DNA from: Megasphaera geminata F0357
Lineage (GTDB): Bacteria > Bacillota > Negativicutes > Veillonellales > Megasphaeraceae
DNA: 62,468 bases
Assembly (NCBI RefSeq): GCF_000239275.1
Contig: NZ_JH417574.1
Span: 55,111-117,578, forward strand
Reading direction: 5' to 3'
In this document: in pieces, positions 1 to 62,468 of the stretch
Layout of the letters: the number at the start of each line of letters is the position of its first letter
Position numbering within the stretch: position 1 is the stretch's first letter
Translations under genes and position numbers: made by a program
The notes under the pieces: generated by a model
What the model was told of the DNA's origin: nothing
The model's database searches: none
What the model saw: the letters and a program-made list of their open reading frames with translations, nothing else

Positions 1-1613
1 ACGCTCCAGTTGCCGTCGCTCCCGCCGCAGCGGCTCCGGCTGCTGTCGCGTCCGTAGCTGCCGTAGGCGGTTCCGTGCGCATTCACATCGGCGAAGGCAA
101 GGATATTGACCTCGAATTCCCCTTGGGCGGCGGTATTGCCGCTCCCGTAGCTGCCGCTCCGGCAGTAGCCGCGGCGGCAGGCGCAACTTCCGCCGTAACG
201 GGTGACGCAGTGGCGGCGGTAGCGGCCGAAGCGGCTCAGGAACCTGTCAAGGTGCGCGAGCTCCGCCATGACCACTTGAAAATTGAAAAGGTGGAATTCG
301 GTGAAGAAACAAAAATCGAAGGCACAACCTTGTTCATCCGTAAAGAAGGGATCTGCGAGGAAGCCGTGGAAACACAGGAACTTGTAGAAGCCCTCGAACT
401 GGATATCATCACTCCGGACCGTTATAATGAATTCTCCAACACGATCATGGACGTACAGCCTCTGGCAACCAAGGTCGAAGGAGAGCTCGGCGAAGGCGTT
501 ACCCGTGTCCTTGACGGTGTCGTCTTCATCGTTTCCGGTACCGACTCCACGGGCGTCCAGATCGGCGAATTCGGTTCTTCCGAAGGCGAAATGGACAAAA
601 ATATCATGTGGGGCCGTCCGGGCGCTCCCGACAAAGGTGAAATCTTCGTTAAGACGAATGTGACCATCAAGGCCCATTCCAACATGGAACGGCCGGGCCC
701 CTTGGCCGCACACCGCGCTTCCGACTACATTGCGCAGGAAATCCGCGAAGCGATTAAGAAAGCGGACCCGTCTCTTGTGGTGGAAGAAGAAGAAATCGTT
801 CAGTATCGTCGTCCCGGCAAGCCGAAGGTGCTCATTGTCAAGGAAATCATGGGCCAGGGCGCTATGCATGACAACTTGATTCTCCCGGTTGAACCGGTAG
901 GCACATTGGGAGCGAAACCGAATGTTGACCTCGGCAACCTGCCGGTCCTGCTCAACCCGCTTGAACTCGTCGACGGCGGCATCCATGCATTGACCTGCAT
1001 CGGCCCTGCTTCCAAGGAAATGTCCCGTCATTACTGGAGAGAACCGTTGGTTCATGCGGCAATGCGCGATGAAGAAATCGACCTGGTCGGCATCATGCTT
1101 GTAGGCTCACCGCAGGCTAACTCTGATAAATTCTATGTTTCCCGTCGTCTCGGCCAGACCGTTGAATGCATGGGCATCGACGGCGCCATCGTAACGACTG
1201 AAGGCTTCGGCAACAACCACGTTGACTTCTCGTCTCATATCGAACAGATCGGCAAGCGCGGTGTTAAAGTTGTCGGCGCTTCTTATTGTGCTGTCCAGGG
1301 CGCGTTGGTCGTCGGCAACAAGTACATGGGTGCTATGTGCGACAACAACAAGTCCAAACAGGGTATTGAAAACGAAATCCTTTCGAACAACACGCTTTGC
1401 CCGGAAGATGCTATCCGTCAGCTGGCCATGTTGAAGACCCTGCTCGGCGGCGGCGAAATCAAGGCTGCCGAACGCAAATGGAACCCCAACGTCAAGCTGA
1501 ATAACATCGAAGTAATTGAAAAGACAACCGGTAAGAAGATCGAGCTCGTTGAAAACGAACAGGTTCTTCCGAAGTCCAAAAAACGTCTTGAAAAATACGA
1601 ACCGGAAGCATAA
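1..1613 (+). CDS. prdA: D-proline reductase proprotein PrdA (5' partial)
   Basis: PrdA is the pyruvoyl-containing subunit precursor of D-proline reductase, which cleaves D-proline reductively to 5-aminovalerate in Stickland fermentation. The frame is open from the first complete codon at base 3, so the true start lies upstream of the window. The visible N-terminal part is a low-complexity Ala/Pro/Val segment of roughly 80 residues. The conserved body follows, with a GEFGSSEG-type motif near base 560 and the self-processing site in HALTCIGPASKE. The Cys codon at 996-998 is the expected residue that becomes the pyruvoyl group after Thr-Cys cleavage. The C-terminal part (FGNNHVDFSSHIEQIGKRG) matches the later PrdE. 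It is the first visible gene of a tight prd operon; the small ORF at 1631 follows 17 bases later. Family assignment is firm; the cleavage position is inferred by homology. Confidence 0.93.
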   Translation, partial: APVAVAPAAAAPAAVASVAAVGGSVRIHIGEGKDIDLEFPLGGGIAAPVAAAPAVAAAAGATSAVTGDAVAAVAAEAAQEPVKVRELRHDHLKIEKVEFGEETKIEGTTLFIRKEGICEEAVETQELVEALELDIITPDRYNEFSNTIMDVQPLATKVEGELGEGVTRVLDGVVFIVSGTDSTGVQIGEFGSSEGEMDKNIMWGRPGAPDKGEIFVKTNVTIKAHSNMERPGPLAAHRASDYIAQEIREAIKKADPSLVVEEEEIVQYRRPGKPKVLIVKEIMGQGAMHDNLILPVEPVGTLGAKPNVDLGNLPVLLNPLELVDGGIHALTCIGPASKEMSRHYWREPLVHAAMRDEEIDLVGIMLVGSPQANSDKFYVSRRLGQTVECMGIDGAIVTTEGFGNNHVDFSSHIEQIGKRGVKVVGASYCAVQGALVVGNKYMGAMCDNNKSKQGIENEILSNNTLCPEDAIRQLAMLKTLLGGGEIKAAERKWNPNVKLNNIEVIEKTTGKKIELVENEQVLPKSKKRLEKYEPEA

Positions 1614-1630
1614 GCTTTCTGGAGATAAAA

Positions 1631-1945
1631 ATGGCTGAACACGAACTTAAGTACATGTCCAGTGAGGCAATGTACGAAGGAGTTATTGTAGAACTTCATG
1701 ACGGTAGCGTGGGAATTGACCTCAAAGGCCGCTTAGGCCACCTGAGCATTCCCAAGCGTATGATAATTTCGAATTATGAATTGAAGCTCGGACAGGAAGT
1801 GGGATTTCTCATGTCTTATCCGGAAGTTTTCGATGATGAGCCGAAGGAAGAATATGTAAACGCTATCAAGCATAGGAATAAGCTTCTTGAAGAAGCGAAA
1901 CGCAAAAACTCCGAAAGTAAACAGAGAGGAGAAACATTGTTATGA
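1631..1945 (+). CDS. Small prd-operon protein (CBO2463/CBO2479-type domain)
   Basis: A protein of 104 residues between prdA and prdB. Clostridial prd operons carry a small gene of unknown role in this slot, and I believe this belongs to the same group. The N-terminal half (residues 10-65) reads as a compact beta-rich domain with GVIVELHDGSVGIDLKGRLG, resembling an Sm-like or S1-like barrel. The C-terminal 35 residues are charged and helical. The stop overlaps the prdB start by four bases (ATGA), indicating translational coupling with the selenoprotein. A good ribosome site (GGAG) lies about seven bases before ATG 1631. No catalytic residues are recognisable. A role in assembly or stability of the reductase complex is only inference. 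Confidence 0.7.
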   Translation: MAEHELKYMSSEAMYEGVIVELHDGSVGIDLKGRLGHLSIPKRMIISNYELKLGQEVGFLMSYPEVFDDEPKEEYVNAIKHRNKLLEEAKRKNSESKQRGETLL

Positions 1946-2667
1946 GTTTAACAGTTTTTGAAGGCTTACAGTCTGAAATATACGTGCCTATTACGCCGAA
2001 ATCTATTTTCACGCCTGTAACCAAACCTTTAAGCGAAATGACTATTGCACTCGCTTCCGCTTGCGGTGCCCATCTTAAAAGCGATGCCCGCTTCAATCTT
2101 GCAGGGGATACGTCTTTCCGCGAAATCCCCGACGACACGCCGACGAGTGAATTGATGATCTCTCACGGCGGTTACGATAACAGTGATGCCAACCGTGACA
2201 TCAACTGCATGTTCCCGCTCGATCGTTTGCATGAGCTTGTAAAAGAAGGCTTCATCAAAGCTACCGCTCCGACACACTTCGGTTTCATGGGCGGCGGCGG
2301 CGACCAGGAAGCGTTCCACGATAAAACCGGCCCTGAAATTGCCAGAAGACTTAAAGAAGAAGGCGTCGACGGCGTCCTCTTAACAGCCGGGTGAGGTACT
2401 TGCCACAGAACTGCCGTGATCGTGCAGAGAGCAATTGAAGAAATCGGTATCCCGACTATTATTATCGCGGCCCTGCCGCCTGTAGTACGTCAGAACGGCA
2501 CGCCCCGCGCTACGGCTCCTATCGTCCCGATGGGTGCTAACGCAGGCGAACCGCACAATATTGAAATGCAGACGGGTATCGTCAAGGATACGCTCCAGGC
2601 CCTGGAAGACATTGAAACTCCGGGTAAGATCGTTCCCTTGCCGTATGAATATGTAGCTCAGATCTAA
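1942..2667 (+). CDS. prdB: D-proline reductase selenoprotein subunit PrdB (in-frame UGA = Sec)
   Basis: PrdB carries the active-site selenocysteine that attacks D-proline and passes it to the PrdA pyruvoyl group. A UGA at 2392-2394 interrupts the frame, yet reading continues without a break as GTCHRTAVIVQRAIEEIG to the UAA at 2665-2667, giving 241 residues with Sec at position 151. The context TAG-U-GTCHRTA is the diagnostic PrdB redox motif, so the UGA is a Sec codon rather than a stop. A short stem (CTGC 2411-2414 with GCAG 2424-2427) sits about 17 bases downstream, where a bacterial SECIS is expected. The start overlaps the stop of the preceding gene. Co-location with selB and tRNA-Sec supports Sec readout. 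An automatic annotation would split this gene in two. Confidence 0.95.
2392..2430 (+). promoter_or_regulatory. UGA Sec codon and candidate bacterial SECIS element of prdB
   Basis: The UGA (2392-2394) is followed by a short hairpin with CTGC (2411-2414) pairing to GCAG (2424-2427) around a loop containing G residues. Bacterial SECIS elements recognised by SelB domain IV lie about 15-40 nucleotides after the UGA and have a short apical stem with exposed G, so spacing and form fit. The stem is small and not proven. The codon assignment itself rests mainly on the PrdB protein context. Confidence 0.6.
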
Positions 2668-2710
2668 TTGTTGTTGCGACAACTATACTTTGGAAAAGCA
2701 GGTGTGACTC

Positions 2711-3448
2711 ATGCATGGCGAACCGTTGAAGATTAGAGTCTTTCATATGAAAGAGGTCCGGCTTGGAGACTGCTTCAAGCTGGAAGCGGACCGCCTGACG
2801 GTACCGCAGAGTTTTAACCATGCGTGCGATTTGATTGAGCAGCTGAAGATTCAAGTATTGCCGCCGCGACAGCACGATGTAGAAACCAACACCATCATGG
2901 ATGTGGTCCCCATATCCGCGAAGGTGTTGGGCCCCATCGGGGCGGGGATTACCCATACCCTGACGGGAGTATATGTCGTCATGTGCGGCGCTATCATTGA
3001 CGGCGAACAGCTCCATGAATTCGGTTCATCCGAAGGCAGATTGAGCGAAAACATGAAATTTAATAAGGTCGGTACGCCCGGCGATGATGATTACATTATT
3101 CTTATAGACGCATTTGTGAAAAAAGGCACTGCCTTTACGCGTGAAACATGCATGAAGGTTTTTGAACTCGTAGATAATTTTATTCAGGAAATCAGGGAGC
3201 AGTTAAAACTCCTTGACGGCCGTGACGCGGCGGAATCACATACGTATACGGAAAACTATCATCCCGGCAAGCCTAAGGTCGCAATTATCAAAGAAGTAGC
3301 CGGCCAGGGCGCTATGTACGACACCTTGGTATTTCCTCTTGAACCGAGCGGTTTCAAAGGGGGCGTTTCCATTATCGATATGGAGAATATGCCCGTTCTT
3401 TTGTCACCCAACGAGTATCGCGACGGCGCTATCCGCGCGATGGATTAA
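2711..3448 (+). CDS. prdD: PrdD, homologue of the N-terminal half of PrdA
   Basis: The 245-residue protein aligns with PrdA from the segment before the FGSSEG motif up to the processing site: DIMDV-like, GVYVVMCGAII, LHEFGSSEG, HPGKPKVAIIKEVAGQGAMYD, NMPVLLSPNEYRDGAIRAMD. It stops exactly where PrdA would be cleaved; PrdA reads GGIHALT before its Cys, whereas PrdD ends GAIRAMD-stop. It therefore lacks the pyruvoyl-forming residue and cannot be an active reductase subunit by itself. In clostridia prdD and prdE are accessory genes of the same operon with no settled function. The start ATG has only a modest ribosome site (AGGTG). The next gene, prdE, begins 22 bases after the stop. Confidence 0.9.
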   Translation: MHGEPLKIRVFHMKEVRLGDCFKLEADRLTVPQSFNHACDLIEQLKIQVLPPRQHDVETNTIMDVVPISAKVLGPIGAGITHTLTGVYVVMCGAIIDGEQLHEFGSSEGRLSENMKFNKVGTPGDDDYIILIDAFVKKGTAFTRETCMKVFELVDNFIQEIREQLKLLDGRDAAESHTYTENYHPGKPKVAIIKEVAGQGAMYDTLVFPLEPSGFKGGVSIIDMENMPVLLSPNEYRDGAIRAMD

Positions 3449-3470
3449 GAGTGAAGAGGAGGTGTTGTAA

Positions 3471-3944
3471 ATGGGTATCGGACCGTCAACCAAGGAAACT
3501 TCAAAACACTATTTTCAAGATCCTCTAATCGACGTATTTGCCAATGACCCGGAAATCGATTTCCGCGGTGTTGTCGTTGTAGGCACCCCCCAGGACAACA
3601 GAATGAAGCACCTCGTCGGTCAGCGCGCGGCCGTATGGCTGAAAGCAATGGCCTGCGACGGCGCCGTTATTTCTGCCGACGGCTGGGGCAATTCGGATGT
3701 GGACTTTGCCAATACTATGGAACAGGTCGGCGATCGGGGCATCAGTATTATAGGGATCAAATTCATCGGCAAACAAGCCAAATTCGTTGTTGAAAATAAA
3801 TATACGAATCAGGTTTTGGATATGAATAAATCCGTTGCAGGCATCGAAACGGAAATAGTAGGTGAAAATGCGGTGGACCGCATAGACGCAATTAAGGCTT
3901 TAGCTGCAATCAAATTAGTGATGCGCAAAGATAAAAAATTCTAG
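3471..3944 (+). CDS. prdE: PrdE, homologue of the C-terminal half of PrdA
   Basis: A 157-residue protein beginning MGIGPSTKETSKHYF, which aligns with CIGPASKEMSRHYW immediately after the PrdA cleavage point. It carries the same downstream landmarks (FRGVVVVGTPQDN, MACDGAVISADGWGNSDVDFANTMEQVGDRG, NKSVAGIETEI). The Cys that becomes the pyruvoyl group in PrdA is replaced at the start by Met-Gly, so no pyruvoyl group can form. PrdE therefore resembles the mature alpha-like part of PrdA made directly as a separate chain. The ribosome site AGGAGG lies about nine bases before the ATG. It sits in the prd operon between prdD and the racemase. Its function in the complex is unknown; a pseudo-subunit partner of PrdD is my inference. 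Confidence 0.9.
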   Translation: MGIGPSTKETSKHYFQDPLIDVFANDPEIDFRGVVVVGTPQDNRMKHLVGQRAAVWLKAMACDGAVISADGWGNSDVDFANTMEQVGDRGISIIGIKFIGKQAKFVVENKYTNQVLDMNKSVAGIETEIVGENAVDRIDAIKALAAIKLVMRKDKKF

Positions 3945-3977
3945 AAAAATCTGGAAGCACAAGGGAGGTTAAGAACC

Positions 3978-4997
3978 ATGAAGTATTCAAGGATGCTTAC
4001 GGCTATTGATTCTCATACTTGCGGCGAAGCCGCTCGTTTGATTATCGGCGGTGTTACCAAATTCCCCGGTAAGACAATGGCTGAAAAGAAAATCTACTTG
4101 GAAGAACACGAGGACAATTTGCGGAAAGCGGTAATGCTTGAAGCAAGAGGTCATCAGGACATGTTCGGCGCGTTTATTTGCGAACCCGTTCATGACGAAG
4201 CCGATTACGGCATCATCTTTATGGATTCCGGCGGATACTTGAATATGTGCGGCCACAATACCATCGCGGCCATGACGGCGGCGGTTGAATGCGGCTGGGT
4301 ACATGTAAAGCCGGGCGAGCGCGAAGTTTCTGTCGTTCAGGACGCGCCTGCCGGTATTATCCGCGGTCATGTACATTTAAAAGACGACTATGTCGTCGAT
4401 TCCGTTTCTTTTGATAACGTCGAATCTTTCCTCTACAAGGAAAATGTGGAAGTAGACGTTCCCGAACTGGGCAAAAAAATTCACTGCGACATTTCTTTCG
4501 GCGGCAGTTTCTTCGCTATTTTGCCGGCTACGGAAGTGGACCTTGATATTTGCCCGGAAAATGCAAGCAAATTCTCCAAGATCGGTTTGATTATTCGCGA
4601 CGCCGTCAACAAACAGGTGGAAATACAGCACCCGACACTGGAACATATTAAGACGGTAGATCTTGTGGAATTCTACGGCCCTGCCAAGAGTCCCGACGCA
4701 ACGTATCAGAATGTCGTCGTCTTCGGCGAAGGTTCCGTCGACCGTTCTCCCTGCGGCACAGGCACGAGTGCGAAAGTGGCTACGCTCCATGCTAAAGGTG
4801 AATTGAAGGTGGGCGAACACATTATTTATGAAAGTATTTTAGGCACGAAATTCAAAGGTGAAGTCCTGGAAGAAACGACGCTTGCCGGCCGTAAAGCCAT
4901 CATCCCGAGAATCACGGGTTCCGCTTATATTAACGGCTTCAACACGTTCTTAGTGGATCCTGACGATCCCTTAAAAGACGGCTTTATCCTTGGTTAA
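3978..4997 (+). CDS. prdF: Proline racemase PrdF
   Basis: The cofactor-independent racemase interconverts L- and D-proline and so supplies the D-isomer to the reductase. The 339-residue length matches the family. The two catalytic cysteines are visible in the paired motifs MCGHN (Cys91) and DRSPCGTGT (Cys259), with the expected spacing. Cys at both sites indicates proline racemase; 4-hydroxyproline epimerases share this pair and trans-3-hydroxyproline dehydratases have Thr at the second. The prd-operon context decides for proline. A strong GGGAGG ribosome site precedes ATG 3978. The TSUP permease gene starts 15 bases after the stop. Confidence 0.95.
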   Translation: MKYSRMLTAIDSHTCGEAARLIIGGVTKFPGKTMAEKKIYLEEHEDNLRKAVMLEARGHQDMFGAFICEPVHDEADYGIIFMDSGGYLNMCGHNTIAAMTAAVECGWVHVKPGEREVSVVQDAPAGIIRGHVHLKDDYVVDSVSFDNVESFLYKENVEVDVPELGKKIHCDISFGGSFFAILPATEVDLDICPENASKFSKIGLIIRDAVNKQVEIQHPTLEHIKTVDLVEFYGPAKSPDATYQNVVVFGEGSVDRSPCGTGTSAKVATLHAKGELKVGEHIIYESILGTKFKGEVLEETTLAGRKAIIPRITGSAYINGFNTFLVDPDDPLKDGFILG

Positions 4998-5012
4998 TAG
5001 GGGGAGATTTCC

Positions 5013-5900
5013 ATGGTAGTTAACGCACTGCTCGGTTTATTAGGTATTTTATTTATTTACTATTTGATTTTCTATGTCCGTGATCTGGTTGCACACAAGG
5101 GTGACTGGGGCGAAGGCAATGTTCCCATCAATCTGTTTATCGGGTTCATTACCAACTTCCTCGATACATTGGGTATCGGCTCTTACGCGACGACGACGAT
5201 GCTGCTCGGCGTGACCAAACAGCTCAAGAGCGATAAGCTTCTTCCGGGGACACTGAATGTTGCCGATACGATCCCCGTATTGATTGAAGCGTTCCTCTTT
5301 ATTTCCGTCGTGGAAGTTGAATCGGTAACCTTGTTTTCACTGATTATCGCAGCCATTGTCGGCGCCGTTATCGGCGGTAAAACCGTGCCGAACCTTTCGG
5401 AAAAGAAGGTACAGACCTATTTGGGCTTCGCCCTTCTCATTACGGCGCTCTTGATGCTCGGCAAGCAGCTCGGCCTCATGGACTTCCTCGGCACGGGTAA
5501 TACGGCTATGGGCCTGGAAGGACCCAAACTTATTCTTGCCGTCGTATTGAATCTGATCTTCGGTGCGCTCATGACTATCGGCTGCGGCCTCTATGCGCCG
5601 TGCATGGCTATGGTTTATTTGCTCGGCCTGAATCCGATCGTGGCATTTCCGGTTATGATGGGATCGTGCGCGGCACTGATGCCGGTCGCATCAAAAGAAT
5701 TTATCGTTGCCGGCGTATATGCCCGTAAAGTCAGCGTCCTTATTGCACTGAGCGGTATTGTCGGCGTTATTATTGCCGCTAAACTGGTTCAGAGTATGGA
5801 TCTTAATCTTCTCACCTGGCTCGTTATCATCGTCGTTATTTACACGGCCTTTATGTATATTCGCAAAGGCCTGAAAAACCCGGGTAACGCAGCTCAATAA
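5013..5900 (+). CDS. TSUP (TauE/SafE) family membrane permease
   Basis: A 295-residue integral membrane protein with about eight hydrophobic segments arranged as two similar halves. The first half carries GFITNFLDTLGIGSYATTT and the second FGALMTIGCGLYAPCMAM, the repeated Gly-rich signature of TSUP permeases. Members move sulfite, sulfonates, sulfoacetate or other small organic anions, often outward, and substrates cannot be read from sequence. As the last gene of the prd operon it may export a fermentation product such as 5-aminovalerate or import a related compound; that is inference from position only. The GGGGGAG ribosome site is strong. Transcription probably ends at the hairpin at 5982-6020. 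Confidence 0.85.
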   Translation: MVVNALLGLLGILFIYYLIFYVRDLVAHKGDWGEGNVPINLFIGFITNFLDTLGIGSYATTTMLLGVTKQLKSDKLLPGTLNVADTIPVLIEAFLFISVVEVESVTLFSLIIAAIVGAVIGGKTVPNLSEKKVQTYLGFALLITALLMLGKQLGLMDFLGTGNTAMGLEGPKLILAVVLNLIFGALMTIGCGLYAPCMAMVYLLGLNPIVAFPVMMGSCAALMPVASKEFIVAGVYARKVSVLIALSGIVGVIIAAKLVQSMDLNLLTWLVIIVVIYTAFMYIRKGLKNPGNAAQ

Positions 5901-5981
5901 CCGGGGACGTTACGGCAAATTTTACTGCCGTCATTGTCCTAACGGTATGAAAGTTATGCAATATCTCAATAAAAGATGATG

Positions 5982-6020
5982 AAAAGCCTGATTTCTATTA
6001 TAATAGAAGTTGGGTTTTTT
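5982..6020 (+). terminator. Rho-independent terminator after the prd operon
   Basis: A long hairpin whose inner arms (TTCTATTA with TAATAGAA) are perfectly complementary and continue outward through G-U and G-C pairs to AAAA/TTTT, followed by a run of six T. It separates the prd operon from selB. Confidence 0.85.
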
Positions 6021-6055
6021 CATTTACTTGCAATCATGTGTAAAGGAGTCTGCTT

Positions 6056-7976
6056 ATGGCGAATATTGTAATCGGTACGGCAGGTCATGTCGATCACGGT
6101 AAAACAACGCTGATCAAAGCCTTGACGGGGATTGAAACGGACACGACAAAAGAAGAAAAAAAGCGGGGCATGTCCATTAATCTAGGGTTTGCCTATTTGG
6201 ATCTGACCCATGGGCGCCGCGTCGGTATCGTCGACGTACCGGGGCATGAAAAGTTCATAAAGAATATGGTTGCCGGGTTGCCCGGCATTAACCTCGTTCT
6301 CCTCGTTATCGATGCCGGCGAGGGCGTGATGCCGCAGACACGGGAACATATTGACATATTGAGCCTTTTAGGCGTTAAAAACTTTCTTATCGTTTTAACG
6401 AAAATTGATACAGTAGATGAAGAACTGCGTGAACTTGCCGTTGAGGATACGCGTCAACAATTGGCCAATACGGCGCTGAAGGACGCCGAAATCGTGGAAA
6501 CGGACGCTATAAGCGGAAAGGGTATTTCCGAACTTCGCAATAAAATAGAGGAATGGGCGGACAAGGTGCCGGAGGCCGCCGAGGACGGGAAAGCCCGCCT
6601 CAATGTAGATCGTGTATTTTCCGTCAAAGGCTTCGGCACGGTTGTCACGGGCACGCTTCTGGACGGGCCTGTCAGCGTAGGTGATGAGCTTACTGTCTAT
6701 CCCGGCAAAAAAAAGACGCGTATCGGCAACATTCAAGTACACGAAACGGATGTAAAAAGAGTCACGTCCCGGCACCGTACGGCCCTCAACCTGGCCAATA
6801 TAACAACAGACGATATAGAACGGGGTGACGTGCTGTCGGTCTCGGATCAGCTGCAGCCGACATGGATGCTCGACGTTAAGATCTCGTGTCTGAAACATGC
6901 CGCCGCCCCTGTCGGCCTTTGGGATCGCGTGCGTCTTCTTATCGGCACGCGCGAGGTCATGGCCAGAGCCGTACCGATAGGTACGGAACGTATTGAACCG
7001 GGGCAGGAGGGCTTTCTGCAGCTTCGCATGGAAACGGAGCAGGTCGTCGTCAAAGAACGGGATCGTTTCATTCTCAGAACCTATTCGCCGATGCATACGA
7101 TTGCCGGCGGTGAGATACTTGACGCGGCGCCGAAGAAACACCGCCGTTTCAAAGCCGATGTATTGGCGAGCCTGAAGACCAAAGAAGAAGGCAATCTCGC
7201 CGATATTATGGAAGATTTTTTGATCCATAAAAAGCAATCTTTCACGACGGAAAAAGATCTGGCCGAATATACGGGCATGACGGGGGAAGAACTGCAGAGT
7301 GAATTGACCGCTCTGTCCGATGCGGGAAAATTGCTGCATATTTCTCTCGGCTATATCCATACGGACGTGTATAAGAAGATAAAGGGGCAGGCCGTTCAGA
7401 TCCTCCTGTCATATCATCAGAAATTCCCGTTGCGGGCAGGCATGTCTCCGGAAGAATTCCGCTCCCGCCTGCGGCAAAAAAAGCGGGGACAAGACTGTTT
7501 CGGATAAGGAAATTTCGGCGCTCATTAAACTGCTGTTGTCAGACGGCGCCTGCAAGGAAGAGGGGAGCCTCATTGCGGCCGCGAGTTTTACCGTGAAATT
7601 CAATGAAAAGCAGACGGCATTACGCAAAAAAATAGAAGAAACAGTGCTGAAAAGCGGATACACGCCTGTTAAAAAAGCGGAATTCTACAGCCTTGATCAA
7701 GAAGCTGAAGGGGTCGTGGAAGCCCTGTGCGGCAGCTCGTTTGTACAGCTTACACCCGAATATGTCATTTCCGGGGAATATTTTAATAAAGCCGTTCAGG
7801 CTATACATGACTATATCCGCGAACACGGACGGATGGCTCTGGGCGATTTTCGCGATATAACCGATTCGAGCCGTAAATCGTCAATGCTTATTCTCGAGTA
7901 TGCCGATTCGCTCGATATCACAAGGCGTGTGGAAAATTACCGTGTTCTCGGCTCCTATTGGAACCGTCAGCAATAA
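6056..7976 (+). CDS. selB: Selenocysteine-specific elongation factor SelB (frameshifted)
   Basis: SelB is the EF-Tu-like GTPase that delivers Sec-tRNA to UGA codons carrying a SECIS. The N-terminal GTPase domain shows the P-loop GHVDHGKT (residues 8-15), DVPGHEKF and TKID; beta-barrel domains follow, then C-terminal winged-helix repeats (RNA binding). The reading frame breaks at an A7 run (7476-7482). The upstream frame stops at 7507, while the downstream winged-helix part continues in another frame from about 7485 to 7976 (SDKEISALIKLL ... SYWNRQQ). Removing one A gives a continuous protein of 639 residues, the normal SelB length. This is probably a sequence error, although an A7 tract is also a possible slippage site. 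Ribosome site AAAGGAG. SelB would serve prdB upstream. Confidence 0.9.
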
Positions 7977-8049
7977 CCCGTATTCAGCATAGTATGTCGG
8001 TTCCTGCAAGCACAATACTACTCTTAAAAGGAAAGAAGGTAATTCCTGT

Positions 8050-9452
8050 ATGAACAGCAAGAAAATCGGTTTATGGGATTTGGTATTCATGGACGTATCG
8101 GCATTGTTCGGTATTCGCTGGATAGCCAAATCGACTGCATCCAGCTTCGGGTTGGGCTTAGGCGCCATTCCGTCATGGGTGCTGTTCTCTTTTATTTTCT
8201 TTGTTCCGTGCGCCCGATCTGTGCGGAACTGGCATCGACCTATCCGCGTGACGGCGGTCTTTTCGAGTGGGTGAAGGAAGCGTACGGAGAAAAATTCGGT
8301 TTCCTCGTTTCCTGGCTGAACTGGACTTCCAAAATTTTCTGGTACACGTCCTTTCTTACCTTTCTGACAATCAATGTGTCCTTTGCCATTAACATGCCCG
8401 AATTGTCGGAAAACAAAACGTTTGTACTCATCATGTCTCTCGCCGTTTTCTGGATTCTTTCCTTTATCAGCACAAAGGGTATGACTTTCGGCAAAATTTT
8501 CACGAATCTCGGCGCGTTGGGCTCGACGGTACCGGCTGTTCTTCTGATCCTCATGGCCTTCGGCGCCGCAATTTTCTTCGACAGGCCGTCCGCGTCGGTC
8601 TATACGGTGGAAACGATGACTCCCGTATTGAACTGGGACTCCCTCGGCGCGATTTCCAGCGTCATGTTTGCCTTTGCCGGGTCGGAACTTACGGCCAATT
8701 TTGTTACGGAAATGGAAAATCCTAAACGGGATTTCCCGCGGGCGATTTTTATTGCCGCCGCCGTTGTGGCCGGCATTTACATGCTCGGTTCCGTTGCCAT
8801 TACAATGATTATGCCGACCGATCAGATCACCGCTTCGCAGGGCATTCTCGTGAGTTTGGCTGCAATTTCCGCATGGTTCGGGATCGGCTCATGGTTCATC
8901 CAACTCGTTGCTTTAGGCATTACTTTTTCTATGGTTGGCGCGATTATCCTGTACATCGCGTCTCCCGTCAAGATGCTTTTCGGCAGTGTCAAAAACGGCA
9001 TTTTTCCCGAATCGATGACGCGGACGAACAGTCGCAATATTCCGGAACGCGCCGTCTATCTGCAGGCGATCCTGGTTACCGTAATTATTCTGGCGTTTCA
9101 ATTCATCCCGTCCGTCGACGCGATTTACAACGTACTGGTCACGATGACCGCTTTGACGGCCCTGTTCCCGTATGTGCTGCTTTTTATGTCATACATTAAA
9201 CTGCGCAAAACCCGTCCCGACGAAGAGCGTCCGTACGAAATATCGAAAAATACGGGCACTGCCGTTTCCGTGGCTACACTGGTCCTCATCGTTACCGTAA
9301 TCGGCATTATCTGCTCGGCGGCGCCCGTTATGCCGACATGGGAAGATAATCTGATATATGAGGCGGAAATGATCTTCGGCGCTGTTGTTGTCATCGGTGC
9401 CGGCTTGGGCTTATGGAGCCGTTTCGTCAAAAAGACAGGGTTTAAAGAGTGA
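8050..9452 (+). CDS. APC-superfamily amino acid permease (frameshifted)
   Basis: A membrane transporter of the amino acid-polyamine-organocation superfamily with about twelve hydrophobic segments. The conserved early signature is FVPCA...ICAELASTYPRDGGLFEWV, and FAGSELTANFVTEMENPKRDFPRAIF follows later. The N-terminal 54 residues (MNSKKIGLWDLVFMD...) and the rest lie in different frames, joined near 8208-8212. Restoring one base there (CC-GATC to CCTGATC) gives a continuous 467-residue protein. It lies 73 bases after selB and ahead of a Xaa-Pro peptidase, so amino-acid import or antiport for the proline pathway is plausible. Family members closest in appearance include glutamate/GABA-type antiporters; the substrate is not determined. 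Confidence 0.85.
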
Positions 9453-9516
9453 TTGTCTTTTTACGGTAAATACCGCGTAAACAGAGGCCGTTTGTTGAAA
9501 TTAAGGAGGAGTTGTT

Positions 9517-10596
9517 ATGCATCAGAATCGTGTTAACAAAGTATTACAGTTAATGGCGGAACAGAACATACCGCAAATGATCGTGTCCGACCCGTATGCC
9601 GTCTTTTATCTGACGGGAACATGGATTCATCCCGGCGAGCGCATGCTTGTCTTATACCTGACACAGAGCGGTAAACATAAATTATTCGTAAACGAGCTGT
9701 TTCCCTTTGCCGCCGCGGTGGACGCCGAAAAGGTCTGGTTCAACGATACGCAGGATGCAGTCGCGATTTTAGCCGATTACATTGAAAAGGACAAGACTGT
9801 GGCCGTCGACAAGAACTGGCCGGCCCGTTTCCTCATCGGCCTCATGGACCGCCATGCAGGCAGCGCCTTTGTGAACGGCTCCGAAATCATCGATCGCGTC
9901 CGCATGGTAAAAGATGCAAAAGAGCTTGATATTATGCGGGAAGCGTCCCGTTTAAACGACATTGCGTGCAGTAGAATGGTCGAACTTGTCAAAGAGGATC
10001 TGGACGAAGCGCAAATGGGGAAAAAACTCGGTGAGATCTGGGAAGAACTCGGCGCCGAAGGACATTCGTTCGAACCGATCATCGCATACGGCGCGAACGG
10101 CGCCGATCCGCATCATACGACGGTAAAAGGCGCCCGTAAGAAGCCGGGCGATACTGTCGTCATCGATATCGGTTGTATTTATAAATCCTATTGTTCCGAT
10201 ATGACGCGTACCGTATTTTATCAGTCCGTCCCGGCAGAAGGGAAGAAGGTTTACGAAATTACGCGCGATGCCAACTTGAAAGCCATCGAAAAAGTTAAAC
10301 CGGGCGTCACGTTCGCGGCACTCGACGCGGCCGCCCGCGATTATATTACGGAGCACGGCTACGGTAAGTATTTTACCCATCGCCTCGGCCATTCTATCGG
10401 GCTGGAGGACCATGAAGCGGGTGATGTATCCGCCATTAACCATGATGTCGTCGTTCCGGGCCGCGTGTTTTCTATCGAACCGGGGATTTACCTGCCCGGC
10501 AATCTGGGCGTTCGCGTGGAAGATCTCGTCATCGCCACGGAGGACGGCTGCGAAGTGTTGAACCGTTATACAAAGGATTTACTGGTAGTAGGATAA
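9517..10596 (+). CDS. M24-family Xaa-Pro peptidase
   Basis: A 359-residue metallopeptidase of the aminopeptidase P/prolidase group. An N-terminal creatinase-like domain (to about residue 125) precedes the pita-bread catalytic domain. The metal-ligand motifs are visible: DIGCIYKSYCSDMTRT (two Asp), RLGHSIGLEDHEAG (His), FSIEPGIYLP (Glu) and GVRVEDLV (Glu). Such enzymes release residues from X-Pro bonds and would free proline from peptides. That fits the neighbouring proline reductase, racemase and permease genes. The AAGGAGG ribosome site precedes ATG 9517. Dipeptidase versus aminopeptidase specificity cannot be told from sequence. Confidence 0.9.
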   Translation: MHQNRVNKVLQLMAEQNIPQMIVSDPYAVFYLTGTWIHPGERMLVLYLTQSGKHKLFVNELFPFAAAVDAEKVWFNDTQDAVAILADYIEKDKTVAVDKNWPARFLIGLMDRHAGSAFVNGSEIIDRVRMVKDAKELDIMREASRLNDIACSRMVELVKEDLDEAQMGKKLGEIWEELGAEGHSFEPIIAYGANGADPHHTTVKGARKKPGDTVVIDIGCIYKSYCSDMTRTVFYQSVPAEGKKVYEITRDANLKAIEKVKPGVTFAALDAAARDYITEHGYGKYFTHRLGHSIGLEDHEAGDVSAINHDVVVPGRVFSIEPGIYLPGNLGVRVEDLVIATEDGCEVLNRYTKDLLVVG

Positions 10597-10665
10597 CCGG
10601 AAACATAAAGTGTTGCGACATGAAGGTACGGCGCAGGTCTTCTTTATGTCAGAAAGGGAACGAAT

Positions 10666-11652
10666 ATGCTCTTGCTGAACAGGTCGGATATTGAATCGGT
10701 ATTTTCCATGAAAGCCGCTATCGCGGCGAACAAGGAAGCGTTTGCGCTGGCGTCATCGGGAGAGGCGGTTGTTCCGCTGCGCACGTCTTTACGCAGTGAT
10801 ACCGTTGACGGGACATTTCTTTTTATGCCGTCATATACAAAAAAACTGAACAAAGCCGCTTTAAAAACGGTCAATGTGTTTCCGGGCAACGCGGCGGCGG
10901 GGCTTGACGTCACCCGAGGCGTAATCCTACTCATGGACGGTGAAACAGGCGCTTTTTTAGCCATGCTGGACGGAACCTGTGTTACCGCCCTGCGTACCGG
11001 TGCCGCGGCGGGAGCGGCGTATGATCTGCTTGCCCGTAAAGACGCGGCCTGCGGGGCACTTATCGGCACGGGCGGACAGGCCGAATGCCAACTGGCGGCC
11101 ATGTTATGCTGCCGGGCGCTGAAAAGCGTGCGCGTCTTCAGCAGGAACGAGGAAAAAAGGGAAGCTTTCGCAAAGGCTATGAATAAAAAATTTGCTGCTT
11201 ACGGCGCCCGTATCGTTTCCGTTTCTTCAGCCGATGAAGCCGTACAGGGGGCAGACCTGGTCACGGCGGCAACGACCGCTTCCGAGCCGGTGATTAAAGG
11301 TGAATTGCTCAAAGAAGGGGCTGTCGTATGCAGTATCGGTTCATATACTCCGGAAATGATAGAAATGGATACGGCCGTCCTGAAACGGGCCGCAGCCGTT
11401 TATGTCGACTCACGCGAAGCCGTACTGGCGGAAGCGGGAGATTTCCTGCAGCCTATGTCGCGCGGTGAATTCAGTGAGGCCCGGATTACGGGAGAATTGG
11501 GCGAACTTGTCCTGAACCGGTGTGCCGGACGAAGCGGGGACAGTGATATCATCGTGTTTAAAAGCGTCGGTACGGGCATTCAGGATTTAGTAACGGCCGC
11601 CCGTATTTACGAGGCCGCCGCAGCCGCTCGTGCCGGTACGGAATGGATATAG
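10666..11652 (+). CDS. Ornithine cyclodeaminase / mu-crystallin family protein
   Basis: A 328-residue protein with the family layout: an N-terminal dimerisation part (to about residue 115) with the substrate-loop DGTCVTALRTGAAAGAA, then an NAD(P)-binding Rossmann domain beginning GALIGTGGQAECQL. The C-terminal SVGTGIQDLVTAARIY motif is also typical. True ornithine cyclodeaminase converts ornithine to proline and ammonia, which would feed the proline reductase encoded nearby. Family members also reduce ketimines or act as alanine dehydrogenases, so the specific reaction is inferred from context. The gene lies 69 bases after the Xaa-Pro peptidase and just before the tRNA-Sec promoter. Confidence 0.85.
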   Translation: MLLLNRSDIESVFSMKAAIAANKEAFALASSGEAVVPLRTSLRSDTVDGTFLFMPSYTKKLNKAALKTVNVFPGNAAAGLDVTRGVILLMDGETGAFLAMLDGTCVTALRTGAAAGAAYDLLARKDAACGALIGTGGQAECQLAAMLCCRALKSVRVFSRNEEKREAFAKAMNKKFAAYGARIVSVSSADEAVQGADLVTAATTASEPVIKGELLKEGAVVCSIGSYTPEMIEMDTAVLKRAAAVYVDSREAVLAEAGDFLQPMSRGEFSEARITGELGELVLNRCAGRSGDSDIIVFKSVGTGIQDLVTAARIYEAAAAARAGTEWI

Positions 11653-11669
11653 GCGGACAGCTGAAGTTG

Positions 11670-11698
11670 TTGTCAAAATAACTATTATATGATAGTAT
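11670..11698 (+). promoter_or_regulatory. Sigma-A promoter of tRNA-Sec
   Basis: TTGTCA (11670-11675) and TAGTAT (11693-11698) are separated by 17 bases, with the tRNA starting about 16 bases downstream. It lies in the gap after the ornithine-cyclodeaminase-family gene, so the tRNA has its own promoter. Confidence 0.7.
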
Positions 11699-11714
11699 TT
11701 ATCTTGTCGTTTGG

Positions 11715-11809
11715 GGGGGGATGGGTTCTGGTGTGCCCTCTGGTCTTCAAAACCAGCATGAGGAGTTAGGAGCTTCTTAGGTGGGTTCGATTCCCACACC
11801 TTCCCGCCA
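11715..11809 (+). tRNA. selC: tRNA-Sec (anticodon UCA)
   Basis: A tRNA of about 95 bases whose anticodon stem CTGGT/ACCAG encloses the loop CTTCAAA, placing anticodon TCA at 11747-11749. It has a long variable arm (about 11755-11780), a T arm GTGGG-TTCGATT-CCCAC, an extended acceptor of 7-8 pairs starting in the run of G at 11713-11720, discriminator G and encoded CCA. These are the hallmarks of bacterial tRNA-Sec, which reads UGA with SelB. The exact 5' end is uncertain by one base because of the G run. One acceptor mismatch (A-C) remains in the 8-pair version. Confidence 0.93.
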
Positions 11810-11820
11810 TTTACCAATTC

Positions 11821-11850
11821 AGGCCGGGCCGCCGCCCGGCCTCTTTTATT
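11821..11850 (+). terminator. Terminator after tRNA-Sec
   Basis: Perfect nine-base stem AGGCCGGGC / GCCCGGCCT around a CGCC loop, followed by CTTTTATT. Confidence 0.85.
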
Positions 11851-11872
11851 TGGTTGCAGGAAGCGGCTTTTG

Positions 11873-11901
11873 TTGTCCCGATTTGCCGGGTATGCTATAA
11901 T
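11873..11901 (+). promoter_or_regulatory. Sigma-A promoter of mfd
   Basis: TTGTCC (11873-11878), a 17-base spacer and a perfect TATAAT (11896-11901). The start codon of mfd is about 75 bases downstream. A strong leader hairpin GGGGCTTTAG / CTAAAGCCCC occupies 11928-11951. Confidence 0.75.
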
Positions 11902-11927
11902 TTAACTTATTTATATGACGGACTGTC

Positions 11928-11951
11928 GGGGCTTTAGGAATCTAAAGCCCC
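11928..11951 (+). other. Leader hairpin before mfd
   Basis: A ten-base perfect stem (GGGGCTTTAG 11928-11937 with CTAAAGCCCC 11942-11951) with a GAAT tetraloop lies in the mfd leader between the -10 box and the start codon. It lacks a good T run (CTTTGG follows), so it may stabilise or attenuate the transcript rather than terminate it. Confidence 0.5.
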
Positions 11952-11976
11952 CTTTGGTATGAGGAAAGATAAGGAT

Positions 11977-14900
11977 ATGGACCTTTTTTTTAAATGGCTT
12001 GAACAGGATAAAACGGTACAGAGTGCGCCTCAGCTTTTTAAATGCGGTAAGAACTACGGCTTATACGGTCTCGGCGGTTCTTCCAAAACGGCTCTTATTG
12101 CCGATATACTTAACAACACCGGGAAAAAATGTATTATTATCGTGCCCACGGGCGAACAACAAACTATATGGCTCACGGATTTACATTTTTTTGCGCCTCA
12201 TCTCCGTACCTATACTGTGCCGCTGGTTCATAGGACCCTTTTCACGACAACCGCGAAAAGCCTGGATTTTGCCGCCCGTCGTATGGAAGCGCTGACGGCC
12301 CTGCGCGGTGATAAACAGGTGATCGTTGTGGCGACGGCGGCGGAAGCGGCCCAGCATGTCGTGAGTCCGGGTGAAATCGATGCCGCCGTGCTGACGTTTG
12401 CGGTCAATGAAGAATATGCCCGTGAAACGGTTCTCGCCGGCCTTGCGGAGGGCGGGTATGAACGGACGGAACTCGTTGATCGTCGCGGCTGCTTTTCTGT
12501 CCGCGGCGATATTATCGACGTATATCCGCTCAATGAAGAGCGGGCCGTCCGTATCGAATTTTTCGGGGATACCGTGGAAAGTATCCGCTATTTCGACAGT
12601 ACGTCGCAAAAGTCCGGGGAGCACATCGATTCCGCCAGAATTTTACCCTTCGCCATGGCCCGTGACGGGATTGATGCCGGGTCTACGCTGCTTGATTACG
12701 GCGAAGACTCGTTTATTATCTGGGACGAAGGAAATAGGTCGAAAGAAGAACTGAAGAAGTTTTGTATCGAAGCGGACGAATGGAAGGGGCGGACGGAGCA
12801 GTGGCGTACTATCACGGGACGGCAGCATAATGCCGTACAGCTGTTCCTGTCCGTCCTGGCCCAATCCGTGAGTAATGTTGACGAAGCCGCCGCGCTCAGT
12901 TTCACGGCCAAGACGATAGCCGGCTTCCGCAAAGAGTTCGCTCTTTTAAAAGACGAACTTCAGCATTGGCTGCGCAATGACTACAAGATAGTTTTCGTTA
13001 TTTCCGGTAAAAACAGAGCCGCTTCCTTGCAAAGCTGGCTGAAACGCAACGATCTCGGCGCAGTTCCGTTGGAAAACGGAAAAGACGGAGCGGGGATCTA
13101 TATGGCAGACGGAGAAATTCAGAACGGGTTTGATTTGCCGTATGCCAAACTCGCGGTCTCCCCGAACGGGACGTATACGGCACGCAGAAAAAGCGATTGC
13201 GCAAGCATACGGCAAACGGACGGGAACTTAACGCCTTTACCGATTTGAACAAAGGTGATTATGTAGTGCACGCCACTCACAGTATAGGTAAATATACGGG
13301 CATTAAGACGATTGAAAGCGACGGGGTGCATAAAGACTATTTGGAAATCCACTATGCGGGGCAGGATATTCTCTACGTCCCGACGGATCAGCTTAATTTA
13401 CTGCAGCGCTATATCGGCAATGAAGGAGAGGCCCCCCGTTTACATAAAATGGGCGGCGCCGACTGGAAAAAAGCGCGCGCAAAAGCGCAAAAATCAATTG
13501 ACAGTTTAGCCGAAAAATTGGCGGATCTGTACGCTAAACGTGAAATCATCGACGGCTATGCGTTTCCTCCCGACACACCCTTTCAGCAGGAATTTGAAGA
13601 AACGTTCCCGTATGAAGAAACGCCGGATCAGTTAAAAGCCGTGGCGGCCGTAAAAAAAAGCATGGAAAAGCCGCTGCCGATGGATTGCCTGGTCTGCGGC
13701 GATGTCGGTTTCGGCAAGACGGAAGTCGCCATTCGCGCCGCTTTTAAAGCCGTTATGGGCGGCAAACAGGTTGCCGTCCTCGTGCCGACGACCGTTCTGG
13801 CGCAGCAGCACTATCAAACTTTTACGGAGCGTTTTCGGCCCTTCGGCATTGAATGTGACGTTCTCAACCGTTTCCGGTCATTAAAAGAACGGAAAGCTAT
13901 CCTGACCCGTCTGTCCGAAGGCAAAGCGGATATCCTCATCGGCACGCACAGCATTTTAAATAAAAATGTTGTGTTTAAAGATGTAGGCCTCCTCATTGTC
14001 GATGAAGAGCAGCGTTTCGGCGTGGCGCAGAAAGAAAAATGGAAATCGTGGGCGACGGGAATCGACGTGCTCACCTTATCGGCCACGCCGATTCCGAGAA
14101 CTCTTCATATGTCGCTCGTTCACTTACGTCAGCTGTGCCTTATTGAAACCCCGCCGACGGAACGAATCCCTGTGCAGACATATGTGACCGCGTATAATGC
14201 GGACATCGTGCGCGACGCGGTAATGCGCGAAAAACGCCGCGGCGGACAAGTCTTTTTCGTATATAACCGAGTCGCTTCGATAGAACGGATGAAGGCGGAA
14301 CTGGAAGCATTGCTGCCGGATATTACCGTCGGCATGGCACACGGGCAGATGCCCGGTTCACTCCTGGAAGCGACGATGTTTGATTTCTATGAAGGGAATT
14401 ATGACCTTCTTCTGTGTTCCAGTCTGGTGGAAAACGGTCTGGACATAGCTAATGCCAATACGATTATCGTATATGACGCCGATCGCTTCGGCCTGTCCCA
14501 GTTGTATCAGATGCGCGGCCGTGTCGGCAGAAGCCGTCGCATGGCTTACGCATACTTCTTCTACAGGCGGAATAAAATCCTTTCGGAAGTGGCGGAAAAG
14601 CGCCTTCAGGCGGTAAAGGAATTTACGGAACTCGGTTCGGGCTTTAAAATTGCTATGCGCGATCTGGAAATACGTGGCGCCGGAAACCTTCTCGGCAGGG
14701 AACAGCACGGCAATATTGCCAGTGTAGGCTTCGCCATGTACGTACACATGCTGGAAACGGCTATTGCCCGGCTGCGCGGTGAAGAAACCCGTGAGCGGCC
14801 GCCGGTGCGTACGGTTATGGAAGTGCAGGCCGACGCGTACATTGACGATGCATATATCGGGCACGGCGGGCAGAAGATTGAAATGTACCAACGGCTGGCT

Positions 14901-15254
14901 TTAATTGAAACAACGGCCCAACTGGACGAACTGGAAGAAGAACTCTTCGATCGGTACGGCAAGCCGACCGAACCGGTACGGACGCTTCTGAAAGCCACTC
15001 GCCTGCGCCTGTGCGCCCAACATCTACAAATTACGCGTATCAGCCAAAAGACTGCTGGCCTGGAAATGAAGTGGCGGAACGAAGCCCGCGTTCCGGACCC
15101 GGACGCTTTCGAGGCGGTCCTGAAGCGCCGCTGCCGCAGGCTGCCGGGATTAAAGGCGACATTTCGCTTTGATTTAACAGGCATACCGGACATTCTCGCA
15201 TACATCGACTATATTCTTAAAGCTTGCGCGAAACAGGAGGACAGGGATGCTTAA
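11977..15254 (+). CDS. mfd: Transcription-repair coupling factor Mfd (frameshifted)
   Basis: Mfd displaces RNA polymerase stalled at DNA lesions and recruits UvrA. The first part (to about 13160) is the UvrB-like region with GCFSVRGDIIDVYPLN. The second holds the RNA-polymerase-interaction domain (LNKGDYVVHATHSIGKYTGI) and the translocase, with Walker A DVGFGKTEVAIRAAF, DEEQRFG and SATPIPRTLHMS, then the C-terminal D7 part. The frame changes at a C4 run (13160-13163): one frame ends at 13248, the other is open before 13197 and runs to 15254. One extra C restores a protein of 1092 residues, near family size. I prefer ATG 11977 over 11959 because GAGGA at 11961-11965 is then spaced correctly. 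The next gene starts within the 3' end (15247). Confidence 0.92.
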
Positions 15255-16806
15255 AAATATGTTTTTACGGGGCGCCATGGCCCTCACGGCAGCGGGTATT
15301 GTCGTCAAGCTCCTCGGCGGCGTCAACCGGATCCTGTTATCCCGTATTCTCGGCGGTGAAGGCATAGGCCTTTATCAGATCGCTTATCCCGTCTATGTAC
15401 TCGGCCTCAGCATCGCCGGAGCGGGCGTACCGATAGCGCTTTCCGTCATGGTGGCGGAAAAAATCGCTCAGGGCGATTCGGGCGGCGCGCGCCGTATATT
15501 CCGCATTATTCTGATCTTCATGACGGTCGTTGCCGTTTTTTTCGGCGCGGGCCTGTTTCTCGGCGCCGAAGGTCTCATTGCGTTCGGCCTGGTACGGGAC
15601 GTGCGTGCCTATTTTCCCTTGGTTGTTTTGGCTCCGGCACTGACTGTTTCAATCATCACCTGTACCTTTCGCGGTTATTTTCAGGGCTTACAGATAATGA
15701 CGCCGACGGCGATCTCGCAAATGTGCGATCAATTCGTCCGCGTATGCGTTATGCTCGTCCTGGCGTATACGCTCCTTCCGTACGGCTTGGAAACGGCCGT
15801 TACCGGTGCCGCTTTCGGTGCCGTTCCCGGCGCTCTGGCCGGTCTTGCCGTTATCAGCGCGCTCTATGCGCGCCACGTTCGCCGATCCGTGCCGCCCCTT
15901 CGGGGCGCTGATAACGGTGAGCCCGTGTTTTCTCTTCTGCGGCGCTTTATCATTCTCGCCGTACCGGTTGCGGCCGCCAATATGCTGCTGCCGGCCGTTG
16001 CCGGTATCGATATGATCATCGTGCCGATGCGGCTCGAGGCGGCAGGCCATTCCGTACAGGCTTCAACCGCCCTGTACGGGTATTTGACGGGTATGGCCAA
16101 CGGTCTCGTTCAAGTGCCGACCATCCTTACCGTATCACTGGCAACCAGCCTTGTGCCGGCCGTTTCGGCCGCGTTTACGGCGGGGCGGTTACAGGAGGTG
16201 AAAGAACGGACCGATACGGCCATGCGCATAGCCAATCTTATCACTGTGCCCGCATGCCTGGGCTTGGCCGTCCTGGCAACGCCTATTTCCGAGCTGTTAT
16301 ATAATACCGCCGCCGCAGGACCTGCCATACGGGTGCTTGCGCTGGCCGCCTTTTTGATCGGGTTGCAGCAGGTTACGAACGGGCTGTTGCAGGGAATGGG
16401 GCGTACGGGCATCCCTCTGCTCAACATGGGCATAGCGGCCGTCGTCAAAATCATTCTCTCCTGGTATTTAACGGCCCTTCCCTGGCTCGGTGAAGTTGGG
16501 GCCGCATGGGCGACAAATGCGGATATCGCCTTGGCGACGACGTTGAATATATATTTTGTGCGCAAATATATCGGGTATAGGCCGGAGTGGGCGTATATCG
16601 GCAAATTGTTTATCGCTGCCGCGGCGATGGCGGGGACCGCCGTAATTCTGTATCACCCTCTTTCAGCCGTAGCGGGAAATTCGGCAGCCACTGTGGTTTC
16701 AATCGCGGCCGCCGCCATTATTTACCTTGCCGGCCTCTTCCTGGTACGTGCCGTTGACGTTGCCGTACTGCGGAATGTCCCGTTTATGGGAAAATTGTTG
16801 AAATAA
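15247..16806 (+). CDS. SpoVB/YtgP-type MOP-superfamily flippase
   Basis: A 519-residue membrane protein with about 14 hydrophobic segments and the MATE/MOP fold pattern: N-terminal LRGAMALTAAGIVVKLLGGVNRILLSRILGGEG, then FRGYFQGLQIMTPTAISQ and QVTNGLLQGMGRTGIPL. In Bacillus the spoVB gene follows mfd and precedes the mazG-like gene, as here. YtgP/MurJ-type members flip lipid-linked cell-wall precursors across the inner membrane. Lipid II or another polyprenyl-linked saccharide is the likely cargo. Its start overlaps the end of mfd by eight bases and has ribosome site AGGAGG inside mfd, indicating co-transcription. Confidence 0.85.
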   Translation: MLKNMFLRGAMALTAAGIVVKLLGGVNRILLSRILGGEGIGLYQIAYPVYVLGLSIAGAGVPIALSVMVAEKIAQGDSGGARRIFRIILIFMTVVAVFFGAGLFLGAEGLIAFGLVRDVRAYFPLVVLAPALTVSIITCTFRGYFQGLQIMTPTAISQMCDQFVRVCVMLVLAYTLLPYGLETAVTGAAFGAVPGALAGLAVISALYARHVRRSVPPLRGADNGEPVFSLLRRFIILAVPVAAANMLLPAVAGIDMIIVPMRLEAAGHSVQASTALYGYLTGMANGLVQVPTILTVSLATSLVPAVSAAFTAGRLQEVKERTDTAMRIANLITVPACLGLAVLATPISELLYNTAAAGPAIRVLALAAFLIGLQQVTNGLLQGMGRTGIPLLNMGIAAVVKIILSWYLTALPWLGEVGAAWATNADIALATTLNIYFVRKYIGYRPEWAYIGKLFIAAAAMAGTAVILYHPLSAVAGNSAATVVSIAAAAIIYLAGLFLVRAVDVAVLRNVPFMGKLLK

Positions 16807-16825
16807 CCGTCAGAAAGGAAAGTAT

Positions 16826-18310
16826 ATGGGAAAATTACAAATCGTCGGCCTGGGACCCGGTGCCGCCGGACTCATCACGATGGCCGCCATCGTTATCATG
16901 AAACGCACGCCCTGCCTCTTGCTGCGCACGGCGGTACACCCCGCCGCGGCCTATTTGGATGAAAAGGGTATCGCTTATGAAGCGTTGGATCGGTTTTATG
17001 GAAACGGCGCTCCCTTTGAAGACGTACATACTCAGATTACAGATTATGTCATGTCTAAAGTCGCCGGCGGAGATGTCGTTTATGCCGTGCCCGGCAGTCC
17101 CGCCGTAGCGGAAGATACGGTTCGGATCCTGGAAAAACGTTGTGCCGCGGCCGGTGTTTCATTAGAAATACTCCCGGGCATGAGCTTTTTGGAAGCTCTT
17201 TATACCGAAACCGGCATCGACCCGATCAACGGCCTCCTTGTTTTAGACGGCTTTGAGCTGAGTGAACCGGGGCTGTTGCCGCCCGTTCCCGTCGTCATTA
17301 CGCAGGTCTGTAACCGGCAAACGGCGTCAAACATAAAGCTGCTTCTCGCTGATCGCTACGGGGATGAATATGAAATATTTGTTGCGCATCATATATCACT
17401 GGAAGATGAACGAATTAAACGGATTAAACTTTACGAACTGGATCGGCTCGACTATATGGATCACCTTACCAGTCTTGTCCTGCCGCCGCCCGACTTCTCT
17501 GCGAAACGCAATGAAGCCATGCCTTTTGATATGACTCCTCTTATCAAGGTAACGGATACGCTGCGTGGGGAACACGGTTGCCCCTGGGATAAAGCGCAGA
17601 CACATAAGACATTGCGCCGTTTCCTCGTGGAAGAAGTATATGAGGCCCTTGATGCCATTGACGACAACGATATGGAGGGCATTTGTGAAGAATTCGGGGA
17701 TATTCTCTATCAGGTGGCAATTCATGCGAAAATCGCCGAAGAAAAAGGCTTTTTTAATGCACAGGATGTAGTCGATCATGTGACGGACAAGATGATCAGG
17801 CGGCACCCGCACGTTTTTTCTGAAAAAAGCCTTGAAAATACCGATACGAGTATGATAAACTGGGATAGACTTAAGCAGAAAGAAGGGCGTCAACAGCATA
17901 AACACTTGCTGGACGGCGTTGCCAAAGGGTTGCCTTCGCTACTGCAGTCCTATAAACTGCAAGACAAGGCGGGTAAAGCGGGCTTTGAATGGCCTTCCGC
18001 AGACGGCGTCTGGCGGAAGCTGGCGGAAGAGCTGGACGAGTTTAAGGAAGCCGTAAAGGAAGGAAACAGCGATCACATGGAAGAAGAAGCCGGTGATATA
18101 CTGTTTGTTCTGTCCAATCTTTTTCGTTACTATAAGATTGAGCCTGAATGTGCGTTACATCGTGCCAACACCAAATTTCGTCGGAGATTTGCTCATGTAG
18201 AAGACAGAGTCGCGAACTCGGGTCGTCAATGGAGTAACTTCTCCCTTGACGATTTGGACGCGTTCTGGAATGAAGCGAAACAGGAAGAGCATTCATCAGA
18301 CAGAACCTAG
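16826..18310 (+). CDS. mazG: YabN-type fusion: tetrapyrrole methylase-like domain + MazG
   Basis: A 494-residue two-domain protein. Residues 1-220 form a SAM-dependent tetrapyrrole-methylase-like domain (VGLGPGAAGLITM at the N terminus, YAVPGSPAVAEDTVRIL further in). Residues 230-490 are the nucleoside-triphosphate pyrophosphohydrolase MazG, with LRGEHGCPWDKAQTHKTLRRFLVEE and EEFGDILYQVAIHAKIAEE; its EExxE/D metal ligands are visible. MazG hydrolyses non-canonical NTPs. The fusion and its place between the flippase and HU genes copy the Bacillus yabN locus. The role of the methylase-like half is unknown. Ribosome site GAAAGGAAA precedes ATG 16826. Confidence 0.92.
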   Translation: MGKLQIVGLGPGAAGLITMAAIVIMKRTPCLLLRTAVHPAAAYLDEKGIAYEALDRFYGNGAPFEDVHTQITDYVMSKVAGGDVVYAVPGSPAVAEDTVRILEKRCAAAGVSLEILPGMSFLEALYTETGIDPINGLLVLDGFELSEPGLLPPVPVVITQVCNRQTASNIKLLLADRYGDEYEIFVAHHISLEDERIKRIKLYELDRLDYMDHLTSLVLPPPDFSAKRNEAMPFDMTPLIKVTDTLRGEHGCPWDKAQTHKTLRRFLVEEVYEALDAIDDNDMEGICEEFGDILYQVAIHAKIAEEKGFFNAQDVVDHVTDKMIRRHPHVFSEKSLENTDTSMINWDRLKQKEGRQQHKHLLDGVAKGLPSLLQSYKLQDKAGKAGFEWPSADGVWRKLAEELDEFKEAVKEGNSDHMEEEAGDILFVLSNLFRYYKIEPECALHRANTKFRRRFAHVEDRVANSGRQWSNFSLDDLDAFWNEAKQEEHSSDRT

Positions 18311-18357
18311 TCGGCCGGTAATTTATAGATGTAACTTATTTAAAGGAGGATTTATTG

Positions 18358-18636
18358 ATGAATAAGACAGAATTGATTGCTAGTGTTGCACAGAAATCCG
18401 ATCTGACAAAAAAAGACGCTGAAAAAGCGGTTAAAGCCGTTTTTGAAGCTGTCAGCGAATCCTTGAAAAAAGGTGACAAAGTACAGATTATCGGTTTCGG
18501 CACATTTGAAGTACGCGCTCGTAAAGCTCGTGAAGGCCGTAATCCTCGCAACAACAAACCCATTAAGATTCCCGCATCCAAGACACCCGCTTTCAAAGCC
18601 GGCAAACAGTTGAAAGACATGGTAAATAAAAAATAA
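18358..18636 (+). CDS. hup: DNA-binding protein HU
   Basis: A 92-residue histone-like protein beginning MNKTELIA with the signature GFGTFEVRARKAREGRNP and a C terminus PAFKAGKQLKDMVNKK. HU dimers bend and wrap DNA and organise the nucleoid. AAAGGAGGA at 18342-18350 places ATG 18358 at the right distance, so I reject the in-frame TTG one codon upstream. A strong terminator follows directly, so it is the last gene of the mfd run or is transcribed alone. Confidence 0.95.
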   Translation: MNKTELIASVAQKSDLTKKDAEKAVKAVFEAVSESLKKGDKVQIIGFGTFEVRARKAREGRNPRNNKPIKIPASKTPAFKAGKQLKDMVNKK

Positions 18637-18648
18637 GAGTTTACCTTT

Positions 18649-18687
18649 AAAGAGTCGTATTTCAAATACGACTCTTTATTTTTTTTT
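18649..18687 (+). terminator. Terminator after hup
   Basis: Twelve-base perfect stem (AAAGAGTCGTAT / ATACGACTCTTT) with a five-base loop and a long T run. Confidence 0.93.
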
Positions 18688-18757
18688 GTAAATAGCGTAA
18701 TATGTATGTGACAAGCATGATTGCCTGCAAAAGACGCAACGAGAAGGTCGATGAGGT

Positions 18758-19921
18758 ATGCCGATGGCAAAAAAGATTCTGATCATGTCCGCATCAATAG
18801 GGACTGGTCATACACAGGCCGCGCGAGCGATAGAAGAATATATGAGCCAAAACTGTGCCGGTTATGAAGTGGAACAGCTGGATTTTATTTCCAACGACGT
18901 TTTGTCCATTGACAATCTTGTCAAGGAAACGTATATAAAGATACTTGATGTATTTCCCCTTCTCTACGATTTGATGTACTATTCATCCCAGGGATACAAA
19001 AAGGGCATGATTGTAAAGACCCTTTTTGCATGGGGGCTGAAACGCCGTATGTCACGGATTCTGGAAGAAAAAAAACCGGATCTTCTCGTTTGCACACACC
19101 CCTTTCCGGCCGGTGCCGCGGCACTGTTAAAGCGCCGCAGCAAGATGAATATCCCCATTGCGGGCGTCATTACGGATTTTGCCGTTCATTCGCTGTGGGT
19201 ATATCCGCAGATTGACAGGTATTTCGTCGCCGCGCCTCATTTGCGCGATATGCTCGTCGGACAGGGTGTGGCTGAAGAAAGGATATTTATTTCCGGGATT
19301 CCCGTGCGCACGGCTTTTACAGAAGAACAATGGTCGGGAAGAAAGCGGATTCAAACGGAAAAAAACGTTCTCATTATGGGCGGCGGTCTCGGTATGGGAG
19401 CCATCAAAGAATCGCTCATGCTCTTGGATAAATTAGAGTGCGTTGATACGTTTACCGTCGTGACCGGACACAATGCGGATCTCTTCGACGATTTATCACA
19501 GCTGCAGCGAAAATTGCGCCATCCCGTACGTATTTTCGGCTATACGAACCGCATAGCCGCATTGATGGCCGAGGCGTCCCTCCTCGTTACCAAACCGGGG
19601 GCCCTGACCTGTACGGAAGCTGCGGCGGTCGGCGTTCCGTCCGTTTTTTTCAGTCCCATACCGGGACAGGAAGAAGCCAACGCCGCTTATATGCAGGAAA
19701 AAGGATGCGCCCGTTGGGTCAAAACGCAGGCTCGGCTGATCACTGCCGTATCGGATTTGTTAAGGCACCCGGAACGCCTGGGCGATATGTCCCGGGCTTG
19801 CCGCTTTTGCCGCCGGGACGGCGCACAGATCATCGGCAGGCGTGTAGCGGAGCTTTTACAGCCGCAGGCAGAGAAAACAATTTCTGTTTGCAGGACAGAT
19901 GAACCGGACGTAATTTCATAA
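18758..19921 (+). CDS. UgtP/MGDG-synthase-like glycosyltransferase
   Basis: A 387-residue family-28-type glycosyltransferase. The N-terminal acceptor domain starts KKILIMSASIGTGHTQAARAI, the hallmark of the monogalactosyldiacylglycerol synthase N-domain. The C-terminal donor domain holds NVLIMGGGLGMGAIKES and VTKPGALTCTEAAAVGVPSVFFSPIPGQEE, matching the sugar-nucleotide site. Relatives glycosylate diacylglycerol to make glycolipids or act in lipid-linked saccharide synthesis at the membrane. The acceptor here is not known. Two in-frame ATGs (18758 and 18764) both sit behind GAAGG/GAGG; I keep the first. Confidence 0.87.
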   Translation: MPMAKKILIMSASIGTGHTQAARAIEEYMSQNCAGYEVEQLDFISNDVLSIDNLVKETYIKILDVFPLLYDLMYYSSQGYKKGMIVKTLFAWGLKRRMSRILEEKKPDLLVCTHPFPAGAAALLKRRSKMNIPIAGVITDFAVHSLWVYPQIDRYFVAAPHLRDMLVGQGVAEERIFISGIPVRTAFTEEQWSGRKRIQTEKNVLIMGGGLGMGAIKESLMLLDKLECVDTFTVVTGHNADLFDDLSQLQRKLRHPVRIFGYTNRIAALMAEASLLVTKPGALTCTEAAAVGVPSVFFSPIPGQEEANAAYMQEKGCARWVKTQARLITAVSDLLRHPERLGDMSRACRFCRRDGAQIIGRRVAELLQPQAEKTISVCRTDEPDVIS

Positions 19922-19979
19922 GTATAGCCGACGTAGAAGGACGTTCTTTTTACGCCGTTTTTTTTCATAGGAGGACAGC

Positions 19980-21275
19980 ATGGCCAGGAGAAGAGCGCCG
20001 GCAAAGCAAAAGAAAATTTCCGGCAGGGCCTATTTCGTACTGGGCCTTTTCATCGCCCTTTGCGCAATGGGCTTTGCCTATTTTCATCAAGGCAACGACA
20101 CGCAGACGGCCGACACGAAAATTTCATCTTTGGACAAGCCTGCCGACGACGGCAAAAACGCGGATTATACCGCTGCGGCCGAAGAGCTGCAGGACGGTGT
20201 AATTACATGGCTTAAAAGCAAAGACTGTACCGTTGAAACGGTACAGACGGAAAACCGCGAGGAAACACGGCATAAAACGGGCGGTAAAATCATTTGGTCG
20301 ACAAAGAGCGTTGTGGCGAAGGGCGCCGACATTTTTACTAAAGAAACCCTCACTGAGGAACTGGGAAAATCCGACGGGAAAGCAACCCTGTATCGGACGG
20401 CGGACACAACGATCGGCGGTGCGTCCGTCAAAGAATATGATATTGCGCTCTTTGATCTGCTTGATACGGAACAGGTATATCTGATCGCCCTGAAGGTATT
20501 CGTACCGGCCGATGCCGCGTTTGACACCGTCGTGGCGGCTTTAAAGAAAGACGGGAAGAACGCAGTATCCGAAAAGGACAAAGGGTCCCGTAAAAAGGGG
20601 GGGAGACATCCCTCCCGCGTAGAAGGCCGTCTGGCTGTCGTCATTGATGATTGCGGCAGCGATATGGACGTGTTGGAAGCCTATAACGCCGTGCCCGTTG
20701 ATTTGACGTACGCTGTCATGCCGTTTAAAGCCCATACGATTGACAGTGCCGAAAGCGGGTATAATGCAGGCCGTAAAATTATTGTCCATTTACCGATGGA
20801 ACCGCTTAATGTCCCGTCGTCAGAAGAAATTTTCCTCAGCTCGGATATGGGAGACAGTAAGATCACGGCAACGACAAACGAATTGATAGATCAAGTGCCG
20901 TACGCCGTCGGTATCAATAACCACCAGGGGTCGAAGGCTACTGCCGACGGCAGGCTCATGAAAGACGTCATGTCCGTCCTCAAAAGACGCGGTCTCGTGT
21001 TTCTCGACAGCCGCACCAGTACCGAGTCCGTAGGAGCGCAAACGGCGGCCGCTATGGGCGTCCCGACGACGCGCAACAATCTTTTTCTTGATAACGATCC
21101 GTCTGTACCGGCTGTTAAAGAACGCTTGCGGCAGGCGGCCTGGATCGCCAAAAAGAACGGCAGCGCCGTTGCCATCGGTCACTGTAGAGCCGGCACGATG
21201 CGTGCCCTCCGGGACATGGCCGCTGAAATGATCGACGACGGTATAGACTTCGTTTTTGTAACGGATTTAATGTAG
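19980..21275 (+). CDS. Divergent polysaccharide deacetylase family (YibQ/DUF610-type)
   Basis: A 431-residue protein with one N-terminal membrane anchor (residues about 15-36), a variable charged segment, and a C-terminal catalytic-like domain of about 220 residues. That domain begins LAVVIDDCGSDMDVLEAYNAV and contains HLPMEP, GINNHQGSKATAD and AIGHCRAGTM, motifs of the divergent deacetylase family related to NodB enzymes. The protein is probably periplasmic. The substrate is unknown in most of the family. A poly-Lys/Gly stretch (GSRKKGGRHPSR) links the two parts. The short-chain dehydrogenase gene begins 13 bases downstream, suggesting one transcript. Confidence 0.82.
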   Translation: MARRRAPAKQKKISGRAYFVLGLFIALCAMGFAYFHQGNDTQTADTKISSLDKPADDGKNADYTAAAEELQDGVITWLKSKDCTVETVQTENREETRHKTGGKIIWSTKSVVAKGADIFTKETLTEELGKSDGKATLYRTADTTIGGASVKEYDIALFDLLDTEQVYLIALKVFVPADAAFDTVVAALKKDGKNAVSEKDKGSRKKGGRHPSRVEGRLAVVIDDCGSDMDVLEAYNAVPVDLTYAVMPFKAHTIDSAESGYNAGRKIIVHLPMEPLNVPSSEEIFLSSDMGDSKITATTNELIDQVPYAVGINNHQGSKATADGRLMKDVMSVLKRRGLVFLDSRTSTESVGAQTAAAMGVPTTRNNLFLDNDPSVPAVKERLRQAAWIAKKNGSAVAIGHCRAGTMRALRDMAAEMIDDGIDFVFVTDLM

Positions 21276-21288
21276 TGATGGAGGAAAA

Positions 21289-22032
21289 ATGAGTGAAAAG
21301 GTTGCTCTGATCAGCGGCGGTACGTCCGGAATCGGCCTGGAAACGGCCCGTGTCCTCTTAGCCGGAGGCTGGTCCGTAGCGGTAAACGGCCGGGACGCGC
21401 AGCGGGGAGAAACGGCATTGGCCTCTTTAAGCGCTTCGGACAGAGCCGTTTTCATTGAAGGCGACGTGGCCGCGGCCGGAGGTTGCCGTGAGATTGTCGA
21501 ACGAACCGTCCGCGCGTTCGGACGCATAGACGGGCTGGTCACCTCCGCCGGATATTATGAAGAAACCCTGCTTGAAAACATGACCGAAGAAGCAACGGAA
21601 CGGATTTTTTCGGTTAATGCATACGGTACGGTTTTTCTCTGTAAGGAAGCGCTGCCGTATATAAAAGAGCGGCACGGCGCTATCGTCACCGTCGCCAGCG
21701 ACGCCGGCCTGCAGGGGAATATAGGCTGTTCGGTCTATGCCGCCACGAAGGGGGCCGTTGTCGCCTTTTCCCGTTCTCTTGCCCTGGAAACGGCCCCGCA
21801 TGACGTACGGGTCAACTGCATTTGTCCCGGTGATGTCAGGACACCGCTCGTAGAGCGGCAGCTTGCAGCCGATGAAGCGCTTACGCTGCAGGCGATGGGC
21901 AGCCTTTATCCGCTGCGGCGAATTGCGGAACCGCGGGAAATCGCAAAAGCCGTCGCCTTTCTTTTGAGCGAGGACGCTTCCTTTATTACGGCGGTCGCCC
22001 TGCCTGTTGACGGCGGTTTGACAAGCTGGTAG
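21289..22032 (+). CDS. Short-chain dehydrogenase/reductase
   Basis: A 247-residue classical SDR. The cofactor motif is ALISGGTSGIGLETARVL near the N terminus. The catalytic Tyr-Lys lies in SVYAATKGAV (YxxxK), and the usual PG motif is ICPGDVRTPL. The closest appearance is to 3-oxoacyl-ACP reductase/glucose-dehydrogenase-like members, and the substrate is undefined. GGAGGA precedes the ATG. It follows the deacetylase-like gene by 13 bases. Confidence 0.9.
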   Translation: MSEKVALISGGTSGIGLETARVLLAGGWSVAVNGRDAQRGETALASLSASDRAVFIEGDVAAAGGCREIVERTVRAFGRIDGLVTSAGYYEETLLENMTEEATERIFSVNAYGTVFLCKEALPYIKERHGAIVTVASDAGLQGNIGCSVYAATKGAVVAFSRSLALETAPHDVRVNCICPGDVRTPLVERQLAADEALTLQAMGSLYPLRRIAEPREIAKAVAFLLSEDASFITAVALPVDGGLTSW

Positions 22033-22093
22033 AAAAATGGGAAAATATAATTTAATCAATTAAATCATTTTACTGGGATTTGAGGTGTTTCTG

Positions 22094-22930
22094 ATGACCA
22101 ACGAAGAAATGGAACAATTAAAAAGTTTGCAGGAAGAAATTGCCGAATTAAAAGCGGAAGTCGCGAAATTAAATGCAGCGCGCGGAGAAGATGCCGACGC
22201 AAAGGCTTTGACGGTCTTGGATGCAATGGACGAAACGACGGAAGATAAAAACCTCAAGGTCGAAACGCTTTGCCGTTGGGCGGCCGCACGCGCCGGCGCC
22301 ATTGTTATTGCGCCTTTGGTGGGAACGGTCGCGCTTATGGCTAATGAAGTGTATCTGGTAAGCCGTATAGCCCGCGTATACAATGTTAAACTTACGGAAC
22401 GCGCGCTGCTTGCCTTTCTGGGAGCCATGGGCAGCCGCATGGCCGGCAATCTTTTGACAACGCTTATCCCGTTCTCCGCGATCCAGGTCCCTGTAGCGGT
22501 GGGAATTACATACAGTCTCGGCCGCGTCACACAGCGTTGGCTTCGCGACGGGATGCCCAGCGACGTGACGCCGTACGTGGAAATGTTCGGCGAATGGAAG
22601 GAAAAGGCCAAGGAACAGGTTGAAAAGTTGAAAGATAACCCGTTGAAGAATGTCCCTCTCGGCGACGAAACAAAAGATTTCCTCGCCAAATGGGGCAGCG
22701 CGGCTAAGGACGCCGTCATGGACGCCAAGGAAAAAGGCTGCGAATTGTACCAGAACGTTTGCAATCACAAGAGCCTTGCCGATGAACTTGCGGAAGAGGC
22801 GGCGGATAAAGCGGAAGAAAAAGAAGTGGAAGACGCTGTAAAAGCATTCACGGACAGCGGTAACCCCGACAAAGAAGTGGAAGAACAGGTACGCGCCGCC
22901 GTGGAAGACGCAAAAAAACCGCTGGAATAA
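22094..22930 (+). CDS. DUF697-like membrane protein with coiled-coil ends
   Basis: A 278-residue protein of unknown function. An N-terminal coiled coil (EEMEQLKSLQEEIAELKAEVAKL) is followed by a central hydrophobic domain (residues about 65-155) with GAIVIAPLVGTVALMANEVYLVSRIARVYN and GNLLTTLIPFSAIQVPVAVGITYSLGRV, which resembles the DUF697 domain. The C-terminal 110 residues are highly charged and helical, rich in Glu and Lys. I place the start at ATG 22094 because GAGGTG at 22083-22087 is correctly spaced; an in-frame GTG upstream overlaps that site. The DUF1232 gene begins 13 bases after its stop, so the two are likely co-expressed. Confidence 0.78.
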   Translation: MTNEEMEQLKSLQEEIAELKAEVAKLNAARGEDADAKALTVLDAMDETTEDKNLKVETLCRWAAARAGAIVIAPLVGTVALMANEVYLVSRIARVYNVKLTERALLAFLGAMGSRMAGNLLTTLIPFSAIQVPVAVGITYSLGRVTQRWLRDGMPSDVTPYVEMFGEWKEKAKEQVEKLKDNPLKNVPLGDETKDFLAKWGSAAKDAVMDAKEKGCELYQNVCNHKSLADELAEEAADKAEEKEVEDAVKAFTDSGNPDKEVEEQVRAAVEDAKKPLE

Positions 22931-22943
22931 GAAGGACGGTTTT

Positions 22944-23282
22944 ATGATTAAATGGCTGACTTTCTTTGCACGTTTCTATTCACCCTTTAAATTCATCGCC
23001 TTTATCAAATCGGCGGGAAAGAAAATCCGCTTCCTGCCGCGGCTTATGATGCTTTATTATTGTATAAAAGATCAGGACACGCCTGCTTTCGTGCGCTTGG
23101 TTCTCATGGGTGCCGCGGGCTATACGATTCTTCCCTTTGATCTGATTCCCGATATCGTTCCCGGCATCGGGTGGCTTGATGACGCCGCCGTTATTGCGGC
23201 AGCCTTATCATTTGCCGGCACCTATATCAAGCCGGAACACAAAGAGAAGGTACGCAAACTGTTTCCGTTGGCAAAATTATAA
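22944..23282 (+). CDS. YkvA/DUF1232 family membrane protein
   Basis: A 112-residue protein with the DUF1232 signature GYTILPFDLIPDIVPGIGWLDDAAVIAAAL (residues about 57-86) preceded by an amphipathic N terminus. The family is widespread, membrane-associated and without settled function. It is coupled to the DUF697-like gene (13-base gap), and a hairpin at 23292-23330 follows. Confidence 0.88.
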   Translation: MIKWLTFFARFYSPFKFIAFIKSAGKKIRFLPRLMMLYYCIKDQDTPAFVRLVLMGAAGYTILPFDLIPDIVPGIGWLDDAAVIAAALSFAGTYIKPEHKEKVRKLFPLAKL

Positions 23283-23291
23283 GGAGCATTT

Positions 23292-23330
23292 AAATTCCAA
23301 CAGGTATTCGCGCCTGTTGGAATTTGTTTG
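23292..23330 (+). terminator. Hairpin terminator after the DUF1232 gene
   Basis: Thirteen-base perfect stem AAATTCCAACAGG / CCTGTTGGAATTT; the T run after it is short (GTTTG), so termination strength is uncertain. Confidence 0.65.
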
Positions 23331-23373
23331 TGCGGCGGCTGCACGTACGCCGTCCCCGAAAGGCGCCGGAAAA

Positions 23374-23402
23374 TTGACAGCCGCACCCGTTGAGGGTACA
23401 AT
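23374..23402 (+). promoter_or_regulatory. Strong sigma-A promoter before the thioesterase-murI run
   Basis: Perfect TTGACA (23374-23379), 17-base spacer and TACAAT (23397-23402), 40 bases before ATG 23442. Confidence 0.85.
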
Positions 23403-23441
23403 TAATTTATTGTTTCAGTACCGACAGGGAGTCCTGGTAAA

Positions 23442-23885
23442 ATGGTTATTACGACGGAAAAAGTCCGTTTTTATGAAACGGACATGATGGGAATTGTGCA
23501 TCATTCGAATCAGATCCGCTGGTTTGAATGCGGCCGCTGCGCATACTTTGACGCAGCCGGGCTGAGTCTCTTCGAACTCATGGACGAAGGGATCCTTTTT
23601 CCCATAAAAAATGTATCCTGCGAATACATCAATCCCATACACTTTAACGATGTCATTGATATCGAAACGAAGCTGATCAAGCTGTCACGCGCTCAAACGG
23701 TTTTTTCCTATATCATCAGACGGCATGACGACGGCCGTATGCTTTGCAAGGGCACTTCCCAAAATGTCTTTACGCACCGCAAGGGAAATACCGTTGCCCG
23801 TCTTGACGATCGCCACTACAGTAAATTGCAGGCCGCATATAGAAAAGACCGGATTCTTACGGCGGAGGATTGTGATCGTGGCTAA
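23442..23885 (+). CDS. Acyl-CoA thioesterase (YbgC/4-hydroxybenzoyl-CoA type)
   Basis: A 147-residue hot-dog-fold protein. The signature VRFYETDMMGIVHHSNQIRWFECGR near the N terminus matches the YbgC-like motif with its catalytic Asp (YxTDxxGxVHH). Such enzymes hydrolyse acyl-CoA esters. The physiological substrate is undefined; short-chain acyl-CoA is likely in a fermenter. It is first after a strong promoter and its 3' end overlaps the murI start by eight bases. Confidence 0.88.
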   Translation: MVITTEKVRFYETDMMGIVHHSNQIRWFECGRCAYFDAAGLSLFELMDEGILFPIKNVSCEYINPIHFNDVIDIETKLIKLSRAQTVFSYIIRRHDDGRMLCKGTSQNVFTHRKGNTVARLDDRHYSKLQAAYRKDRILTAEDCDRG

Positions 23886-24681
23886 TACGGCACAGCCTGT
23901 CGGCGTTTTCGATTCCGGCGTAGGCGGGCTCACGGTGGTTAACAAATTGCGTCACCTCTTGCCGCATGAAGATATCGTCTATTTGGGAGATACCAGGCGT
24001 AACCCCTACGGCATTCGGACGAGAGAGGAAATTCTTTCTTTTACGCGGGAAATCATTGCCTTTCTTGCCGGACAACATGTGAAACTTATCGCCTTCGCCT
24101 GTAACACGGCAACGGCAACGGCATACGATATCGTTGTAAACGAAACCGATATCCCTCTGTTGGGCATGAGCCGCGGCATTAAAACGGCAAAAGACACGAC
24201 GACTGAAAAACGGATTGCCGTTTTCGCCACACCTCTTACGATAGCCAATCACATCCATAAAAAAGAAGCCGAAAAAACGGATCCTTTTTTAACCATAGTG
24301 GAACAGCCCTGCGCTTCCCTGGCGGGATTGATTGAACGCGGCAAGCTGGACGGTCCCGAAATAAGAGAGGCCGTGCGGGATGATGTCGCACCCGTTTTAA
24401 AAGCCCGCGTTGATACGGCGATTTTCGGCTGTACCCATTATCCTTTTGTCCGGCACATCTTCGAAGAGCTTTGCGGCGAATCCGTCGTTTTCGTCGATCC
24501 GGCCCATGAAACCGCGTTGCAGACGCTGGCGGTTTTAAAAAAGAAAAATCTCTTAAACACGCAGCGGCGGCCCGGATATTTACATCTTTGTTTTACGGCC
24601 GAAGCCGGACGCGGCGCGGCGCTGGCATCAGAACTTATCAGTCCTGAAGAATTTACGGCAGCGGAAGTTTCGCTGACATAA
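23878..24681 (+). CDS. murI: Glutamate racemase
   Basis: MurI makes D-glutamate for peptidoglycan. The 267-residue protein shows the two catalytic cysteine regions IAFACNTATAT and FGCTHYPFV, plus the N-terminal GVFDSGVGGLTVV. I choose GTG 23878 because GGAGG at 23864-23868 is nine bases upstream and family members begin just before the VFDSGVGG motif. An ATG further upstream in the same frame lies inside the thioesterase gene and would add a spurious extension. Confidence 0.93.
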   Translation: MANTAQPVGVFDSGVGGLTVVNKLRHLLPHEDIVYLGDTRRNPYGIRTREEILSFTREIIAFLAGQHVKLIAFACNTATATAYDIVVNETDIPLLGMSRGIKTAKDTTTEKRIAVFATPLTIANHIHKKEAEKTDPFLTIVEQPCASLAGLIERGKLDGPEIREAVRDDVAPVLKARVDTAIFGCTHYPFVRHIFEELCGESVVFVDPAHETALQTLAVLKKKNLLNTQRRPGYLHLCFTAEAGRGAALASELISPEEFTAAEVSLT

Positions 24682-24719
24682 GTCGTCAATTATTTTTTTT
24701 GAAAAAGGAGTCCTGTCCC

Positions 24720-25261
24720 GTGTACTTGTACGTATTCTTGAATGTCATCATCGCTCTTATCGGCATCTTTGCCGTAATGTACCTGTTATTCCGCATTTTT
24801 TCGTGGAAGCAGGGCGATGCCAGATTCATTATTGAAGCGCGCCGTCGCGAACCGTTCAGGTTAAAATCCCTGACGGACGCTACGGCTGTTTTCGAAACGG
24901 AAGTCCCTTTTCACAACGGCGGCAGACAATTGGGGACGATTATGGACTTCTATCCGCGTACGCTTTTGCCGCGCGAACAATACGATTCGTCACGGTGAGC
25001 GCTCAGCTTGCCAATAAGGCGGCCGAACGCGATGACGGATATTGGGAAGCCGTTATTTACTATCCTCATAACAGCGGCCGTATTCGTGTTACCGTCACAC
25101 TCACGAGCAAGGGCGGCAACATCCGTGAAGATTTGCGCTTGTTTCCCGATATGCCGATTGACCTCGTATATCAAGCCGTTTCCCGCAGCGAATGGTATAT
25201 CCACAAAGCTCGTATTACGTTGAAAGCCGCTGAAGTTCAGCAGGCAATGGAACAGGCATAG
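24720..25261 (+). CDS. Membrane-anchored protein of unknown function, probably one gene with a frameshift
   Basis: Not recognised. A GTG start at 24720 behind AAGGAG gives a protein with one N-terminal membrane helix (YLYVFLNVIIALIGIFAVMYLLF), then a soluble domain that runs to a stop at 24998. A second frame starts at 24995 (SAQLANKAAERDDGYWEAVIYYPHNSGR) and ends at 25261. The junction GTGA could be coupled translation of two genes, but no ribosome site precedes the second start. One added base near 24985 would give a continuous 180-residue protein (REQYD..VTVSAQLAN). Given the other indels here I favour one frameshifted gene. The CofE-like gene follows by 11 bases. Confidence 0.6.
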
Positions 25262-25272
25262 GAGGCACTGCA

Positions 25273-25947
25273 ATGGCAGAATTGGAATTAGTACCGGTAA
25301 AAACCCGCATCCTTACGGAAAAGGATGATATTGTAGATACGATCGAACAGTATACGCGCGGCAAGATCGGTCCGGAAGATCTTCTCTGCGTGGCCGAAAG
25401 CGTTGTCGCCATAACGCAGCGACGCTTTACACGCCCCGAAGAATTAACCCCGTCCTGGCAGGCGCGCCTGATGCGCCGCTTCGTTCCCGGCGAAGGCAGC
25501 ATGGCCAGCCTTTACGGTATGCAGGCCGCCATGGAACTGGAAGGGGAATGGAAGATGCTCTTTTGCTTTATCATCGGCTTTATCGCTAAACTCTTCGGTA
25601 AAGACGGCGTCTGGTACCGCCTTTGCCGTCAGGCTTCATTGACCGACGACGTAACCGGTACGATGCCTCCGTTCGATAAATGCATCGTTTACGGACCGGC
25701 CGATCCGGCAGGCGTGGCGGAAAAGATCAAACATCGTCTCGGATGTTACGGCGCCTGCGTTGCCGACGTAAACGATTTAAAACGTTCCGCCGTGCTCGGA
25801 TATTCTCGCGGCGTACAGCCGCAGGAAGTCGCCAAAATACTCATTGACAATCCTTTCGGCAATGCGTCCCAAAAGACGCCGATTGTCATTATAAAGAATT
25901 ACGGGACTGCTGTCCGCACCCGTAACGCGCACAGGGATAACGGATAA
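25273..25947 (+). CDS. CofE-like (F420-0:gamma-glutamyl ligase domain) protein
   Basis: A 224-residue protein with the N-terminal signature of the coenzyme F420-0:glutamate ligase family (LVPVKTRILTEKDDIVDTIEQYT ... DLLCVAESVVAITQRRF) and a central Asp-containing segment ending KPPIVIIKNYG-like. True CofE adds glutamate to F420, but no F420 biosynthesis gene is in this window and Negativicutes are not known for F420. It probably performs another amide-forming ligation. It lies between an unknown membrane-anchored gene and rdgB, all tightly spaced (2 bases to rdgB). The family call is good; the reaction is unknown. Confidence 0.75.
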   Translation: MAELELVPVKTRILTEKDDIVDTIEQYTRGKIGPEDLLCVAESVVAITQRRFTRPEELTPSWQARLMRRFVPGEGSMASLYGMQAAMELEGEWKMLFCFIIGFIAKLFGKDGVWYRLCRQASLTDDVTGTMPPFDKCIVYGPADPAGVAEKIKHRLGCYGACVADVNDLKRSAVLGYSRGVQPQEVAKILIDNPFGNASQKTPIVIIKNYGTAVRTRNAHRDNG

Positions 25948-25949
25948 GC

Positions 25950-26549
25950 ATGGAAAAACAAACACGGACACTTGTCATAGCTACGAAAAACGAGGGGAAG
26001 CTCAGGGAATTCAAGGCTGTACTGGAGCCGCTCGGATTTTCCGCGGTGCCTGTCGGCGACATCGACGCCGCCATAGCGGAGCCGAAAGAAACGGGGATGA
26101 CATTTGCGGAAAACGCCGCCTTAAAGGCGACATATTATATGGATAAAACCGGATATTCCTGTCTTGCCGATGATTCCGGCCTGATCGTGGATGTTTTGCA
26201 CGGCCGGCCCGGCGTTTACTCGGCCCGCTATGCCGGGCCGCAGCACAACGACGCCGACAATAACGCGAAACTCCTCGCGGAGCTTTCCGGCGTGCCGGCA
26301 GAAAAGCGTACGGCCCGTTATGCCTGCGTTCTTGTTTTGGCAAGGCCCGGCCGGGAATTACTGACGGCGGAAGGAACCTGCGAGGGGATTATTCTTAATA
26401 CGCCGGCAGGGGACAACGGATTCGGTTATGATCCGTATTTCTATATACCCGAAAAAGGAAAAACCATGGCCGAAATGAGTCTTGCCGAAAAAAACGGGCT
26501 CAGTCACCGCGGGAAAGCATTGCGGAAATTGACGGATTTACTGCGATGA
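25950..26549 (+). CDS. rdgB: Non-canonical purine NTP pyrophosphatase (RdgB/HAM1)
   Basis: The 199-residue enzyme removes ITP, dITP and XTP from the nucleotide pool. Visible motifs are the N-terminal IATKNEGKLREFKAVL, the metal-site DDSGLIVDVLHGRPGVYSARYAG and GFGYDPYFYIPE, with the C-terminal LSHRGKALRKL. The stop overlaps the start of the next gene by four bases (ATGA), so translation is coupled. Confidence 0.95.
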   Translation: MEKQTRTLVIATKNEGKLREFKAVLEPLGFSAVPVGDIDAAIAEPKETGMTFAENAALKATYYMDKTGYSCLADDSGLIVDVLHGRPGVYSARYAGPQHNDADNNAKLLAELSGVPAEKRTARYACVLVLARPGRELLTAEGTCEGIILNTPAGDNGFGYDPYFYIPEKGKTMAEMSLAEKNGLSHRGKALRKLTDLLR

Positions 26550-27040
26550 AATCATTAAAAATCGGTATAGTCAGTGACAGTCATGGCCGCCTTGCGGCGC
26601 TGGAAACAATGGCGGCCCGCAATCCCGCCGTCGATGTCTGGTTCCATTGCGGTGATTATTGTGAAGACGCAGAGGCCTTAGCCCTCTGTACGACTGCTCC
26701 CGTTTATACGGTTTTAGGAAACAACGATTACTATAGAGGCGCCGAAGCGCCGGAAGAATTATGGGCGGATGTCGGAGGTATATGCGTCTATATGACACAC
26801 GGACACCAATGGCCCGCACCGCGGCGCCCGGATAAACTGGCCGAACGGGCCTTGACAAAGGGCGCGGTTCTGGCTCTTTTCGGCCATACGCATCGGCGCT
26901 TTGAGGGCAGGACAGGCGGCTGTACCGTTATCAATCCCGGCAGCATCTCTTTACCCCGGGACGGGAAAAGAGGGACTTACGGGATTTGCACATTACGAAA
27001 CGGTACAATTGAAGCGGTCCGGTTCTATGAAATGGAATAA
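26546..27040 (+). CDS. YfcE/MJ0936-type metallophosphodiesterase
   Basis: A 164-residue calcineurin-like phosphoesterase. Metal-binding motifs in order are VSDSHG, HCGDYCEDA, LGNND, THGHQW and FGHTHRRFEG. Small members of this group hydrolyse cyclic nucleotides or other phosphodiesters. It overlaps rdgB by four bases, the common arrangement in Firmicutes. Confidence 0.92.
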   Translation: MKSLKIGIVSDSHGRLAALETMAARNPAVDVWFHCGDYCEDAEALALCTTAPVYTVLGNNDYYRGAEAPEELWADVGGICVYMTHGHQWPAPRRPDKLAERALTKGAVLALFGHTHRRFEGRTGGCTVINPGSISLPRDGKRGTYGICTLRNGTIEAVRFYEME

Positions 27041-27085
27041 CCGTGCAAGGCTCGGTAAATATACGGCAAGAGGTAAGGACAGAAG

Positions 27086-27859
27086 ATGACAGTAAAAAAG
27101 AACAAATTGAAACTCTACGGCTTTAATAACCTGACGAAGACATTGAGCTTTAACATGTATGATATTTGCTACGCCGATACGGAAGAGGCCCGCCGCCATT
27201 ACATAGAATATATTGATGAGGCGTACAATGCGGCGCGGCTCACGGAGATATTAAAAAACGTATCCTCCATTATCGGGGCCAACATTCTGAACGTGTCCAG
27301 TCAGGACTACGATCCCCAGGGAGCAAGCGTGACCATCCTCATTTCGGAAGAAGAAATTATCCCCGATTCGGATGTAGTCTGTCATCTTGATAAGAGCCAT
27401 TTGACCGTTCATACATATCCGGAAAGTCATCCTCAAAAAGGGATTACAACCTTCCGCGCCGATATAGATGTATCGACATGCGGCAGGATTTCACCGCTTA
27501 ACGCCCTGAATTACTTGCTTGATTCTTTTGATTCGGATATTGTGACGCTGGATTACCGGGTCCGCGGCTTTACCCGTGATATAGGCGGCAAGAAGCTTTT
27601 TATCGATCATCGCATCAACTCGATTCAAAATTATATAGCCAGGGAAACGCGGCACCGTTATAATATGATCGATGTCAATGTGTATCAGGAAAATATCTTC
27701 CATACAAAGATGATGCTTAAAGATTTCGATTTGAACAATTATCTTTTCGATATCACGAAAGATCAGCTGAAAGCGAAAGATTGTGACAATATTCGCCGAC
27801 AATTGCAGCAGGAAATGCTGGAGATTTTTAACGGGCGTAATATGCCGACAATTCGCTAG
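27086..27859 (+). CDS. speD: S-adenosylmethionine decarboxylase proenzyme
   Basis: SpeD decarboxylates SAM to provide aminopropyl groups for spermidine. The 257-residue protein is of the long (Escherichia coli-type) class. The self-cleavage site is visible in [13 protein letters not shown], where Lys103-Ser104 is the predicted scissile bond and Ser104 becomes the pyruvoyl group. [18 protein letters not shown] contains the catalytic Cys. No spermidine synthase is adjacent. MTA made downstream of this enzyme can be handled by mtnP further along the window. The ribosome site is weak (GGACAG). It precedes a tRNA-Pro/tRNA-Gly pair. Confidence 0.93.
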
Positions 27860-27906
27860 AATATTTGACAAGAGTTCTATAAATTAAGTATAATAACTAC
27901 TGTTGG

Positions 27907-27983
27907 CGGGGCATAGCGCAGTTTGGCAGCGCACCTGGCTTGGGACCAGGGGGTCGCAGGTTCAAATCCTGCTGCTCCGACCA
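27907..27983 (+). tRNA. tRNA-Pro (anticodon UGG)
   Basis: 77 bases: acceptor CGGGGCA/TGCTCCG with one G-U pair, anticodon stem CCTGG/CCAGG with loop CTTGGGA (anticodon TGG 27941-27943), T arm GCAGGTTCAAATCCTGC and encoded CCA. Confidence 0.96.
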
Positions 27984-28006
27984 AAGCGGTTATAGTTTAT
28001 ATCAAT

Positions 28007-28080
28007 GCGGGTGTAGCTCAATGGTAGAGCGCCAGCCTTCCAAGCTGGTTACGTGGGTTCGATTCCCATCACCCGCTCCA
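28007..28080 (+). tRNA. tRNA-Gly (anticodon UCC)
   Basis: 74 bases: acceptor GCGGGTG/CACCCGC, anticodon stem CCAGC/GCTGG with loop CTTCCAA (anticodon TCC 28039-28041), T arm GTGGGTTCGATTCCCAT and encoded CCA. It is 23 bases after tRNA-Pro, probably one transcript. Confidence 0.96.
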
Positions 28081-28121
28081 TTTTTTGAGAAATCATTTTT
28101 TTCTGAATTGGGGGAGAGCAT

Positions 28122-28378
28122 ATGGAAAGCAAGATGGCAAAGCTCGGAACAGTCGCTTCCGCCATGTCGATCTGTATGTACGTATCGTATATTCCGCAGA
28201 TCATGGGCAATCTGTCCGGTCACAGGGGGGATCCGATTCAGCGGCAGTCGCTTTTGTAAACTGCACGTTTTGGGTTATTTACGGCTTCTTTAAAAGGGAT
28301 CGTGACTGGCCGATTGTCTTTGCCAACATTCCGGGTATTATCTTCGGTCTGGCGGCAACGATGACGGCATCATTCTAA
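28122..28378 (+). CDS. SemiSWEET sugar transporter (frameshifted)
   Basis: A small three-helix transporter of the PQ-loop/SemiSWEET family; dimers move sugars or related solutes. The first frame encodes GTVASAMSICMYVSYIPQIMGNLSGHRGDPIQ, which holds the PQ motif and family GxKG-like loop, and stops at 28260. The remaining two helices (VAFVNCTFWVIYGFFKRDRDWPIV ...) continue in another frame to 28378. One missing C at about 28241 (CAGCGGC for CAGCCGGC) restores IQPAVAFVN and a normal 85-residue protein. ATG 28122 follows GGGGGAGAG. The terminator at 28384 follows directly. Confidence 0.85.
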
Positions 28379-28383
28379 ACTGT

Positions 28384-28412
28384 AAAAAAGGGCTCACGTA
28401 AGTCCTTTTTTT
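28384..28412 (+). terminator. Terminator after the SemiSWEET gene
   Basis: AAAAAAGGGCT / AGTCCTTTTTT hairpin with a T run, starting six bases after the stop codon. Confidence 0.85.
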
Positions 28413-28508
28413 GTTATAAAACTGAAAACTTATCAGTCTTTACGAGTTTTCCGCATAGTCGTATAATTTATATATACCCGCATGTAAGAGCAGATACAGG
28501 AGGTTTCT

Positions 28509-29077
28509 ATGAAAAAGATCAGAGCATACGCACTTTCAGCGGCAGCGGCCGCCGTGTTGACGGCAACCGCCCTTGCGGCAGACACGGGGACTGCACTTCC
28601 GGAAAACGCAAAAGGGACCGCACCGGCCGCCGCGCACGCCGTCATGAACAAAGATGCCGTCGGCTACAGCGGCGCCGTCAATCTCTTTAAACAATACTAC
28701 GGTGCCGCTGCAAAAATTAAATCCGTCTCTTATGACGGCAAACATCATCCATACTACGAAGTGGAGGCTATACGCAGGACGCGGAAAAGGAAATGAAAAT
28801 TTCAGCGGAAACGGGGGAAGTTATTTCCATAAAAACGGATGCTCCGGATAAAGACCGGGAAAAAAAGAGCATTGATACGGACGGTATCCTGCCGCCTCAA
28901 CTCGTTACGGCCGCCGCGTTGAAAAAAGCGGGTCCCGCTTACCAGATCGCCGAATGGGAAGTCGAAGCTTCTAAAGACGGTCATACGTATTACGAAGTTA
29001 AAATGTTCGATGACGGCGGCAACGAAATGAAAGTAGTCATTGAAGCCGTTACGGGCACGATAGTACCGACAACATAA
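28509..29077 (+). CDS. Secreted PepSY-domain protein (frameshifted)
   Basis: A signal peptide (MKKIRAYALSAAAAAVLTATALAA, cleavage near ALA-AD) is followed by an Ala-rich linker and two PepSY-like repeats. The first is YYGAAAKIKSVSYDGKHHPYYEVE; the second is AGPAYQIAEWEVEASKDGHTYYEVKMFDDGG and ends in an EAVTGTIV motif. The frame changes at about 28764-28768: upstream stops at 28796, downstream continues to 29077. One base added (GTGGAAGGCTAT) gives EVEGYTQDAEKEMKIS and a continuous 189-residue protein. PepSY domains often bind or inhibit peptidases or respond to metals; the role here is unknown. AGGAGG precedes the ATG. Confidence 0.78.
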
Positions 29078-29081
29078 AGCG

Positions 29082-29111
29082 GAGAGGCTCTTTACAGAGC
29101 CTCTTTTTTAT
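29082..29111 (+). terminator. Terminator after the PepSY gene
   Basis: AGAGGCTCT / AGAGCCTCT stem with a TTAC loop and a T6 run. Confidence 0.9.
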
Positions 29112-29182
29112 TCTTGATGTTTGTCCGCGGATAACGCGATTTTCCCGACAGTTCCTCCTTTCGTTCTGAAATATTCAAAAGA

Positions 29183-29220
29183 ATAAGCCTGCCCGGTGCC
29201 CCTTGTCCGGACAGGCTTAT
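29183..29220. repeat. Inverted repeat between the PepSY gene and tRNA-Arg
   Basis: ATAAGCCTG (29183-29191) pairs perfectly with CAGGCTTAT (29212-29220), and inner CCGG segments can pair as well. There is no T run on either side, so it is not a clear terminator. Confidence 0.6.
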
Positions 29221-29284
29221 CCCTTGCATTGTCCATATGTTAATGGTACAATTACACCGTACTGTCCGCACCCATATGTATCAT

Positions 29285-29361
29285 GACTCAGTAGCTCAGC
29301 TGGATAGAGCAACAGCCTTCTAAGCTGTGGGTCTAGGGTTCGAATCCCTACTGGGTCACCA
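29285..29361 (+). tRNA. tRNA-Arg (anticodon UCU)
   Basis: 77 bases: acceptor GACTCAG/CTGGGTC, anticodon stem ACAGC/GCTGT with loop CTTCTAA (anticodon TCT 29319-29321), T arm TAGGGTTCGAATCCCTA and encoded CCA. A terminator hairpin (CGTCTCCGA / TCGGAGGCG, then T7) follows at 29365-29398. Confidence 0.96.
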
Positions 29362-29364
29362 AAA

Positions 29365-29398
29365 AACGTCTCCGATTTTTCGGAGGCGTCTTTTTTTG
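29365..29398 (+). terminator. Terminator after tRNA-Arg
   Basis: ACGTCTCCGA / TCGGAGGCGT stem with one G-U pair, TTTT loop and a T7 run. Confidence 0.9.
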
Positions 29399-29670
29399 CG
29401 TACGGCTGTCGTAAGCGGTGAAGGATTCCATACAGCGCTTTATATTAAACTTTCAGAATTTAATATGAAAATTAAAATTAATTCTTAATTAAAATAAATT
29501 ATTTTACATGTAATTGCTATTTTAATGCATATAAAGTATATTGGAAGACAGTATTATTAATAATTCTCATCATCTATTGACAAGGTATAGTTTGATTCAG
29601 TATACTTTTAACTGTAATTGAAACGCATTATCAATATTAATTTATACATCCGTGAAAAGGGGAGAGTATT
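29399..29670 (+). promoter_or_regulatory. AT-rich control region with promoter and two Fur-like boxes
   Basis: This gene-free stretch is strongly AT-rich. It contains a promoter TTGACA (29577-29582), 18-base spacer, TATACT (29601-29606). Two sites resemble ferric-uptake-regulator boxes. The one at 29556-29574, read on the minus strand, is GATGATGAGAATTATTAAT, 15 of 19 matches to GATAATGAGAATCATTATC by eye. The other at 29617-29635 is ATTGAAACGCATTATCAAT, whose core matches the 7-1-7 pattern TGATAAT-N-ATTATCA at 12 of 15 positions. They sit just upstream of the -35 box and just downstream of the -10 box, positions suited to repression. The regulated gene is the DUF2325 gene at 29671. Confidence 0.65.
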
Positions 29671-29964
29671 ATGAGCGTCGTCATTGTAGGCGGAAATGAC
29701 TGTATGGTGTGCAGATATAAAAATATCTGTAAAAAATATTCTTATAAAGCAAAAGTGTTTACGCAAGTACCCAGTGACTTCAAATCTAAAATCGGTTCCC
29801 CCGATCTGGTAGTGCTGTTTACAAGCACGGTCAGTCACAGTATGGTACGCTGCGCCATAAAAGAAGCGCAACGCAAAAACGTGGAAGTGATCCGCTCCCA
29901 TACGAGCAGCGCCAACGCGTTGACTTCCATCCTGGAAGAACACGCGGAGCGTGCGGTCGGTTAA
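29671..29964 (+). CDS. DUF2325 domain protein, probably Fur-regulated
   Basis: A 97-residue protein with the DUF2325 pattern: MSVVIVGGNDCMVCRYKNICKKY at the N terminus, LVVLFTSTVSHSMVRCA in the middle and VIRSHTSSANALTSILEEH at the end. The N-terminal cysteines (C11, C14, C20) could bind a metal or be redox active. The function is unknown; related genes are common in Veillonella-like bacteria. The ribosome site GGGGAGAG is good. The flanking Fur-like boxes suggest expression under iron limitation; that is inference from the sites only. Confidence 0.85.
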   Translation: MSVVIVGGNDCMVCRYKNICKKYSYKAKVFTQVPSDFKSKIGSPDLVVLFTSTVSHSMVRCAIKEAQRKNVEVIRSHTSSANALTSILEEHAERAVG

Positions 29965-30017
29965 GCTGTTGCATTATCGTCCTTTGTGCTATAATATAAT
30001 ACGAAGGGATGATGTAT

Positions 30018-30293
30018 ATGGATTTTAAATATGGTCCTTCCAAAATCTGGTTGGAAAACGATTCCGGCAAAGTTGTCGCGGAAATTGACTTCCCCCTGCA
30101 GCCTGACGGTACATATGTTATTACACACACCTTTGTGGATGACAGTTTACGCGGGCAGGGCGTTGCGGGAAAAATCGTACAGGCAGCTGCCGATTATATT
30201 CGCGGACAAGGGCGTAAAGCCGCCGTTACCTGTTCTTATGCCTCGGCATGGGCAAAGCGGCACAAAGAATACGATGATATATTTACGGACTGA
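30018..30293 (+). CDS. Small GNAT-family N-acetyltransferase (YjdJ type)
   Basis: A 91-residue minimal GNAT fold of the COG2388 kind. The acetyl-CoA-binding loop is visible in VDDSLRGQGVAGKIVQAAADYIRGQG, and the C-terminal CSYASAWAKRHKEY is typical. The acceptor is unknown. I choose ATG 30018 because GAAGGG at 30003-30008 is then at the right distance; two upstream ATGs (30009, 30012) overlap that site. It converges with rqcH and shares the terminator at 30299-30360. Confidence 0.85.
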   Translation: MDFKYGPSKIWLENDSGKVVAEIDFPLQPDGTYVITHTFVDDSLRGQGVAGKIVQAAADYIRGQGRKAAVTCSYASAWAKRHKEYDDIFTD

Positions 30294-30298
30294 CATAA

Positions 30299-30360
30299 CA
30301 AGGCGGCCGTAAGCATAATGAGGTGTTTACCTGATTATTGCTTGCGGCCGTCTTTCTTTT
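30299..30360. terminator. Bidirectional terminator between the GNAT gene and rqcH
   Basis: A long interrupted inverted repeat (GGCGGCCGTAAGCA-TAAT-AGGT ... ACCT-ATTA-TTGCTTGCGGCCGTC) flanked by T-rich sequence on the right and A-rich on the left, placed between convergent genes. Confidence 0.8.
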
Positions 30361-32078
30361 TCACTCCAGTTCGACGTGCTTTTTCGGTTCGACGACATAG
30401 GTGGTCTGATTTTCGAAGATCACGAACCCGGGGACGGCGTGGGCCGGCTTTTTTACATGGCGGACAAGGGTGCTGTCAACCTCCACTTTGGAACTGTCCT
30501 TACCTTTACTGTAAAAAGCGGCGCATTCGGCGGCAGCCCTTATTTGTTCAGCTGTCGGTGTACCGTTGTGGCTGACCAGAATGACATGTGAACCGGGCTG
30601 ATTTTTGGCGTGAAACCACAGATCACGGGGGCGGGCCTTTTTGGTTGTTAAGAAATCGTTCTGCCTGTTGTTGCGGCCTATCCAGATTTCCATGCCGTCC
30701 GTATGTAACGTAAGAATTTGTTGGGAAGAGTCTTTTTTCAGCTTTTCTTTACCGGCCGGCGGTAAAAGCCCGACATGGCGCATTTCCGCCTTAATATCGG
30801 CCAACTCGTCTTTTGTCACGGAAGTTTGCAGGGCGTATTCCAACGATTGCAAATAGGCCAGTTCCTTTTCATTTTCCGCCAGTAATTCGGCGGACTTTTG
30901 TTTTCGGTTGCGCAGCTTCATATACTTTTTATAATACCTGTTGGCATTGTCCGTCATAGAAAGGGACGGATCCAGGGTTATTTCTATATTTTCCTGTTTT
31001 TCGGAAAGGAGATTTTTCACAGTAACCGATTTTTTATGGTCGTGCTTTTCATAGGCATAAATCATGAGCAGATCGCCGTAGAGCTTGTATATATCCATTT
31101 TACCGGTTTCCTGTAATTCGCCGTCAATCCGCTTCATTTTACGGATCTGCCGTTCTATGAGTTTTCCCGTTTTTTTCTTCAGATATTCCTGTTCGCCGTT
31201 CAGGCTTCCCCGGGTGTCCTGGAATTCTTTTAAATACTCTTCAATGTACGGATAATAGCGTATATCGTAATCGGCCAGACTTTGCAAGCGAAGGGGGAAC
31301 AGGATTTCTTTTTGGCCTTTGCAGTATACATAGGCTCCGCGAGCGCCCTGCAAGCGTTCTCCCAGGGTGGCGACGGCCCGGGCGTATATGTGTTTTTCCG
31401 CGTCCGTTAAATCCCGCAGATATGTGTTTTTATCCAGGCCGGTCATACAGGAAAGCTCATCCAGGACTACCGTGCTCATCCCGTTAAAACGGCGCATCAT
31501 CCATTTGCCCAGCTCTTCATCCGTACCGGCCGTCATCATATTGCAAAGCTCATCGGCGGAAAATTCAAACGGATCCATGCGCATAAAATTCGGCGGGAAT
31601 TCATACGCCTCTTTCGGCGCGATCGTGCGCAGCGCGGACTTATCCCTGCGCGTTTTGATCAAGGCTTCAAGGATTACGCCGTTTTCCGTAAAAATGACAT
31701 TGCTGTATTTGCCCATCAGCTCGACGTGGATTTTACGCGCTGCCAGACGGCCGGACCTGTCGAGTATGTCTATACCGATTTCCACGATTCTGTCGAGGTG
31801 AAGTTGTTTTATCGATGCGATGCGCCGTTTTCATAATATTTGCGTAAGAACATGACCAACGCCGTAGGCACATCGGGCGTGGCCGGCGGAGTATCGGCCA
31901 GATACACGCGCGGTGAACCGTCAAGGGTAACAACAAGGTGGTGCGGCCCGGAGCCGCTGAAAATCCGAAAATAGAGCCCCCGCCCGTTAAGCTGGTATAT
32001 TTTTGAAATTTGACCGCCCTGCAGGGCCTCCGCCAATTCGCGTACGATAGAATGTAAAGTGATGCCGTCCAAGTTCAT
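30361..32078 (-). CDS. rqcH: RqcH / NFACT ribosome-quality-control factor (frameshifted)
   Basis: RqcH binds obstructed 50S subunits and recruits tRNA-Ala to add alanine tails to stalled peptides; older names are fibronectin-binding protein FbpA or NFACT. The N-terminal NFACT-N domain begins MNLDGITLHSIVRELAEAL (from 32078 leftward). The large part includes EIGIDILDRSGRLAARKIHVELMGKYSN, a central coiled coil and the C-terminal NFACT-R domain with GRNNRQNDFLTTKKARPRDLWFHAKNQPGSH. The frame breaks near 31824: the upstream part stops at 31809, and one missing G on the plus strand (GCGCC for GCGGCC) restores ENGRIASIKQLHLDRIVEIG. The reconstructed length is 572 residues. It is transcribed opposite to all other protein genes here. 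Confidence 0.92.
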
Positions 32079-32178
32079 TTCCGTTTGCTCCTTTTACTGT
32101 GCTTCTTATTATAGGCGATTTGGCTGTAATAGTATATAGGCCCCGGCCGCTGAGGAAACGGGGTATGCCGCCGCCTTA

Positions 32179-32207
32179 TTGACAGCGCCGGCGGGACGTA
32201 TTACGAT
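32179..32207 (+). promoter_or_regulatory. Sigma-A promoter of the yicC-gmk-rpoZ-coaBC run
   Basis: TTGACA (32179-32184), 17-base spacer, TACGAT (32202-32207); yicC starts about 43 bases downstream. Confidence 0.7.
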
Positions 32208-32249
32208 AAAACATATTCCGAGCTTCTCGCAGAAGGAGGTACTTCAACA

Positions 32250-33134
32250 TTGCGCAGCATGACCGGGTTCGGCAGCGGCACGTTCAGTGACGGGAAATTG
32301 TCCGTTACGATAGAAATAAAGGCTGTCAATCAACGTTTTCTCGAACTTAATATTCGTATGCCTCGTGCTTACATGGCCTTGGAAGACAGGTTGCGGAACG
32401 CCGTAAAAAAAACGATCCACCGCGGCAAGGTGGATATGTTCGTAACGGTGACGGAGTTGGAACGGCAGCCGCAAGAAATTCGTATTGATTATGCGGCCCT
32501 TGAAGCTTGCAAAGTTGCCCTCGATACGGCCAAGCAACGATTTTTCAATGATGAGCCGGCTACGCTCGGCGAAATCATCTCCCTTTGCAGCGACTGGTTC
32601 ACGCAGGAACCTCCCGTCATCGACACGAAAGCGGTCCGGCCCGTTTTTGACAACGCCGTTACACAAGCCCTTGACGCGATTACCGCCATGAGGGACAGAG
32701 AAGGCGAAATTATCCATACGGATCTTTTAAAACGCGCCGACCTCATGGAGGAGTATATCGATTCCATCGCCGGGAAGCGGGAAGATATCGTGACGGCCTA
32801 TGCCGAACGTCTCCATAACCGTATCGTCAATCTCCTGGAACCTGCCGGTGTGCCGGTTGATGAAGGTCGTATTTTACAGGAGGTTGCCGTCTTTGCGGAT
32901 AAATCGGATTTCACGGAAGAAGTTGTACGTCTTCGCAGTCATGTGTTACAATTAAAAAAATTATTGAACAGCGGCGGCGATGTCGGCCGTTCCCTTGATT
33001 TTCTCATTCAGGAAATAAACAGGGAAACAAATACGGTCGGCGCCAAAACACAGGATATGGACGTCACGGAGACGGTTTTACATATTAAAAACGAACTGGA
33101 AAAGGTTCGCGAACAAATACAAAATATTGAATAA
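32250..33134 (+). CDS. yicC: YicC-family endoribonuclease
   Basis: A 294-residue YicC/YloC protein. It has the conserved N terminus RSMTGFGSGTF, QRFLELNIRMPRAY, and a C-terminal DUF1732 segment with EEVVRLRSHVLQLKKLL and the signature GRSLDFLIQEINRETNTVGAKTQD. The family acts on small regulatory and decaying RNAs. TTG 32250 is the start: AGAAGGAGGT ends nine bases upstream and no ATG precedes the conserved RSMTGFG. Gene order yicC-remA-gmk-rpoZ-coaBC is the standard Firmicute arrangement. Confidence 0.93.
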   Translation: MRSMTGFGSGTFSDGKLSVTIEIKAVNQRFLELNIRMPRAYMALEDRLRNAVKKTIHRGKVDMFVTVTELERQPQEIRIDYAALEACKVALDTAKQRFFNDEPATLGEIISLCSDWFTQEPPVIDTKAVRPVFDNAVTQALDAITAMRDREGEIIHTDLLKRADLMEEYIDSIAGKREDIVTAYAERLHNRIVNLLEPAGVPVDEGRILQEVAVFADKSDFTEEVVRLRSHVLQLKKLLNSGGDVGRSLDFLIQEINRETNTVGAKTQDMDVTETVLHIKNELEKVREQIQNIE

Positions 33135-33144
33135 CGGTGATAAC

Positions 33145-33448
33145 ATGAACTTTGGATCTCATAAATATCGGTTTCGGAAATATGGTTATGGGCCATAAAG
33201 TAGTGGCTGTTATCAGTCCCGAATCGGCTCCCATAAAGCGCATGATCCAGGATGCGCGGGAACATAATATACTTGTCGACGCGACTTTCGGCAGAAAAAC
33301 ACGGTCTGTCCTGGTGATGGATCACGGACAAATCGTTCTTTCCGCCTTGCAGCCCGAAACGGTATCCCACCGCATCCTGCATGTCGGTGATGAACCTCAT
33401 GATGAGTGCGGAGACGACGGCAAAAAGGGGAACGCCCATGAAGGATAA
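33145..33448 (+). CDS. remA: RemA/DUF370 regulatory protein (probable frameshift near the start)
   Basis: RemA is a small DNA-binding regulator of matrix and osmoprotection genes in Bacillus. The body is clear: [43 protein letters not shown] and [20 protein letters not shown]. In its own frame the first usable codon is TTG 33152. The family N terminus would instead fit ATG 33145 if one T in the TTT at 33151-33153 were extra ([12 protein letters not shown]). I annotate from 33145 as the likely natural start, about 100 residues with a poorly conserved C-terminal tail overlapping gmk. If the sequence is correct, translation would have to begin at TTG. Confidence 0.8.
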
Positions 33449-34067
33449 AGGTCTTTTGCTGGTTGTTTCGGGGCCGTCCGGCGCCGGCAAGGGGACTATC
33501 TGCGATGCGTTGCGTCTTCGGTTTCCGTCGATACATTATTCTGTTTCCATGACGACCCGCGCACCGAGAAAAGGGGAATTTGACGGCGTAAACTATTTCT
33601 TCGCCGATACCCGCCGTTTTGAAGAGCTTCTTGCGGAAGACGCTTTTCTCGAACACGCGAAAGTATACGACCATTATTACGGCACCCCGAAAAACTACGT
33701 CTTCAGCCAGCTGGAAAAGGGAAATCATGTCATGCTGGAAATCGACGTTCAAGGAGCGATGCAGGTAAAAGAAAAATATCCTGAAGGCGTATTTATTTAC
33801 ATAGTGCCGCCGAGTATGGAAGTCCTGTCACAGCGGCTGCATTTGCGCCGCACCGATTCCGATGCCGTCATTGCCAAACGGTTGGCAAAGGCCGGCGCCG
33901 AACTTGACTGGATCGGCAACTATGATTACGTCATCATTAATGATGATCTAAAAACGGCCGTAGATTTGGCCGCTTCCATTATCCGCGCGGAAGAATGCCG
34001 CTCGTGCCGCAATGATAATCTCATTGCTTCCATCAAAAAAATGTATATGACAAAACAGGAGAGATAA
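33438..34067 (+). CDS. gmk: Guanylate kinase
   Basis: Gmk phosphorylates GMP to GDP. The 209-residue protein has the P-loop [15 protein letters not shown]-binding [16 protein letters not shown] and [14 protein letters not shown], and a lid with [11 protein letters not shown] 33438 is the correct start because AAAAGGGGA precedes it and family members begin just before the P-loop. The ORF is open further upstream inside remA but without support. It overlaps the remA 3' end by 11 bases. Confidence 0.95.
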
Positions 34068-34070
34068 ATT

Positions 34071-34280
34071 ATGTTAATCAGACCGACGTTGGAGTCATTA
34101 ATGAAAAAGGTAGACAGTAAATATACGCTCGTAACGTTAGCGGCGAAACGCGCCCGTGAGCTTACGGACGGCGATGCGCCCTTTGTCGAAGTGAAAACGA
34201 ATAAAGTCGTCTCCATCGCGATGGACGAAATAGATGAAGGTAAAATCACGTATGAATCACCTCAGTCCGGCATCAAATAA
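34071..34280 (+). CDS. rpoZ: RNA polymerase omega subunit
   Basis: A 69-residue subunit that stabilises the beta' subunit and helps RNA polymerase assembly. It has LIRPTLESLMKKVDSKYTLVTLAAKRARELTDG, the conserved omega core. It follows gmk by three bases with GGAGAG overlapping the gmk end, and precedes coaBC. Confidence 0.95.
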   Translation: MLIRPTLESLMKKVDSKYTLVTLAAKRARELTDGDAPFVEVKTNKVVSIAMDEIDEGKITYESPQSGIK

Positions 34281-34298
34281 AGAGAGGGTGCTTTCAGC

Positions 34299-35513
34299 AT
34301 GTCGTTAGACCACAAGAAAATCGTTTTGGCGGTCAGCGGCGGTATTGCCGCCTATAAGGCCGCGGTGATTATCAGCCTGCTCCGTAAAAAAGGCGCGGAA
34401 ATCAAATGTATCATGACGGCTCATGCCGCGGAATTCATTACCCCCCTGACGCTCAGAGAAATATCGGGTAATCCCGTAGCCGTTTCCCTGTTCGGGGATG
34501 TGCCCGAATTTCGGGTGGAACATATTGCGCTGGCACAATGGGCCGATTTGTTCGTTATCGCACCGGCTACGGCAAATATTATCGGAAAGATCGCCAACGG
34601 TATCGCCGATGATTTGGCGACGACGGCCGTTATGGCTACAACCGTACCGGTAATCATCGTACCGGCCATGAACACAAATATGCTCGCCAATCCGATTGTT
34701 CAGGAAAATATGGCCAAATTGGAAAAGCTCGGTTATATGATCATGCCCCCCGAATCGGGCGTTCTCGCGTGCGGCACGGTCGGCGCCGGACGCTTGCCCG
34801 AACCGGAACATATTGCCGAGTATATTGAGTACGCGGTTATGCGCACGGATTGCTTAAAGGGAAAAAAAGTGATTGTAACGGCCGGCGGTACGCGCGAGGC
34901 GATAGATCCCGTTCGCTATATCGGCAACCATTCAAGCGGGCGCATGGGCTTTGCCATAGCCAGAGCGGCCGCCTTTGCCGGGGCGGACGTCACCCTGGTG
35001 GCCGGGCAGGTGAATCTGCCCACGCCGTCCGCCGTTAAGCGCGTCGACGTCCTGACGACGAACGAAATGAAAGCGGCTGTAGACGCCTTATATGATGACT
35101 GCGACATAGTGATAAAAGCGGCGGCCGTGGCGGATTACAGAGCGGCCGAACCGTCGCCGCAGAAAATCAAGAAAAATGACGATGTATTGACGCTTGATAT
35201 GGTCAAAAACCCGGATATACTTCTTGCGCTGGGACAGCGTAAGAAAAATCAGATCCTCGTCGGCTTTGCGGCGGAAACGACGAATGTCATAGAACACGGC
35301 AGGGAGAAGTTAAAGAAAAAGAACCTGGATATGCTCGTCGCCAACGATGTTACGGCCGAGGGAGCGGGCTTTAAAGGCACGACGAATATTGCAACCTTCC
35401 TGTATGCGGACGGTACAAGCGAGCCTTTAGCGCTGATGTCGAAAGATGCCTTGGCGGCAGAAATCATTAAACGCGTGGCGTCTATATGCGAGAAAAAGCG
35501 GCAGCGGGAATAA
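34299..35513 (+). CDS. coaBC: CoaBC bifunctional phosphopantothenoylcysteine synthetase/decarboxylase
   Basis: A 404-residue enzyme for two steps of coenzyme A synthesis. The N-terminal flavin decarboxylase domain (to about residue 185) shows LAVSGGIAAYKAAVIISLLRKKG, the active His in RVEHIALAQWADLFVIAPAT and PAMNTNM. The C-terminal synthetase domain begins KGKKVIVTAGGTREAIDPVRYIGNHSSGRMG. It ends the yicC-rpoZ transcription run, with the SAM-I riboswitch and metK next. Confidence 0.95.
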   Translation: MSLDHKKIVLAVSGGIAAYKAAVIISLLRKKGAEIKCIMTAHAAEFITPLTLREISGNPVAVSLFGDVPEFRVEHIALAQWADLFVIAPATANIIGKIANGIADDLATTAVMATTVPVIIVPAMNTNMLANPIVQENMAKLEKLGYMIMPPESGVLACGTVGAGRLPEPEHIAEYIEYAVMRTDCLKGKKVIVTAGGTREAIDPVRYIGNHSSGRMGFAIARAAAFAGADVTLVAGQVNLPTPSAVKRVDVLTTNEMKAAVDALYDDCDIVIKAAAVADYRAAEPSPQKIKKNDDVLTLDMVKNPDILLALGQRKKNQILVGFAAETTNVIEHGREKLKKKNLDMLVANDVTAEGAGFKGTTNIATFLYADGTSEPLALMSKDALAAEIIKRVASICEKKRQRE

Positions 35514-35661
35514 GCCCGTCCCCGCGAGCCGGACTTTCCGCTTACGGACGTCTTTTTTACACAATTTGCCTGCCCGGTGCAGCGTATGCTGACACCATAA
35601 ATTTATTGCTTGCAATTACAGCATATCTCCTTTATAATGATAGACAGTCAAAACAACATAT

Positions 35662-35798
35662 CGTTCCATCAAGAGTCGGCGGAGGGATTGGCCCCATGAT
35701 GCCGCAGCAACCTTCTAAAAGGAAAAGGTGCTAAGTCCAACAGCCGTCAGGCGGGAAGATGGGTCTTTGAACCCCTCTTTACAGAGGGATTTTTTTTA
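35662..35798 (+). ncRNA. SAM-I (S-box) riboswitch of metK
   Basis: The conserved core is clear: TCAAGAGTCGGCGGAGGGA, then TTGGCCCCATGATGCCGCAGCAACC, and AAGGTGCTAAGTCCAACAGCC. P1 can pair around 35664-35670 with 35757-35763. A terminator hairpin CCCTCT (35773-35778) / AGAGGG (35783-35788) with a T8 tail follows. SAM binding should favour the terminator and shut off metK, giving end-product control. Confidence 0.95.
35772..35798 (+). terminator. Riboswitch-controlled terminator before metK
   Basis: CCCTCT/AGAGGG stem, TTAC loop and eight T; the expression platform of the SAM-I riboswitch. Confidence 0.9.
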
Positions 35799-35834
35799 GC
35801 CAAAAGGAGTGTACTACAGGAGGAGTTACAGTAA

Positions 35835-37025
35835 ATGACAAAAAATCGTGAATTTTTTACATCCGAATCGGTTACGGAGGGGCATCCCGATAAAATGGCC
35901 GATCAGATTTCGGACGGTATCCTGGACGCCATTCTGGCCCAGGATAACGGCGCCCGCGTTGCCTGCGAAACGCTTGTGACGACGGGGCTTGTCCACGTAG
36001 TAGGGGAAATTTCCACAAAATGTTATGTCGATATTCCCCATATCATCCGTGAAACTGTACGGAACATCGGGTATACGCGCGCTAAATACGGCTTTGACTG
36101 CGACACCTGCGGCGTGCTTGTCTCTCTCGACGAACAGTCGTCGGACATCGCCATGGGCGTAGACGAAGCGAAAGAAGCGAAAGAAGGAAATAAAGACGAA
36201 TTCGACGCTATCGGCGCCGGCGACCAGGGGTTGATGTTCGGGTACGCAACGAACGAAACGGAGGAATATATGCCCCTGCCGATCTCGCTGGCACATAAAT
36301 TGGCCCGTCGGTTGGCAAAGGTCCGCAAAGAAGGGATCCTGACCTATCTCCGTCCGGACGGCAAAACGCAGGTTACGATAGAATATGAAGACGGCAAGCC
36401 CGTGCATGTCGATACAATCGTCATTTCCACACAGCACAGTCCGGAAGTAACGCGTGACCAAATTGAAAAAGATATGGTAGAGTTCGTTATCAAACCGGTA
36501 CTTGCCGACGGCCTCTTTGACGAAAAGACGAAACTCTTCATCAATCCTACGGGCCGTTTTGTAATCGGCGGGCCGCAGGGCGATGCCGGGCTTACGGGCC
36601 GTAAAATCATTGTCGATACGTACGGCGGCATGGCCCGCCACGGCGGCGGCGCTTTCTCCGGTAAAGATCCTACGAAAGTCGACCGTTCCGCAGCGTATGC
36701 GGCACGTTATGTGGCGAAAAACATCGTCGCGGCAGGCCTGGCGGATAAATGCGAATTACAGCTTGCTTATGCCATCGGCGTGGCACATCCCGTTTCCATT
36801 CACGTGGAAACGTTCGGCACGGGAAAATGCGCTCACGCTAAGATGGTTGAACTCATCCGCAAGCACTTTGATCTTCGTCCGGCGGGCATCATCAAAATGC
36901 TGGACTTACAGCGTCCCATTTACAAGCAGGTTGCCGCATACGGTCATTTCGGCCGCAACGACCTCGATTTGCCTTGGGAAAAAACGGATAAAGCCGATAT
37001 TCTCCGCAAAGAAGCGGGGGTATAA
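35835..37025 (+). CDS. metK: S-adenosylmethionine synthetase
   Basis: MetK makes SAM from methionine and ATP. The 396-residue protein carries [33 protein letters not shown] and the P-loop-like [20 protein letters not shown] strong AGGAGGAG ribosome site lies upstream, under control of the SAM-I riboswitch. SAM feeds speD, RlmN and the methyltransferases in the window, and its by-products go to mtnP and ahcY. Confidence 0.97.
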
Positions 37026-37038
37026 GAATACTGTTTTT

Positions 37039-37068
37039 GGGGGAGGCCGCCGTGTCTCCCCTTTTTTT
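37039..37068 (+). terminator. Terminator after metK
   Basis: GGGGAG / CTCCCC stem with a ten-base loop and a T7 run. Confidence 0.8.
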
Positions 37069-37079
37069 CAGGAGCCTGT

Positions 37080-39452
37080 ATGATCGCCCAGATTATTGTC
37101 AATATAACGGCCAAACGCTTACAAAAAACATTTACATATTCAGTCCCGCCGGCGTTGGCGGAAACAGTCAGGCCGGGCAGCCGGGTCCTCATCCCCTTCG
37201 GCAGACGACGGGAAGAGGGCATTGTCATACGGACGGGGGATGATACAGAAAGGACGGGGGATTTTGAATTAAAGCCCGTTGAAGCCGTATTGTCCGTCCA
37301 GGCGGGCGCTCAGGCTGAAATTATTGAAACGGCCCTTTGGATAAGTACGTATTATCTCTGTAGCCTTGCAGACGCCTTGCGCCTTTTTTTAGTCGAAAAA
37401 AAAGGGATTTCCTGGGATTATCGGCTTTTCAAGGGCCATGAAGACGGCCGGGAGAGCCCGGAGGAAAAGAAGATTTTAAGCTACCTGGACACACATCCGG
37501 GAGCGTCCGAAAAAATTATGTATAAGCTCTTCGGGCCGCTCCCGGTAGAAGAACTCGTCAAAAGAGGAACCGTTCGAAAACTGGAGATATTACGCAATAA
37601 AGTGGCGCCCAAGACGGAAAAATGGCTGCGGTTCAAGCGTCCTGATGACGGCACGCTGATGCGAAAAAAAAGGCAGGCCGAGCTGCTTCTGCTGCTGCAA
37701 GGCAAAGAGTGCCTCTCCTTGCGGGCCGTTCTTGCCGCGGGCTTCAGCCGGGATACGGTCCGCAACCTCATAACGGCCGGATTCCTTGCCGTTGAAGAAC
37801 GCGAAAAGAAAACCGATTATCTTTCACTGGCCGTCGGCACGGACAAAACCTGGCGGCTCATGCATGAACAGGAAGAAGCGATCCGCAGGGTGCAAGAGGA
37901 CAGGGACGGCAGGACCTGGGTGCTGCACGGTATTACCGGCAGCGGAAAAACGGAAGTGTACATGCAGTTGGCCGGGGAGGTTATCGCTTCGGCAAAGCAG
38001 GTGCTTCTCCTGGTCCCGGAAATCGCCTTGACCGGACAGATCGTACGGCGGTTCACAGCCCGTTTCGGCGAAGATGTGGTCGTGATGCACAGCAAACTTT
38101 CAAAAGGGGAGCGTATCAACAACAGGCGGCGTATGGCAAACGGTGAAAGCCATATATGTATCGGCGCCAGGTCGGCCGTTTTTACGCCGCTTGCGGATCT
38201 GGGACTGCTCATTGTCGACGAGGCGCATGACAGTTCGTACAAACAGGATGAGTCGCCCCGTTACCATGCCGTTGCCGTCGCGAGAAAACGTGCCGCCTAT
38301 TACGGCTGCCCCGTCGTACTCGGCAGCGCGACGCCGGCGATAAGCGATTACCATAAGGCGCTCACCGGTGAGTACGGGCTTCTTGAACTCAAACGCCGCG
38401 TTCTCGACCACCCTTTGCCGGAGATAGACGTTGTCGACCATGCGTGATGAACTGGCACGCGGCAATTACAACATCCTGTCCGCTAAGCTCTGCGACCTTT
38501 TACGCGAAACGTTACGACAAAAAAAGCAGGCCATCGTCCTTTTGAACCGAAGAGGGTTTTCCACCTTTGTGATGTGCCGTAAATGCGGTTACGTGGTCAA
38601 GTGCGATACCTGTGACGTGCCGATGGTATATCATAAGGATTCCGAACATTTACGCTGTCATTATTGTGAAGCCGTAAAAGAAGCGCCCGCTTTTTGTCCG
38701 GCATGCCGCAGTAAATACATCAAGTTTTTCGGGGCGGGCACGGAAAAAGCGGAAGCCCAGCTGCGGCAGACCTTTCCTTCGGCGCGCGTTATCCGGCTGG
38801 ATCAGGACACTGCAATGCGGAAAAACAGCGGAGACGCCATAATAGAGAAGCCTTTCGCCGCCATGATTACGATATTCTCTTGGGGACACAGATGGTGGCT
38901 AAAGGCCATGACTTCCCCGAAGTTTCGGCCGTCGGCATATTGGCTGCCGACAGCCTGCTCAACATGCCGGCCTATTGGGCGGGAGAACGAACCTTTCAAC
39001 TGCTTACGCAGGCGGCCGGACGGACCGGACGCGGCACCGCTCCCGGTAAAGTGGTAATGCAAACATACGCGCCGGATCATTATGTCATCAGACACAGCAA
39101 AAATCAGGATTACAAAGGATTTTACGAGGAAGAGATAACGTATCGCCGGGAATTGGCATATCCGCCTTTTGCGCAGCTCGTTAAAATCGTGCTTATCGAC
39201 GAAGACGAAAACGCCCTTTGGGAAAAAGGGCGCCGCCTGTACGATGAGCTGCGCCGTTACAAGGATATCCGGCTTGATCCCGCCCCGGAAATAATCGGCC
39301 CGTATGTCGATATTATAAAAAAAATACGTAACAAATACAGAGCAGTCATTTTATTGCGCGGGCCGGATCTTACCAGTATTAAAGCATATATGCGGGACAA
39401 TGCGGCTTTTTTTGAGCGAGGCGTCCTCATTGATGTAGACCCGGCTTTTTAG
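37080..39452 (+). CDS. priA: Primosomal replication-restart helicase PriA (two frameshifts)
   Basis: PriA recognises collapsed forks and reloads the replisome. The first segment (to 38447) holds the 3'-end-binding domain (VPPALAETVRPGSRVLIPFGRR) and helicase motifs GITGSGKTEVYM and DEAHDSSYKQDESPRYHA. The middle segment (38431-about 38855) carries the zinc-binding cysteines CRKCGYVVKCDTC, CHYC, CPAC. The last (about 38857-39452) contains LLGTQMVAKGHDFPEVSAVGIL and the C-terminal domain. An extra C at 38438-38439 (GACCATG for GACATG) and a missing base near 38850-38857 explain both breaks. The reconstructed length is about 790 residues. Essential-like, so sequence errors are more likely than decay. 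Confidence 0.92.
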
Positions 39453-39464
39453 TCGGGTCTTTCC
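39438..39464 (+). terminator. Weak terminator-like hairpin at the priA end
   Basis: GACCCG (39438-39443) / CGGGTC (39454-39459) stem with the priA stop codon in the loop and a short TTT tail. Confidence 0.45.
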
Positions 39465-39559
39465 GTTGCCTGACTGGTATTACAAAAAAAAATGCGATAT
39501 AATAATGAATACACTGAAAATGTGTGTTTATCCGGATTTACCCTGAGGAGATATACAGA

Positions 39560-40027
39560 ATGGCGTCTTTACGCATAGTCAAAGCAGGAGCGCCTGTATT
39601 AAACGCTACGGCGAAACCTGTAAAAGCAATTACGAAACGCATTAAACACCTTCTCGACGATATGGCCGCAACCATGTATGCCGCAGAAGGAGTCGGCCTG
39701 GCCGCCCCGCAAATCAACGAATCGCTGCAGTTAATCGTCCTGGATGACGGCAACGGCTTAATTGAATTAATCAATCCCGAACTTCTCGAAATATCGGAAG
39801 AGATGGAATACGGACCGGAAGGCTGCCTGAGCGTGCCGGGGATTTACGGAGAGGTCCGCCGTCATACAAAAATAAAAGTACGTGCCCAAAACAGGCGGGG
39901 CGAAGCGGTTGAGTATGAGCCGGAAGGATTTTTAGCCCGTATCTTCCAGCATGAAATGGATCATCTGGCGGGACATTTATTTACCGAAAAAGCGGTAAAT
40001 CTGCGAAAAGTGGATGAAGGACAATGA
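39560..40027 (+). CDS. def: Peptide deformylase
   Basis: Def removes the formyl group from new proteins. The 155-residue protein has all three motifs: GVGLAAPQI, EGCLSVPG (metal Cys) and QHEMDHLAG (metal His residues and catalytic Glu). ATG 39560 follows TGAGGAG at the right spacing; the frame is open farther upstream without a ribosome site. The stop overlaps the fmt start by four bases (ATGA). Confidence 0.96.
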   Translation: MASLRIVKAGAPVLNATAKPVKAITKRIKHLLDDMAATMYAAEGVGLAAPQINESLQLIVLDDGNGLIELINPELLEISEEMEYGPEGCLSVPGIYGEVRRHTKIKVRAQNRRGEAVEYEPEGFLARIFQHEMDHLAGHLFTEKAVNLRKVDEGQ

Positions 40028-40998
40028 GAATACTGTTTATGGGCACGCCCGAGTTTGCTGTCCCTTCCCTGACGGCACTCGTCCAGGCCGGCCATGAGAT
40101 CGTCGGCGTCGTTTCACAGCCGGACAAACAGCGCGGCCGGGGCAAGACCGTTTCCTTTCCGCCGGTAAAAGAAAAAGCGGCGGCACTGGGACTATCCGTC
40201 TTACAACCTCAAACGCTCCGTGACGAACGGGTACTTGCAGCGCTTCGTTCTCTTACCCCGGATGTCATCGTCGTCATCGCTTACGGAAAAATACTGCCTG
40301 CCGGACTGCTGACGCTTGCGCCGCACGGCTGCCTTAATGTTCATGCTTCACTGTTACCGAAATACCGCGGCGCCGCCCCGATTCAATATACCGTCATGAA
40401 CGGCGAAACGGAAGCGGGGATATCCATAATGAAGCTGGATGAGGGCATGGATACGGGGGATATACTGGCTCAGGCCCGACTCCCGCTTGACGGGAAGGAA
40501 ACGACGGGAACGCTTTTCAATACGCTCGCCGTTCTCGGGAAAGATACGCTGCTCGCCGTTCTTGACGACTTGGATACATATGAACGGCGGGCCGTAAAAC
40601 AGGAGCCGGAAAAAGCGACGTATACAAAGAAAATCGATAAAAGCGCGGCATGTATCAATTGGCGGGACGGAGCGGTCACAATAGAAAGGTTGCTGCGCAC
40701 GCTTGACCCGCAGCCGGGCGCCTATACTTTTTTTGACGGAAAACGCCTGAAAATCTGGTCGGCCGACGTAGTTCCCGGGAAAAATGCCCCTGCAGGCACG
40801 ATCCTTGAGGTCACAAAGAAATTTTTCACTGTCCAGACGGGAAAAGACGCGCTTTGCATTAAAGAAGTGCAGCCGGAAAGCCGTAAACGGATGAGCTCGG
40901 CGCAGTTCCTGCAAAGCCACCGGCTGACGGCGGGTACGGTTCTGACGGAAGGCTGCGGCGTTGACCGGCGGCGGGAGAATGAAAATGAACGTTCGTGA
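40024..40998 (+). CDS. fmt: Methionyl-tRNA formyltransferase
   Basis: Fmt formylates initiator Met-tRNA using 10-formyl-tetrahydrofolate. The 324-residue protein shows MRILFMGTPEFAVPSL, the catalytic LNVHASLLPKYRGAAPIQ and DTGDIL motifs, and a C-terminal OB-like domain. It overlaps def by four bases and the rsmB start by 14 bases, the usual def-fmt-rsmB coupling. Confidence 0.96.
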   Translation: MRILFMGTPEFAVPSLTALVQAGHEIVGVVSQPDKQRGRGKTVSFPPVKEKAAALGLSVLQPQTLRDERVLAALRSLTPDVIVVIAYGKILPAGLLTLAPHGCLNVHASLLPKYRGAAPIQYTVMNGETEAGISIMKLDEGMDTGDILAQARLPLDGKETTGTLFNTLAVLGKDTLLAVLDDLDTYERRAVKQEPEKATYTKKIDKSAACINWRDGAVTIERLLRTLDPQPGAYTFFDGKRLKIWSADVVPGKNAPAGTILEVTKKFFTVQTGKDALCIKEVQPESRKRMSSAQFLQSHRLTAGTVLTEGCGVDRRRENENERS

Positions 40999-42310
40999 GG
41001 CGGCTTTTCACAGTTTACTCGCAGTCTGCAAAGACGGCGGCTACAGTAATATTATCGTATCGAAAACCATACAAAAGCAAAATTTCGACGACCGGGACCG
41101 CAGATTTTATACGGAACTCGTATACGGTACCCTGCGGACCCTTAATTATTTGGATCACATTATCAGTACGGTCAGCACTCGCGACATAAAAAAGCTCGAT
41201 CCGGTATGCCTGGCCATCCTGCGCTGCGGCTTATACCAGCTTTTCTTTATGGATAAAGTACCGCCGTCCGCCGCCTGTAATGAAGCGGTAAAAACGGCGC
41301 GTCGTTTCGGCAACGCCGGCATGGCTAAATTTGTGAACGCCCTTTTGCGTAACAGTCTGCGGAAAAAAGAAACATTCACTGTCCCGACGCCGACAGAGGA
41401 TGCGATCCTGCATCTGTCCTTAACGTACCATCAGCCGGCCTGGCTGGTGCGCAAGTGGGTAAAGGACTTCGGCAGAGAAGAAACGACTGCATTATGCCGT
41501 TACTTCGACCGTGTGCCCGACTTATGCATCCGTACCAATACGACGCGTACGACACGGGAGGCGCTGATGACCCTTTTCACGCAAAAAGGGGTGCCCTGCC
41601 GTTGCGCGCTGCATGCACCGGAAGGGATTTATCTGGAGAAAAATCCCGGTATCCGTACGCTTACGGAAATTGCCGGCGGCCTGGGTATGATCCAGGACGA
41701 GCCTTCTCAGCTCGTCGCCCATGTTGTCGCCCCACAGGCCGGTGAAGTCATCTTTGACGTATGCGCCGCGCCGGGCGGAAAAACGACGCATCTCGCCGCC
41801 CTGGGCGGCCGCGGGTGTCTGGTTTACGGGTTTGACATATATGAACATAAATTGAAACTCATCAAAGAAAATGCCCGCATGCTGGGACTGGAAAATATCA
41901 GGACCGTTCTTCAGGATGCCGTTCTGCTCGGCCGTAAGTACGCGGCCAAAGCGGATCGCGTGCTCGTAGACGCGCCGTGTTCCGGTCTGGGCATCTTACG
42001 GCGCAAGCCGGACTTACGCTGGCGCAAACGCCCCGAGGACCTGAAAGCCCTGCCCCCGTTCCAGCGGCAGCTGCTTGAAAGCGCGGCGAAATGCGTTAAA
42101 CCGGGAGGCATCCTGGTATACAGCACTTGTACCATAAACGAAGAGGAAAACGGCGCCGTTGTCGATTCTTTCCTCGCCGCTCACGCAGAGTTCAAAGCCG
42201 TACCCGTAGGAGACAGCCTGGGCTTTCGGCAGGATACTCCGTATCTGTGCATATTACCGCAGCGCGACGGCCTGGACGGATTTTTTATCGCAAAAATGCA
42301 GAAAGCCTGA
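40985..42310 (+). CDS. rsmB: 16S rRNA m5C967 methyltransferase RsmB
   Basis: A 441-residue protein with an N-terminal NusB-like RNA-binding domain (MNVREAAFHSLLAVC ... LVYGTLRTLNYLDHII) and a C-terminal SAM-dependent methyltransferase domain. The latter holds FDVCAAPGGKTTHLA, DAPCSGLGILRRKPD (catalytic-pair Cys) and YSTCTINEEENGAVVDSF (nucleophile Cys). ATG 40985 is preferred over 40979 because GGGAG lies seven bases upstream of it. The rlmN gene starts one base after its stop. Confidence 0.94.
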   Translation: MNVREAAFHSLLAVCKDGGYSNIIVSKTIQKQNFDDRDRRFYTELVYGTLRTLNYLDHIISTVSTRDIKKLDPVCLAILRCGLYQLFFMDKVPPSAACNEAVKTARRFGNAGMAKFVNALLRNSLRKKETFTVPTPTEDAILHLSLTYHQPAWLVRKWVKDFGREETTALCRYFDRVPDLCIRTNTTRTTREALMTLFTQKGVPCRCALHAPEGIYLEKNPGIRTLTEIAGGLGMIQDEPSQLVAHVVAPQAGEVIFDVCAAPGGKTTHLAALGGRGCLVYGFDIYEHKLKLIKENARMLGLENIRTVLQDAVLLGRKYAAKADRVLVDAPCSGLGILRRKPDLRWRKRPEDLKALPPFQRQLLESAAKCVKPGGILVYSTCTINEEENGAVVDSFLAAHAEFKAVPVGDSLGFRQDTPYLCILPQRDGLDGFFIAKMQKA

Positions 42311-42311
42311 T

Positions 42312-43346
42312 ATGAACGATATTTTCGCAATGAACCGCCCGGCTTTGCAAGACTTTCTCTTTTCTCAGGGAATGAAGAAATTCAGGGCCGATCAAATTTT
42401 ACATTACATTTACAAGGAGCATGTATATGATTGGGACGATATGCTCCTTCTGCCCAAGAGCGACAGGACGCTTCTAAAAAAAGAGCTGCCTCTTTATGTT
42501 CCCGCCGTAGTCGCTAAACAAATTTCAGGCGACGGCAATACGGTAAAGCTTTTACTTGAACTTATCGACGGGCAGACCGTCGAGACGGTGCTTATGAAGC
42601 ATGACTACGGTAATTCCGTCTGTCTTTCGTCACAGGTCGGCTGCGCCGTCAACTGCGCCTTCTGCGCCTCCGCGAAAAACGGGTTTATCCGAAATCTCAC
42701 TGTCGGCGAAATGGTAAGCCAGCTTCTCGCGTTTCGGAAATATGTAACCGCTGATCTGCATTCAATCGTCCTTATGGGGACGGGGGAACCGCTGCTCAAT
42801 TATGACAATGTGCTTGCCTTTATGCGGCTCATTCACGAAAAAGAAACGCTGTATCTGGGCTATAGGAACATGACTCTATCCACATCGGGCATCGTCCCGG
42901 CCATGGACAGATTCTCGTCCGAAGGGCTTCCCGTCAATCTGGCCGTATCGCTTCATGCACCGAATGACCGGATCAGACGGCGCATCATGCCCGTTGCCGG
43001 GACGTACGCGCTGAAAGATATTCTGGCAGCGGCGGATCGCTGTTTTAAGGCTACCGGACGAAGGGTTACGTTTGAATATATCCTCATCCGGGATGTCACC
43101 TGCACCCCGGACTGTGCGACACAGCTGGTCAGGCTTTTAGCCGGGAAAAATATCCTCGTCAAGGCGATCCCCGTTAATGATAATTACGATGTCGGCCTCC
43201 ATCGCCCGGAAAAGAAACAAATAGACGATTTTTGCCGTTATGTAAAAAATCACGGCGTACATATCACGCTGCGCCGGGAAATGGGAAGCGGCATACAGGC
43301 CGTCCGAGCACAGCTCCGCAGCAAACGCCGGAAAGAACGTGTATAA
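42312..43346 (+). CDS. rlmN: Dual-specificity 23S rRNA/tRNA m2A methyltransferase RlmN
   Basis: A radical SAM enzyme of 344 residues that methylates C2 of adenine in 23S rRNA (A2503) and some tRNAs. The iron-sulfur motif is CAVNCAFCAS. GTGEPLLNYDNV is the radical-SAM GGE-like motif. The C-terminal part holds the second catalytic Cys. It lies between rsmB and the PP2C phosphatase as in Bacillus. Confidence 0.95.
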   Translation: MNDIFAMNRPALQDFLFSQGMKKFRADQILHYIYKEHVYDWDDMLLLPKSDRTLLKKELPLYVPAVVAKQISGDGNTVKLLLELIDGQTVETVLMKHDYGNSVCLSSQVGCAVNCAFCASAKNGFIRNLTVGEMVSQLLAFRKYVTADLHSIVLMGTGEPLLNYDNVLAFMRLIHEKETLYLGYRNMTLSTSGIVPAMDRFSSEGLPVNLAVSLHAPNDRIRRRIMPVAGTYALKDILAAADRCFKATGRRVTFEYILIRDVTCTPDCATQLVRLLAGKNILVKAIPVNDNYDVGLHRPEKKQIDDFCRYVKNHGVHITLRREMGSGIQAVRAQLRSKRRKERV

Positions 43347-43390
43347 GGTTGCAGCAATGCGCATGCAGGCAGCCGGAAGGAAGTGAAGTA

Positions 43391-44098
43391 TTGGGTATAT
43401 ACGGTGAATCTCGGATCGGTCTGGTTCGAAGTGTAAATGAAGATTCTTTCTATATCAGTGAAAAGGCCGACATTATGGCCGTCGCGGACGGGATGGGCGG
43501 CTATGTGGGCGGCGAAATAGCCAGTCGGACAGCCGTTAAATCCGTAGCCTATTATTTTTCCAATTATACGTACGCTTCCGCCAGACAATTGGAAAAGGCC
43601 ATCGCCTATGCCAACGACTGCATCCTCAGCAAAATTACCATAGATCCCGCCCTGCAGGGAATGGGGACGACGCTGACCGTTGTCACTGTCGTCGGCGACA
43701 AGGCGTATTGGGGCCATGTCGGCGACAGCCGTATTTATCTTTACAGCCGGGGCCAATTAAGACAGATCTCTACGGATCACACGGTTATTCACGACCTCAT
43801 GGAAGGCCACCGTATTACGGCGGACGAAGCGCAGTCACATCCGCAAAAGCATGTCCTTACGCGTGCCGTCGGCGTCGATAAGGACATGCCTGTCGACAGC
43901 GGGACCGTTACGGTTACAAAAGGCGATTGTATCCTCCTGTGCTCGGACGGCCTGACCGGATGCCTTGACGAGCGGGAGATAGCGACGTATCTCAAACATG
44001 CCGCCGGCAAAGAACGGCAAACGGTAAAATCCTTATTTGCAAGAATTTATGATGAAGGCGCTCCGGATAATGCAACGGTCATTATCAAGACACTCTAG
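43391..44098 (+). CDS. prpC: PP2C-type Ser/Thr phosphatase (PrpC/Stp)
   Basis: A 235-residue phosphatase that reverses the partner kinase encoded next. PP2C motifs are VRSVNEDSF, VADGMGGYVGGE, GMGTTLTV, WGHVGDSRIYL, LLCSDGLTG and PDNATVII. The metal-binding Asp residues are all present. The start is TTG 43391: GAAGGA lies about nine bases upstream, and the conserved GxVRxxNED follows closely. The frame is open upstream into rlmN but without support. Confidence 0.93.
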   Translation: MGIYGESRIGLVRSVNEDSFYISEKADIMAVADGMGGYVGGEIASRTAVKSVAYYFSNYTYASARQLEKAIAYANDCILSKITIDPALQGMGTTLTVVTVVGDKAYWGHVGDSRIYLYSRGQLRQISTDHTVIHDLMEGHRITADEAQSHPQKHVLTRAVGVDKDMPVDSGTVTVTKGDCILLCSDGLTGCLDEREIATYLKHAAGKERQTVKSLFARIYDEGAPDNATVIIKTL

Positions 44099-44148
44099 AG
44101 ATTGCGTTCGGATAATTCGATTGGAATGAAAGTGGTGGAAATTCTGAT

Positions 44149-46038
44149 ATGATCGGTCATATATTGGATAACAGATATAAAATATTGGAAAAAGTCGGTT
44201 CCGGCGGTATGGCCAGTGTCTATAAAGCACAGGATATCCTTCTGGACCGCATCGTGGCCGTGAAAATATTACACGGCAAGTACGGGAAAGACAGGGATTT
44301 CGTCGTCCGGTTCCATCAGGAAGCCCAGGCGGCGGCAAAATTATCCCATCCCAATATAGTCAATATGTACGATGTCGGGTTCGACCAGGACGTACACTAT
44401 TTAGTCATGGAATTTGTACGCGGCGAGACCCTCAAAGATTATATCGACAAACACGGCCATCTGCCGATAAACACGGCGATGCAGATTACCTTTGATATCG
44501 GCGACGCTCTGGAACATGCCCATGCCAACGGCATTGTCCACTGCGATATCAAGCCGCACAATATTCTCGTGACGGAGGCGGGAAAAGTCAAAGTGGCGGA
44601 TTTCGGCATCGCCCGCGCAGTCAACGCCAACACGGATAATCTCAAGGACGACTCCGTGGTCGGTTCGGTTCACTATTTTTCTCCCGAACAGGCGGCGGGC
44701 GAACCGATAGATGAACGCACGGACATTTACTCTTTAGGGGTCGTCATGTACGAAATGATGACGGGTGTCGTCCCCTTTGAAGGAGATACCGCAATCGGGA
44801 TAGCCTTACAGCATGTGCAGGACGACGTGGTGCGGCCGACAAAATACAATCGCCGGATCCCTCATCTTGTCGAACGGTGTATTTTAAAAGCCATGTCCAA
44901 AAATCCGGACGACCGTTTCCAGACCGTCAGTGAAATGATGTCCGAGCTCCGTCTCTCGCAAGGCTTCGTAAACAGCAATAAAGGGGCCCTGCCGATTATC
45001 AAGAATAACTTCAACACGCAGCAGCTGCAGACGGTCCGCAGGCCGCCGGCGGAAGAAGAGAAGAAAAAAAATCTCTTTATCCGGGCAGTCGACAACATCA
45101 GCAATCATTCAAAGAAAACCATTGTTTTCAGTATGATCGGGATTTTCCTTATCGCATTTCTGTGGGCCTTCTTTTCGTTCGGTAATTTCTGGAGTACCGA
45201 GAGTATAACCGTTCCCGACGTTACGGGAAAACAGGTGGAAATTGCCCGCTCCATGCTGGAAAAGAAACATCTTTCCGTTTCCGTAAAAGAAGTGGAGAGC
45301 GCCGATGTCCCCATTGGAGAGGTCATGGCCCAAACACCGGGCGGGGGGGCCGTCGTAAAAGCGAACAGGACCATTTATTTGACAGTAAGCAAAGGTAATG
45401 AAGGGGCGGAAGTCCTCATTCCCGATCTGCGCGGCCTGACCGTTTCGGAGGCGGACAGGAAACTGCGGGAAATTCATTTATCCGTAGGCAGTGTCACCTA
45501 TGCCCCCAGTGATGAATATCCGGACGGCAAGATTATCGGCCAGACCCCCTCGTCTCCGGAAAAAGCGTCGAAAGGCGCTAAAATTGACGTAGTCGTCTGC
45601 AAAAACGACGGCAAAAAGGCCAAAGACGCTCCCAGCACTATCGGCATGACCCTGGATACGGCGATTCAAACGCTCCAAAACGCGGGCTATACCATCGGTA
45701 CCATCAGCGGCATAGACGCAAATAAATCGAACAATCAGGCAAAGGTAACCTCTCAGACGCCGGGCAGCGGCAATACGGTCGACATGGGCATTGAATACGC
45801 GTCAGGCACCTCGCCGTCGGGCGGCGCCACCCACACGGGCAATGTAAGCATCAGTATCCCCGGAGGCGCATCGAACCAGCGCGTTCAAATTATCGTGGAA
45901 GACGATACCGGTTCAAAAACGGTGTACGACCGCATGCAGTCCGGCGGCGACAATATCAGTAAAAACGTGACGGGCACGGGGCGTACGCGAGTTAAAGTGT
46001 ACATTAACAATGCCCTTGTACAGGAAGAGGAACTGTAA
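44149..46038 (+). CDS. prkC: PASTA-domain eukaryote-like Ser/Thr kinase
   Basis: A 629-residue membrane kinase that senses cell-wall fragments. The kinase domain (to about residue 275) shows GSGGMASVYKA, VAVKI, HCDIKPHNILV (the usual HRD reads HCD), VADFGIARA and SPEQAAGEPIDERTDIYSLG. One transmembrane helix (around residues 326-348, VFSMIGIFLIAFLWAFFSF) precedes three PASTA repeats (VPDVTGKQVEIARSML, IPDLRGLTVSEADRKL, IGMTLDTAIQTLQNAG). A Ser/Gly/Thr-rich linker and an extra C-terminal domain follow. It works with the upstream phosphatase. Confidence 0.95.
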   Translation: MIGHILDNRYKILEKVGSGGMASVYKAQDILLDRIVAVKILHGKYGKDRDFVVRFHQEAQAAAKLSHPNIVNMYDVGFDQDVHYLVMEFVRGETLKDYIDKHGHLPINTAMQITFDIGDALEHAHANGIVHCDIKPHNILVTEAGKVKVADFGIARAVNANTDNLKDDSVVGSVHYFSPEQAAGEPIDERTDIYSLGVVMYEMMTGVVPFEGDTAIGIALQHVQDDVVRPTKYNRRIPHLVERCILKAMSKNPDDRFQTVSEMMSELRLSQGFVNSNKGALPIIKNNFNTQQLQTVRRPPAEEEKKKNLFIRAVDNISNHSKKTIVFSMIGIFLIAFLWAFFSFGNFWSTESITVPDVTGKQVEIARSMLEKKHLSVSVKEVESADVPIGEVMAQTPGGGAVVKANRTIYLTVSKGNEGAEVLIPDLRGLTVSEADRKLREIHLSVGSVTYAPSDEYPDGKIIGQTPSSPEKASKGAKIDVVVCKNDGKKAKDAPSTIGMTLDTAIQTLQNAGYTIGTISGIDANKSNNQAKVTSQTPGSGNTVDMGIEYASGTSPSGGATHTGNVSISIPGGASNQRVQIIVEDDTGSKTVYDRMQSGGDNISKNVTGTGRTRVKVYINNALVQEEEL

Positions 46039-46041
46039 AAT

Positions 46042-46896
46042 ATGCCCAGAGGAAGAGTCATAAAAAACTATAACGGCTATTACTATGTGGATCCGGGGAG
46101 CGGCGGGGCCGTGGAATGCCGCCGTCGCGGCAAGATGAAAGAAAAAATCCTCGTCGGCGACATGGTCGAATTTACGGCAACGGGCGCGCAGAAGGGTGTG
46201 ATTGAAAAAACGGAACCCCGTAAAAACTCGCTGCGCCGCCCGGCCGTAGCCAATATTGATGCCATGTTCATTGTCATGGCGGCCGCCGCGCCGGATCCGA
46301 GCAGGTTTCTGATCGATCAGATGCTGATGACTTGCGAATACGACGGCATACATCCGTCGCTTTGCTTTAATAAATGTGATCTTGATAAACCCCTGGCCGA
46401 AGAATACGCGGCCTTTTACAGGCGCTGCGGTTACGCCGCGTATCCGGTTTCCGCCTGCACGGGAGAAGGAATCGACAGCCTTAAGGCGCTCCTTGACGGC
46501 AAAGTTACGGCCTTCGCAGGGCCTTCGGGCGTCGGCAAATCAAGCCTGTTAATGCGCATTATCGGCAGAGAACTGGCCGTCGGCAAGGTCAGCGACAAGA
46601 TCGGCCGCGGCCGTCATACAACGCGTCATTCTGAAATCATGAAGCTGCGGGAGCATACGTACGTCATCGATACGCCGGGGTTCAGCGCGCTTGATTTTAC
46701 ACACCTGAAAGAAAAAGAAATTACGTCGCTCATGCCCGATTTAGCAAAATACAGCGGTCATTGCCGCTTTTCTTCCTGTCTTCACCGTTCCGAGCCGGAT
46801 TGTTCCGTCAAACAGGCGCTGGCGGCAGGCAAAATTTTACGGGAGCGTTACGATACCTATTGCAAAATAGAGGATTCTATTGCGGAAAGGAAATAA
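46042..46896 (+). CDS. rsgA: Ribosome small-subunit GTPase RsgA
   Basis: A 284-residue circularly permuted GTPase for late 30S maturation. It begins with an OB-like domain; the permuted G motifs follow as FNKCD, FAGPSGVGKSSL and DTPGFS, then a zinc knuckle with CRFSSCLHRSEPDCSV. It follows prkC by three bases and precedes rpe by six, the conserved prkC-rsgA-rpe order. Confidence 0.95.
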   Translation: MPRGRVIKNYNGYYYVDPGSGGAVECRRRGKMKEKILVGDMVEFTATGAQKGVIEKTEPRKNSLRRPAVANIDAMFIVMAAAAPDPSRFLIDQMLMTCEYDGIHPSLCFNKCDLDKPLAEEYAAFYRRCGYAAYPVSACTGEGIDSLKALLDGKVTAFAGPSGVGKSSLLMRIIGRELAVGKVSDKIGRGRHTTRHSEIMKLREHTYVIDTPGFSALDFTHLKEKEITSLMPDLAKYSGHCRFSSCLHRSEPDCSVKQALAAGKILRERYDTYCKIEDSIAERK

Positions 46897-46902
46897 GTAT
46901 TT

Positions 46903-47550
46903 ATGATTCACATCGGTCCTTCACTTTTAGCGGCGGATTTTTCCCGCCTTGCAGAGGAAATCGGCGATATCGAAAAAGGCGGCGCCGATTTCCTCCATCT
47001 CGATTTGATGGACGGCCATTTTGTTCCCAATTTGACCTTCGGCGTATCTCTTGTGGCGGCGTTGCGCCGCCACACGGCCCTCGTTTTTGACGCCCATCTC
47101 ATGGTCGAACATCCGGAAACCTACATTGACGCTCTGGCCGCCGCAGGCGTGCAGTACGTAACAGTTCACCAGGAGGCGTGCCCCCATTTGGACAGAGTAT
47201 TGCAGCAGATCAGGGAAAAAGGGATGAAATGCGGCGCGGCCCTGAACCCCGCTACACCGGTAAGTACACTGGAATGCGTTGCCTCGTATTTGGACATGAT
47301 TCTTATTATGAGTGTCAATCCCGGGTTCGGCGGCCAGCAATTCATCCCTTATACCGTCGCCAAGGTGGGAGACGCGGCGGAACTTCTGGAAAATGCGGGA
47401 AATACGGCGGCCGTAATCGAAGTGGACGGCGGCATTACGGCGGACACGATCGGTCATGTAACGGCCGCCGGGGCTACGTGGCTGGTTGCGGGCAGCGCGG
47501 TCTTCGGCAGGGCGGACAGGGCGGCCGCAATTGCCGCGTTAAAGGCATAG
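46903..47550 (+). CDS. rpe: Ribulose-phosphate 3-epimerase
   Basis: A 215-residue TIM-barrel enzyme interconverting ribulose-5-P and xylulose-5-P. It has IGPSLLAADFSRLAEEI, HLDLMDGHFVPNLTFG, FDAHLMVEHPE, MSVNPGFGGQQFI and EVDGGITADTI, including the catalytic Asp residues. It is the last gene of the priA-rpe run; an FMN riboswitch follows. Confidence 0.96.
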   Translation: MIHIGPSLLAADFSRLAEEIGDIEKGGADFLHLDLMDGHFVPNLTFGVSLVAALRRHTALVFDAHLMVEHPETYIDALAAAGVQYVTVHQEACPHLDRVLQQIREKGMKCGAALNPATPVSTLECVASYLDMILIMSVNPGFGGQQFIPYTVAKVGDAAELLENAGNTAAVIEVDGGITADTIGHVTAAGATWLVAGSAVFGRADRAAAIAALKA

Positions 47551-47610
47551 CGGCCTTGTTTTGCCGGTACGGCTATGATATAATTTACAGAGAATTTCCA
47601 TATGTACTCA

Positions 47611-47794
47611 TAGTCTTTGAGGCAAGGTGAGAAAGCACTGCTTTCAAGTCCTGACCGGCGGTGACAGTCCGCGAGCCCTGAGGGGCTGAACCGGTGTGAA
47701 CCCGGTACCGACAGTAACAGTCTGGATGAAAAAGACATCCTTTTTTACGGCAATGCAACTAAAGGCTATTGGTTTATGTACCGATAGCCTTTTC
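47611..47794 (+). ncRNA. FMN (RFN) riboswitch of the rib operon
   Basis: The conserved RFN blocks are present: GAGGCAAGGTGAGAAAGC, CCTGACCGGCGGTGACAGTCCGCGAGCC, GGGCTGAACCGGTGTGAACCCGGTACCGACAGT and AGTCTGGATG. P1 can form between GTCTTT (47613-47618) and AAAGAC (47730-47736 region). A terminator hairpin AAAGGCTATTGGT/ACCGATAGCCTTTT (47761-47793) follows 35 bases before ribD. FMN binding should terminate transcription. Confidence 0.94.
47761..47794 (+). terminator. Riboswitch-controlled terminator before ribD
   Basis: Long A/G-C stem AAAGGCTATTGGT / ACCGATAGCCTTT with a six-base loop and TTTC tail; expression platform of the FMN riboswitch. Confidence 0.85.
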
Positions 47795-47819
47795 ACATGA
47801 TCGAAAGAGGTGAAATCCG

Positions 47820-48956
47820 TTGGATGAAGCTGCATATATGGAAGAAGCCCTTGCGCTGGCACGGATGGGGCTGGGCTATACATCGCCGAACCCTTCGGTC
47901 GGGTGCGTTATCGTCAAGGACGGCGAAATTGTCGGCCGCGGCTACCATCACCGCGCGGGCACGCCTCACGCGGAAGTCTGGGCTCTGCGCGAAGCGGGGG
48001 AGCGCGCCGCAGGTTCCACGGTTTACGTAACCTTGGAACCGTGCGCTCATTACGGCAGAACGCCGCCATGTGCGCGGGCATTGGTCAAAGCGGGTGTCGC
48101 CAAGGTCGTCTGCGCAATGCTGGACCCCAATCCGCTGGTAGCCGGCAAGGGCGCCGCAATTTTACGCAATGCCGGCATCCCCGTCATCGTCGGCCTGCTG
48201 TCGGGGAAAGCGATCAAAATTAATGAAGTATTCATCAAGAACATGATTACGCAGCAACCCTTTATTGCCGTCAAGCTGGCGCAGAGCCTCGACGGCGTAA
48301 CGGCGTCCCGGACAGGCAAATCGAAATGGATCACCAATGATTGGGCACGTAAGCGGGGCTATTATTTACGCTCTCTCTATGACGCCATCCTTGTCGGTAT
48401 CAACACGGTTGAAGCGGATAACCCCTTGTTGACGAGCCGTACCGTTCGTGAAGGCCATGACGCGCCGCACCAACCGTTCCGCATCATTTTGGATTCTACG
48501 GGGCGTATTGACCTGCAGGCCTTGCTGGTAACGGACAAACAGGCCCGAACGATGGTCATTACGACAAAACATTGCCCCGTTGAAAAAAAGGAAGCCCTGG
48601 AGCGGGCCGGCGTGGAAGTGCTGGTCGCCCCTCTTCGTGATGACGACAGGGTGGATTTGCCGGCCATGGTACATACGCTGTATGAAAAGGGGATTCACAG
48701 CATCCTCGTCGAAGGCGGCAGTACCGTACAGGGAACCTTTTTCGACAGTAATCTTGTCGATAAAATATATGCCTTTATCGGGGCTAAAGTTATCGGCGGC
48801 GTTGATTCCAAGACCTCTGTCGGCGGCCTGGGCGCCGATGATTTGTCGGAAAGCGTCACCCTTGATTACGAAACGGCCGAAATCCACGATAACAACGTGT
48901 ATATCGAGGCATACAACAGGAACAGGGAGGGCGCGTATGTTCACTGGAATCATTGA
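47820..48956 (+). CDS. ribD: RibD: riboflavin-specific deaminase/reductase
   Basis: A 378-residue bifunctional enzyme for the second and third steps of the pyrimidine branch of riboflavin synthesis. The N-terminal deaminase has the zinc motif HAE and PCAHYGRTPPC. The C-terminal reductase domain has FIAVKLAQSLDGVTA, VEADNPLLT and LVEGGSTVQG. The start is TTG 47820 with GAGG nine bases upstream; the nearby ATG at 47824 is out of frame. Controlled by the FMN riboswitch. Confidence 0.94.
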   Translation: MDEAAYMEEALALARMGLGYTSPNPSVGCVIVKDGEIVGRGYHHRAGTPHAEVWALREAGERAAGSTVYVTLEPCAHYGRTPPCARALVKAGVAKVVCAMLDPNPLVAGKGAAILRNAGIPVIVGLLSGKAIKINEVFIKNMITQQPFIAVKLAQSLDGVTASRTGKSKWITNDWARKRGYYLRSLYDAILVGINTVEADNPLLTSRTVREGHDAPHQPFRIILDSTGRIDLQALLVTDKQARTMVITTKHCPVEKKEALERAGVEVLVAPLRDDDRVDLPAMVHTLYEKGIHSILVEGGSTVQGTFFDSNLVDKIYAFIGAKVIGGVDSKTSVGGLGADDLSESVTLDYETAEIHDNNVYIEAYNRNREGAYVHWNH

Positions 48957-49578
48957 AGAACTGGGAACGATCGGCACAATGGACAGACGGCCCGATTCGA
49001 TGCGCCTGACCGTGTTTGCCGATACGGTATTGGCCGGCACAAGGACGGGCGACAGCATAGCCGTAAACGGCGTATGCCTGACCGTGACGGCTATGACCGA
49101 CGCTTCGTTTTGTGCCGACGTGATGCATGAAACGATACGCCGCTCCTCTTTCAAAGATATCCGCAGCGGCTCCAGGGTCAATCTTGAACGGGCCGTGCAA
49201 ATGGGCGGACGTATGGGCGGCCATATCGTAAGCGGCCATATCGACGGCACGGGGACGATTTCCCGCATTGACAAAGACGGTATAGCTCAGGTGTATCATA
49301 TCGGCGCGGCGCCGGAACTGCTTGAATATATCGTGGAGAAAGGCTCCGTCGCCATCGACGGCATCAGTCTTACCGTCGTCGCCGTCACGAACAGGGAGTT
49401 TTCCGTTTCCGTCATTCCCCATACACTGGGAAATACGACGCTTACGGAAAAACAGACGGGCACCTGTGTCAATTTGGAGACCGATATTGTCGGTAAATAT
49501 GTAAAAAAATTTACAGGCCCCCATGAGGGAAAAAGCGGCTCCCTTTCATGGGATATGCTTTTGGAAAACGGGTTTTAA
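48937..49578 (+). CDS. ribE: Riboflavin synthase alpha subunit
   Basis: A 213-residue synthase that dismutates two 6,7-dimethyl-8-ribityllumazine molecules. It contains the two repeated lumazine-binding domains: MFTGIIEELG with GDSIAVNGVCLTVT, and GHIVSGHIDGTG with GSVAIDGISLTVV. ATG 48937 follows AGGGAGG and lies 20 bases inside ribD. The usual ribBA between ribE and ribH is missing. Confidence 0.95.
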   Translation: MFTGIIEELGTIGTMDRRPDSMRLTVFADTVLAGTRTGDSIAVNGVCLTVTAMTDASFCADVMHETIRRSSFKDIRSGSRVNLERAVQMGGRMGGHIVSGHIDGTGTISRIDKDGIAQVYHIGAAPELLEYIVEKGSVAIDGISLTVVAVTNREFSVSVIPHTLGNTTLTEKQTGTCVNLETDIVGKYVKKFTGPHEGKSGSLSWDMLLENGF

Positions 49579-49607
49579 TCATACTGTACGGATAGGAGTG
49601 TTTATTC

Positions 49608-50072
49608 ATGGCACATATTAAAGAAGGTCAACTGCTCGGTGCGGGTCTCCGCGTAGGCATTGTGGTGGCGCGTTTCAACGAATTTATCGGCAGCCGTCTC
49701 CTCGGCGGCGCATACGACGCCCTGCACCGCCACGGTGTAAACGATGATGATATTACGACGGCATGGGTCCCCGGCGCTTTCGAAATCCCGCTGGCCGCGC
49801 AGAAGATGGCCCAATCGGGCGCATACGACGCCGTCATCTGCCTCGGCGCCGTTATCCGCGGCGCGACGAGCCATTATGATCTCGTCTGCAACGAAGTGGC
49901 CAAGGGCGTGGCCCAGATCTCCCTGCATACGGGAGTTCCCGTCCTCTTCGGCATCGTTACAACGGAAAATATCGAACAGGCCGTTGAACGGGCAGGTACG
50001 AAAGCCGGCAATAAAGGCTTTGATGTTGCCGCGGCCGCTATTGAAATGGCAAACTTATTAAAAGAAATGTAA
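49608..50072 (+). CDS. ribH: 6,7-dimethyl-8-ribityllumazine synthase
   Basis: A 154-residue enzyme forming the lumazine ring. It shows [53 protein letters not shown] and [12 protein letters not shown]. It ends the rib operon, followed by the terminator at 50093-50126. Confidence 0.96.
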
Positions 50073-50092
50073 CCCCTGTCCCAAAATTCGGG

Positions 50093-50126
50093 AAGACTCC
50101 CTGTATCTGTACGGCGGGAGTCTTTC
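50093..50126 (+). terminator. Terminator after ribH
   Basis: AGACTCCC / GGGAGTCT stem and TTTC tail. Confidence 0.85.
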
Positions 50127-50175
50127 TTGCGTACACGACCGGATAAATATAACGGCATAGGAGGAACACTCATTC

Positions 50176-50880
50176 ATGAGCATTCATATCGAGGCACAGG
50201 CCGGTGCGATAGCGGACAGGATTTTATTGCCCGGCGACCCTTTGCGGGCCAAATATATTGCAGAAAATTTTTTGGAAGACGCCGTCTGTTACAATACGGT
50301 GCGCAACATATTCGGATATACGGGGATGTACAGGGGTGAACGTATATCCGTGCAGGGAACGGGCATGGGTATACCGTCAATTTCCATCTACGCTACGGAA
50401 CTGATGCGCGACTATGGCGTGCGCACCTTGATCCGCGTCGGTACATGCGGCGCCATGAACCGGGAGCTGGACATCGGCGACGTTCTCATCGCACAGGGTG
50501 CGACGACCGATTCCTCCCTTATCCGGAATATTTTCGGGGCTTCCATAAACTATGCGCCCCTCGGTGATTTCGGACTCTTATGCAAGGCGTATACCGCAGC
50601 CGGAGCGCGGCGTATTCCCGTAAAAGTCGGCAATATCATTTCTGTCGACCGGTTCTACGATGATGAAATCGATAACGATAAATTAAGAGAGTACGGCATC
50701 CTGGCCGTAGAAATGGAAACGGCCGCGCTGTATACGCTGGGCGCCAAATACGGGGCAAAATGCCTGGGTATTTTTACGGTCAGTGACCACTTGCTCACCG
50801 GCGCGAGGGCAAGCGCCGAAGCACGGCAGACCGGATTTAACGACATGGTGACCGTTGCATTGGAAACGGCAATACAATAA
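50176..50880 (+). CDS. deoD: DeoD-type purine nucleoside phosphorylase
   Basis: A 234-residue hexameric-type PNP that cleaves purine nucleosides to bases. Motifs include ILLPGDPLRAKYIAENFLED, GTGMGIPSISIYATELM, VGTCGAM and AVEMETAALYTLGAKYG. AGGAGG precedes the ATG. It may salvage adenosine and inosine linked to SAH turnover in the neighbouring MTA/SAH block. Confidence 0.95.
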   Translation: MSIHIEAQAGAIADRILLPGDPLRAKYIAENFLEDAVCYNTVRNIFGYTGMYRGERISVQGTGMGIPSISIYATELMRDYGVRTLIRVGTCGAMNRELDIGDVLIAQGATTDSSLIRNIFGASINYAPLGDFGLLCKAYTAAGARRIPVKVGNIISVDRFYDDEIDNDKLREYGILAVEMETAALYTLGAKYGAKCLGIFTVSDHLLTGARASAEARQTGFNDMVTVALETAIQ

Positions 50881-51044
50881 AAGCCCGGAGAAACGGTGCA
50901 CGCCCCGCATGTACCGAAATATGCCGTCCCCCTTTCGGCAGGGGGGCTATACCTGAGCGGCAGAATTGACGGTTCTGCAAGGATTATAAGGACAGCCGGC
51001 CGCGAAGACCGGTCAACGGGCTGTTTCCCGGAAATGAGGATTGC
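50881..51044 (+). other. 164-base leader before hslO with several hairpins
   Basis: No gene and no clear riboswitch seen. It contains GC-rich inverted repeats: a stem over CCGTCCCCCTTT/CAGGGGGG near 50923-50949, GCAGAA/TTCTGC near 50960-50980, and ACAGCC/GGGCTGT around 50992-51026. There is no T run after the last hairpin. Confidence 0.4.
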
Positions 51045-51944
51045 ATGGAATACAGAGACAGTATCGTTCATTATACGAGCGATGAAAATATCCGCCTTGC
51101 CGTCGCCGTAACCAGAGACTGCGTCGAAACGGCGCGGCAGCGGCATACGCTGGCCCCCGTGGCCTGTGCGGCCTTAGGCCGGACGATGACGGGCGCCCTG
51201 CTTCTGGCAGGCGATTATAAAAACCGCGAAGGCGTGACGATCCGCATCGACGGCAAAGGCCCTCTGGGCGTCATTCACGTCGACGCCTTCAACTCGAACC
51301 GGGTACGCGGGTATGTGGACCATCCCGTTATCGACCTGCCGTTGGCCTCTAACGGGAAATTGGACGTCCGCACGGCCGTAGGTACGGACGGGGAAGTGAC
51401 GGTAACACGCTTTACGCCCGAAAAAACGACCTATACGAGCCGCTCGCCCGTCGTATCGGGGGAGATCGCGGAAGATCTGGCGTATTATCTGTATACGTCC
51501 GAACAGATACCGGCGACGATCAGCCTCGGCGTTCTCGTCGACCGCGATTATTCCGTCGCCGCGTCGGGAGGGTTCCTTGTACAGGCGCTGCCGGGCGCTG
51601 CGGACGACGATTTGGCAAAAATAGAAGAGAACATTAAAAAAATCGGCCCGATCACGGCTTATCTGACGAAACATACAAACGGAGAAGGACTGGCCGAAAC
51701 CGTTATGGCCGGCTTTCACTGCAAAGAGATCTTCCGCCGGCCCCTGTACTGGCGCTGCACCTGTTCACTTGCACGCATAGAAAATGTGCTCCTTTCACTG
51801 CGGGAGGAAGACAAAAAAGATCTTCTGACGGATCCTCAGGTGGAAATGACCTGCCACTATTGCGGTACAAAATACGTAATCAGTCATGATGAACTGGAAG
51901 CCCTGTTTGCGGCAGGAAAAAAAACGGTCCGAAAACGATACTAA
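51045..51944 (+). CDS. hslO: Redox-regulated chaperone Hsp33
   Basis: A 299-residue chaperone activated by oxidation. The C-terminal zinc switch is visible as RCTCSLARI and CHYCGTKY (CxC...CxxC). ATG 51045 starts MEYRDSIVHYTSDENIRLAVAV. The mtnP gene follows by 12 bases, so it may be co-transcribed with the MTA/SAH block. Confidence 0.95.
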   Translation: MEYRDSIVHYTSDENIRLAVAVTRDCVETARQRHTLAPVACAALGRTMTGALLLAGDYKNREGVTIRIDGKGPLGVIHVDAFNSNRVRGYVDHPVIDLPLASNGKLDVRTAVGTDGEVTVTRFTPEKTTYTSRSPVVSGEIAEDLAYYLYTSEQIPATISLGVLVDRDYSVAASGGFLVQALPGAADDDLAKIEENIKKIGPITAYLTKHTNGEGLAETVMAGFHCKEIFRRPLYWRCTCSLARIENVLLSLREEDKKDLLTDPQVEMTCHYCGTKYVISHDELEALFAAGKKTVRKRY

Positions 51945-51956
51945 GGAGTGATCCCT

Positions 51957-52748
51957 GTGAGTCTGATTGCTATCATCGGCGGTACGGGCGTCTGCGACGT
52001 GAAAATGTTGAACAATGTACGGCAGGAACGTTTGCCCACTTTCTACGGCATGATCCATTATTTACGCGGTACATACGGCAGTAAGGAAATCATTTTCTTA
52101 CCCCGTCACGGCAAGGCCCATTCCATCCCGCCTCACCTGATTAATTACAGAGCGAATATACTCGGCTTAAAAAAGCTCGGTGTCACGGCCGTTTTTTCGA
52201 CAACTGCCGTCGGCACCATGACGAGAAAATATAAACCGGGTGATTTTGTCCTGCCCGATCAATTTATCGATTTCACTCATTCCCGGCATGAATCCTTCTT
52301 TGACGGCGGGGCCAACGGCGTAGTGCACGTCGATATGACGACGCCGTACTGCCCGAAAGTGCGCGAAGCCGTCTGCAAAGCCGCCGCCGCATTGAAGTAT
52401 CCCGTTCATAACGGCGGCACGTATGCCTGCACGGAAGGGCCGCGTTTCGAAACGCCTGCGGAAATTAAGATGCTGAGCCGCCTCGGCGGCGACCTCGTCG
52501 GCATGACGACCGTACCGGAAGTATGCCTGGCCAAAGAAGCGGAACTTTGTTACGCTACCGTTTCGATGATTACCAACTACGCTGCCGGCGTTTCCGAACA
52601 GGTCCAAACACATGCGGAGGTCAACGAATGTATGGAAGATAATGCCAAGCGCATTCAAACCCTGTTAATGCGCGCCATTGAGTTATACGGGGACGACGAT
52701 TGTCCTTGCCGCCACGTCTTGGCGGAGTACGGCGGGTTTAAAGCATAA
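51957..52748 (+). CDS. mtnP: Methylthioadenosine phosphorylase family
   Basis: A 263-residue purine-nucleoside phosphorylase of the MTAP/MTIP family. It begins SLIAIIGGTGVCDV and has PRHGKAHSIPPHLINYRANI, TACTEGPRFETPAEI and MTTVPEVCLAKEAELCYATV. MTAP splits 5'-methylthioadenosine into adenine and MTR-1-P. A 6-oxo-preferring (MTI) variant cannot be excluded, particularly with the deaminase nearby. GTG 51957 is chosen because AAGGAG ends eight bases upstream; GTG 51948 overlaps the ribosome site. Confidence 0.92.
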   Translation: MSLIAIIGGTGVCDVKMLNNVRQERLPTFYGMIHYLRGTYGSKEIIFLPRHGKAHSIPPHLINYRANILGLKKLGVTAVFSTTAVGTMTRKYKPGDFVLPDQFIDFTHSRHESFFDGGANGVVHVDMTTPYCPKVREAVCKAAAALKYPVHNGGTYACTEGPRFETPAEIKMLSRLGGDLVGMTTVPEVCLAKEAELCYATVSMITNYAAGVSEQVQTHAEVNECMEDNAKRIQTLLMRAIELYGDDDCPCRHVLAEYGGFKA

Positions 52749-53812
52749 TGAAGACACTTGAATGGCGCCGTAACGAATTGATCATATTGGATCAGACGAA
52801 ATTGCCGGCAGAAGAAACATACCGCCGCTGTACATCCTGGCAGGACGTAAAAGACGCAATTTCCGTCCTCGCCGTGAGAGGCGCTCCCGCAATCGGCGTG
52901 GCCGCCGCTTACGGCCTCGTTTTAGGGGCGTCGGAATTGCTGCGCCGCAAAATCACGGATACCGCCGTCTTCTCGGCCGGTCTGGCAACCGTTGCCGCAG
53001 CCCTTGACGCGGCGCGTCCTACGGCGGTAAACCTGCACTGGGCGTTAACACGCATGCTGAAGACGGCCGAAAAAGAACTGGCCGCGGGAAAGAGCAGCGC
53101 GGCAATTACGCTTGCTCTCGAAAGGGAAGCCGTAACGCTTCATGCGAAGGACATAGAGATCAACAGGTCCATATCCGCATACGGCGCAGCGGCGATTATC
53201 ATGCAAAAGGGAGCAAAAAAACTGACCGTCCTCACTCACTGTAATGCCGGCGCCCTGGCAACGGCCGATATCGGGACGGCCCTGGGCGTTATTCGCGCCC
53301 TTCATAAACGCGGCCTCATTGAACGCGTTTATGCGGATGAAACGCGGCCGTTGCTGCAGGGCGCGCGCCTGACCGTAACGGAACTTAAAGCCGACGGGAT
53401 TCCTGTAACCCTGATAACGGACAGCACGGCCGGCTGGGTAATGAAAACCGGAAGGGTGGACGCGGTTATCGTCGGCGCGGACAGGATTACGGCAAACGGG
53501 GATACGGCCAATAAAATCGGCACATACAGCGTTTCCGTCCTGGCCAAAGAACACAGGATACCCTTTTATGTAGCCGCCCCCCTATCCACCTTTGATCTGT
53601 CCATGACAAAAGGCGAAGAAATACCTATTGAAGAACGGCATCATGATGAAGTGCGAAGGCTGCGGGACGTACAGCTCGCGTTAGCCGACGCGGATGTCTT
53701 CAATCCCGCCTTCGACGTAACGCCGCATCAAAATATTGAAGCTATCTTTACGGAAAAAGGGACGATAGAAAAACCGTCCGAAACAACTGTTTCCGCATTT
53801 TTCAGAACATAG
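52748..53812 (+). CDS. mtnA: Methylthioribose-1-phosphate isomerase
   Basis: A 354-residue eIF2B-like isomerase turning MTR-1-P into MTRu-1-P. It has VRGAPAIGVAAAYGL, LTHCNAGALAT, DETRPLLQGARLT and VGADRITANGDTANKIGTYS. It overlaps mtnP by one base. Later methionine-salvage genes (mtnB, C, D, E) are not adjacent. Confidence 0.95.
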   Translation: MKTLEWRRNELIILDQTKLPAEETYRRCTSWQDVKDAISVLAVRGAPAIGVAAAYGLVLGASELLRRKITDTAVFSAGLATVAAALDAARPTAVNLHWALTRMLKTAEKELAAGKSSAAITLALEREAVTLHAKDIEINRSISAYGAAAIIMQKGAKKLTVLTHCNAGALATADIGTALGVIRALHKRGLIERVYADETRPLLQGARLTVTELKADGIPVTLITDSTAGWVMKTGRVDAVIVGADRITANGDTANKIGTYSVSVLAKEHRIPFYVAAPLSTFDLSMTKGEEIPIEERHHDEVRRLRDVQLALADADVFNPAFDVTPHQNIEAIFTEKGTIEKPSETTVSAFFRT

Positions 53813-53824
53813 AAAGGAGCCCGT

Positions 53825-55066
53825 ATGCTTTCCCTTATTCACGACATCGGCGCCGCTCCGGGCGGCCATAAAAAAATTTCCTGGGTCGACCGCTATATGC
53901 CGACCCTGAACGCTATCGGAAGAACCTTGAAAGAGGAACAGACGTTCAAGGGGAAAACCGTAGTCATAAGCGTTCATTTAGAGGCTAAAACGGCGTATCT
54001 GGCAATTGTCCTGCACCGTGCCGGCGCCGACGTCATCGTAACCGGCAGCAATCCGTTATCTACGCAGGACGATATAGCCGCAGCTCTCGTTGACGAAGGC
54101 CTCACGGTTTATGCGACCCACGGTTGTACGGAAGAGGAATATTTTATGTATTTACATAAGGCCCTCGATCACAAACCGCACATTATCATCGATGACGGCG
54201 GCGACCTGGTGCATCTCCTACACACGACGCGTACAGATGCGGCGGAACGGCTGCTCGGCGGAACGGAAGAAACGACGACAGGCGTTGTCAGGCTGCACGG
54301 CCTGGCTAAAGCGGGCGAGTTGAAGTTCCCCATGATAGCGGCCAACGATTCCTATTGCAAATATCTTTTCGATAACCGGTACGGTACGGGCCAGTCTACC
54401 TGGGTCGGCATTATGCGCACAACCAATCTGACCGTTGTCGGTAAAAAAGTGGTTATTGCCGGCTACGGCTGGTGCGGGCGCGGTTGCGCCATGCGCGCAA
54501 AAGGCTTGGGGGCCCATGTCATCGTAACGGAGGTGGATCCCATAAAGGCTATTGAAGCCGTCTTTGACGGCTTTGACGTCATGCCCATGGATAAAGCCGC
54601 CGAAATAGGCGACATATTTGTCACGCTCACCGGCAACAAGGATGTCATCAGAGGCGAACACATGGCGAAGATGAAAGACGGTGCGCTCCTTGCCAACGCG
54701 GGGCACTTCGACGTGGAAATCAATAAGGCCGAATTAAAGGCCCTGTCTGTGCGGCAGTTTGAAGCCCGGCATAATATTGAAGGATTCGAGCTTAAAAACG
54801 GCCATATTATCAATCTCATTGCCGAGGGCCGCCTGGTAAATCTGGCGGCCGCAGACGGCCATCCCGCGGAAATCATGGACCTGTCCTTTGCCGTTCAGGC
54901 ACTGGCAGCCAAATATATTCTCGATAACGCAGGGACATTGGAAAACCGCGTCTACGTCCTGCCCCGTGAGACGGATATCTCCGTAGCGATGATAAAGCTG
55001 CAGTCCATGGGCTATGCCATAGACTCGCTCACCGAAGAACAGCGCGCCTATTTAAATCTGGATTGA
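53825..55066 (+). CDS. ahcY: Adenosylhomocysteinase (SAH hydrolase)
   Basis: A 413-residue NAD-dependent enzyme that splits SAH into homocysteine and adenosine. Conserved segments are GKTVVISVHLEAKTAYL, NPLSTQDDIAAAL, NDSYCKYLFDNRYGTGQS, VIAGYGWCGRGCAMRAKGLGAHVIVTE (NAD loop) and the C-terminal YAID. It lies 12 bases after mtnA and 14 before mtaD; the three form a SAM by-product operon. Confidence 0.96.
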   Translation: MLSLIHDIGAAPGGHKKISWVDRYMPTLNAIGRTLKEEQTFKGKTVVISVHLEAKTAYLAIVLHRAGADVIVTGSNPLSTQDDIAAALVDEGLTVYATHGCTEEEYFMYLHKALDHKPHIIIDDGGDLVHLLHTTRTDAAERLLGGTEETTTGVVRLHGLAKAGELKFPMIAANDSYCKYLFDNRYGTGQSTWVGIMRTTNLTVVGKKVVIAGYGWCGRGCAMRAKGLGAHVIVTEVDPIKAIEAVFDGFDVMPMDKAAEIGDIFVTLTGNKDVIRGEHMAKMKDGALLANAGHFDVEINKAELKALSVRQFEARHNIEGFELKNGHIINLIAEGRLVNLAAADGHPAEIMDLSFAVQALAAKYILDNAGTLENRVYVLPRETDISVAMIKLQSMGYAIDSLTEEQRAYLNLD

Positions 55067-55080
55067 AAAGGGGACATACC

Positions 55081-56367
55081 GTGTCGAAAAAACTGCTGAA
55101 GAATGTTGCGGTATACCGTAACCGCGTAATAGAAGAAGGCCGGAATATTGAAATCACGGACGATCGGATTACCGCATTCCCTACAGATATTGCCGACGTA
55201 ACCGGTTACGCCGAAATCATAGACGGAAAAGGCATGCTGGCAACGCCGGGATTTGTAAACACGCATAATCACATCGCCATGACCGTCTTTCGCAGCTACG
55301 CCGATGATATGCGGCTCATGGATTGGCTGGAAAACAAAATCTGGCCTGCCGAAGCGAAATTGGACGGCAGAACCGTTTATGCGCAAACGCTGCTCGGCAT
55401 TGCGGAAATGCTGCGCTGCGGTACGACGAGCTTTGCGGATATGTACTTTTTTATGGACAACGTGGCCGAAGCCGTCCGCGATTCGGGGATCCGTGCCTGC
55501 CTCAGCCGCGGCCTCACCGGTATTACGCCTAATGCGGCCGAAGCGCTGGCCGAAAACAGAGACTTCTTCATGGACTGGCATAACAGCTGCAACGGCCGTA
55601 TTACGGTCATGTTCGGTCCGCATGCGCCGTACACGTGCCCTGAAGACTATTTGCGCAAAGTAGTCGAAACGGCACGGTCCGTCGGCGCGGAAATCCATAT
55701 GCATCTTTGCGAGACAAAAGGGGAAGTCGAAAACATCCGCAGGCAGTACGGCAAATCCCCTATTGCATGGGCAAATGACGCGGGCGTGTTCGACTGTGGC
55801 TGCCTGGCCGCACATTGCGTCTGGGTCGATGAAGCCGACATAGATATCATGGCGGCAAAAAAGGTCCGCGTCGCCCATAATCCCGGCAGCAACTTAAAGC
55901 TCGCCAGCGGTATTGCGCCGCTCGGCAGAATGCTTGCCAAGGGCATTACCGTGTCCCTGGGCACGGACGGAGCTTCAAGCAACAATAATCTCGATATTTT
56001 AGAAGAAATGCATCTGGCCGCCCTTATACATAAAGCCGACACGCTGGATCCGACCGCAATCCCTGCGGAACGGGCGGTCCGCATGCTTACCGAAGACGGG
56101 GCCAGAGCGCTCGGCTACACGGATATCGGCAAGCTCAAAGAAGGTTATAAAGCGGATATTACGCTTATCGACCGTTCGGGGCTTCACTGGTACCCGCGCA
56201 ACGACACCTTGTCCCTGCTGGCGTACGCGGCTAACAGCATGGACGTAGATACGGTTTTAGTGGACGGGAACATCCTGATGAAACACAAAGAATTCGTAAC
56301 CCTGGATATTGAACGCATCAAAGCGGACGCGGAATACACAAAAAACAGGCTGTTTTCACAACTGTAA
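55081..56367 (+). CDS. mtaD: 5-methylthioadenosine/S-adenosylhomocysteine deaminase
   Basis: A 428-residue amidohydrolase of the TrzN/ATZ type that converts MTA to MTI and SAH to S-inosylhomocysteine. Metal ligands are visible in NTHNHIAMT, HMHLCET, AAHCVWV and GTDGASSNNNLDI. GTG 55081 is chosen (AAAAGGGG 7 bases upstream). A deaminase beside a SAH hydrolase and an MTA phosphorylase gives two routes for both compounds. The terminator at 56370-56414 follows. Confidence 0.94.
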   Translation: MSKKLLKNVAVYRNRVIEEGRNIEITDDRITAFPTDIADVTGYAEIIDGKGMLATPGFVNTHNHIAMTVFRSYADDMRLMDWLENKIWPAEAKLDGRTVYAQTLLGIAEMLRCGTTSFADMYFFMDNVAEAVRDSGIRACLSRGLTGITPNAAEALAENRDFFMDWHNSCNGRITVMFGPHAPYTCPEDYLRKVVETARSVGAEIHMHLCETKGEVENIRRQYGKSPIAWANDAGVFDCGCLAAHCVWVDEADIDIMAAKKVRVAHNPGSNLKLASGIAPLGRMLAKGITVSLGTDGASSNNNLDILEEMHLAALIHKADTLDPTAIPAERAVRMLTEDGARALGYTDIGKLKEGYKADITLIDRSGLHWYPRNDTLSLLAYAANSMDVDTVLVDGNILMKHKEFVTLDIERIKADAEYTKNRLFSQL

Positions 56368-56369
56368 GC

Positions 56370-56414
56370 GAACGGGCATCTTCATGAACATATCATGGAG
56401 GTGCCCGTTTTTTA
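56370..56414 (+). terminator. Terminator after mtaD
   Basis: AACGGGCA ... TGCCCGTT outer stem with CATGA/TCATG inner pairs and a T6 run. Confidence 0.9.
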
Positions 56415-56482
56415 ATATTCCTGTAAATCGATTTTCCGCCTCGTCGCTTCAGGATAAATAGACGCCGTTTTATGACAAAACA

Positions 56483-56512
56483 TGGACTGTATATATAAAT
56501 ATATGTTATAAT
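56483..56512 (+). promoter_or_regulatory. Promoter of the first LytTR gene with motif shared by its paralogue
   Basis: TGGACT (56483-56488), 18-base spacer, perfect TATAAT (56507-56512). The 14-base segment ATATAAATATATGT (56493-56506) fills the spacer end and occurs again, identically, at 60135-60148 before the paralogous gene. Confidence 0.55.
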
Positions 56513-56580
56513 TTAAATAACTAAAATATATTGTACTTATATATCATGTAATGAAGTCGGAATTCACGGGGTAAATCTGT

Positions 56581-57327
56581 ATGATACGCATAGCCATATG
56601 TGATGATGACACAAAGCAGCTTCATGATATAAAGTCGATGTGTGAACGTTGCTTGCGAAATCACACGGAAGAAATCCGCTATACGCTCTATGACAGTTCT
56701 TTTCTTCTCAGCGAAGAGCTTGAACGGGGAAGAGTATTTGACATTTTCTTGTTGGATATTTATATGCCCGGCATATCGGGCCTGGATATCGCTGCGGAAA
56801 TACGCCGTAAAAAACTTCACGGCGAGATCATTTTTCTTACCTCAAGCGATGAATTCGCTATTGAAGCCTTTTCTTTGCAGACGATTCATTATCTTATAAA
56901 ACCGATAAAAGAAAAAGAACTGGACATCGCCCTTGGACGCGCCTTTGAAAAGATAAAGACGGACCGCGAAACGAGGATCGTTTTTAAGACCTCGGGCGGC
57001 GGCTTGCAAATCGAAGATATTGACAATATCTCCTTTATAGAGAGCCGGGGCCATATATTGACGGTCTATTTAAAAGACGGTTCCTTCATTACGACAAGAC
57101 GGACGCTTGCAGGGCTGCAAAAGATGCTGGATGAAATAATGCCGCATCAATTTATATCCCCCGGAAAAGGATATATTGTCAATCAAAAAGCCATCCATAT
57201 CATCAAGCCGGGGCACATCGAAATAAAAGGGCATATTATTCCCATTGCCCAGCGGAAATTCAGAAAACTTCAGGAAAACTATTTTAATTTTATGCTGCAA
57301 AAGGGTATCGGCGGCAGGCAGGTATAG
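56581..57327 (+). CDS. LytTR-family response regulator (paralogue 1)
   Basis: A 248-residue two-domain regulator. The receiver domain (about 1-120) has acidic pocket D8/D9, phospho-acceptor D59 in LLDIYMPGISGLD, TSS and K107. The LytTR DNA-binding domain (about 135-240) follows, with FIESRGHILTVYLKDG, RTLAGLQKMLDE and PGKGYIVNQKAIHII. Such regulators bind pairs of short direct repeats and control virulence or adhesion genes. No histidine kinase is adjacent. A paralogue with about 60% identity by eye is at 60215; the first 10 residues (MIRIAICDDD) are identical. Confidence 0.9.
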   Translation: MIRIAICDDDTKQLHDIKSMCERCLRNHTEEIRYTLYDSSFLLSEELERGRVFDIFLLDIYMPGISGLDIAAEIRRKKLHGEIIFLTSSDEFAIEAFSLQTIHYLIKPIKEKELDIALGRAFEKIKTDRETRIVFKTSGGGLQIEDIDNISFIESRGHILTVYLKDGSFITTRRTLAGLQKMLDEIMPHQFISPGKGYIVNQKAIHIIKPGHIEIKGHIIPIAQRKFRKLQENYFNFMLQKGIGGRQV

Positions 57328-57408
57328 CGTGCCCCGGTACGGAAAGGTCGAATACGGATGAATACACTCTGTCTTCATATACATCGGAACTTTTATCGAG
57401 GTTGTTCC

Positions 57409-57457
57409 AAGTTGATTGAACGGTTTGTGTTCGGGCATATGAACCGTATATCAACTT
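57409..57457. repeat. Long inverted repeat between LytTR gene 1 and the CoA operon
   Basis: AAGTTGAT (57409-57416) pairs with ATCAACTT (57450-57457), and ACGGTT (57420-57425) pairs with AACCGT (57442-57447), with small bulges. No T run follows; it is separate from the terminator at 57498-57533. Confidence 0.6.
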
Positions 57458-57497
57458 GTTGTCAACATTATTTCAAATGATGGATTATCCGGCAAAG

Positions 57498-57533
57498 AGG
57501 GTTCCGAATCGATTGTATTCGGAACCCTTTTTG
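57498..57533 (+). terminator. Terminator upstream of the enoyl-CoA hydratase gene
   Basis: Twelve-base perfect stem AGGGTTCCGAAT / ATTCGGAACCCT and TTTTT tail. It ends only 34 bases before the hydratase ATG, so no promoter fits between. With the inverted repeat at 57409 it may act as an attenuator. Confidence 0.85.
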
Positions 57534-57567
57534 TATGGACAGGGTAACAGGCAAAGGAGGAGGTCGT

Positions 57568-58362
57568 ATGGATTTCAAAAAATTAATTTACACGGTGGAA
57601 GACGGCATTGCGATCATTACCATGGATTACATGAAAAATCTCAATGCCATTGACGAACAAATGGCGGATGAGCTGTTGCTGGCTTTCCGGGCGGCCGAAA
57701 AAGACGAGGCCGTAAAAGTCGTCATTTTGAAAGGGCAGGAAAAGGCGTTCTCTGCCGGCGGGGATATCGGTTATTTCTATGATCTCATCAAACGCGGCGG
57801 CGAGGTGAATATGGACGGCCTCATCAGTAAAGTAGGGACGTTGGCCGATTTTATGAAAAAAATGAGTAAAATTGTCATCACCTCCGTTTGCGGCGCCTCG
57901 GCCGGCGCGGGCGTCAGCCTGGCGATAGGCGGTGATTTCATGATTTGCGCCGATAACGCGAAATTTATCCTGGCTTTTGTCAATATCGGTCTCGTGCCCG
58001 ATACGGGAGCGACATATTTACTGGCCAAGACGATCGGCACGGCGCGGACCGTGCAGCTGGCGGCAACCGGCCGTCCGCTGAGCGCCGCGGAAGCTAAGGA
58101 ATGGGGCCTGGCCTATGAAGTCGTCAGCCCGGAAGAACTGTCCGGCGCAACGATGAAATTAGCCGCAAAAATAGCTTCAGGCCCGCTCATATCGTACAAA
58201 AACATTAAAAAACAACTGTATGCCGCCGTTTACAGCGATTACAAACAATGGCTCGACACCGTAGAAGTTCCGACGCAGCGTGAATGCTCCGCGTCGTTGG
58301 ATTTCCAGGAAGGCTGTAAAGCGTTCATGGAAAAAAGAAAGGCTGAATTTAAAGGAAAATAG
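57568..58362 (+). CDS. Enoyl-CoA hydratase/isomerase family protein
   Basis: A 264-residue crotonase-fold protein. Oxyanion-hole motifs are AFSAGGDIGYF and VCGASAGAGVSLAIGGDFMICADNAKF. GLVPDTGATYLL carries the Asp/Gly of the catalytic loop where crotonase has Glu, so hydratase activity is not certain; isomerase or another reaction is possible. It begins an operon with the two CoA-transferase subunits (gaps of 20 bases and a 1-base overlap). AGGAGGAGG precedes the ATG. Confidence 0.88.
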   Translation: MDFKKLIYTVEDGIAIITMDYMKNLNAIDEQMADELLLAFRAAEKDEAVKVVILKGQEKAFSAGGDIGYFYDLIKRGGEVNMDGLISKVGTLADFMKKMSKIVITSVCGASAGAGVSLAIGGDFMICADNAKFILAFVNIGLVPDTGATYLLAKTIGTARTVQLAATGRPLSAAEAKEWGLAYEVVSPEELSGATMKLAAKIASGPLISYKNIKKQLYAAVYSDYKQWLDTVEVPTQRECSASLDFQEGCKAFMEKRKAEFKGK

Positions 58363-58382
58363 AGGTAAAGGAGGAACTATCC

Positions 58383-59108
58383 ATGCTGAATAAAACGGTT
58401 TCCAAAGACCGTGCCTTAGAACACATCCGCAGCGGCCAGACCATTATGTTCGGTGATTGGCATGGCGAGTTTGCCGCCGATGAACTGATCGACGCCATGC
58501 TTGCCAGGGGGATTACGGACATTGCTGCCATCGCCGTATCGGCCGGCATGCCCGACCAGGGATTAGGCAAGCTCATTGCGGCGAAGCGCGTAAAAAGCCT
58601 GGTTACAACGCATATAGGCTTAAACCCCGTCGCCAAAGATCAGATGCTGAGCGGCGAATTGGCGGTGGAATTCGTGCCGCAGGGGACATGGGCCGAGCGG
58701 GTGCGCTGCGGCGGCTCCGGAATCGGCGGATTCCTTACACCGACCGGACTGGGTACGGAGGTGGAAAAAGGCAAAGAAAAAATTACCGTAGGCGGCAAAG
58801 CATATCTCCTAGAATTGCCCTTACACGGAGACGTCGCCCTGATCAAGGCCACTAAGGCGGATAAAGCGGGGAATATCTCGTTTCGCATGAATTCACGGGC
58901 AACGAACAGTACACTCGCCCTGGCCGCGGATTACGTCATTGCCGAAGTGGAAGAGCTTGTCGAAATCGGTGAATTAGGTCCTGAAGAAATAGATGTTCCC
59001 GCACCGATTATTGACATGGTCTACGTGCGAACCGGCGAAAAGCGCCCGTTATGCCCCATGTGGAAACGGCTCAAAGCAAAAGCCGAAAAGAAAGGAGGCC
59101 CTTCATAA
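58383..59108 (+). CDS. CoA-transferase subunit A (AtoD-like)
   Basis: A 241-residue alpha subunit of a 3-oxoacid/acetate CoA-transferase (family I). It has KDRALEHIRSGQTIMFGDWHGEFAADELIDAM, GLNP, EFVPQGTWAERVRCGGSGIGGFLTPTGLGT and DVALIKATKADKAGN. The GDWHG segment differs from the usual VGGFG-like motif and suggests a non-standard acid substrate. AGGAGG ribosome site; the stop overlaps the beta-subunit start by one base (TAATG). Confidence 0.9.
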   Translation: MLNKTVSKDRALEHIRSGQTIMFGDWHGEFAADELIDAMLARGITDIAAIAVSAGMPDQGLGKLIAAKRVKSLVTTHIGLNPVAKDQMLSGELAVEFVPQGTWAERVRCGGSGIGGFLTPTGLGTEVEKGKEKITVGGKAYLLELPLHGDVALIKATKADKAGNISFRMNSRATNSTLALAADYVIAEVEELVEIGELGPEEIDVPAPIIDMVYVRTGEKRPLCPMWKRLKAKAEKKGGPS

Positions 59109-59767
59109 TGACTACATTAAGCGGCCGGGAACTCATTGCGGCCAGGTGTGCAAAATTTTTTAAAGACGGCGATTTCGTCAATTTAGGGATCGGCCTGCCT
59201 CTGATGTGCGTAAACTATCTACCTGAAGGCGTCGACCTGTGGCTTGAGGCGGAAATCGGCACCGTCGGCAGCGGCGCGACCCCGCCGTGGGATGAAGTGG
59301 ACGTCGATATCATTGACGCCGGCGGGCAGCCGGCTTCCATTATTCCCGGCGGCAGCGTCTACGATCATGAAACGTCCTTCGCCTTCATCAGAGGCGGCCA
59401 TATCGATGCCGCCATATTGGGGACCTTCCAGGTTGATCAGGAAGGAAATATAGCCAACTGGATCGTTCCGGGCAAGTTCGTTCCCGGTATGGGCGGAGCG
59501 ATGGACCTGTGCGCAGGCGTGAAAAAAATTATTGTAGCCACGGAACATTGTGAAAAAAACGGGGCCCCTAAAATCCTCAAAAAATGCACCCTGCCTTTAA
59601 CGGGAACGCGGTGTGTAACGGATATCGTCACGGAGCGCTGTTATTTGGAAGTCACGCCCGACGGGCTGGTTTTGCGTGAACTCGCTCCCGACTACGATAC
59701 GGACGATATTATACATGCCACAGAAGCAACCGTTATCATTCCCGATCACGTCGGCACCATGATATAG
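59108..59767 (+). CDS. CoA-transferase subunit B (AtoA-like)
   Basis: A 219-residue beta subunit. DGDFVNLGIGLPLMCVNYLPEGVDLWLEAEIGTVGSG contains the expected catalytic Glu (in EAEIG, where many family members have SENG). GGHIDAAILGTFQVDQEGNIANW and GMGGAMDL follow. The ATG 59108 is used; the frame is open upstream without support. It ends the three-gene CoA operon at the terminator 59784-59829. Confidence 0.92.
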   Translation: MTTLSGRELIAARCAKFFKDGDFVNLGIGLPLMCVNYLPEGVDLWLEAEIGTVGSGATPPWDEVDVDIIDAGGQPASIIPGGSVYDHETSFAFIRGGHIDAAILGTFQVDQEGNIANWIVPGKFVPGMGGAMDLCAGVKKIIVATEHCEKNGAPKILKKCTLPLTGTRCVTDIVTERCYLEVTPDGLVLRELAPDYDTDDIIHATEATVIIPDHVGTMI

Positions 59768-59783
59768 AGTTCTGAAAAACGGG

Positions 59784-59829
59784 CTGTAAGCAGCATGCGG
59801 TTTTTACCTCATGCTGCTTACAGTCTTTT
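59784..59829 (+). terminator. Terminator of the CoA-transferase operon
   Basis: Fourteen-base perfect stem CTGTAAGCAGCATG / CATGCTGCTTACAG with a 12-base loop and TCTTTTTAT tail. Confidence 0.93.
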
Positions 59830-60214
59830 TATATGCAAAAAGCCTTCCCCCCTGCGGTTATGCCGGGGAACCCCCGGCTCCTTTCTTATTCACGGCATTC
59901 TTAATACGGGGCCCGTATTCGGGCGTCTTTCGGACCGGGAACAGTCTCCTGTACCGGACGGGTTGTTCAAAAAATTTTGTTTTAATATTACAAATGATTG
60001 AACGTACTGTATACCGGCCGTAACTGTGCGGCGCTTTAAATATTATATTTAAAAGTTTTTTTGACGGTTTGTGTCAAAAAAGCGTCGTTTCATGCTATAA
60101 ACACAATCGCTTTATGCGTTATATAGTACATTGAATATAAATATATGTAAAAAAAAATAGATGTACATATTATACATCGTACTATGACGGACCGGTACAG
60201 AAAGGAAACCGTAT
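59830..60214 (+). other. Gene-free control region before the second LytTR gene
   Basis: No convincing gene in about 385 bases. It holds several inverted repeats: GCCGGGG/CCCCGGC (59862-59878), TTTAAATA/TATTTAAA (60035-60053) and TTTTTTGAC/GTCAAAAAA (60057-60081). Then comes an AT-rich segment with ATATAAATATATGT at 60135-60148, the same 14 bases as before the first LytTR gene, and two overlapping ATGTACAT/TATACAT-like elements (60161-60177). Probably the promoter and operator region of the regulator. Confidence 0.55.
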
Positions 60215-60955
60215 ATGATACGCATAGCCATATGTGATGACGACAGATATCAGTTGGTTGAGATCAAAAACTTGGCTGAGCGCTGTCTGGCAGATCGGGC
60301 CGAGCAGATTGACTATATATTATATGACAATTCCTTCCTTTTTATGGGCGACGTGGAGCGGAATAAGCATATCGACATTCTTCTCCTGGACATATATATG
60401 CCCGGTATATCGGGCCTGGACATCGCTTCCGAGATCAGAAAACGTGAAATGCGGACGGAAATTATCTTTTTGACCTCAAGCGACAATTTTGCAATCGAAG
60501 CATTTTCACTGCAAGCGTCCCATTATCTTCTCAAGCCGGTTGATAACGGCCGGCTTCACATGGCGCTGGAACGCGCTCTGAAAAATTTAGGCAAAAAAGA
60601 AAGCAAGCAGATTGTTTTTAAAACCGTAGGCGGCGGTCTCCAGGTCGAAGCCATTGACCGCATCGCTTTTATTGAAAGCCGCGGCCATACACTGATGGTC
60701 CACCTTAAAGGCCGTTCCATCATTGCCGTCCGGCATACCCTGACAGGACTCCTGCACGTGTTGAATGCAAAATCACCGGGCCAATTTATCGCTCCCGGCA
60801 AAGGGTATATCGTCAACCAGAAGGCCATCCACATTATCAAACGCGATCATCTGGAAGTAATGGGCCATATCATCCCCGTTGCCCAACGGAAATACCGAAA
60901 AATACAGGAAACCTATTTCAAATTTATGTTTAACAGGGAATTAAGCAGCCGGTAA
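60215..60955 (+). CDS. LytTR-family response regulator (paralogue 2)
   Basis: A 246-residue paralogue of the regulator at 56581, with receiver motifs D8/D9, D59 (LLDIYMPGISGLD), TSS and a LytTR domain (GGGLQVEAIDRIAFIESRGHTLMVHLKGRS ... PGKGYIVNQKAIHII). GAAAGGAAA precedes the ATG. No kinase partner is adjacent. It lies 165 bases upstream of the trimeric autotransporter gene, which makes it a candidate regulator of the adhesin; that is inference. Confidence 0.9.
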   Translation: MIRIAICDDDRYQLVEIKNLAERCLADRAEQIDYILYDNSFLFMGDVERNKHIDILLLDIYMPGISGLDIASEIRKREMRTEIIFLTSSDNFAIEAFSLQASHYLLKPVDNGRLHMALERALKNLGKKESKQIVFKTVGGGLQVEAIDRIAFIESRGHTLMVHLKGRSIIAVRHTLTGLLHVLNAKSPGQFIAPGKGYIVNQKAIHIIKRDHLEVMGHIIPVAQRKYRKIQETYFKFMFNRELSSR

Positions 60956-60982
60956 GCATACGGTACGTACGTACGAGTATGC
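60956..60982. repeat. Palindromic element after LytTR gene 2
   Basis: GCATAC (60956-60961) pairs with GTATGC (60977-60982) around the self-complementary GTACGTACGTAC. There is no T tail. It may be an operator or weak terminator. Confidence 0.5.
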
Positions 60983-61120
60983 AGGTTATATATCACTGAA
61001 AGAGACATCCGTAAATCCCTATGAAAGGAGGTATCGGCCGCAGGCCGTATGATATTACCGGAAGGAAGCAGGGTAAGCTAAAAATTTTTATGGATACAGA
61101 AGGAAGGAAGTGCTGGTTTT

Positions 61121-62468
61121 ATGAATAAAATTTACAAGGTCGTATGGAGTAAGCTCAAGTCCTGCTATGTCGTGACGTCGGAATTTGGCAAAAGCCGGAC
61201 GAAATCGTCCGGTTCCGGCAAAAGGGCAGGAAAGGCCTTCGTTTCTGCCGTCGCCCTGACCGCGTTCCTGAGCTGCACCGGCCTCGCCGGCGCCGTTTCT
61301 AACCAAACGGTTGATTCAGACGGCAAATTGCCGAGCGGTACAAATGTTGTAGTAGGAGAAGCTTCCGATTTACTGACGAAAACCGATGCCAATACAACCT
61401 ACTTGTCCAAGGCCGATGCTAATGCAACCTACTTGTCCAAGGCCGATGCCAATACAAATTACTTGTCCAAGGCCGATGCTAATGCAACCTACTTGTCCAA
61501 GGCCGATGCCAATACAAATTATGCCACGAAAGCAGAGCTGTTAAAGGAAGAAACGGATCGCAAGGATGCCGATACGGCATTGGAAGGAAAAATCGGCAAA
61601 GTGGAAGACAAAACGACCAATATCAGCTATAATGCGGGCGGCGGTACGAATGTGGACGGCGTCAACATTAAAAACGGCGATATGTCGGGAGTGAAAAAGA
61701 TCAACGATATTACCGTGAACAACAATGCGCTTAGCAATATATCGACACTGGAAACGACAGGCGATGTTAAAGTAGGCGGTGATCTTACCGTCAAAGGAAA
61801 ATTCATGCCCGATGAAGTTCTCATAAAAGACGATCATAATAACCTGACCGATATCAAAGCGGGCAGCATAGAGAGCAAAAACGCGAACTTCACGGGAGAT
61901 ATCCACAACAATACAATCGAAGGCAGTAAGCTCAACTTCGATACGAACGGCTTCGGCGTATCGGCTGTCGGACTGGGCGTCACCGGCGGCAACGGCGCGG
62001 AAATGAAGCTGCAGAAGGATAAAATCTCACAGGAAGTGCTGGACGCTGCCGGAAATTCCAACAGCGAAGTCAACACGTCCACAAAATCGACGCATATCGT
62101 CACAAACGGCACAGAGAAAACGACGGTGGAACAAACCGCAGCGGATATCAACCTGACAGCCGAAGACGGGAATATCAACAATAAGGCGAAGAATATCACG
62201 AATACGACGACCGAGGATATGACCAATACGATCGGCAAAGATCTGACGACTAACGTAGGCGGCGACCAGTCCACCAACGTGACGGGCAGTCAGTCCAATA
62301 CCGTAGGCGGCCATCAATCCAACACGGTAATCGGCAATCTGACCGAAAGTGTTGCGGGCGACGTCACGGAAGACTACAAAAAAGATCAAACGACTACCGT
62401 AGGCGGCAATCAGACCAATACCGTCGGCGGTAAACTGACCGAAACCGTTACGGGTGATGTCGAGGAAA
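61121..62468 (+). CDS. Trimeric autotransporter adhesin (YadA-like) with ESPR (3' partial)
   Basis: The frame is open from ATG 61121 to the window end (449 codons). Residues 1-25 (MNKIYKVVWSKLKSCYVVTSEF...) form an extended signal peptide region, followed by a hydrophobic core (residues 39-58, cleavage near AGA-VS). Five tandem decapeptides (DAN-x-x-YLSKA; 61385-61534) follow, then stalk-like regions. From 62222 the sequence is ten unbroken octapeptides of the kind TNTVGGNQ (V-x-G-x5), as in gp5/VgrG spike beta-helices. The C-terminal membrane anchor would lie beyond the window. AGGAAGGAAG precedes the ATG. Confidence 0.9.
   Translation, partial: MNKIYKVVWSKLKSCYVVTSEFGKSRTKSSGSGKRAGKAFVSAVALTAFLSCTGLAGAVSNQTVDSDGKLPSGTNVVVGEASDLLTKTDANTTYLSKADANATYLSKADANTNYLSKADANATYLSKADANTNYATKAELLKEETDRKDADTALEGKIGKVEDKTTNISYNAGGGTNVDGVNIKNGDMSGVKKINDITVNNNALSNISTLETTGDVKVGGDLTVKGKFMPDEVLIKDDHNNLTDIKAGSIESKNANFTGDIHNNTIEGSKLNFDTNGFGVSAVGLGVTGGNGAEMKLQKDKISQEVLDAAGNSNSEVNTSTKSTHIVTNGTEKTTVEQTAADINLTAEDGNINNKAKNITNTTTEDMTNTIGKDLTTNVGGDQSTNVTGSQSNTVGGHQSNTVIGNLTESVAGDVTEDYKKDQTTTVGGNQTNTVGGKLTETVTGDVEE
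61385..61534 (+). repeat. Five 30-base tandem repeats in the adhesin
   Basis: Five near-identical 30-base units encode DAN-T/A-T/N-Y-LS(AT)KA. Some units are identical over most bases, so the copy number could vary by slippage. Confidence 0.9.
62222..62461 (+). repeat. Ten octapeptide (24-base) repeats of gp5/VgrG beta-helix type
   Basis: Uninterrupted register of eight residues: TNTIGKDL, TTNVGGDQ, STNVTGSQ, SNTVGGHQ, SNTVIGNL, TESVAGDV, TEDYKKDQ, TTTVGGNQ, TNTVGGKL, TETVTGDV. Most units keep V-x-G; the seventh is degenerate. The pattern continues at the window edge. Confidence 0.85.

Follow-up and report, generated by a model that had tools for sequence, protein, structure and literature searches.

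Known proline reductase and selenocysteine units

Units that combine proline reductase (prd) genes with the selenocysteine (Sec) machinery are already known in kind from published Terrisporobacter plasmids. These 21-kb plasmids carry prd genes together with selA, selB, selC, and selD, and the PrdC of Terrisporobacter was reported to be of the cysteine type (PMC10564238). The window analyzed here is a 62,468-nucleotide stretch of the genome of a Megasphaera related to M. micronuciformis, and the locus of interest occupies its first 12 kb. The Terrisporobacter unit resembles the window in that proline reductase and Sec-decoding genes are packed compactly. Unlike the window, it is plasmid-borne, has its own selD and thus a complete Sec set, contains neither peptidase nor permease, and is complemented by a chromosomal prdF. 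The SelB proteins of the two are 37% identical.

Region R1 of the Ligilactobacillus salivarius megaplasmid pMP1046A has the gene order prdA-cbo-prdB-prdD-prdE-prdF-tauE, followed by an APC permease, yedF, DUF3343, selB, and selA. It differs from the window in having selD, yedE, and prdC downstream, and its SelB is 42% identical. The authors describing pMP1046A regarded prdB as probably a pseudogene and discussed no Sec unit (PMC4165912). The closest relatives outside Megasphaera are the prd-sel loci of the Enterococcus avium group, which are located on the chromosome or a megaplasmid. They share the order from prdC to tauE, have yedF-DUF3343-selB nearby, and carry a related M24 peptidase upstream. 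However, their supply genes differ (a peptide MFS transporter, a prolyl iminopeptidase, and a second Xaa-Pro peptidase), a cysteine-type selD lies inside the unit, and the distance to the sel genes is sometimes about 14 kb or greater. Clostridioides difficile and Acetoanaerobium share with the window the order prdA-cbo-prdB-prdD-prdE-prdF and the Sec in PrdB, whereas in C. difficile PrdC has cysteine and SelB was not detected in the flanks examined.

Organization of the Megasphaera locus

The locus consists of the following features, all on the forward (+) strand:

1–1613, +, prdA, D-proline reductase proprotein (TIGR04480, 851 bits, cutoff 700); the 5′ part is on the far side of an upstream N gap
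1631–1945, +, small ORF with a CBO2463 domain (NF041553, 93.7 bits, cutoff 50)
1942–2667, +, prdB, selenoprotein subunit (TIGR04483, 410 bits, cutoff 300, TGA read through)
2392–2439, +, putative SECIS, a small predicted stem-loop beginning at the prdB UGA
2711–3448, +, prdD (TIGR04482, 366 bits, cutoff 320)
3471–3944, +, prdE, resembling the C-terminal part of PrdA (TIGR04480 profile positions 415–564)
3978–4997, +, prdF, proline racemase family (PF05544, 397 bits; NF010576, 507 bits, below the cutoff of 556)
5013–5900, +, TauE/SafE family membrane protein closing the prd operon (PF01925)
5981–6020, +, terminator-like hairpin separating selB from the prd operon (18-pair stem, T tail)
6056–7976, +, selB, Sec-specific elongation factor (TIGR00475; ORFs 6056–7507 and 7536–7976)
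8050–9452, +, APC-family permease, GadC-like (PF13520; ORF 8073–9452)
9517–10596, +, M24 peptidase of the Xaa-Pro type (PF00557 and PF01321)
10666–11652, +, OCD/mu-crystallin family oxidoreductase (OCD_Mu_crystall, Pfam; 6t3e, 229 bits)
11713–11805, +, selC, tRNA-Sec (ARAGORN; RF01852, 70 bits, cutoff 47)
11821–11842, +, terminator-like hairpin behind tRNA-Sec (9-pair G+C-rich stem)

Searches with NCBIfam, Pfam, Rfam, and ARAGORN verified the gene inventory of the first-pass annotation, and prdC and selA, which it had listed as missing, are both located just beyond the upstream edge of the window. The segment directly upstream contains prdC, selA, yedF, two DUF3343-type ORFs, and proS, and a 202-bp N gap interrupts prdA immediately before the window start (L007:18910-19111).

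The Thr-Cys cleavage region of PrdA is present, with ALTCIGPA conserved in the alignment. The Sec codon of prdB is the TGA at 2392–2394, the context of which (AG-U-GTCHR) forms a UxxC motif, and it is in register across all aligned Sec-type PrdB sequences (n = 60). Together with the upstream prdC, which carries an in-frame TGA, and the racemase PrdF, in which both active-site cysteine motifs are seen on reading the sequence, these features characterize a Prd system. The CBO2463-domain ORF keeps its position between prdA and prdB in relatives, the place of prdE in the gene order is likewise conserved, and the TauE/SafE gene comes after prdE or prdF. PrdD was considered as a frameshifted fragment of PrdE, which is ruled out by the two being separate genes in relatives. 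The hairpin at 5981–6020 is a consensus match, and the total number of such sites is about that expected from shuffled sequence. The same genome contains a second prd operon of the cysteine type, in which PrdD and PrdE are fused and their order is reversed.

By analogy with the characterized clostridial enzymes, PrdF would convert L- to D-proline, and the pyruvoyl-containing PrdA together with the selenocysteine-containing PrdB would reduce D-proline to 5-aminovalerate. The UGA-encoded Sec protein PrdC would feed electrons to the reductase, and NAD+ would be regenerated as in Stickland fermentation.

Sec-decoding genes and putative SECIS elements

The genome as a whole contains selA, selB, selC, and selD, with the selB frame broken in the assembly. 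The window SelB is the only one in this genome above the TIGR00475 cutoff, and its reading frame is interrupted at an A7 run (7476–7482). The permease frame is broken near 8213, and alignment with Colibacter places the true start at 8050. Both frames are intact in relatives and the breaks are single-base frameshifts, which are probably errors of the draft sequence. In view of the intact frames in relatives, a second gene or a programmed frameshift was set aside as the first choice for the split selB. As the gene is the sole copy, a real break in selB could mean that this strain no longer decodes Sec.

Stem-loops are predicted directly after the UGA of both prdB and prdC. In most comparisons, the putative SECIS of prdB ranks among the 48-nucleotide segments of that gene with the highest conservation. 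The 48 nucleotides from the prdC UGA are the best-conserved stretch of that gene in 12 of 12 comparisons and are identical in the analyzed strain, M. cerevisiae, E. avium, and E. dongliensis. These elements may guide decoding of the prdB and prdC UGA codons by the neighboring SelB, SelA, and tRNA-Sec, together with a SelD supplied from elsewhere. The gene for the latter is on a separate contig (C46) and has an in-frame TGA of its own, so that self-sufficiency of the locus is not supported and the complete selA-selB-selC-selD set of a mobile prd-sel unit is not found in it.

Permease, peptidase, and OCD-like protein

The best NCBIfam match of the permease is GadC, at 256 bits against a cutoff of 650, and only its membership in the broader APC family is certain. 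By analogy with GadC, it is possibly a proline/5-aminovalerate exchanger. The best solved relatives of the M24 peptidase are Xaa-Pro dipeptidases. In its tree, the prd-linked peptidase clusters with prd-linked Enterococcus peptidases, which is only suggestive of co-transfer with prd, because the tree contains few outside sequences.

The OCD-like protein scores 229 bits to the delta1-pyrroline-2-carboxylate reductase 6t3e and 70 bits to the ornithine cyclodeaminases 1u7h/1x7d. It is thus probably delta1-pyrroline-2-carboxylate reductase-like, and the reading as an ornithine cyclodeaminase was rejected. Consequently, the idea that the locus provides proline synthesis from ornithine lost its support. 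The P. putida ornithine cyclodeaminase has its aspartate at Asp228; where the motif GDCPGK would be expected, at a place located without an alignment tool, the OCD-like protein reads GSYTPE.

Conservation and genomic setting

The locus is common, gene for gene, to M. micronuciformis and Colibacter massiliensis, which shows that the arrangement is not a chance one. The exact 12-kb layout occurs in three sampled genomes, all closely related. In M. cerevisiae and UBA1696, the locus is limited to prd, tauE, and selB, which speaks against the whole 12-kb arrangement as a mobile unit. In every complete Megasphaera Sec-prd locus, selB is positioned directly behind tauE. The Megasphaera sel cassette is mostly apart from prd, adjoining pst or selD, and in the window clade it reads pstB-yedF-DUF3343-selA, its own selB being gone. 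The 12-kb layout thus looks locally reassembled, with loss of the cassette selB and addition of the permease, the OCD-like gene, and tRNA-Sec.

The island is flanked by pst, rpoD, and mfd rather than by a plasmid or mobile element, and no integrase or replication gene was found around it. The flanks vary from species to species. No clean empty site was found at mfd in relatives, because the genes upstream of mfd differ among them; this region contained none of the left-flank genes of the island.

Linkage and phylogeny

In a set of 395 Lactobacillales genomes, SelB occurs in 42, and each of the 23 PrdA-positive genomes encodes it on the contig that carries PrdA (hypergeometric probability of the coupling about 1e-25, ignoring relatedness among genomes). 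The link is not exclusive in the other direction, as 19 genomes have SelB without PrdA. The prd-sel core is found on plasmids of Terrisporobacter, Ligilactobacillus, and Enterococcus. Phages were discarded as carriers; they gave one distant match, with 25% identity.

In a SelB tree of 61 sequences, all 14 Megasphaera SelB proteins nest within prd-linked Lactobacillales SelB, away from the 19 other Negativicutes sequences. Their grouping with the E. avium group has an SH-aLRT support of 99, and a bootstrap of 100 in a smaller, careful tree. An AU test rejected the grouping of Megasphaera SelB with Negativicutes (p-AU 0.0017), as well as that of only the Megasphaera copies unlinked to prd. No SelB was found in the sampled order-mates outside the genus Megasphaera. 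Sec-type Megasphaera PrdA nests with Vagococcus and Enterococcus (the placement of G125, a wrong ORF, was ignored), and Megasphaera SelA groups with Vagococcus with moderate support (SH-aLRT 87). M. cerevisiae has a second SelD, which, like the SelD of G003, is a sister of the Enterococcus island SelD; the main Megasphaera SelD does not belong to the Lactobacillales type. Most of the trees have SH-aLRT support alone and long branches.

The first-pass annotation suggested that the arrangement could travel as one functional unit, which disagreement among phylogenies would contradict. PrdA, SelB, and SelA are placed concordantly with Lactobacillales, and this concordance, the plasmids, and the Lactobacillales linkage uphold the suggestion for the prd-sel core, but not for the whole 12-kb layout. 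The trees indicate that prd and Sec-insertion genes reached Megasphaera from Lactobacillales-type bacteria, the direction of transfer being read from nesting within a limited sample.

Origin of the locus

We consider it likely that this is a composite proline-reductase locus, the prd-sel core of which was acquired from a Lactobacillales-like donor. A housekeeping or chance neighborhood, with prd and sel inherited vertically in Negativicutes, would fit the confinement of the exact layout to three close genomes and the resident neighbors proS, mfd, and pst. It is nevertheless highly improbable, given that Megasphaera SelB and SelA do not group with Negativicutes, that PrdA was found in 17 of 300 Negativicutes genomes, nine of them Megasphaera, and that prd and selB are again strictly linked in Lactobacillales and on plasmids. 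Passage of the unit from Megasphaera-like Negativicutes into Lactobacillales is very unlikely: donor and recipient are told apart by nesting only, and the deep nodes are long-branched, but Megasphaera lies several supported nodes inside Lactobacillales/Listeria for both SelB and PrdA, and Lactobacillales lineages split off successively before it.

Alternatively, related donors may have contributed the sel and prd genes independently, with the two being brought together later in Megasphaera and no unit having travelled. The distance of most Megasphaera sel cassettes from prd and the type of the main SelD speak for this order of events. We judge it unlikely, as both PrdA and SelB place Megasphaera beside Vagococcus and Enterococcus, where the genes are physically linked, and selB follows tauE in each complete Megasphaera Sec-prd locus. 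PrdA and SelB distances also correlate (r = 0.88, 33 sequences, shared species history not corrected for).

According to the preferred explanation, acquisition from a Lactobacillales-like donor, an ancestor of Megasphaera would have gained the prd operon and a cassette of the selD-yedF-DUF3343-selB-selA type. SelB would then have been present in two copies, one directly behind the prd operon. The cassette would have lost selB in the window clade, leaving the prd-linked SelB as the only one, and the Xaa-Pro peptidase, permease, and pyrroline-2-carboxylate-reductase-like genes would have come to adjoin it. With rather less assurance, we favor the descent of Megasphaera SelB and SelA from a Lactobacillales prd unit carrying the enzyme, SECIS, and matching SelB. 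This SelB would have been duplicated and spread to other selenoproteins, and the prd copy would have replaced the cassette copy in the M. micronuciformis clade.

Implications for Sec decoding in Megasphaera

The proposed Lactobacillales–Megasphaera transfer and SelB replacement, and the additional prd operon of the cysteine type in this genome, are new. The regain of Sec decoding poses an open problem: neither a selenoenzyme lacking the machinery nor the machinery lacking a client is of any use. A concrete way out is offered by units in which client and SelB are linked, with putative SECIS signals identical in nucleotide sequence across bacterial classes. M. cerevisiae and UBA1696, which hold two diverged SelB proteins, make a direct test of SelB-SECIS specialization possible, and genomes with both Sec- and cysteine-type proline reductases could be used to test what selenium buys. 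If the proposed history is true, the genetic code was expanded throughout the genus Megasphaera from the starting point of a single client enzyme.

Gene content of the proline reductase locus

The proline reductase (prd) locus of the Megasphaera genome, a 1.8-Mb draft of 57 contigs, is real and well conserved. Over this locus, the genome is closest to M. micronuciformis F0359 and Colibacter massiliensis; the window spans positions 55111–117578 of contig C15. The genes listed by the first-pass annotation, which described an island with its own Sec-decoding (sel) genes and proline supply, are present: prdA, a CBO2463-domain ORF, prdB with an in-frame TGA, prdD, prdE, the racemase gene prdF, a TauE/SafE gene, selB, an APC permease, an M24 peptidase, an OCD-family gene, and tRNA-Sec. 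Of the genes recorded as not seen, prdC and selA were found when the upstream flank was inspected as the annotation had proposed. They adjoin the window together with yedF, a double-cubane-cluster reductase, DUF3343-type ORFs, and proS, whereas selD is located elsewhere, on contig C46, and carries its own TGA. An in-frame TGA is also present in prdC. The window additionally contains SAM and FMN riboswitches (35663–35765 and 47609–47740).

The prdA gene is interrupted by a 202-bp run of Ns immediately 5′ of the window. Relative to the intact Colibacter frames, selB has one extra base in the A7 run 7476–7482, and the permease gene is one base short near 8213. The mfd frame, intact in relatives, is likewise split at about 13200. 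Judging from the sequence, these three frame breaks are probably draft errors. The frameshifted selB is the sole copy in the genome, and its two frames were joined at the A7 site for the trees.

By analogy with characterised clostridial enzymes, PrdF would convert L-proline to D-proline, which PrdA and PrdB would reduce to 5-aminovalerate with electrons supplied via PrdC, regenerating NAD+. Sec would be inserted by SelA, SelB, SelC, and SelD. One feature weakly suggests that selB may be expressed separately from the prd operon:
5981–6020, terminator-like hairpin

Predicted short stem-loops are positioned directly 3′ of the UGA codons of both prdB and prdC. The 48 nt from the prdC UGA are identical in the window's genome, Colibacter, M. 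cerevisiae, E. avium, and E. dongliensis, and form the best-conserved 48-nt segment of the gene in 12 of 12 comparisons. The corresponding prdB segment ranks first in 8 of 12 comparisons and is tied or outranked in the others. We infer that this conservation is best explained by purifying selection on putative SECIS elements matched to a co-inherited SelB.

Mobility and origin of the prd-sel core

The PrdA alignment was scanned against 84,980 named species genomes, which yielded 481 relatives. Among the best 80 of these, Enterococcus, Vagococcus, Listeria, and Companilactobacillus share the operon prdC(UGA)-prdA-cbo-prdB(UGA)-prdD-prdE-prdF-tauE, typically followed by selD, yedF, selB, and selA, and often with tRNA-Sec within 10 kb. 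A retron-like reverse transcriptase is located near the locus of Listeria ilorinensis (sequence L119, 3318–4316). PrdA occurs in 23 and SelB in 42 of 395 Lactobacillales genomes; in all 23 PrdA-bearing genomes the two genes share a contig, lying no more than about 15 kb apart in 22 of them and 31 kb apart in the remaining one (hypergeometric probability about 1e-25, a statistic that ignores the relatedness of genomes). PrdA was found on 22 plasmid records, and sel genes accompany prd in all three plasmids examined, from Terrisporobacter (21 kb), L. salivarius, and E. raffinosus. The Terrisporobacter plasmid has been published as a unit of prd with selA, selB, selC, and selD (PMC10564238); the L. 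salivarius genes were given without this interpretation (PMC4165912). The latter paper called prdB of pMP1046A a probable pseudogene, but it is a UGA-Sec gene (L151, the megaplasmid sequence, 20995–21720).

SelB is present in 44 of 300 sampled Negativicutes, and none was found in the sampled order-mates outside Megasphaera. Every Megasphaera SelB, whether or not its gene lies beside prd, falls inside the prd-linked SelB of Lactobacillales and stands apart from 19 Negativicutes SelB. Grouping the Megasphaera proteins with Negativicutes was rejected (p-AU 0.0017), as was forcing only the non-prd-linked copies there (p-AU 0.0026). In the PrdA tree, the Sec-type Megasphaera proteins are nested among those of Vagococcus and Enterococcus; SelA groups with Vagococcus with moderate support. 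The second, Cys-type SelD of M. cerevisiae is sister to the Enterococcus island SelD, as is a broken SelD in the sampled genome G003. Plasmids, Lactobacillales linkage, and trees thus support the proposal that the locus could travel as one unit for the prd-sel core; the exact 12-kb layout is common only to the window's genome, M. micronuciformis, and Colibacter (the contig of genome G012 ends too early to judge).

Two diverged SelB are kept in M. cerevisiae (sequences L044/L045, L054) and UBA1696 (L046, L055), one behind prd-tauE and the other in a sel cluster; SECIS specialisation is possible. The sel cassette reads pstB-yedF-DUF3343-selB-selA in genomes G011 and G012, and pstB-yedF-DUF3343-selA, without selB, in the window's clade, a difference most simply explained if the prd-linked selB replaced the cassette copy. 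The Megasphaera cassette order equals that of Lactobacillales (L. salivarius and E. raffinosus plasmids).

Proline supply genes

The M24 peptidase of the window groups with prd-linked peptidases of Enterococcus and not with other Megasphaera M24 proteins. No close counterpart of the permease was found near prd elsewhere than in this layout; M. micronuciformis carries two tandem copies of the permease-peptidase pair (L039, 7261–11361). The gene annotated as ornithine-cyclodeaminase-like encodes a protein closest instead to delta1-pyrroline-2-carboxylate reductase, with a relative near prd in Listeria ilorinensis (42% identity). Other supply genes lie beside prd in E. raffinosus (peptide transporter, Xaa-Pro peptidases, and prolyl iminopeptidase) and L. 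salivarius (APC permease), which suggests that proline supply was recruited repeatedly to prd loci.

A second, Cys-type operon

Outside the window, the genome has a second complete prd set (contig C56; L008, 6197–11850) with Cys in PrdB and PrdC, and with PrdE and PrdD fused in reversed order. Its PrdA clusters with that of other Negativicutes, among them members of family f14; no SelB was found in the f14 genomes sampled. The f14 PrdB proteins (L156–L159) are Cys-type and 88–92% identical to Megasphaera Cys-type PrdB, a likeness that suggests either a recent transfer or strong constraint. Sec- and Cys-type operons also occur side by side in M. cerevisiae and Asaccharospora irregularis.

The prd-sel unit is of a kind already known. 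None of the open-licence papers searched seems to describe its transfer to Megasphaera, the replacement of SelB, or the pairing of Sec- and Cys-type operons within a single genome. The Cys-type operon may provide a selenium-independent backup or act on a different substrate.

Follow-up and report, generated by a model that had tools for sequence, protein, structure and literature searches.

A predicted gp5/VgrG-type beta-helix as an internal shaft in trimeric autotransporter adhesins of Negativicutes

The 62,468-nucleotide stretch of Megasphaera geminata F0357 DNA analysed here (the window) ends inside a gene that poses a question. It starts like a trimeric autotransporter adhesin (TAA), and its last readable part is a run of octapeptides resembling those of phage and VgrG spikes. 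Do these octads form a spike-type beta-helix, and what would such a helix do in a surface adhesin? The 5' part of the gene lies at 61121..62467 on the + strand and encodes 449 aa in an open frame that meets no stop codon. The source contig, C15, stops exactly at the window end, so the gene is cut there. Scaffolds of Negativicutes frequently terminate in TAA genes with an anchor and SLH domains (PMC5491611), which explains this truncation. A candidate for the 3' half was looked for in the same genome. YadA anchors are found on C31, C42, and C44, and none could be assigned to the window gene; the start of C31 looks like another adhesin type. A search of the contigs found octads nowhere beyond C15.

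The frame begins with an extended signal peptide region of type V secretion (ESPR, residues 1-48, 61121..61264, + strand). The profile search of the window frame gives PF13018 an E-value of 2e-14 and 54.2 bits, against a cut-off of 25. This agrees with the initial annotation, which had proposed an ESPR signal and decapeptide repeats in the adhesin. The latter are present as YLSKADANAT units, encoded by a 30/60-bp DNA tandem repeat (61383..61521, + strand) with a lag-10 identity of 0.69. The same annotation placed a YadA-like stalk before the octads. That element was not recovered: in the profile search, the part of the gene inside the window does not match YadA_stalk. The sequence YATKAE comes directly after the decads and fits only loosely the beta-layer consensus, [aliphatic]-A-T-K-[polar]-[DE] (PMC4786415). 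The decads are probably a fibre element of the beta-layer or coiled-coil type. Decads and YATKAE together recall phage tail-fibre repeats as well as the beta-layer motifs found in alpha/beta coiled coils. A passenger segment without an informative fold prediction separates the decads from the octads (61667..62182, + strand). It is about 30-39% identical to its homologues in the alignment, and its AlphaFold2 pLDDT of 44.5 says little about the fold.

Ten octads in one register follow at 62222..62461 (+ strand), the first starting at residue 368 (nt 62222). They read TNTIGKDL, TTNVGGDQ, STNVTGSQ, SNTVGGHQ, SNTVIGNL, TESVAGDV, TEDYKKDQ, TTTVGGNQ, TNTVGGKL, and TETVTGDV. The form first given for them, (T/S)N-x-V-x-G-x-x repeated ten times, was right in the number, continuity, and register of the units. 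It was too strict in the residues: V-x-G is present in eight of the ten (TNTIGKDL and TEDYKKDQ are the exceptions), and Asn occupies position 2 in four. The periodicity is clear. At lag 8 the identity reaches 0.44, while the other lags up to 24 (multiples of 8 excluded) give 0.01-0.16. Up to five V-x-G octads stand in succession, and 2000 shuffles of the region never gave more than three. The block probably runs on beyond the contig end.

The octads could be a convergent low-complexity repeat of T, N, G, and V with another fold (a single-chain solenoid or a disordered linker) that only carries a gp5-like motif. Their composition is indeed of low complexity, and the profile that detects them is unspecific. 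The isolated window octads score 44.9-45.4 bits with Gp5_trimer_C (PF22178) and 27-29 bits with Gp5_C (PF06715), both above the Pfam curated cut-offs. However, PF22178 is also triggered by unrelated 8-residue repeats, with 102.6 bits for a Glu-rich repeat in an OmpA-type protein and 78.8 for a TDDSISIS repeat. These false matches lie at L096:871-2868 and L077:2964-4298, respectively. Annotations based on PF22178 alone are unsafe, and a control by column permutation was needed. Eight full shuffles of the octads had zero matches to PF22178 or PF06715. Six permutations of the octad columns, which keep the octad period and the composition, reached at most 25.1 bits with PF22178, below its cut-off, and had no Gp5_C match.

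The comparison with known structures goes the same way. With phmmer against 177,635 PDB sequences, every match of the window octads with an E-value below 0.05 was gp5, a gp5 chimera, a Vgr protein, or a baseplate central spike. The gp5 chains ranked first and VgrG was weaker, both before anything else. Two column-permuted versions had no match to gp5, VgrG, or spikes in the PDB, and the two repeats that falsely match PF22178 had none to gp5 or VgrG. The profile check proposed at the outset thus came out in favour of the helix, with signals of 45.4 bits (Gp5_trimer_C) and 29 bits (Gp5_C) that are lost upon permutation. Searches with the longer octad block of a homologue gave a similar picture. 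Against phages, tblastn found 402 records, and among the 20 listed, the annotated ones are gp5-type baseplate hubs or tail lysozymes. Against plasmids, 11 of the 12 records are annotated as the VgrG/Vgr family, and the PHROGs match is a tail lysozyme (E 1e-22). No near phage source for the window's own octads was found in phages or in viral contigs, the latter scan being limited to patterns.

The AlphaFold2 monomer of the octads is confident (pLDDT 90.9, from a 19-row alignment), and its chain path tracks that of VgrG and gp5. With VIA-align, the best structural match is VgrG 9jg9 (Z 8.5 over 115 residues), and gp5 has Z 4.0 over 114. Foldseek returned a single PDB chain, gp5 1wth, with a TM of 0.85 by query length, an rmsd of 2.6, and a weak E-value of 4.1. 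The BFVD fold search was also weak (E 3.6 and above), with base plate lysozymes named in two of six matches. Weak Foldseek values are expected from an isolated extended chain. The octad models are monomers, and AlphaFold2 may recall gp5 or VgrG chains from training.

The reference for this fold is the C-terminal triple-stranded beta-helix of T4 gp5 (PF06715, PF22178; PDB 1k28, 4jiv). The adhesin shares with it the V-x-G octad, N or D after the Gly, and an obligate trimer context. Locally, the two are nearly identical by phmmer against the PDB (TTLVEGNQTNTVNGNL against TTTVGGNQTNTVGGKL). In gp5, the position after Gly forms an N/D surface ladder (PMC4576200). We counted 277 octads from 17 related sequences, where V/I at position 4 and G at position 6 are set by the search pattern and position 7 varies freely; this position after Gly is D or N in 170 of them (61%). 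In contrast, the E/K position is not kept. E and K are reported to alternate between V and G in residues 483-525 of T4 gp5, and are not known to be required by the fold. The 277 octads have mostly T, G, or S there (E+K about 12%), so the salt-bridge ladder of gp5 is missing. The adhesin also lacks the lysozyme and OB domains of gp5, and its octads are internal, whereas the gp5 helix is at the end of the spike. In homologues, some octads are broken by 7-residue units and by octads centred on Y or F. Many of the length differences between homologues correspond to whole octads, and some to 7-residue units.

The missing E/K ladder is a further point for convergence on a merely gp5-like motif. Against it stand the loss of the Gp5_C and PDB matches when only the columns are permuted, the lack of gp5 matches for the unrelated 8-residue repeats in the PDB search, the retained N/D after Gly, the confident model along VgrG and gp5, and purifying selection on the octad cassette. 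We consider this explanation unlikely. Convergence in sequence upon the same trimeric fold is possible. We regard as well supported, and expect to hold, the reading in which the octads form part of an intertwined, triple-stranded beta-helix of the gp5/VgrG type, which would serve as a rigid internal shaft in the TAA passenger and not as a puncturing needle.

This reading needs a protein that is truly an adhesin. The window frame could instead belong to a spike or injection component (VgrG, gpV, or gp5-like), or be an assembly chimera in which, close to where the contig stops, an adhesin start was joined to a phage spike. The contig does end inside the repeats, and the same class has a genuine gpV/VgrG-type spike with similar octads (L083, Phage_base_V). 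VgrG and gpV-type spikes (T6SS) have the same repeat. Unlike them, the adhesin is exported as an autotransporter, and the profile search found no OB or Phage_base_V domain and no gp27-like part in the window frame or in homologues. A lysozyme domain is also absent from the window frame, and the ESPR is present.

Complete homologues in related gut bacteria contradict this. Six relatives, in Megasphaera, Acidaminococcus, and related genomes, have the ESPR, Gp5_trimer_C, and the YadA anchor in one open frame. The longest is G002 (2371 aa), from a single-contig genome. G003 (2212 aa), G018 (2000 aa), G015 (1823 aa), and G023 (1815 aa) have the same order, and all five carry SLH after the anchor. 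The sixth, G341 (1107 aa, its record containing a run of N), has ESPR, octads, and YadA anchor without SLH. G005 and G019 share both ends of the gene with these six, and have few octads. A spike or an assembly chimera is therefore highly improbable. The anchor asked for in the initial annotation was thus found by proxy, in the six relatives (usually with SLH), since the window copy itself is cut. Its central proposal, a spike-type beta-helix within a TAA, is supported by these genes together with the profile and PDB matches. SLH after the YadA anchor has been described for Negativicutes (PMC5491611) and also outside them (PMC7549365). In the C-terminal thirds of L032, L034, and L074, Bactofilin-like matches (PF04519) occur in the passenger before the anchor. 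They suggest further beta-solenoid-like segments in the homologue adhesins.

The position of the octads bears on their use. In the homologues they are internal, sometimes in two blocks, with hundreds of residues between them and the anchor. The repeat is the same as in cell-puncturing spikes, and the adhesin helix might be a contact-dependent puncturing needle. In type Vc secretion, the C-terminal side of the passenger faces the producer cell. In gp5 it is the C-terminal end that is directed at the target; here that end would be turned towards the producer, and neither a sheath nor a tip protein was seen nearby. Internal octads with this reversed orientation make puncturing unlikely, and we give the needle very little credence.

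As a shaft, the segment could work as follows. The ESPR would direct the chain to the inner membrane. The C-terminal YadA anchor, as in the homologues, would form a trimeric pore in the outer membrane and keep the three chains in register. SLH behind the anchor would probably grip the peptidoglycan and so tie the adhesin to it. During emergence of the passenger, three copies of each octad would wind round a common axis, with V/I pointing to the inside, then Gly, then N/D at the turn. The product would be a slender, stiff shaft, probably resistant to proteases and heat, inside a longer composite fibre. It would act as a stalk or spacer that carries the more distal binding parts. For gp5, a length of 100 Angstrom is given for residues 389-575 (PMC4576200). 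With the gp5 dimensions and the beta-sheet spacing, we estimate a rise of 4.3-4.8 Angstrom per octad. The shaft would then be at least 4-5 nm long in the window and about 12-14 nm in the G002 homologue, whose block has roughly 29 octads. The three-chain helix of the window protein, its stiffness, and its adhesive function are inferred.

We then asked how widely the octads occur. Within the order, the octad profile matched six of 61 genomes: four belong to the genus and two to family f2. The 28 genomes of family f4 (probably the Veillonella family) gave no match. Within the class, Gp5_trimer_C matched 17 of 380 genomes, and 13 are adhesins by inspection. The remaining candidates (G163, G187, G200, and G218) were rejected, being one true spike and three proteins with unrelated repeats. 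Elsewhere in the phylum, PF22178 matches in 398 genomes were discarded as octad adhesins; the window's own aside, they are low-complexity repeats or lie in unclear frames. When 84,980 species genomes were scanned by pattern, eight loci were found, all in Negativicutes; the patterns were drawn from these same adhesins, so that other carriers may be missed. The named matches are Megasphaera sp. NM10, Veillonellaceae bacterium Marseille-P2974, Acidaminococcus massiliensis, and A. fermentans. Others are a Dialister MAG, uncultured Selenomonadales, and uncultured Acidaminococcus. The distribution of the octad cassette is patchy.

The cassette is also more alike between families than the anchor encoded by these genes. 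Comparing G002 against G018, G015, G019, and G023, the octad DNA is mostly 80-87% identical, while their C-terminal anchor regions reach about 67-68%. This difference makes exchange of the cassette by recombination probable. The cassette is under purifying selection: dN/dS values are 0.10-0.19 in seven of eight comparisons, and the short eighth has no amino acid change. At L083:5981-7408, a Negativicute gpV/VgrG-type spike (Phage_base_V) has octads worded like those of the adhesins (VGKDLSSKVGG). A spike of this type is a possible donor type, and direct transfer from injection machinery to the adhesin is plausible. A wider scheme can be proposed tentatively, and we hold it somewhat less probable than its contrary. 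A spike-type octad cassette, ultimately common to phage and T6SS needles, would circulate among adhesin genes of several Negativicutes families. It would be an exchangeable rigid shaft with octad-wise length, usually with its own LytTR regulator, on a general route from injection-machine parts to adhesin stalks.

How much of this is new depends on what is known of these adhesins. The trimeric autotransporters of Veillonella are similar in having an ESPR, a YadA anchor, a C-terminal SLH or coiled coil, and genes at scaffold ends in Negativicutes; unlike here, the passengers described are YadA heads and stalks (PMC5491611, PMC7549365). PMC7247746 presents TAAs as modular homotrimeric fibres of beta and coiled-coil parts, like the present protein. 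Its repertoire includes YadA heads, Trp-ring, necks, FGG, saddle, and coiled-coil stalks, and the portions of its domain table covered here have no gp5-type triple-stranded beta-helix. Searches of open-access literature gave no report of such a helix in a TAA. PMC6555100 and PMC8286594 mention neither gp5 nor VgrG. A known fold and a known protein class are apparently seen here in a new combination. If true, trimeric autotransporters would gain a new shaft type among their structural modules, and the gp5/VgrG needle fold would be exportable by type Vc secretion. The homologues would offer a natural series of regular beta-helices of varied lengths for folding and engineering studies. An element familiar mainly from injection machines seems to double as an adhesin shaft, which bears on how Negativicutes living in gut or mouth (Megasphaera, Dialister, Acidaminococcus) construct their surface fibres.

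Finally, the adhesin has a recurrent neighbour. A LytTR response regulator (60215..60955, + strand; PF00072, PF04397) lies 165 bp upstream. In eight relatives, from more than one family, its homologues lie next to octad adhesins. They are in tandem with the adhesin in G003, G005, and G002 (the last truncated), and divergent from it in G015, G018, G019, G023, and G154. In four loci (G341, G339, G021, and G064, some of these stretches being short), no LytTR gene was seen beside the adhesin. These genes are rare, with one to three found per genome; in the whole source assembly two were found, both in the window. The LytTR protein is a candidate regulator of the adhesin by this conserved adjacency. 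In the Acidaminococcus-type genome G015, a GHKL sensor-kinase gene adjoins the LytTR gene. The LytTR gene next to the G002 adhesin (L032:12589-13062) is apparently reduced to its DNA-binding half. In the window, the two similar LytTR regulators (56581-57327 and 60215-60955) bracket a group of enoyl-CoA hydratase-like and CoA-transferase-like genes.
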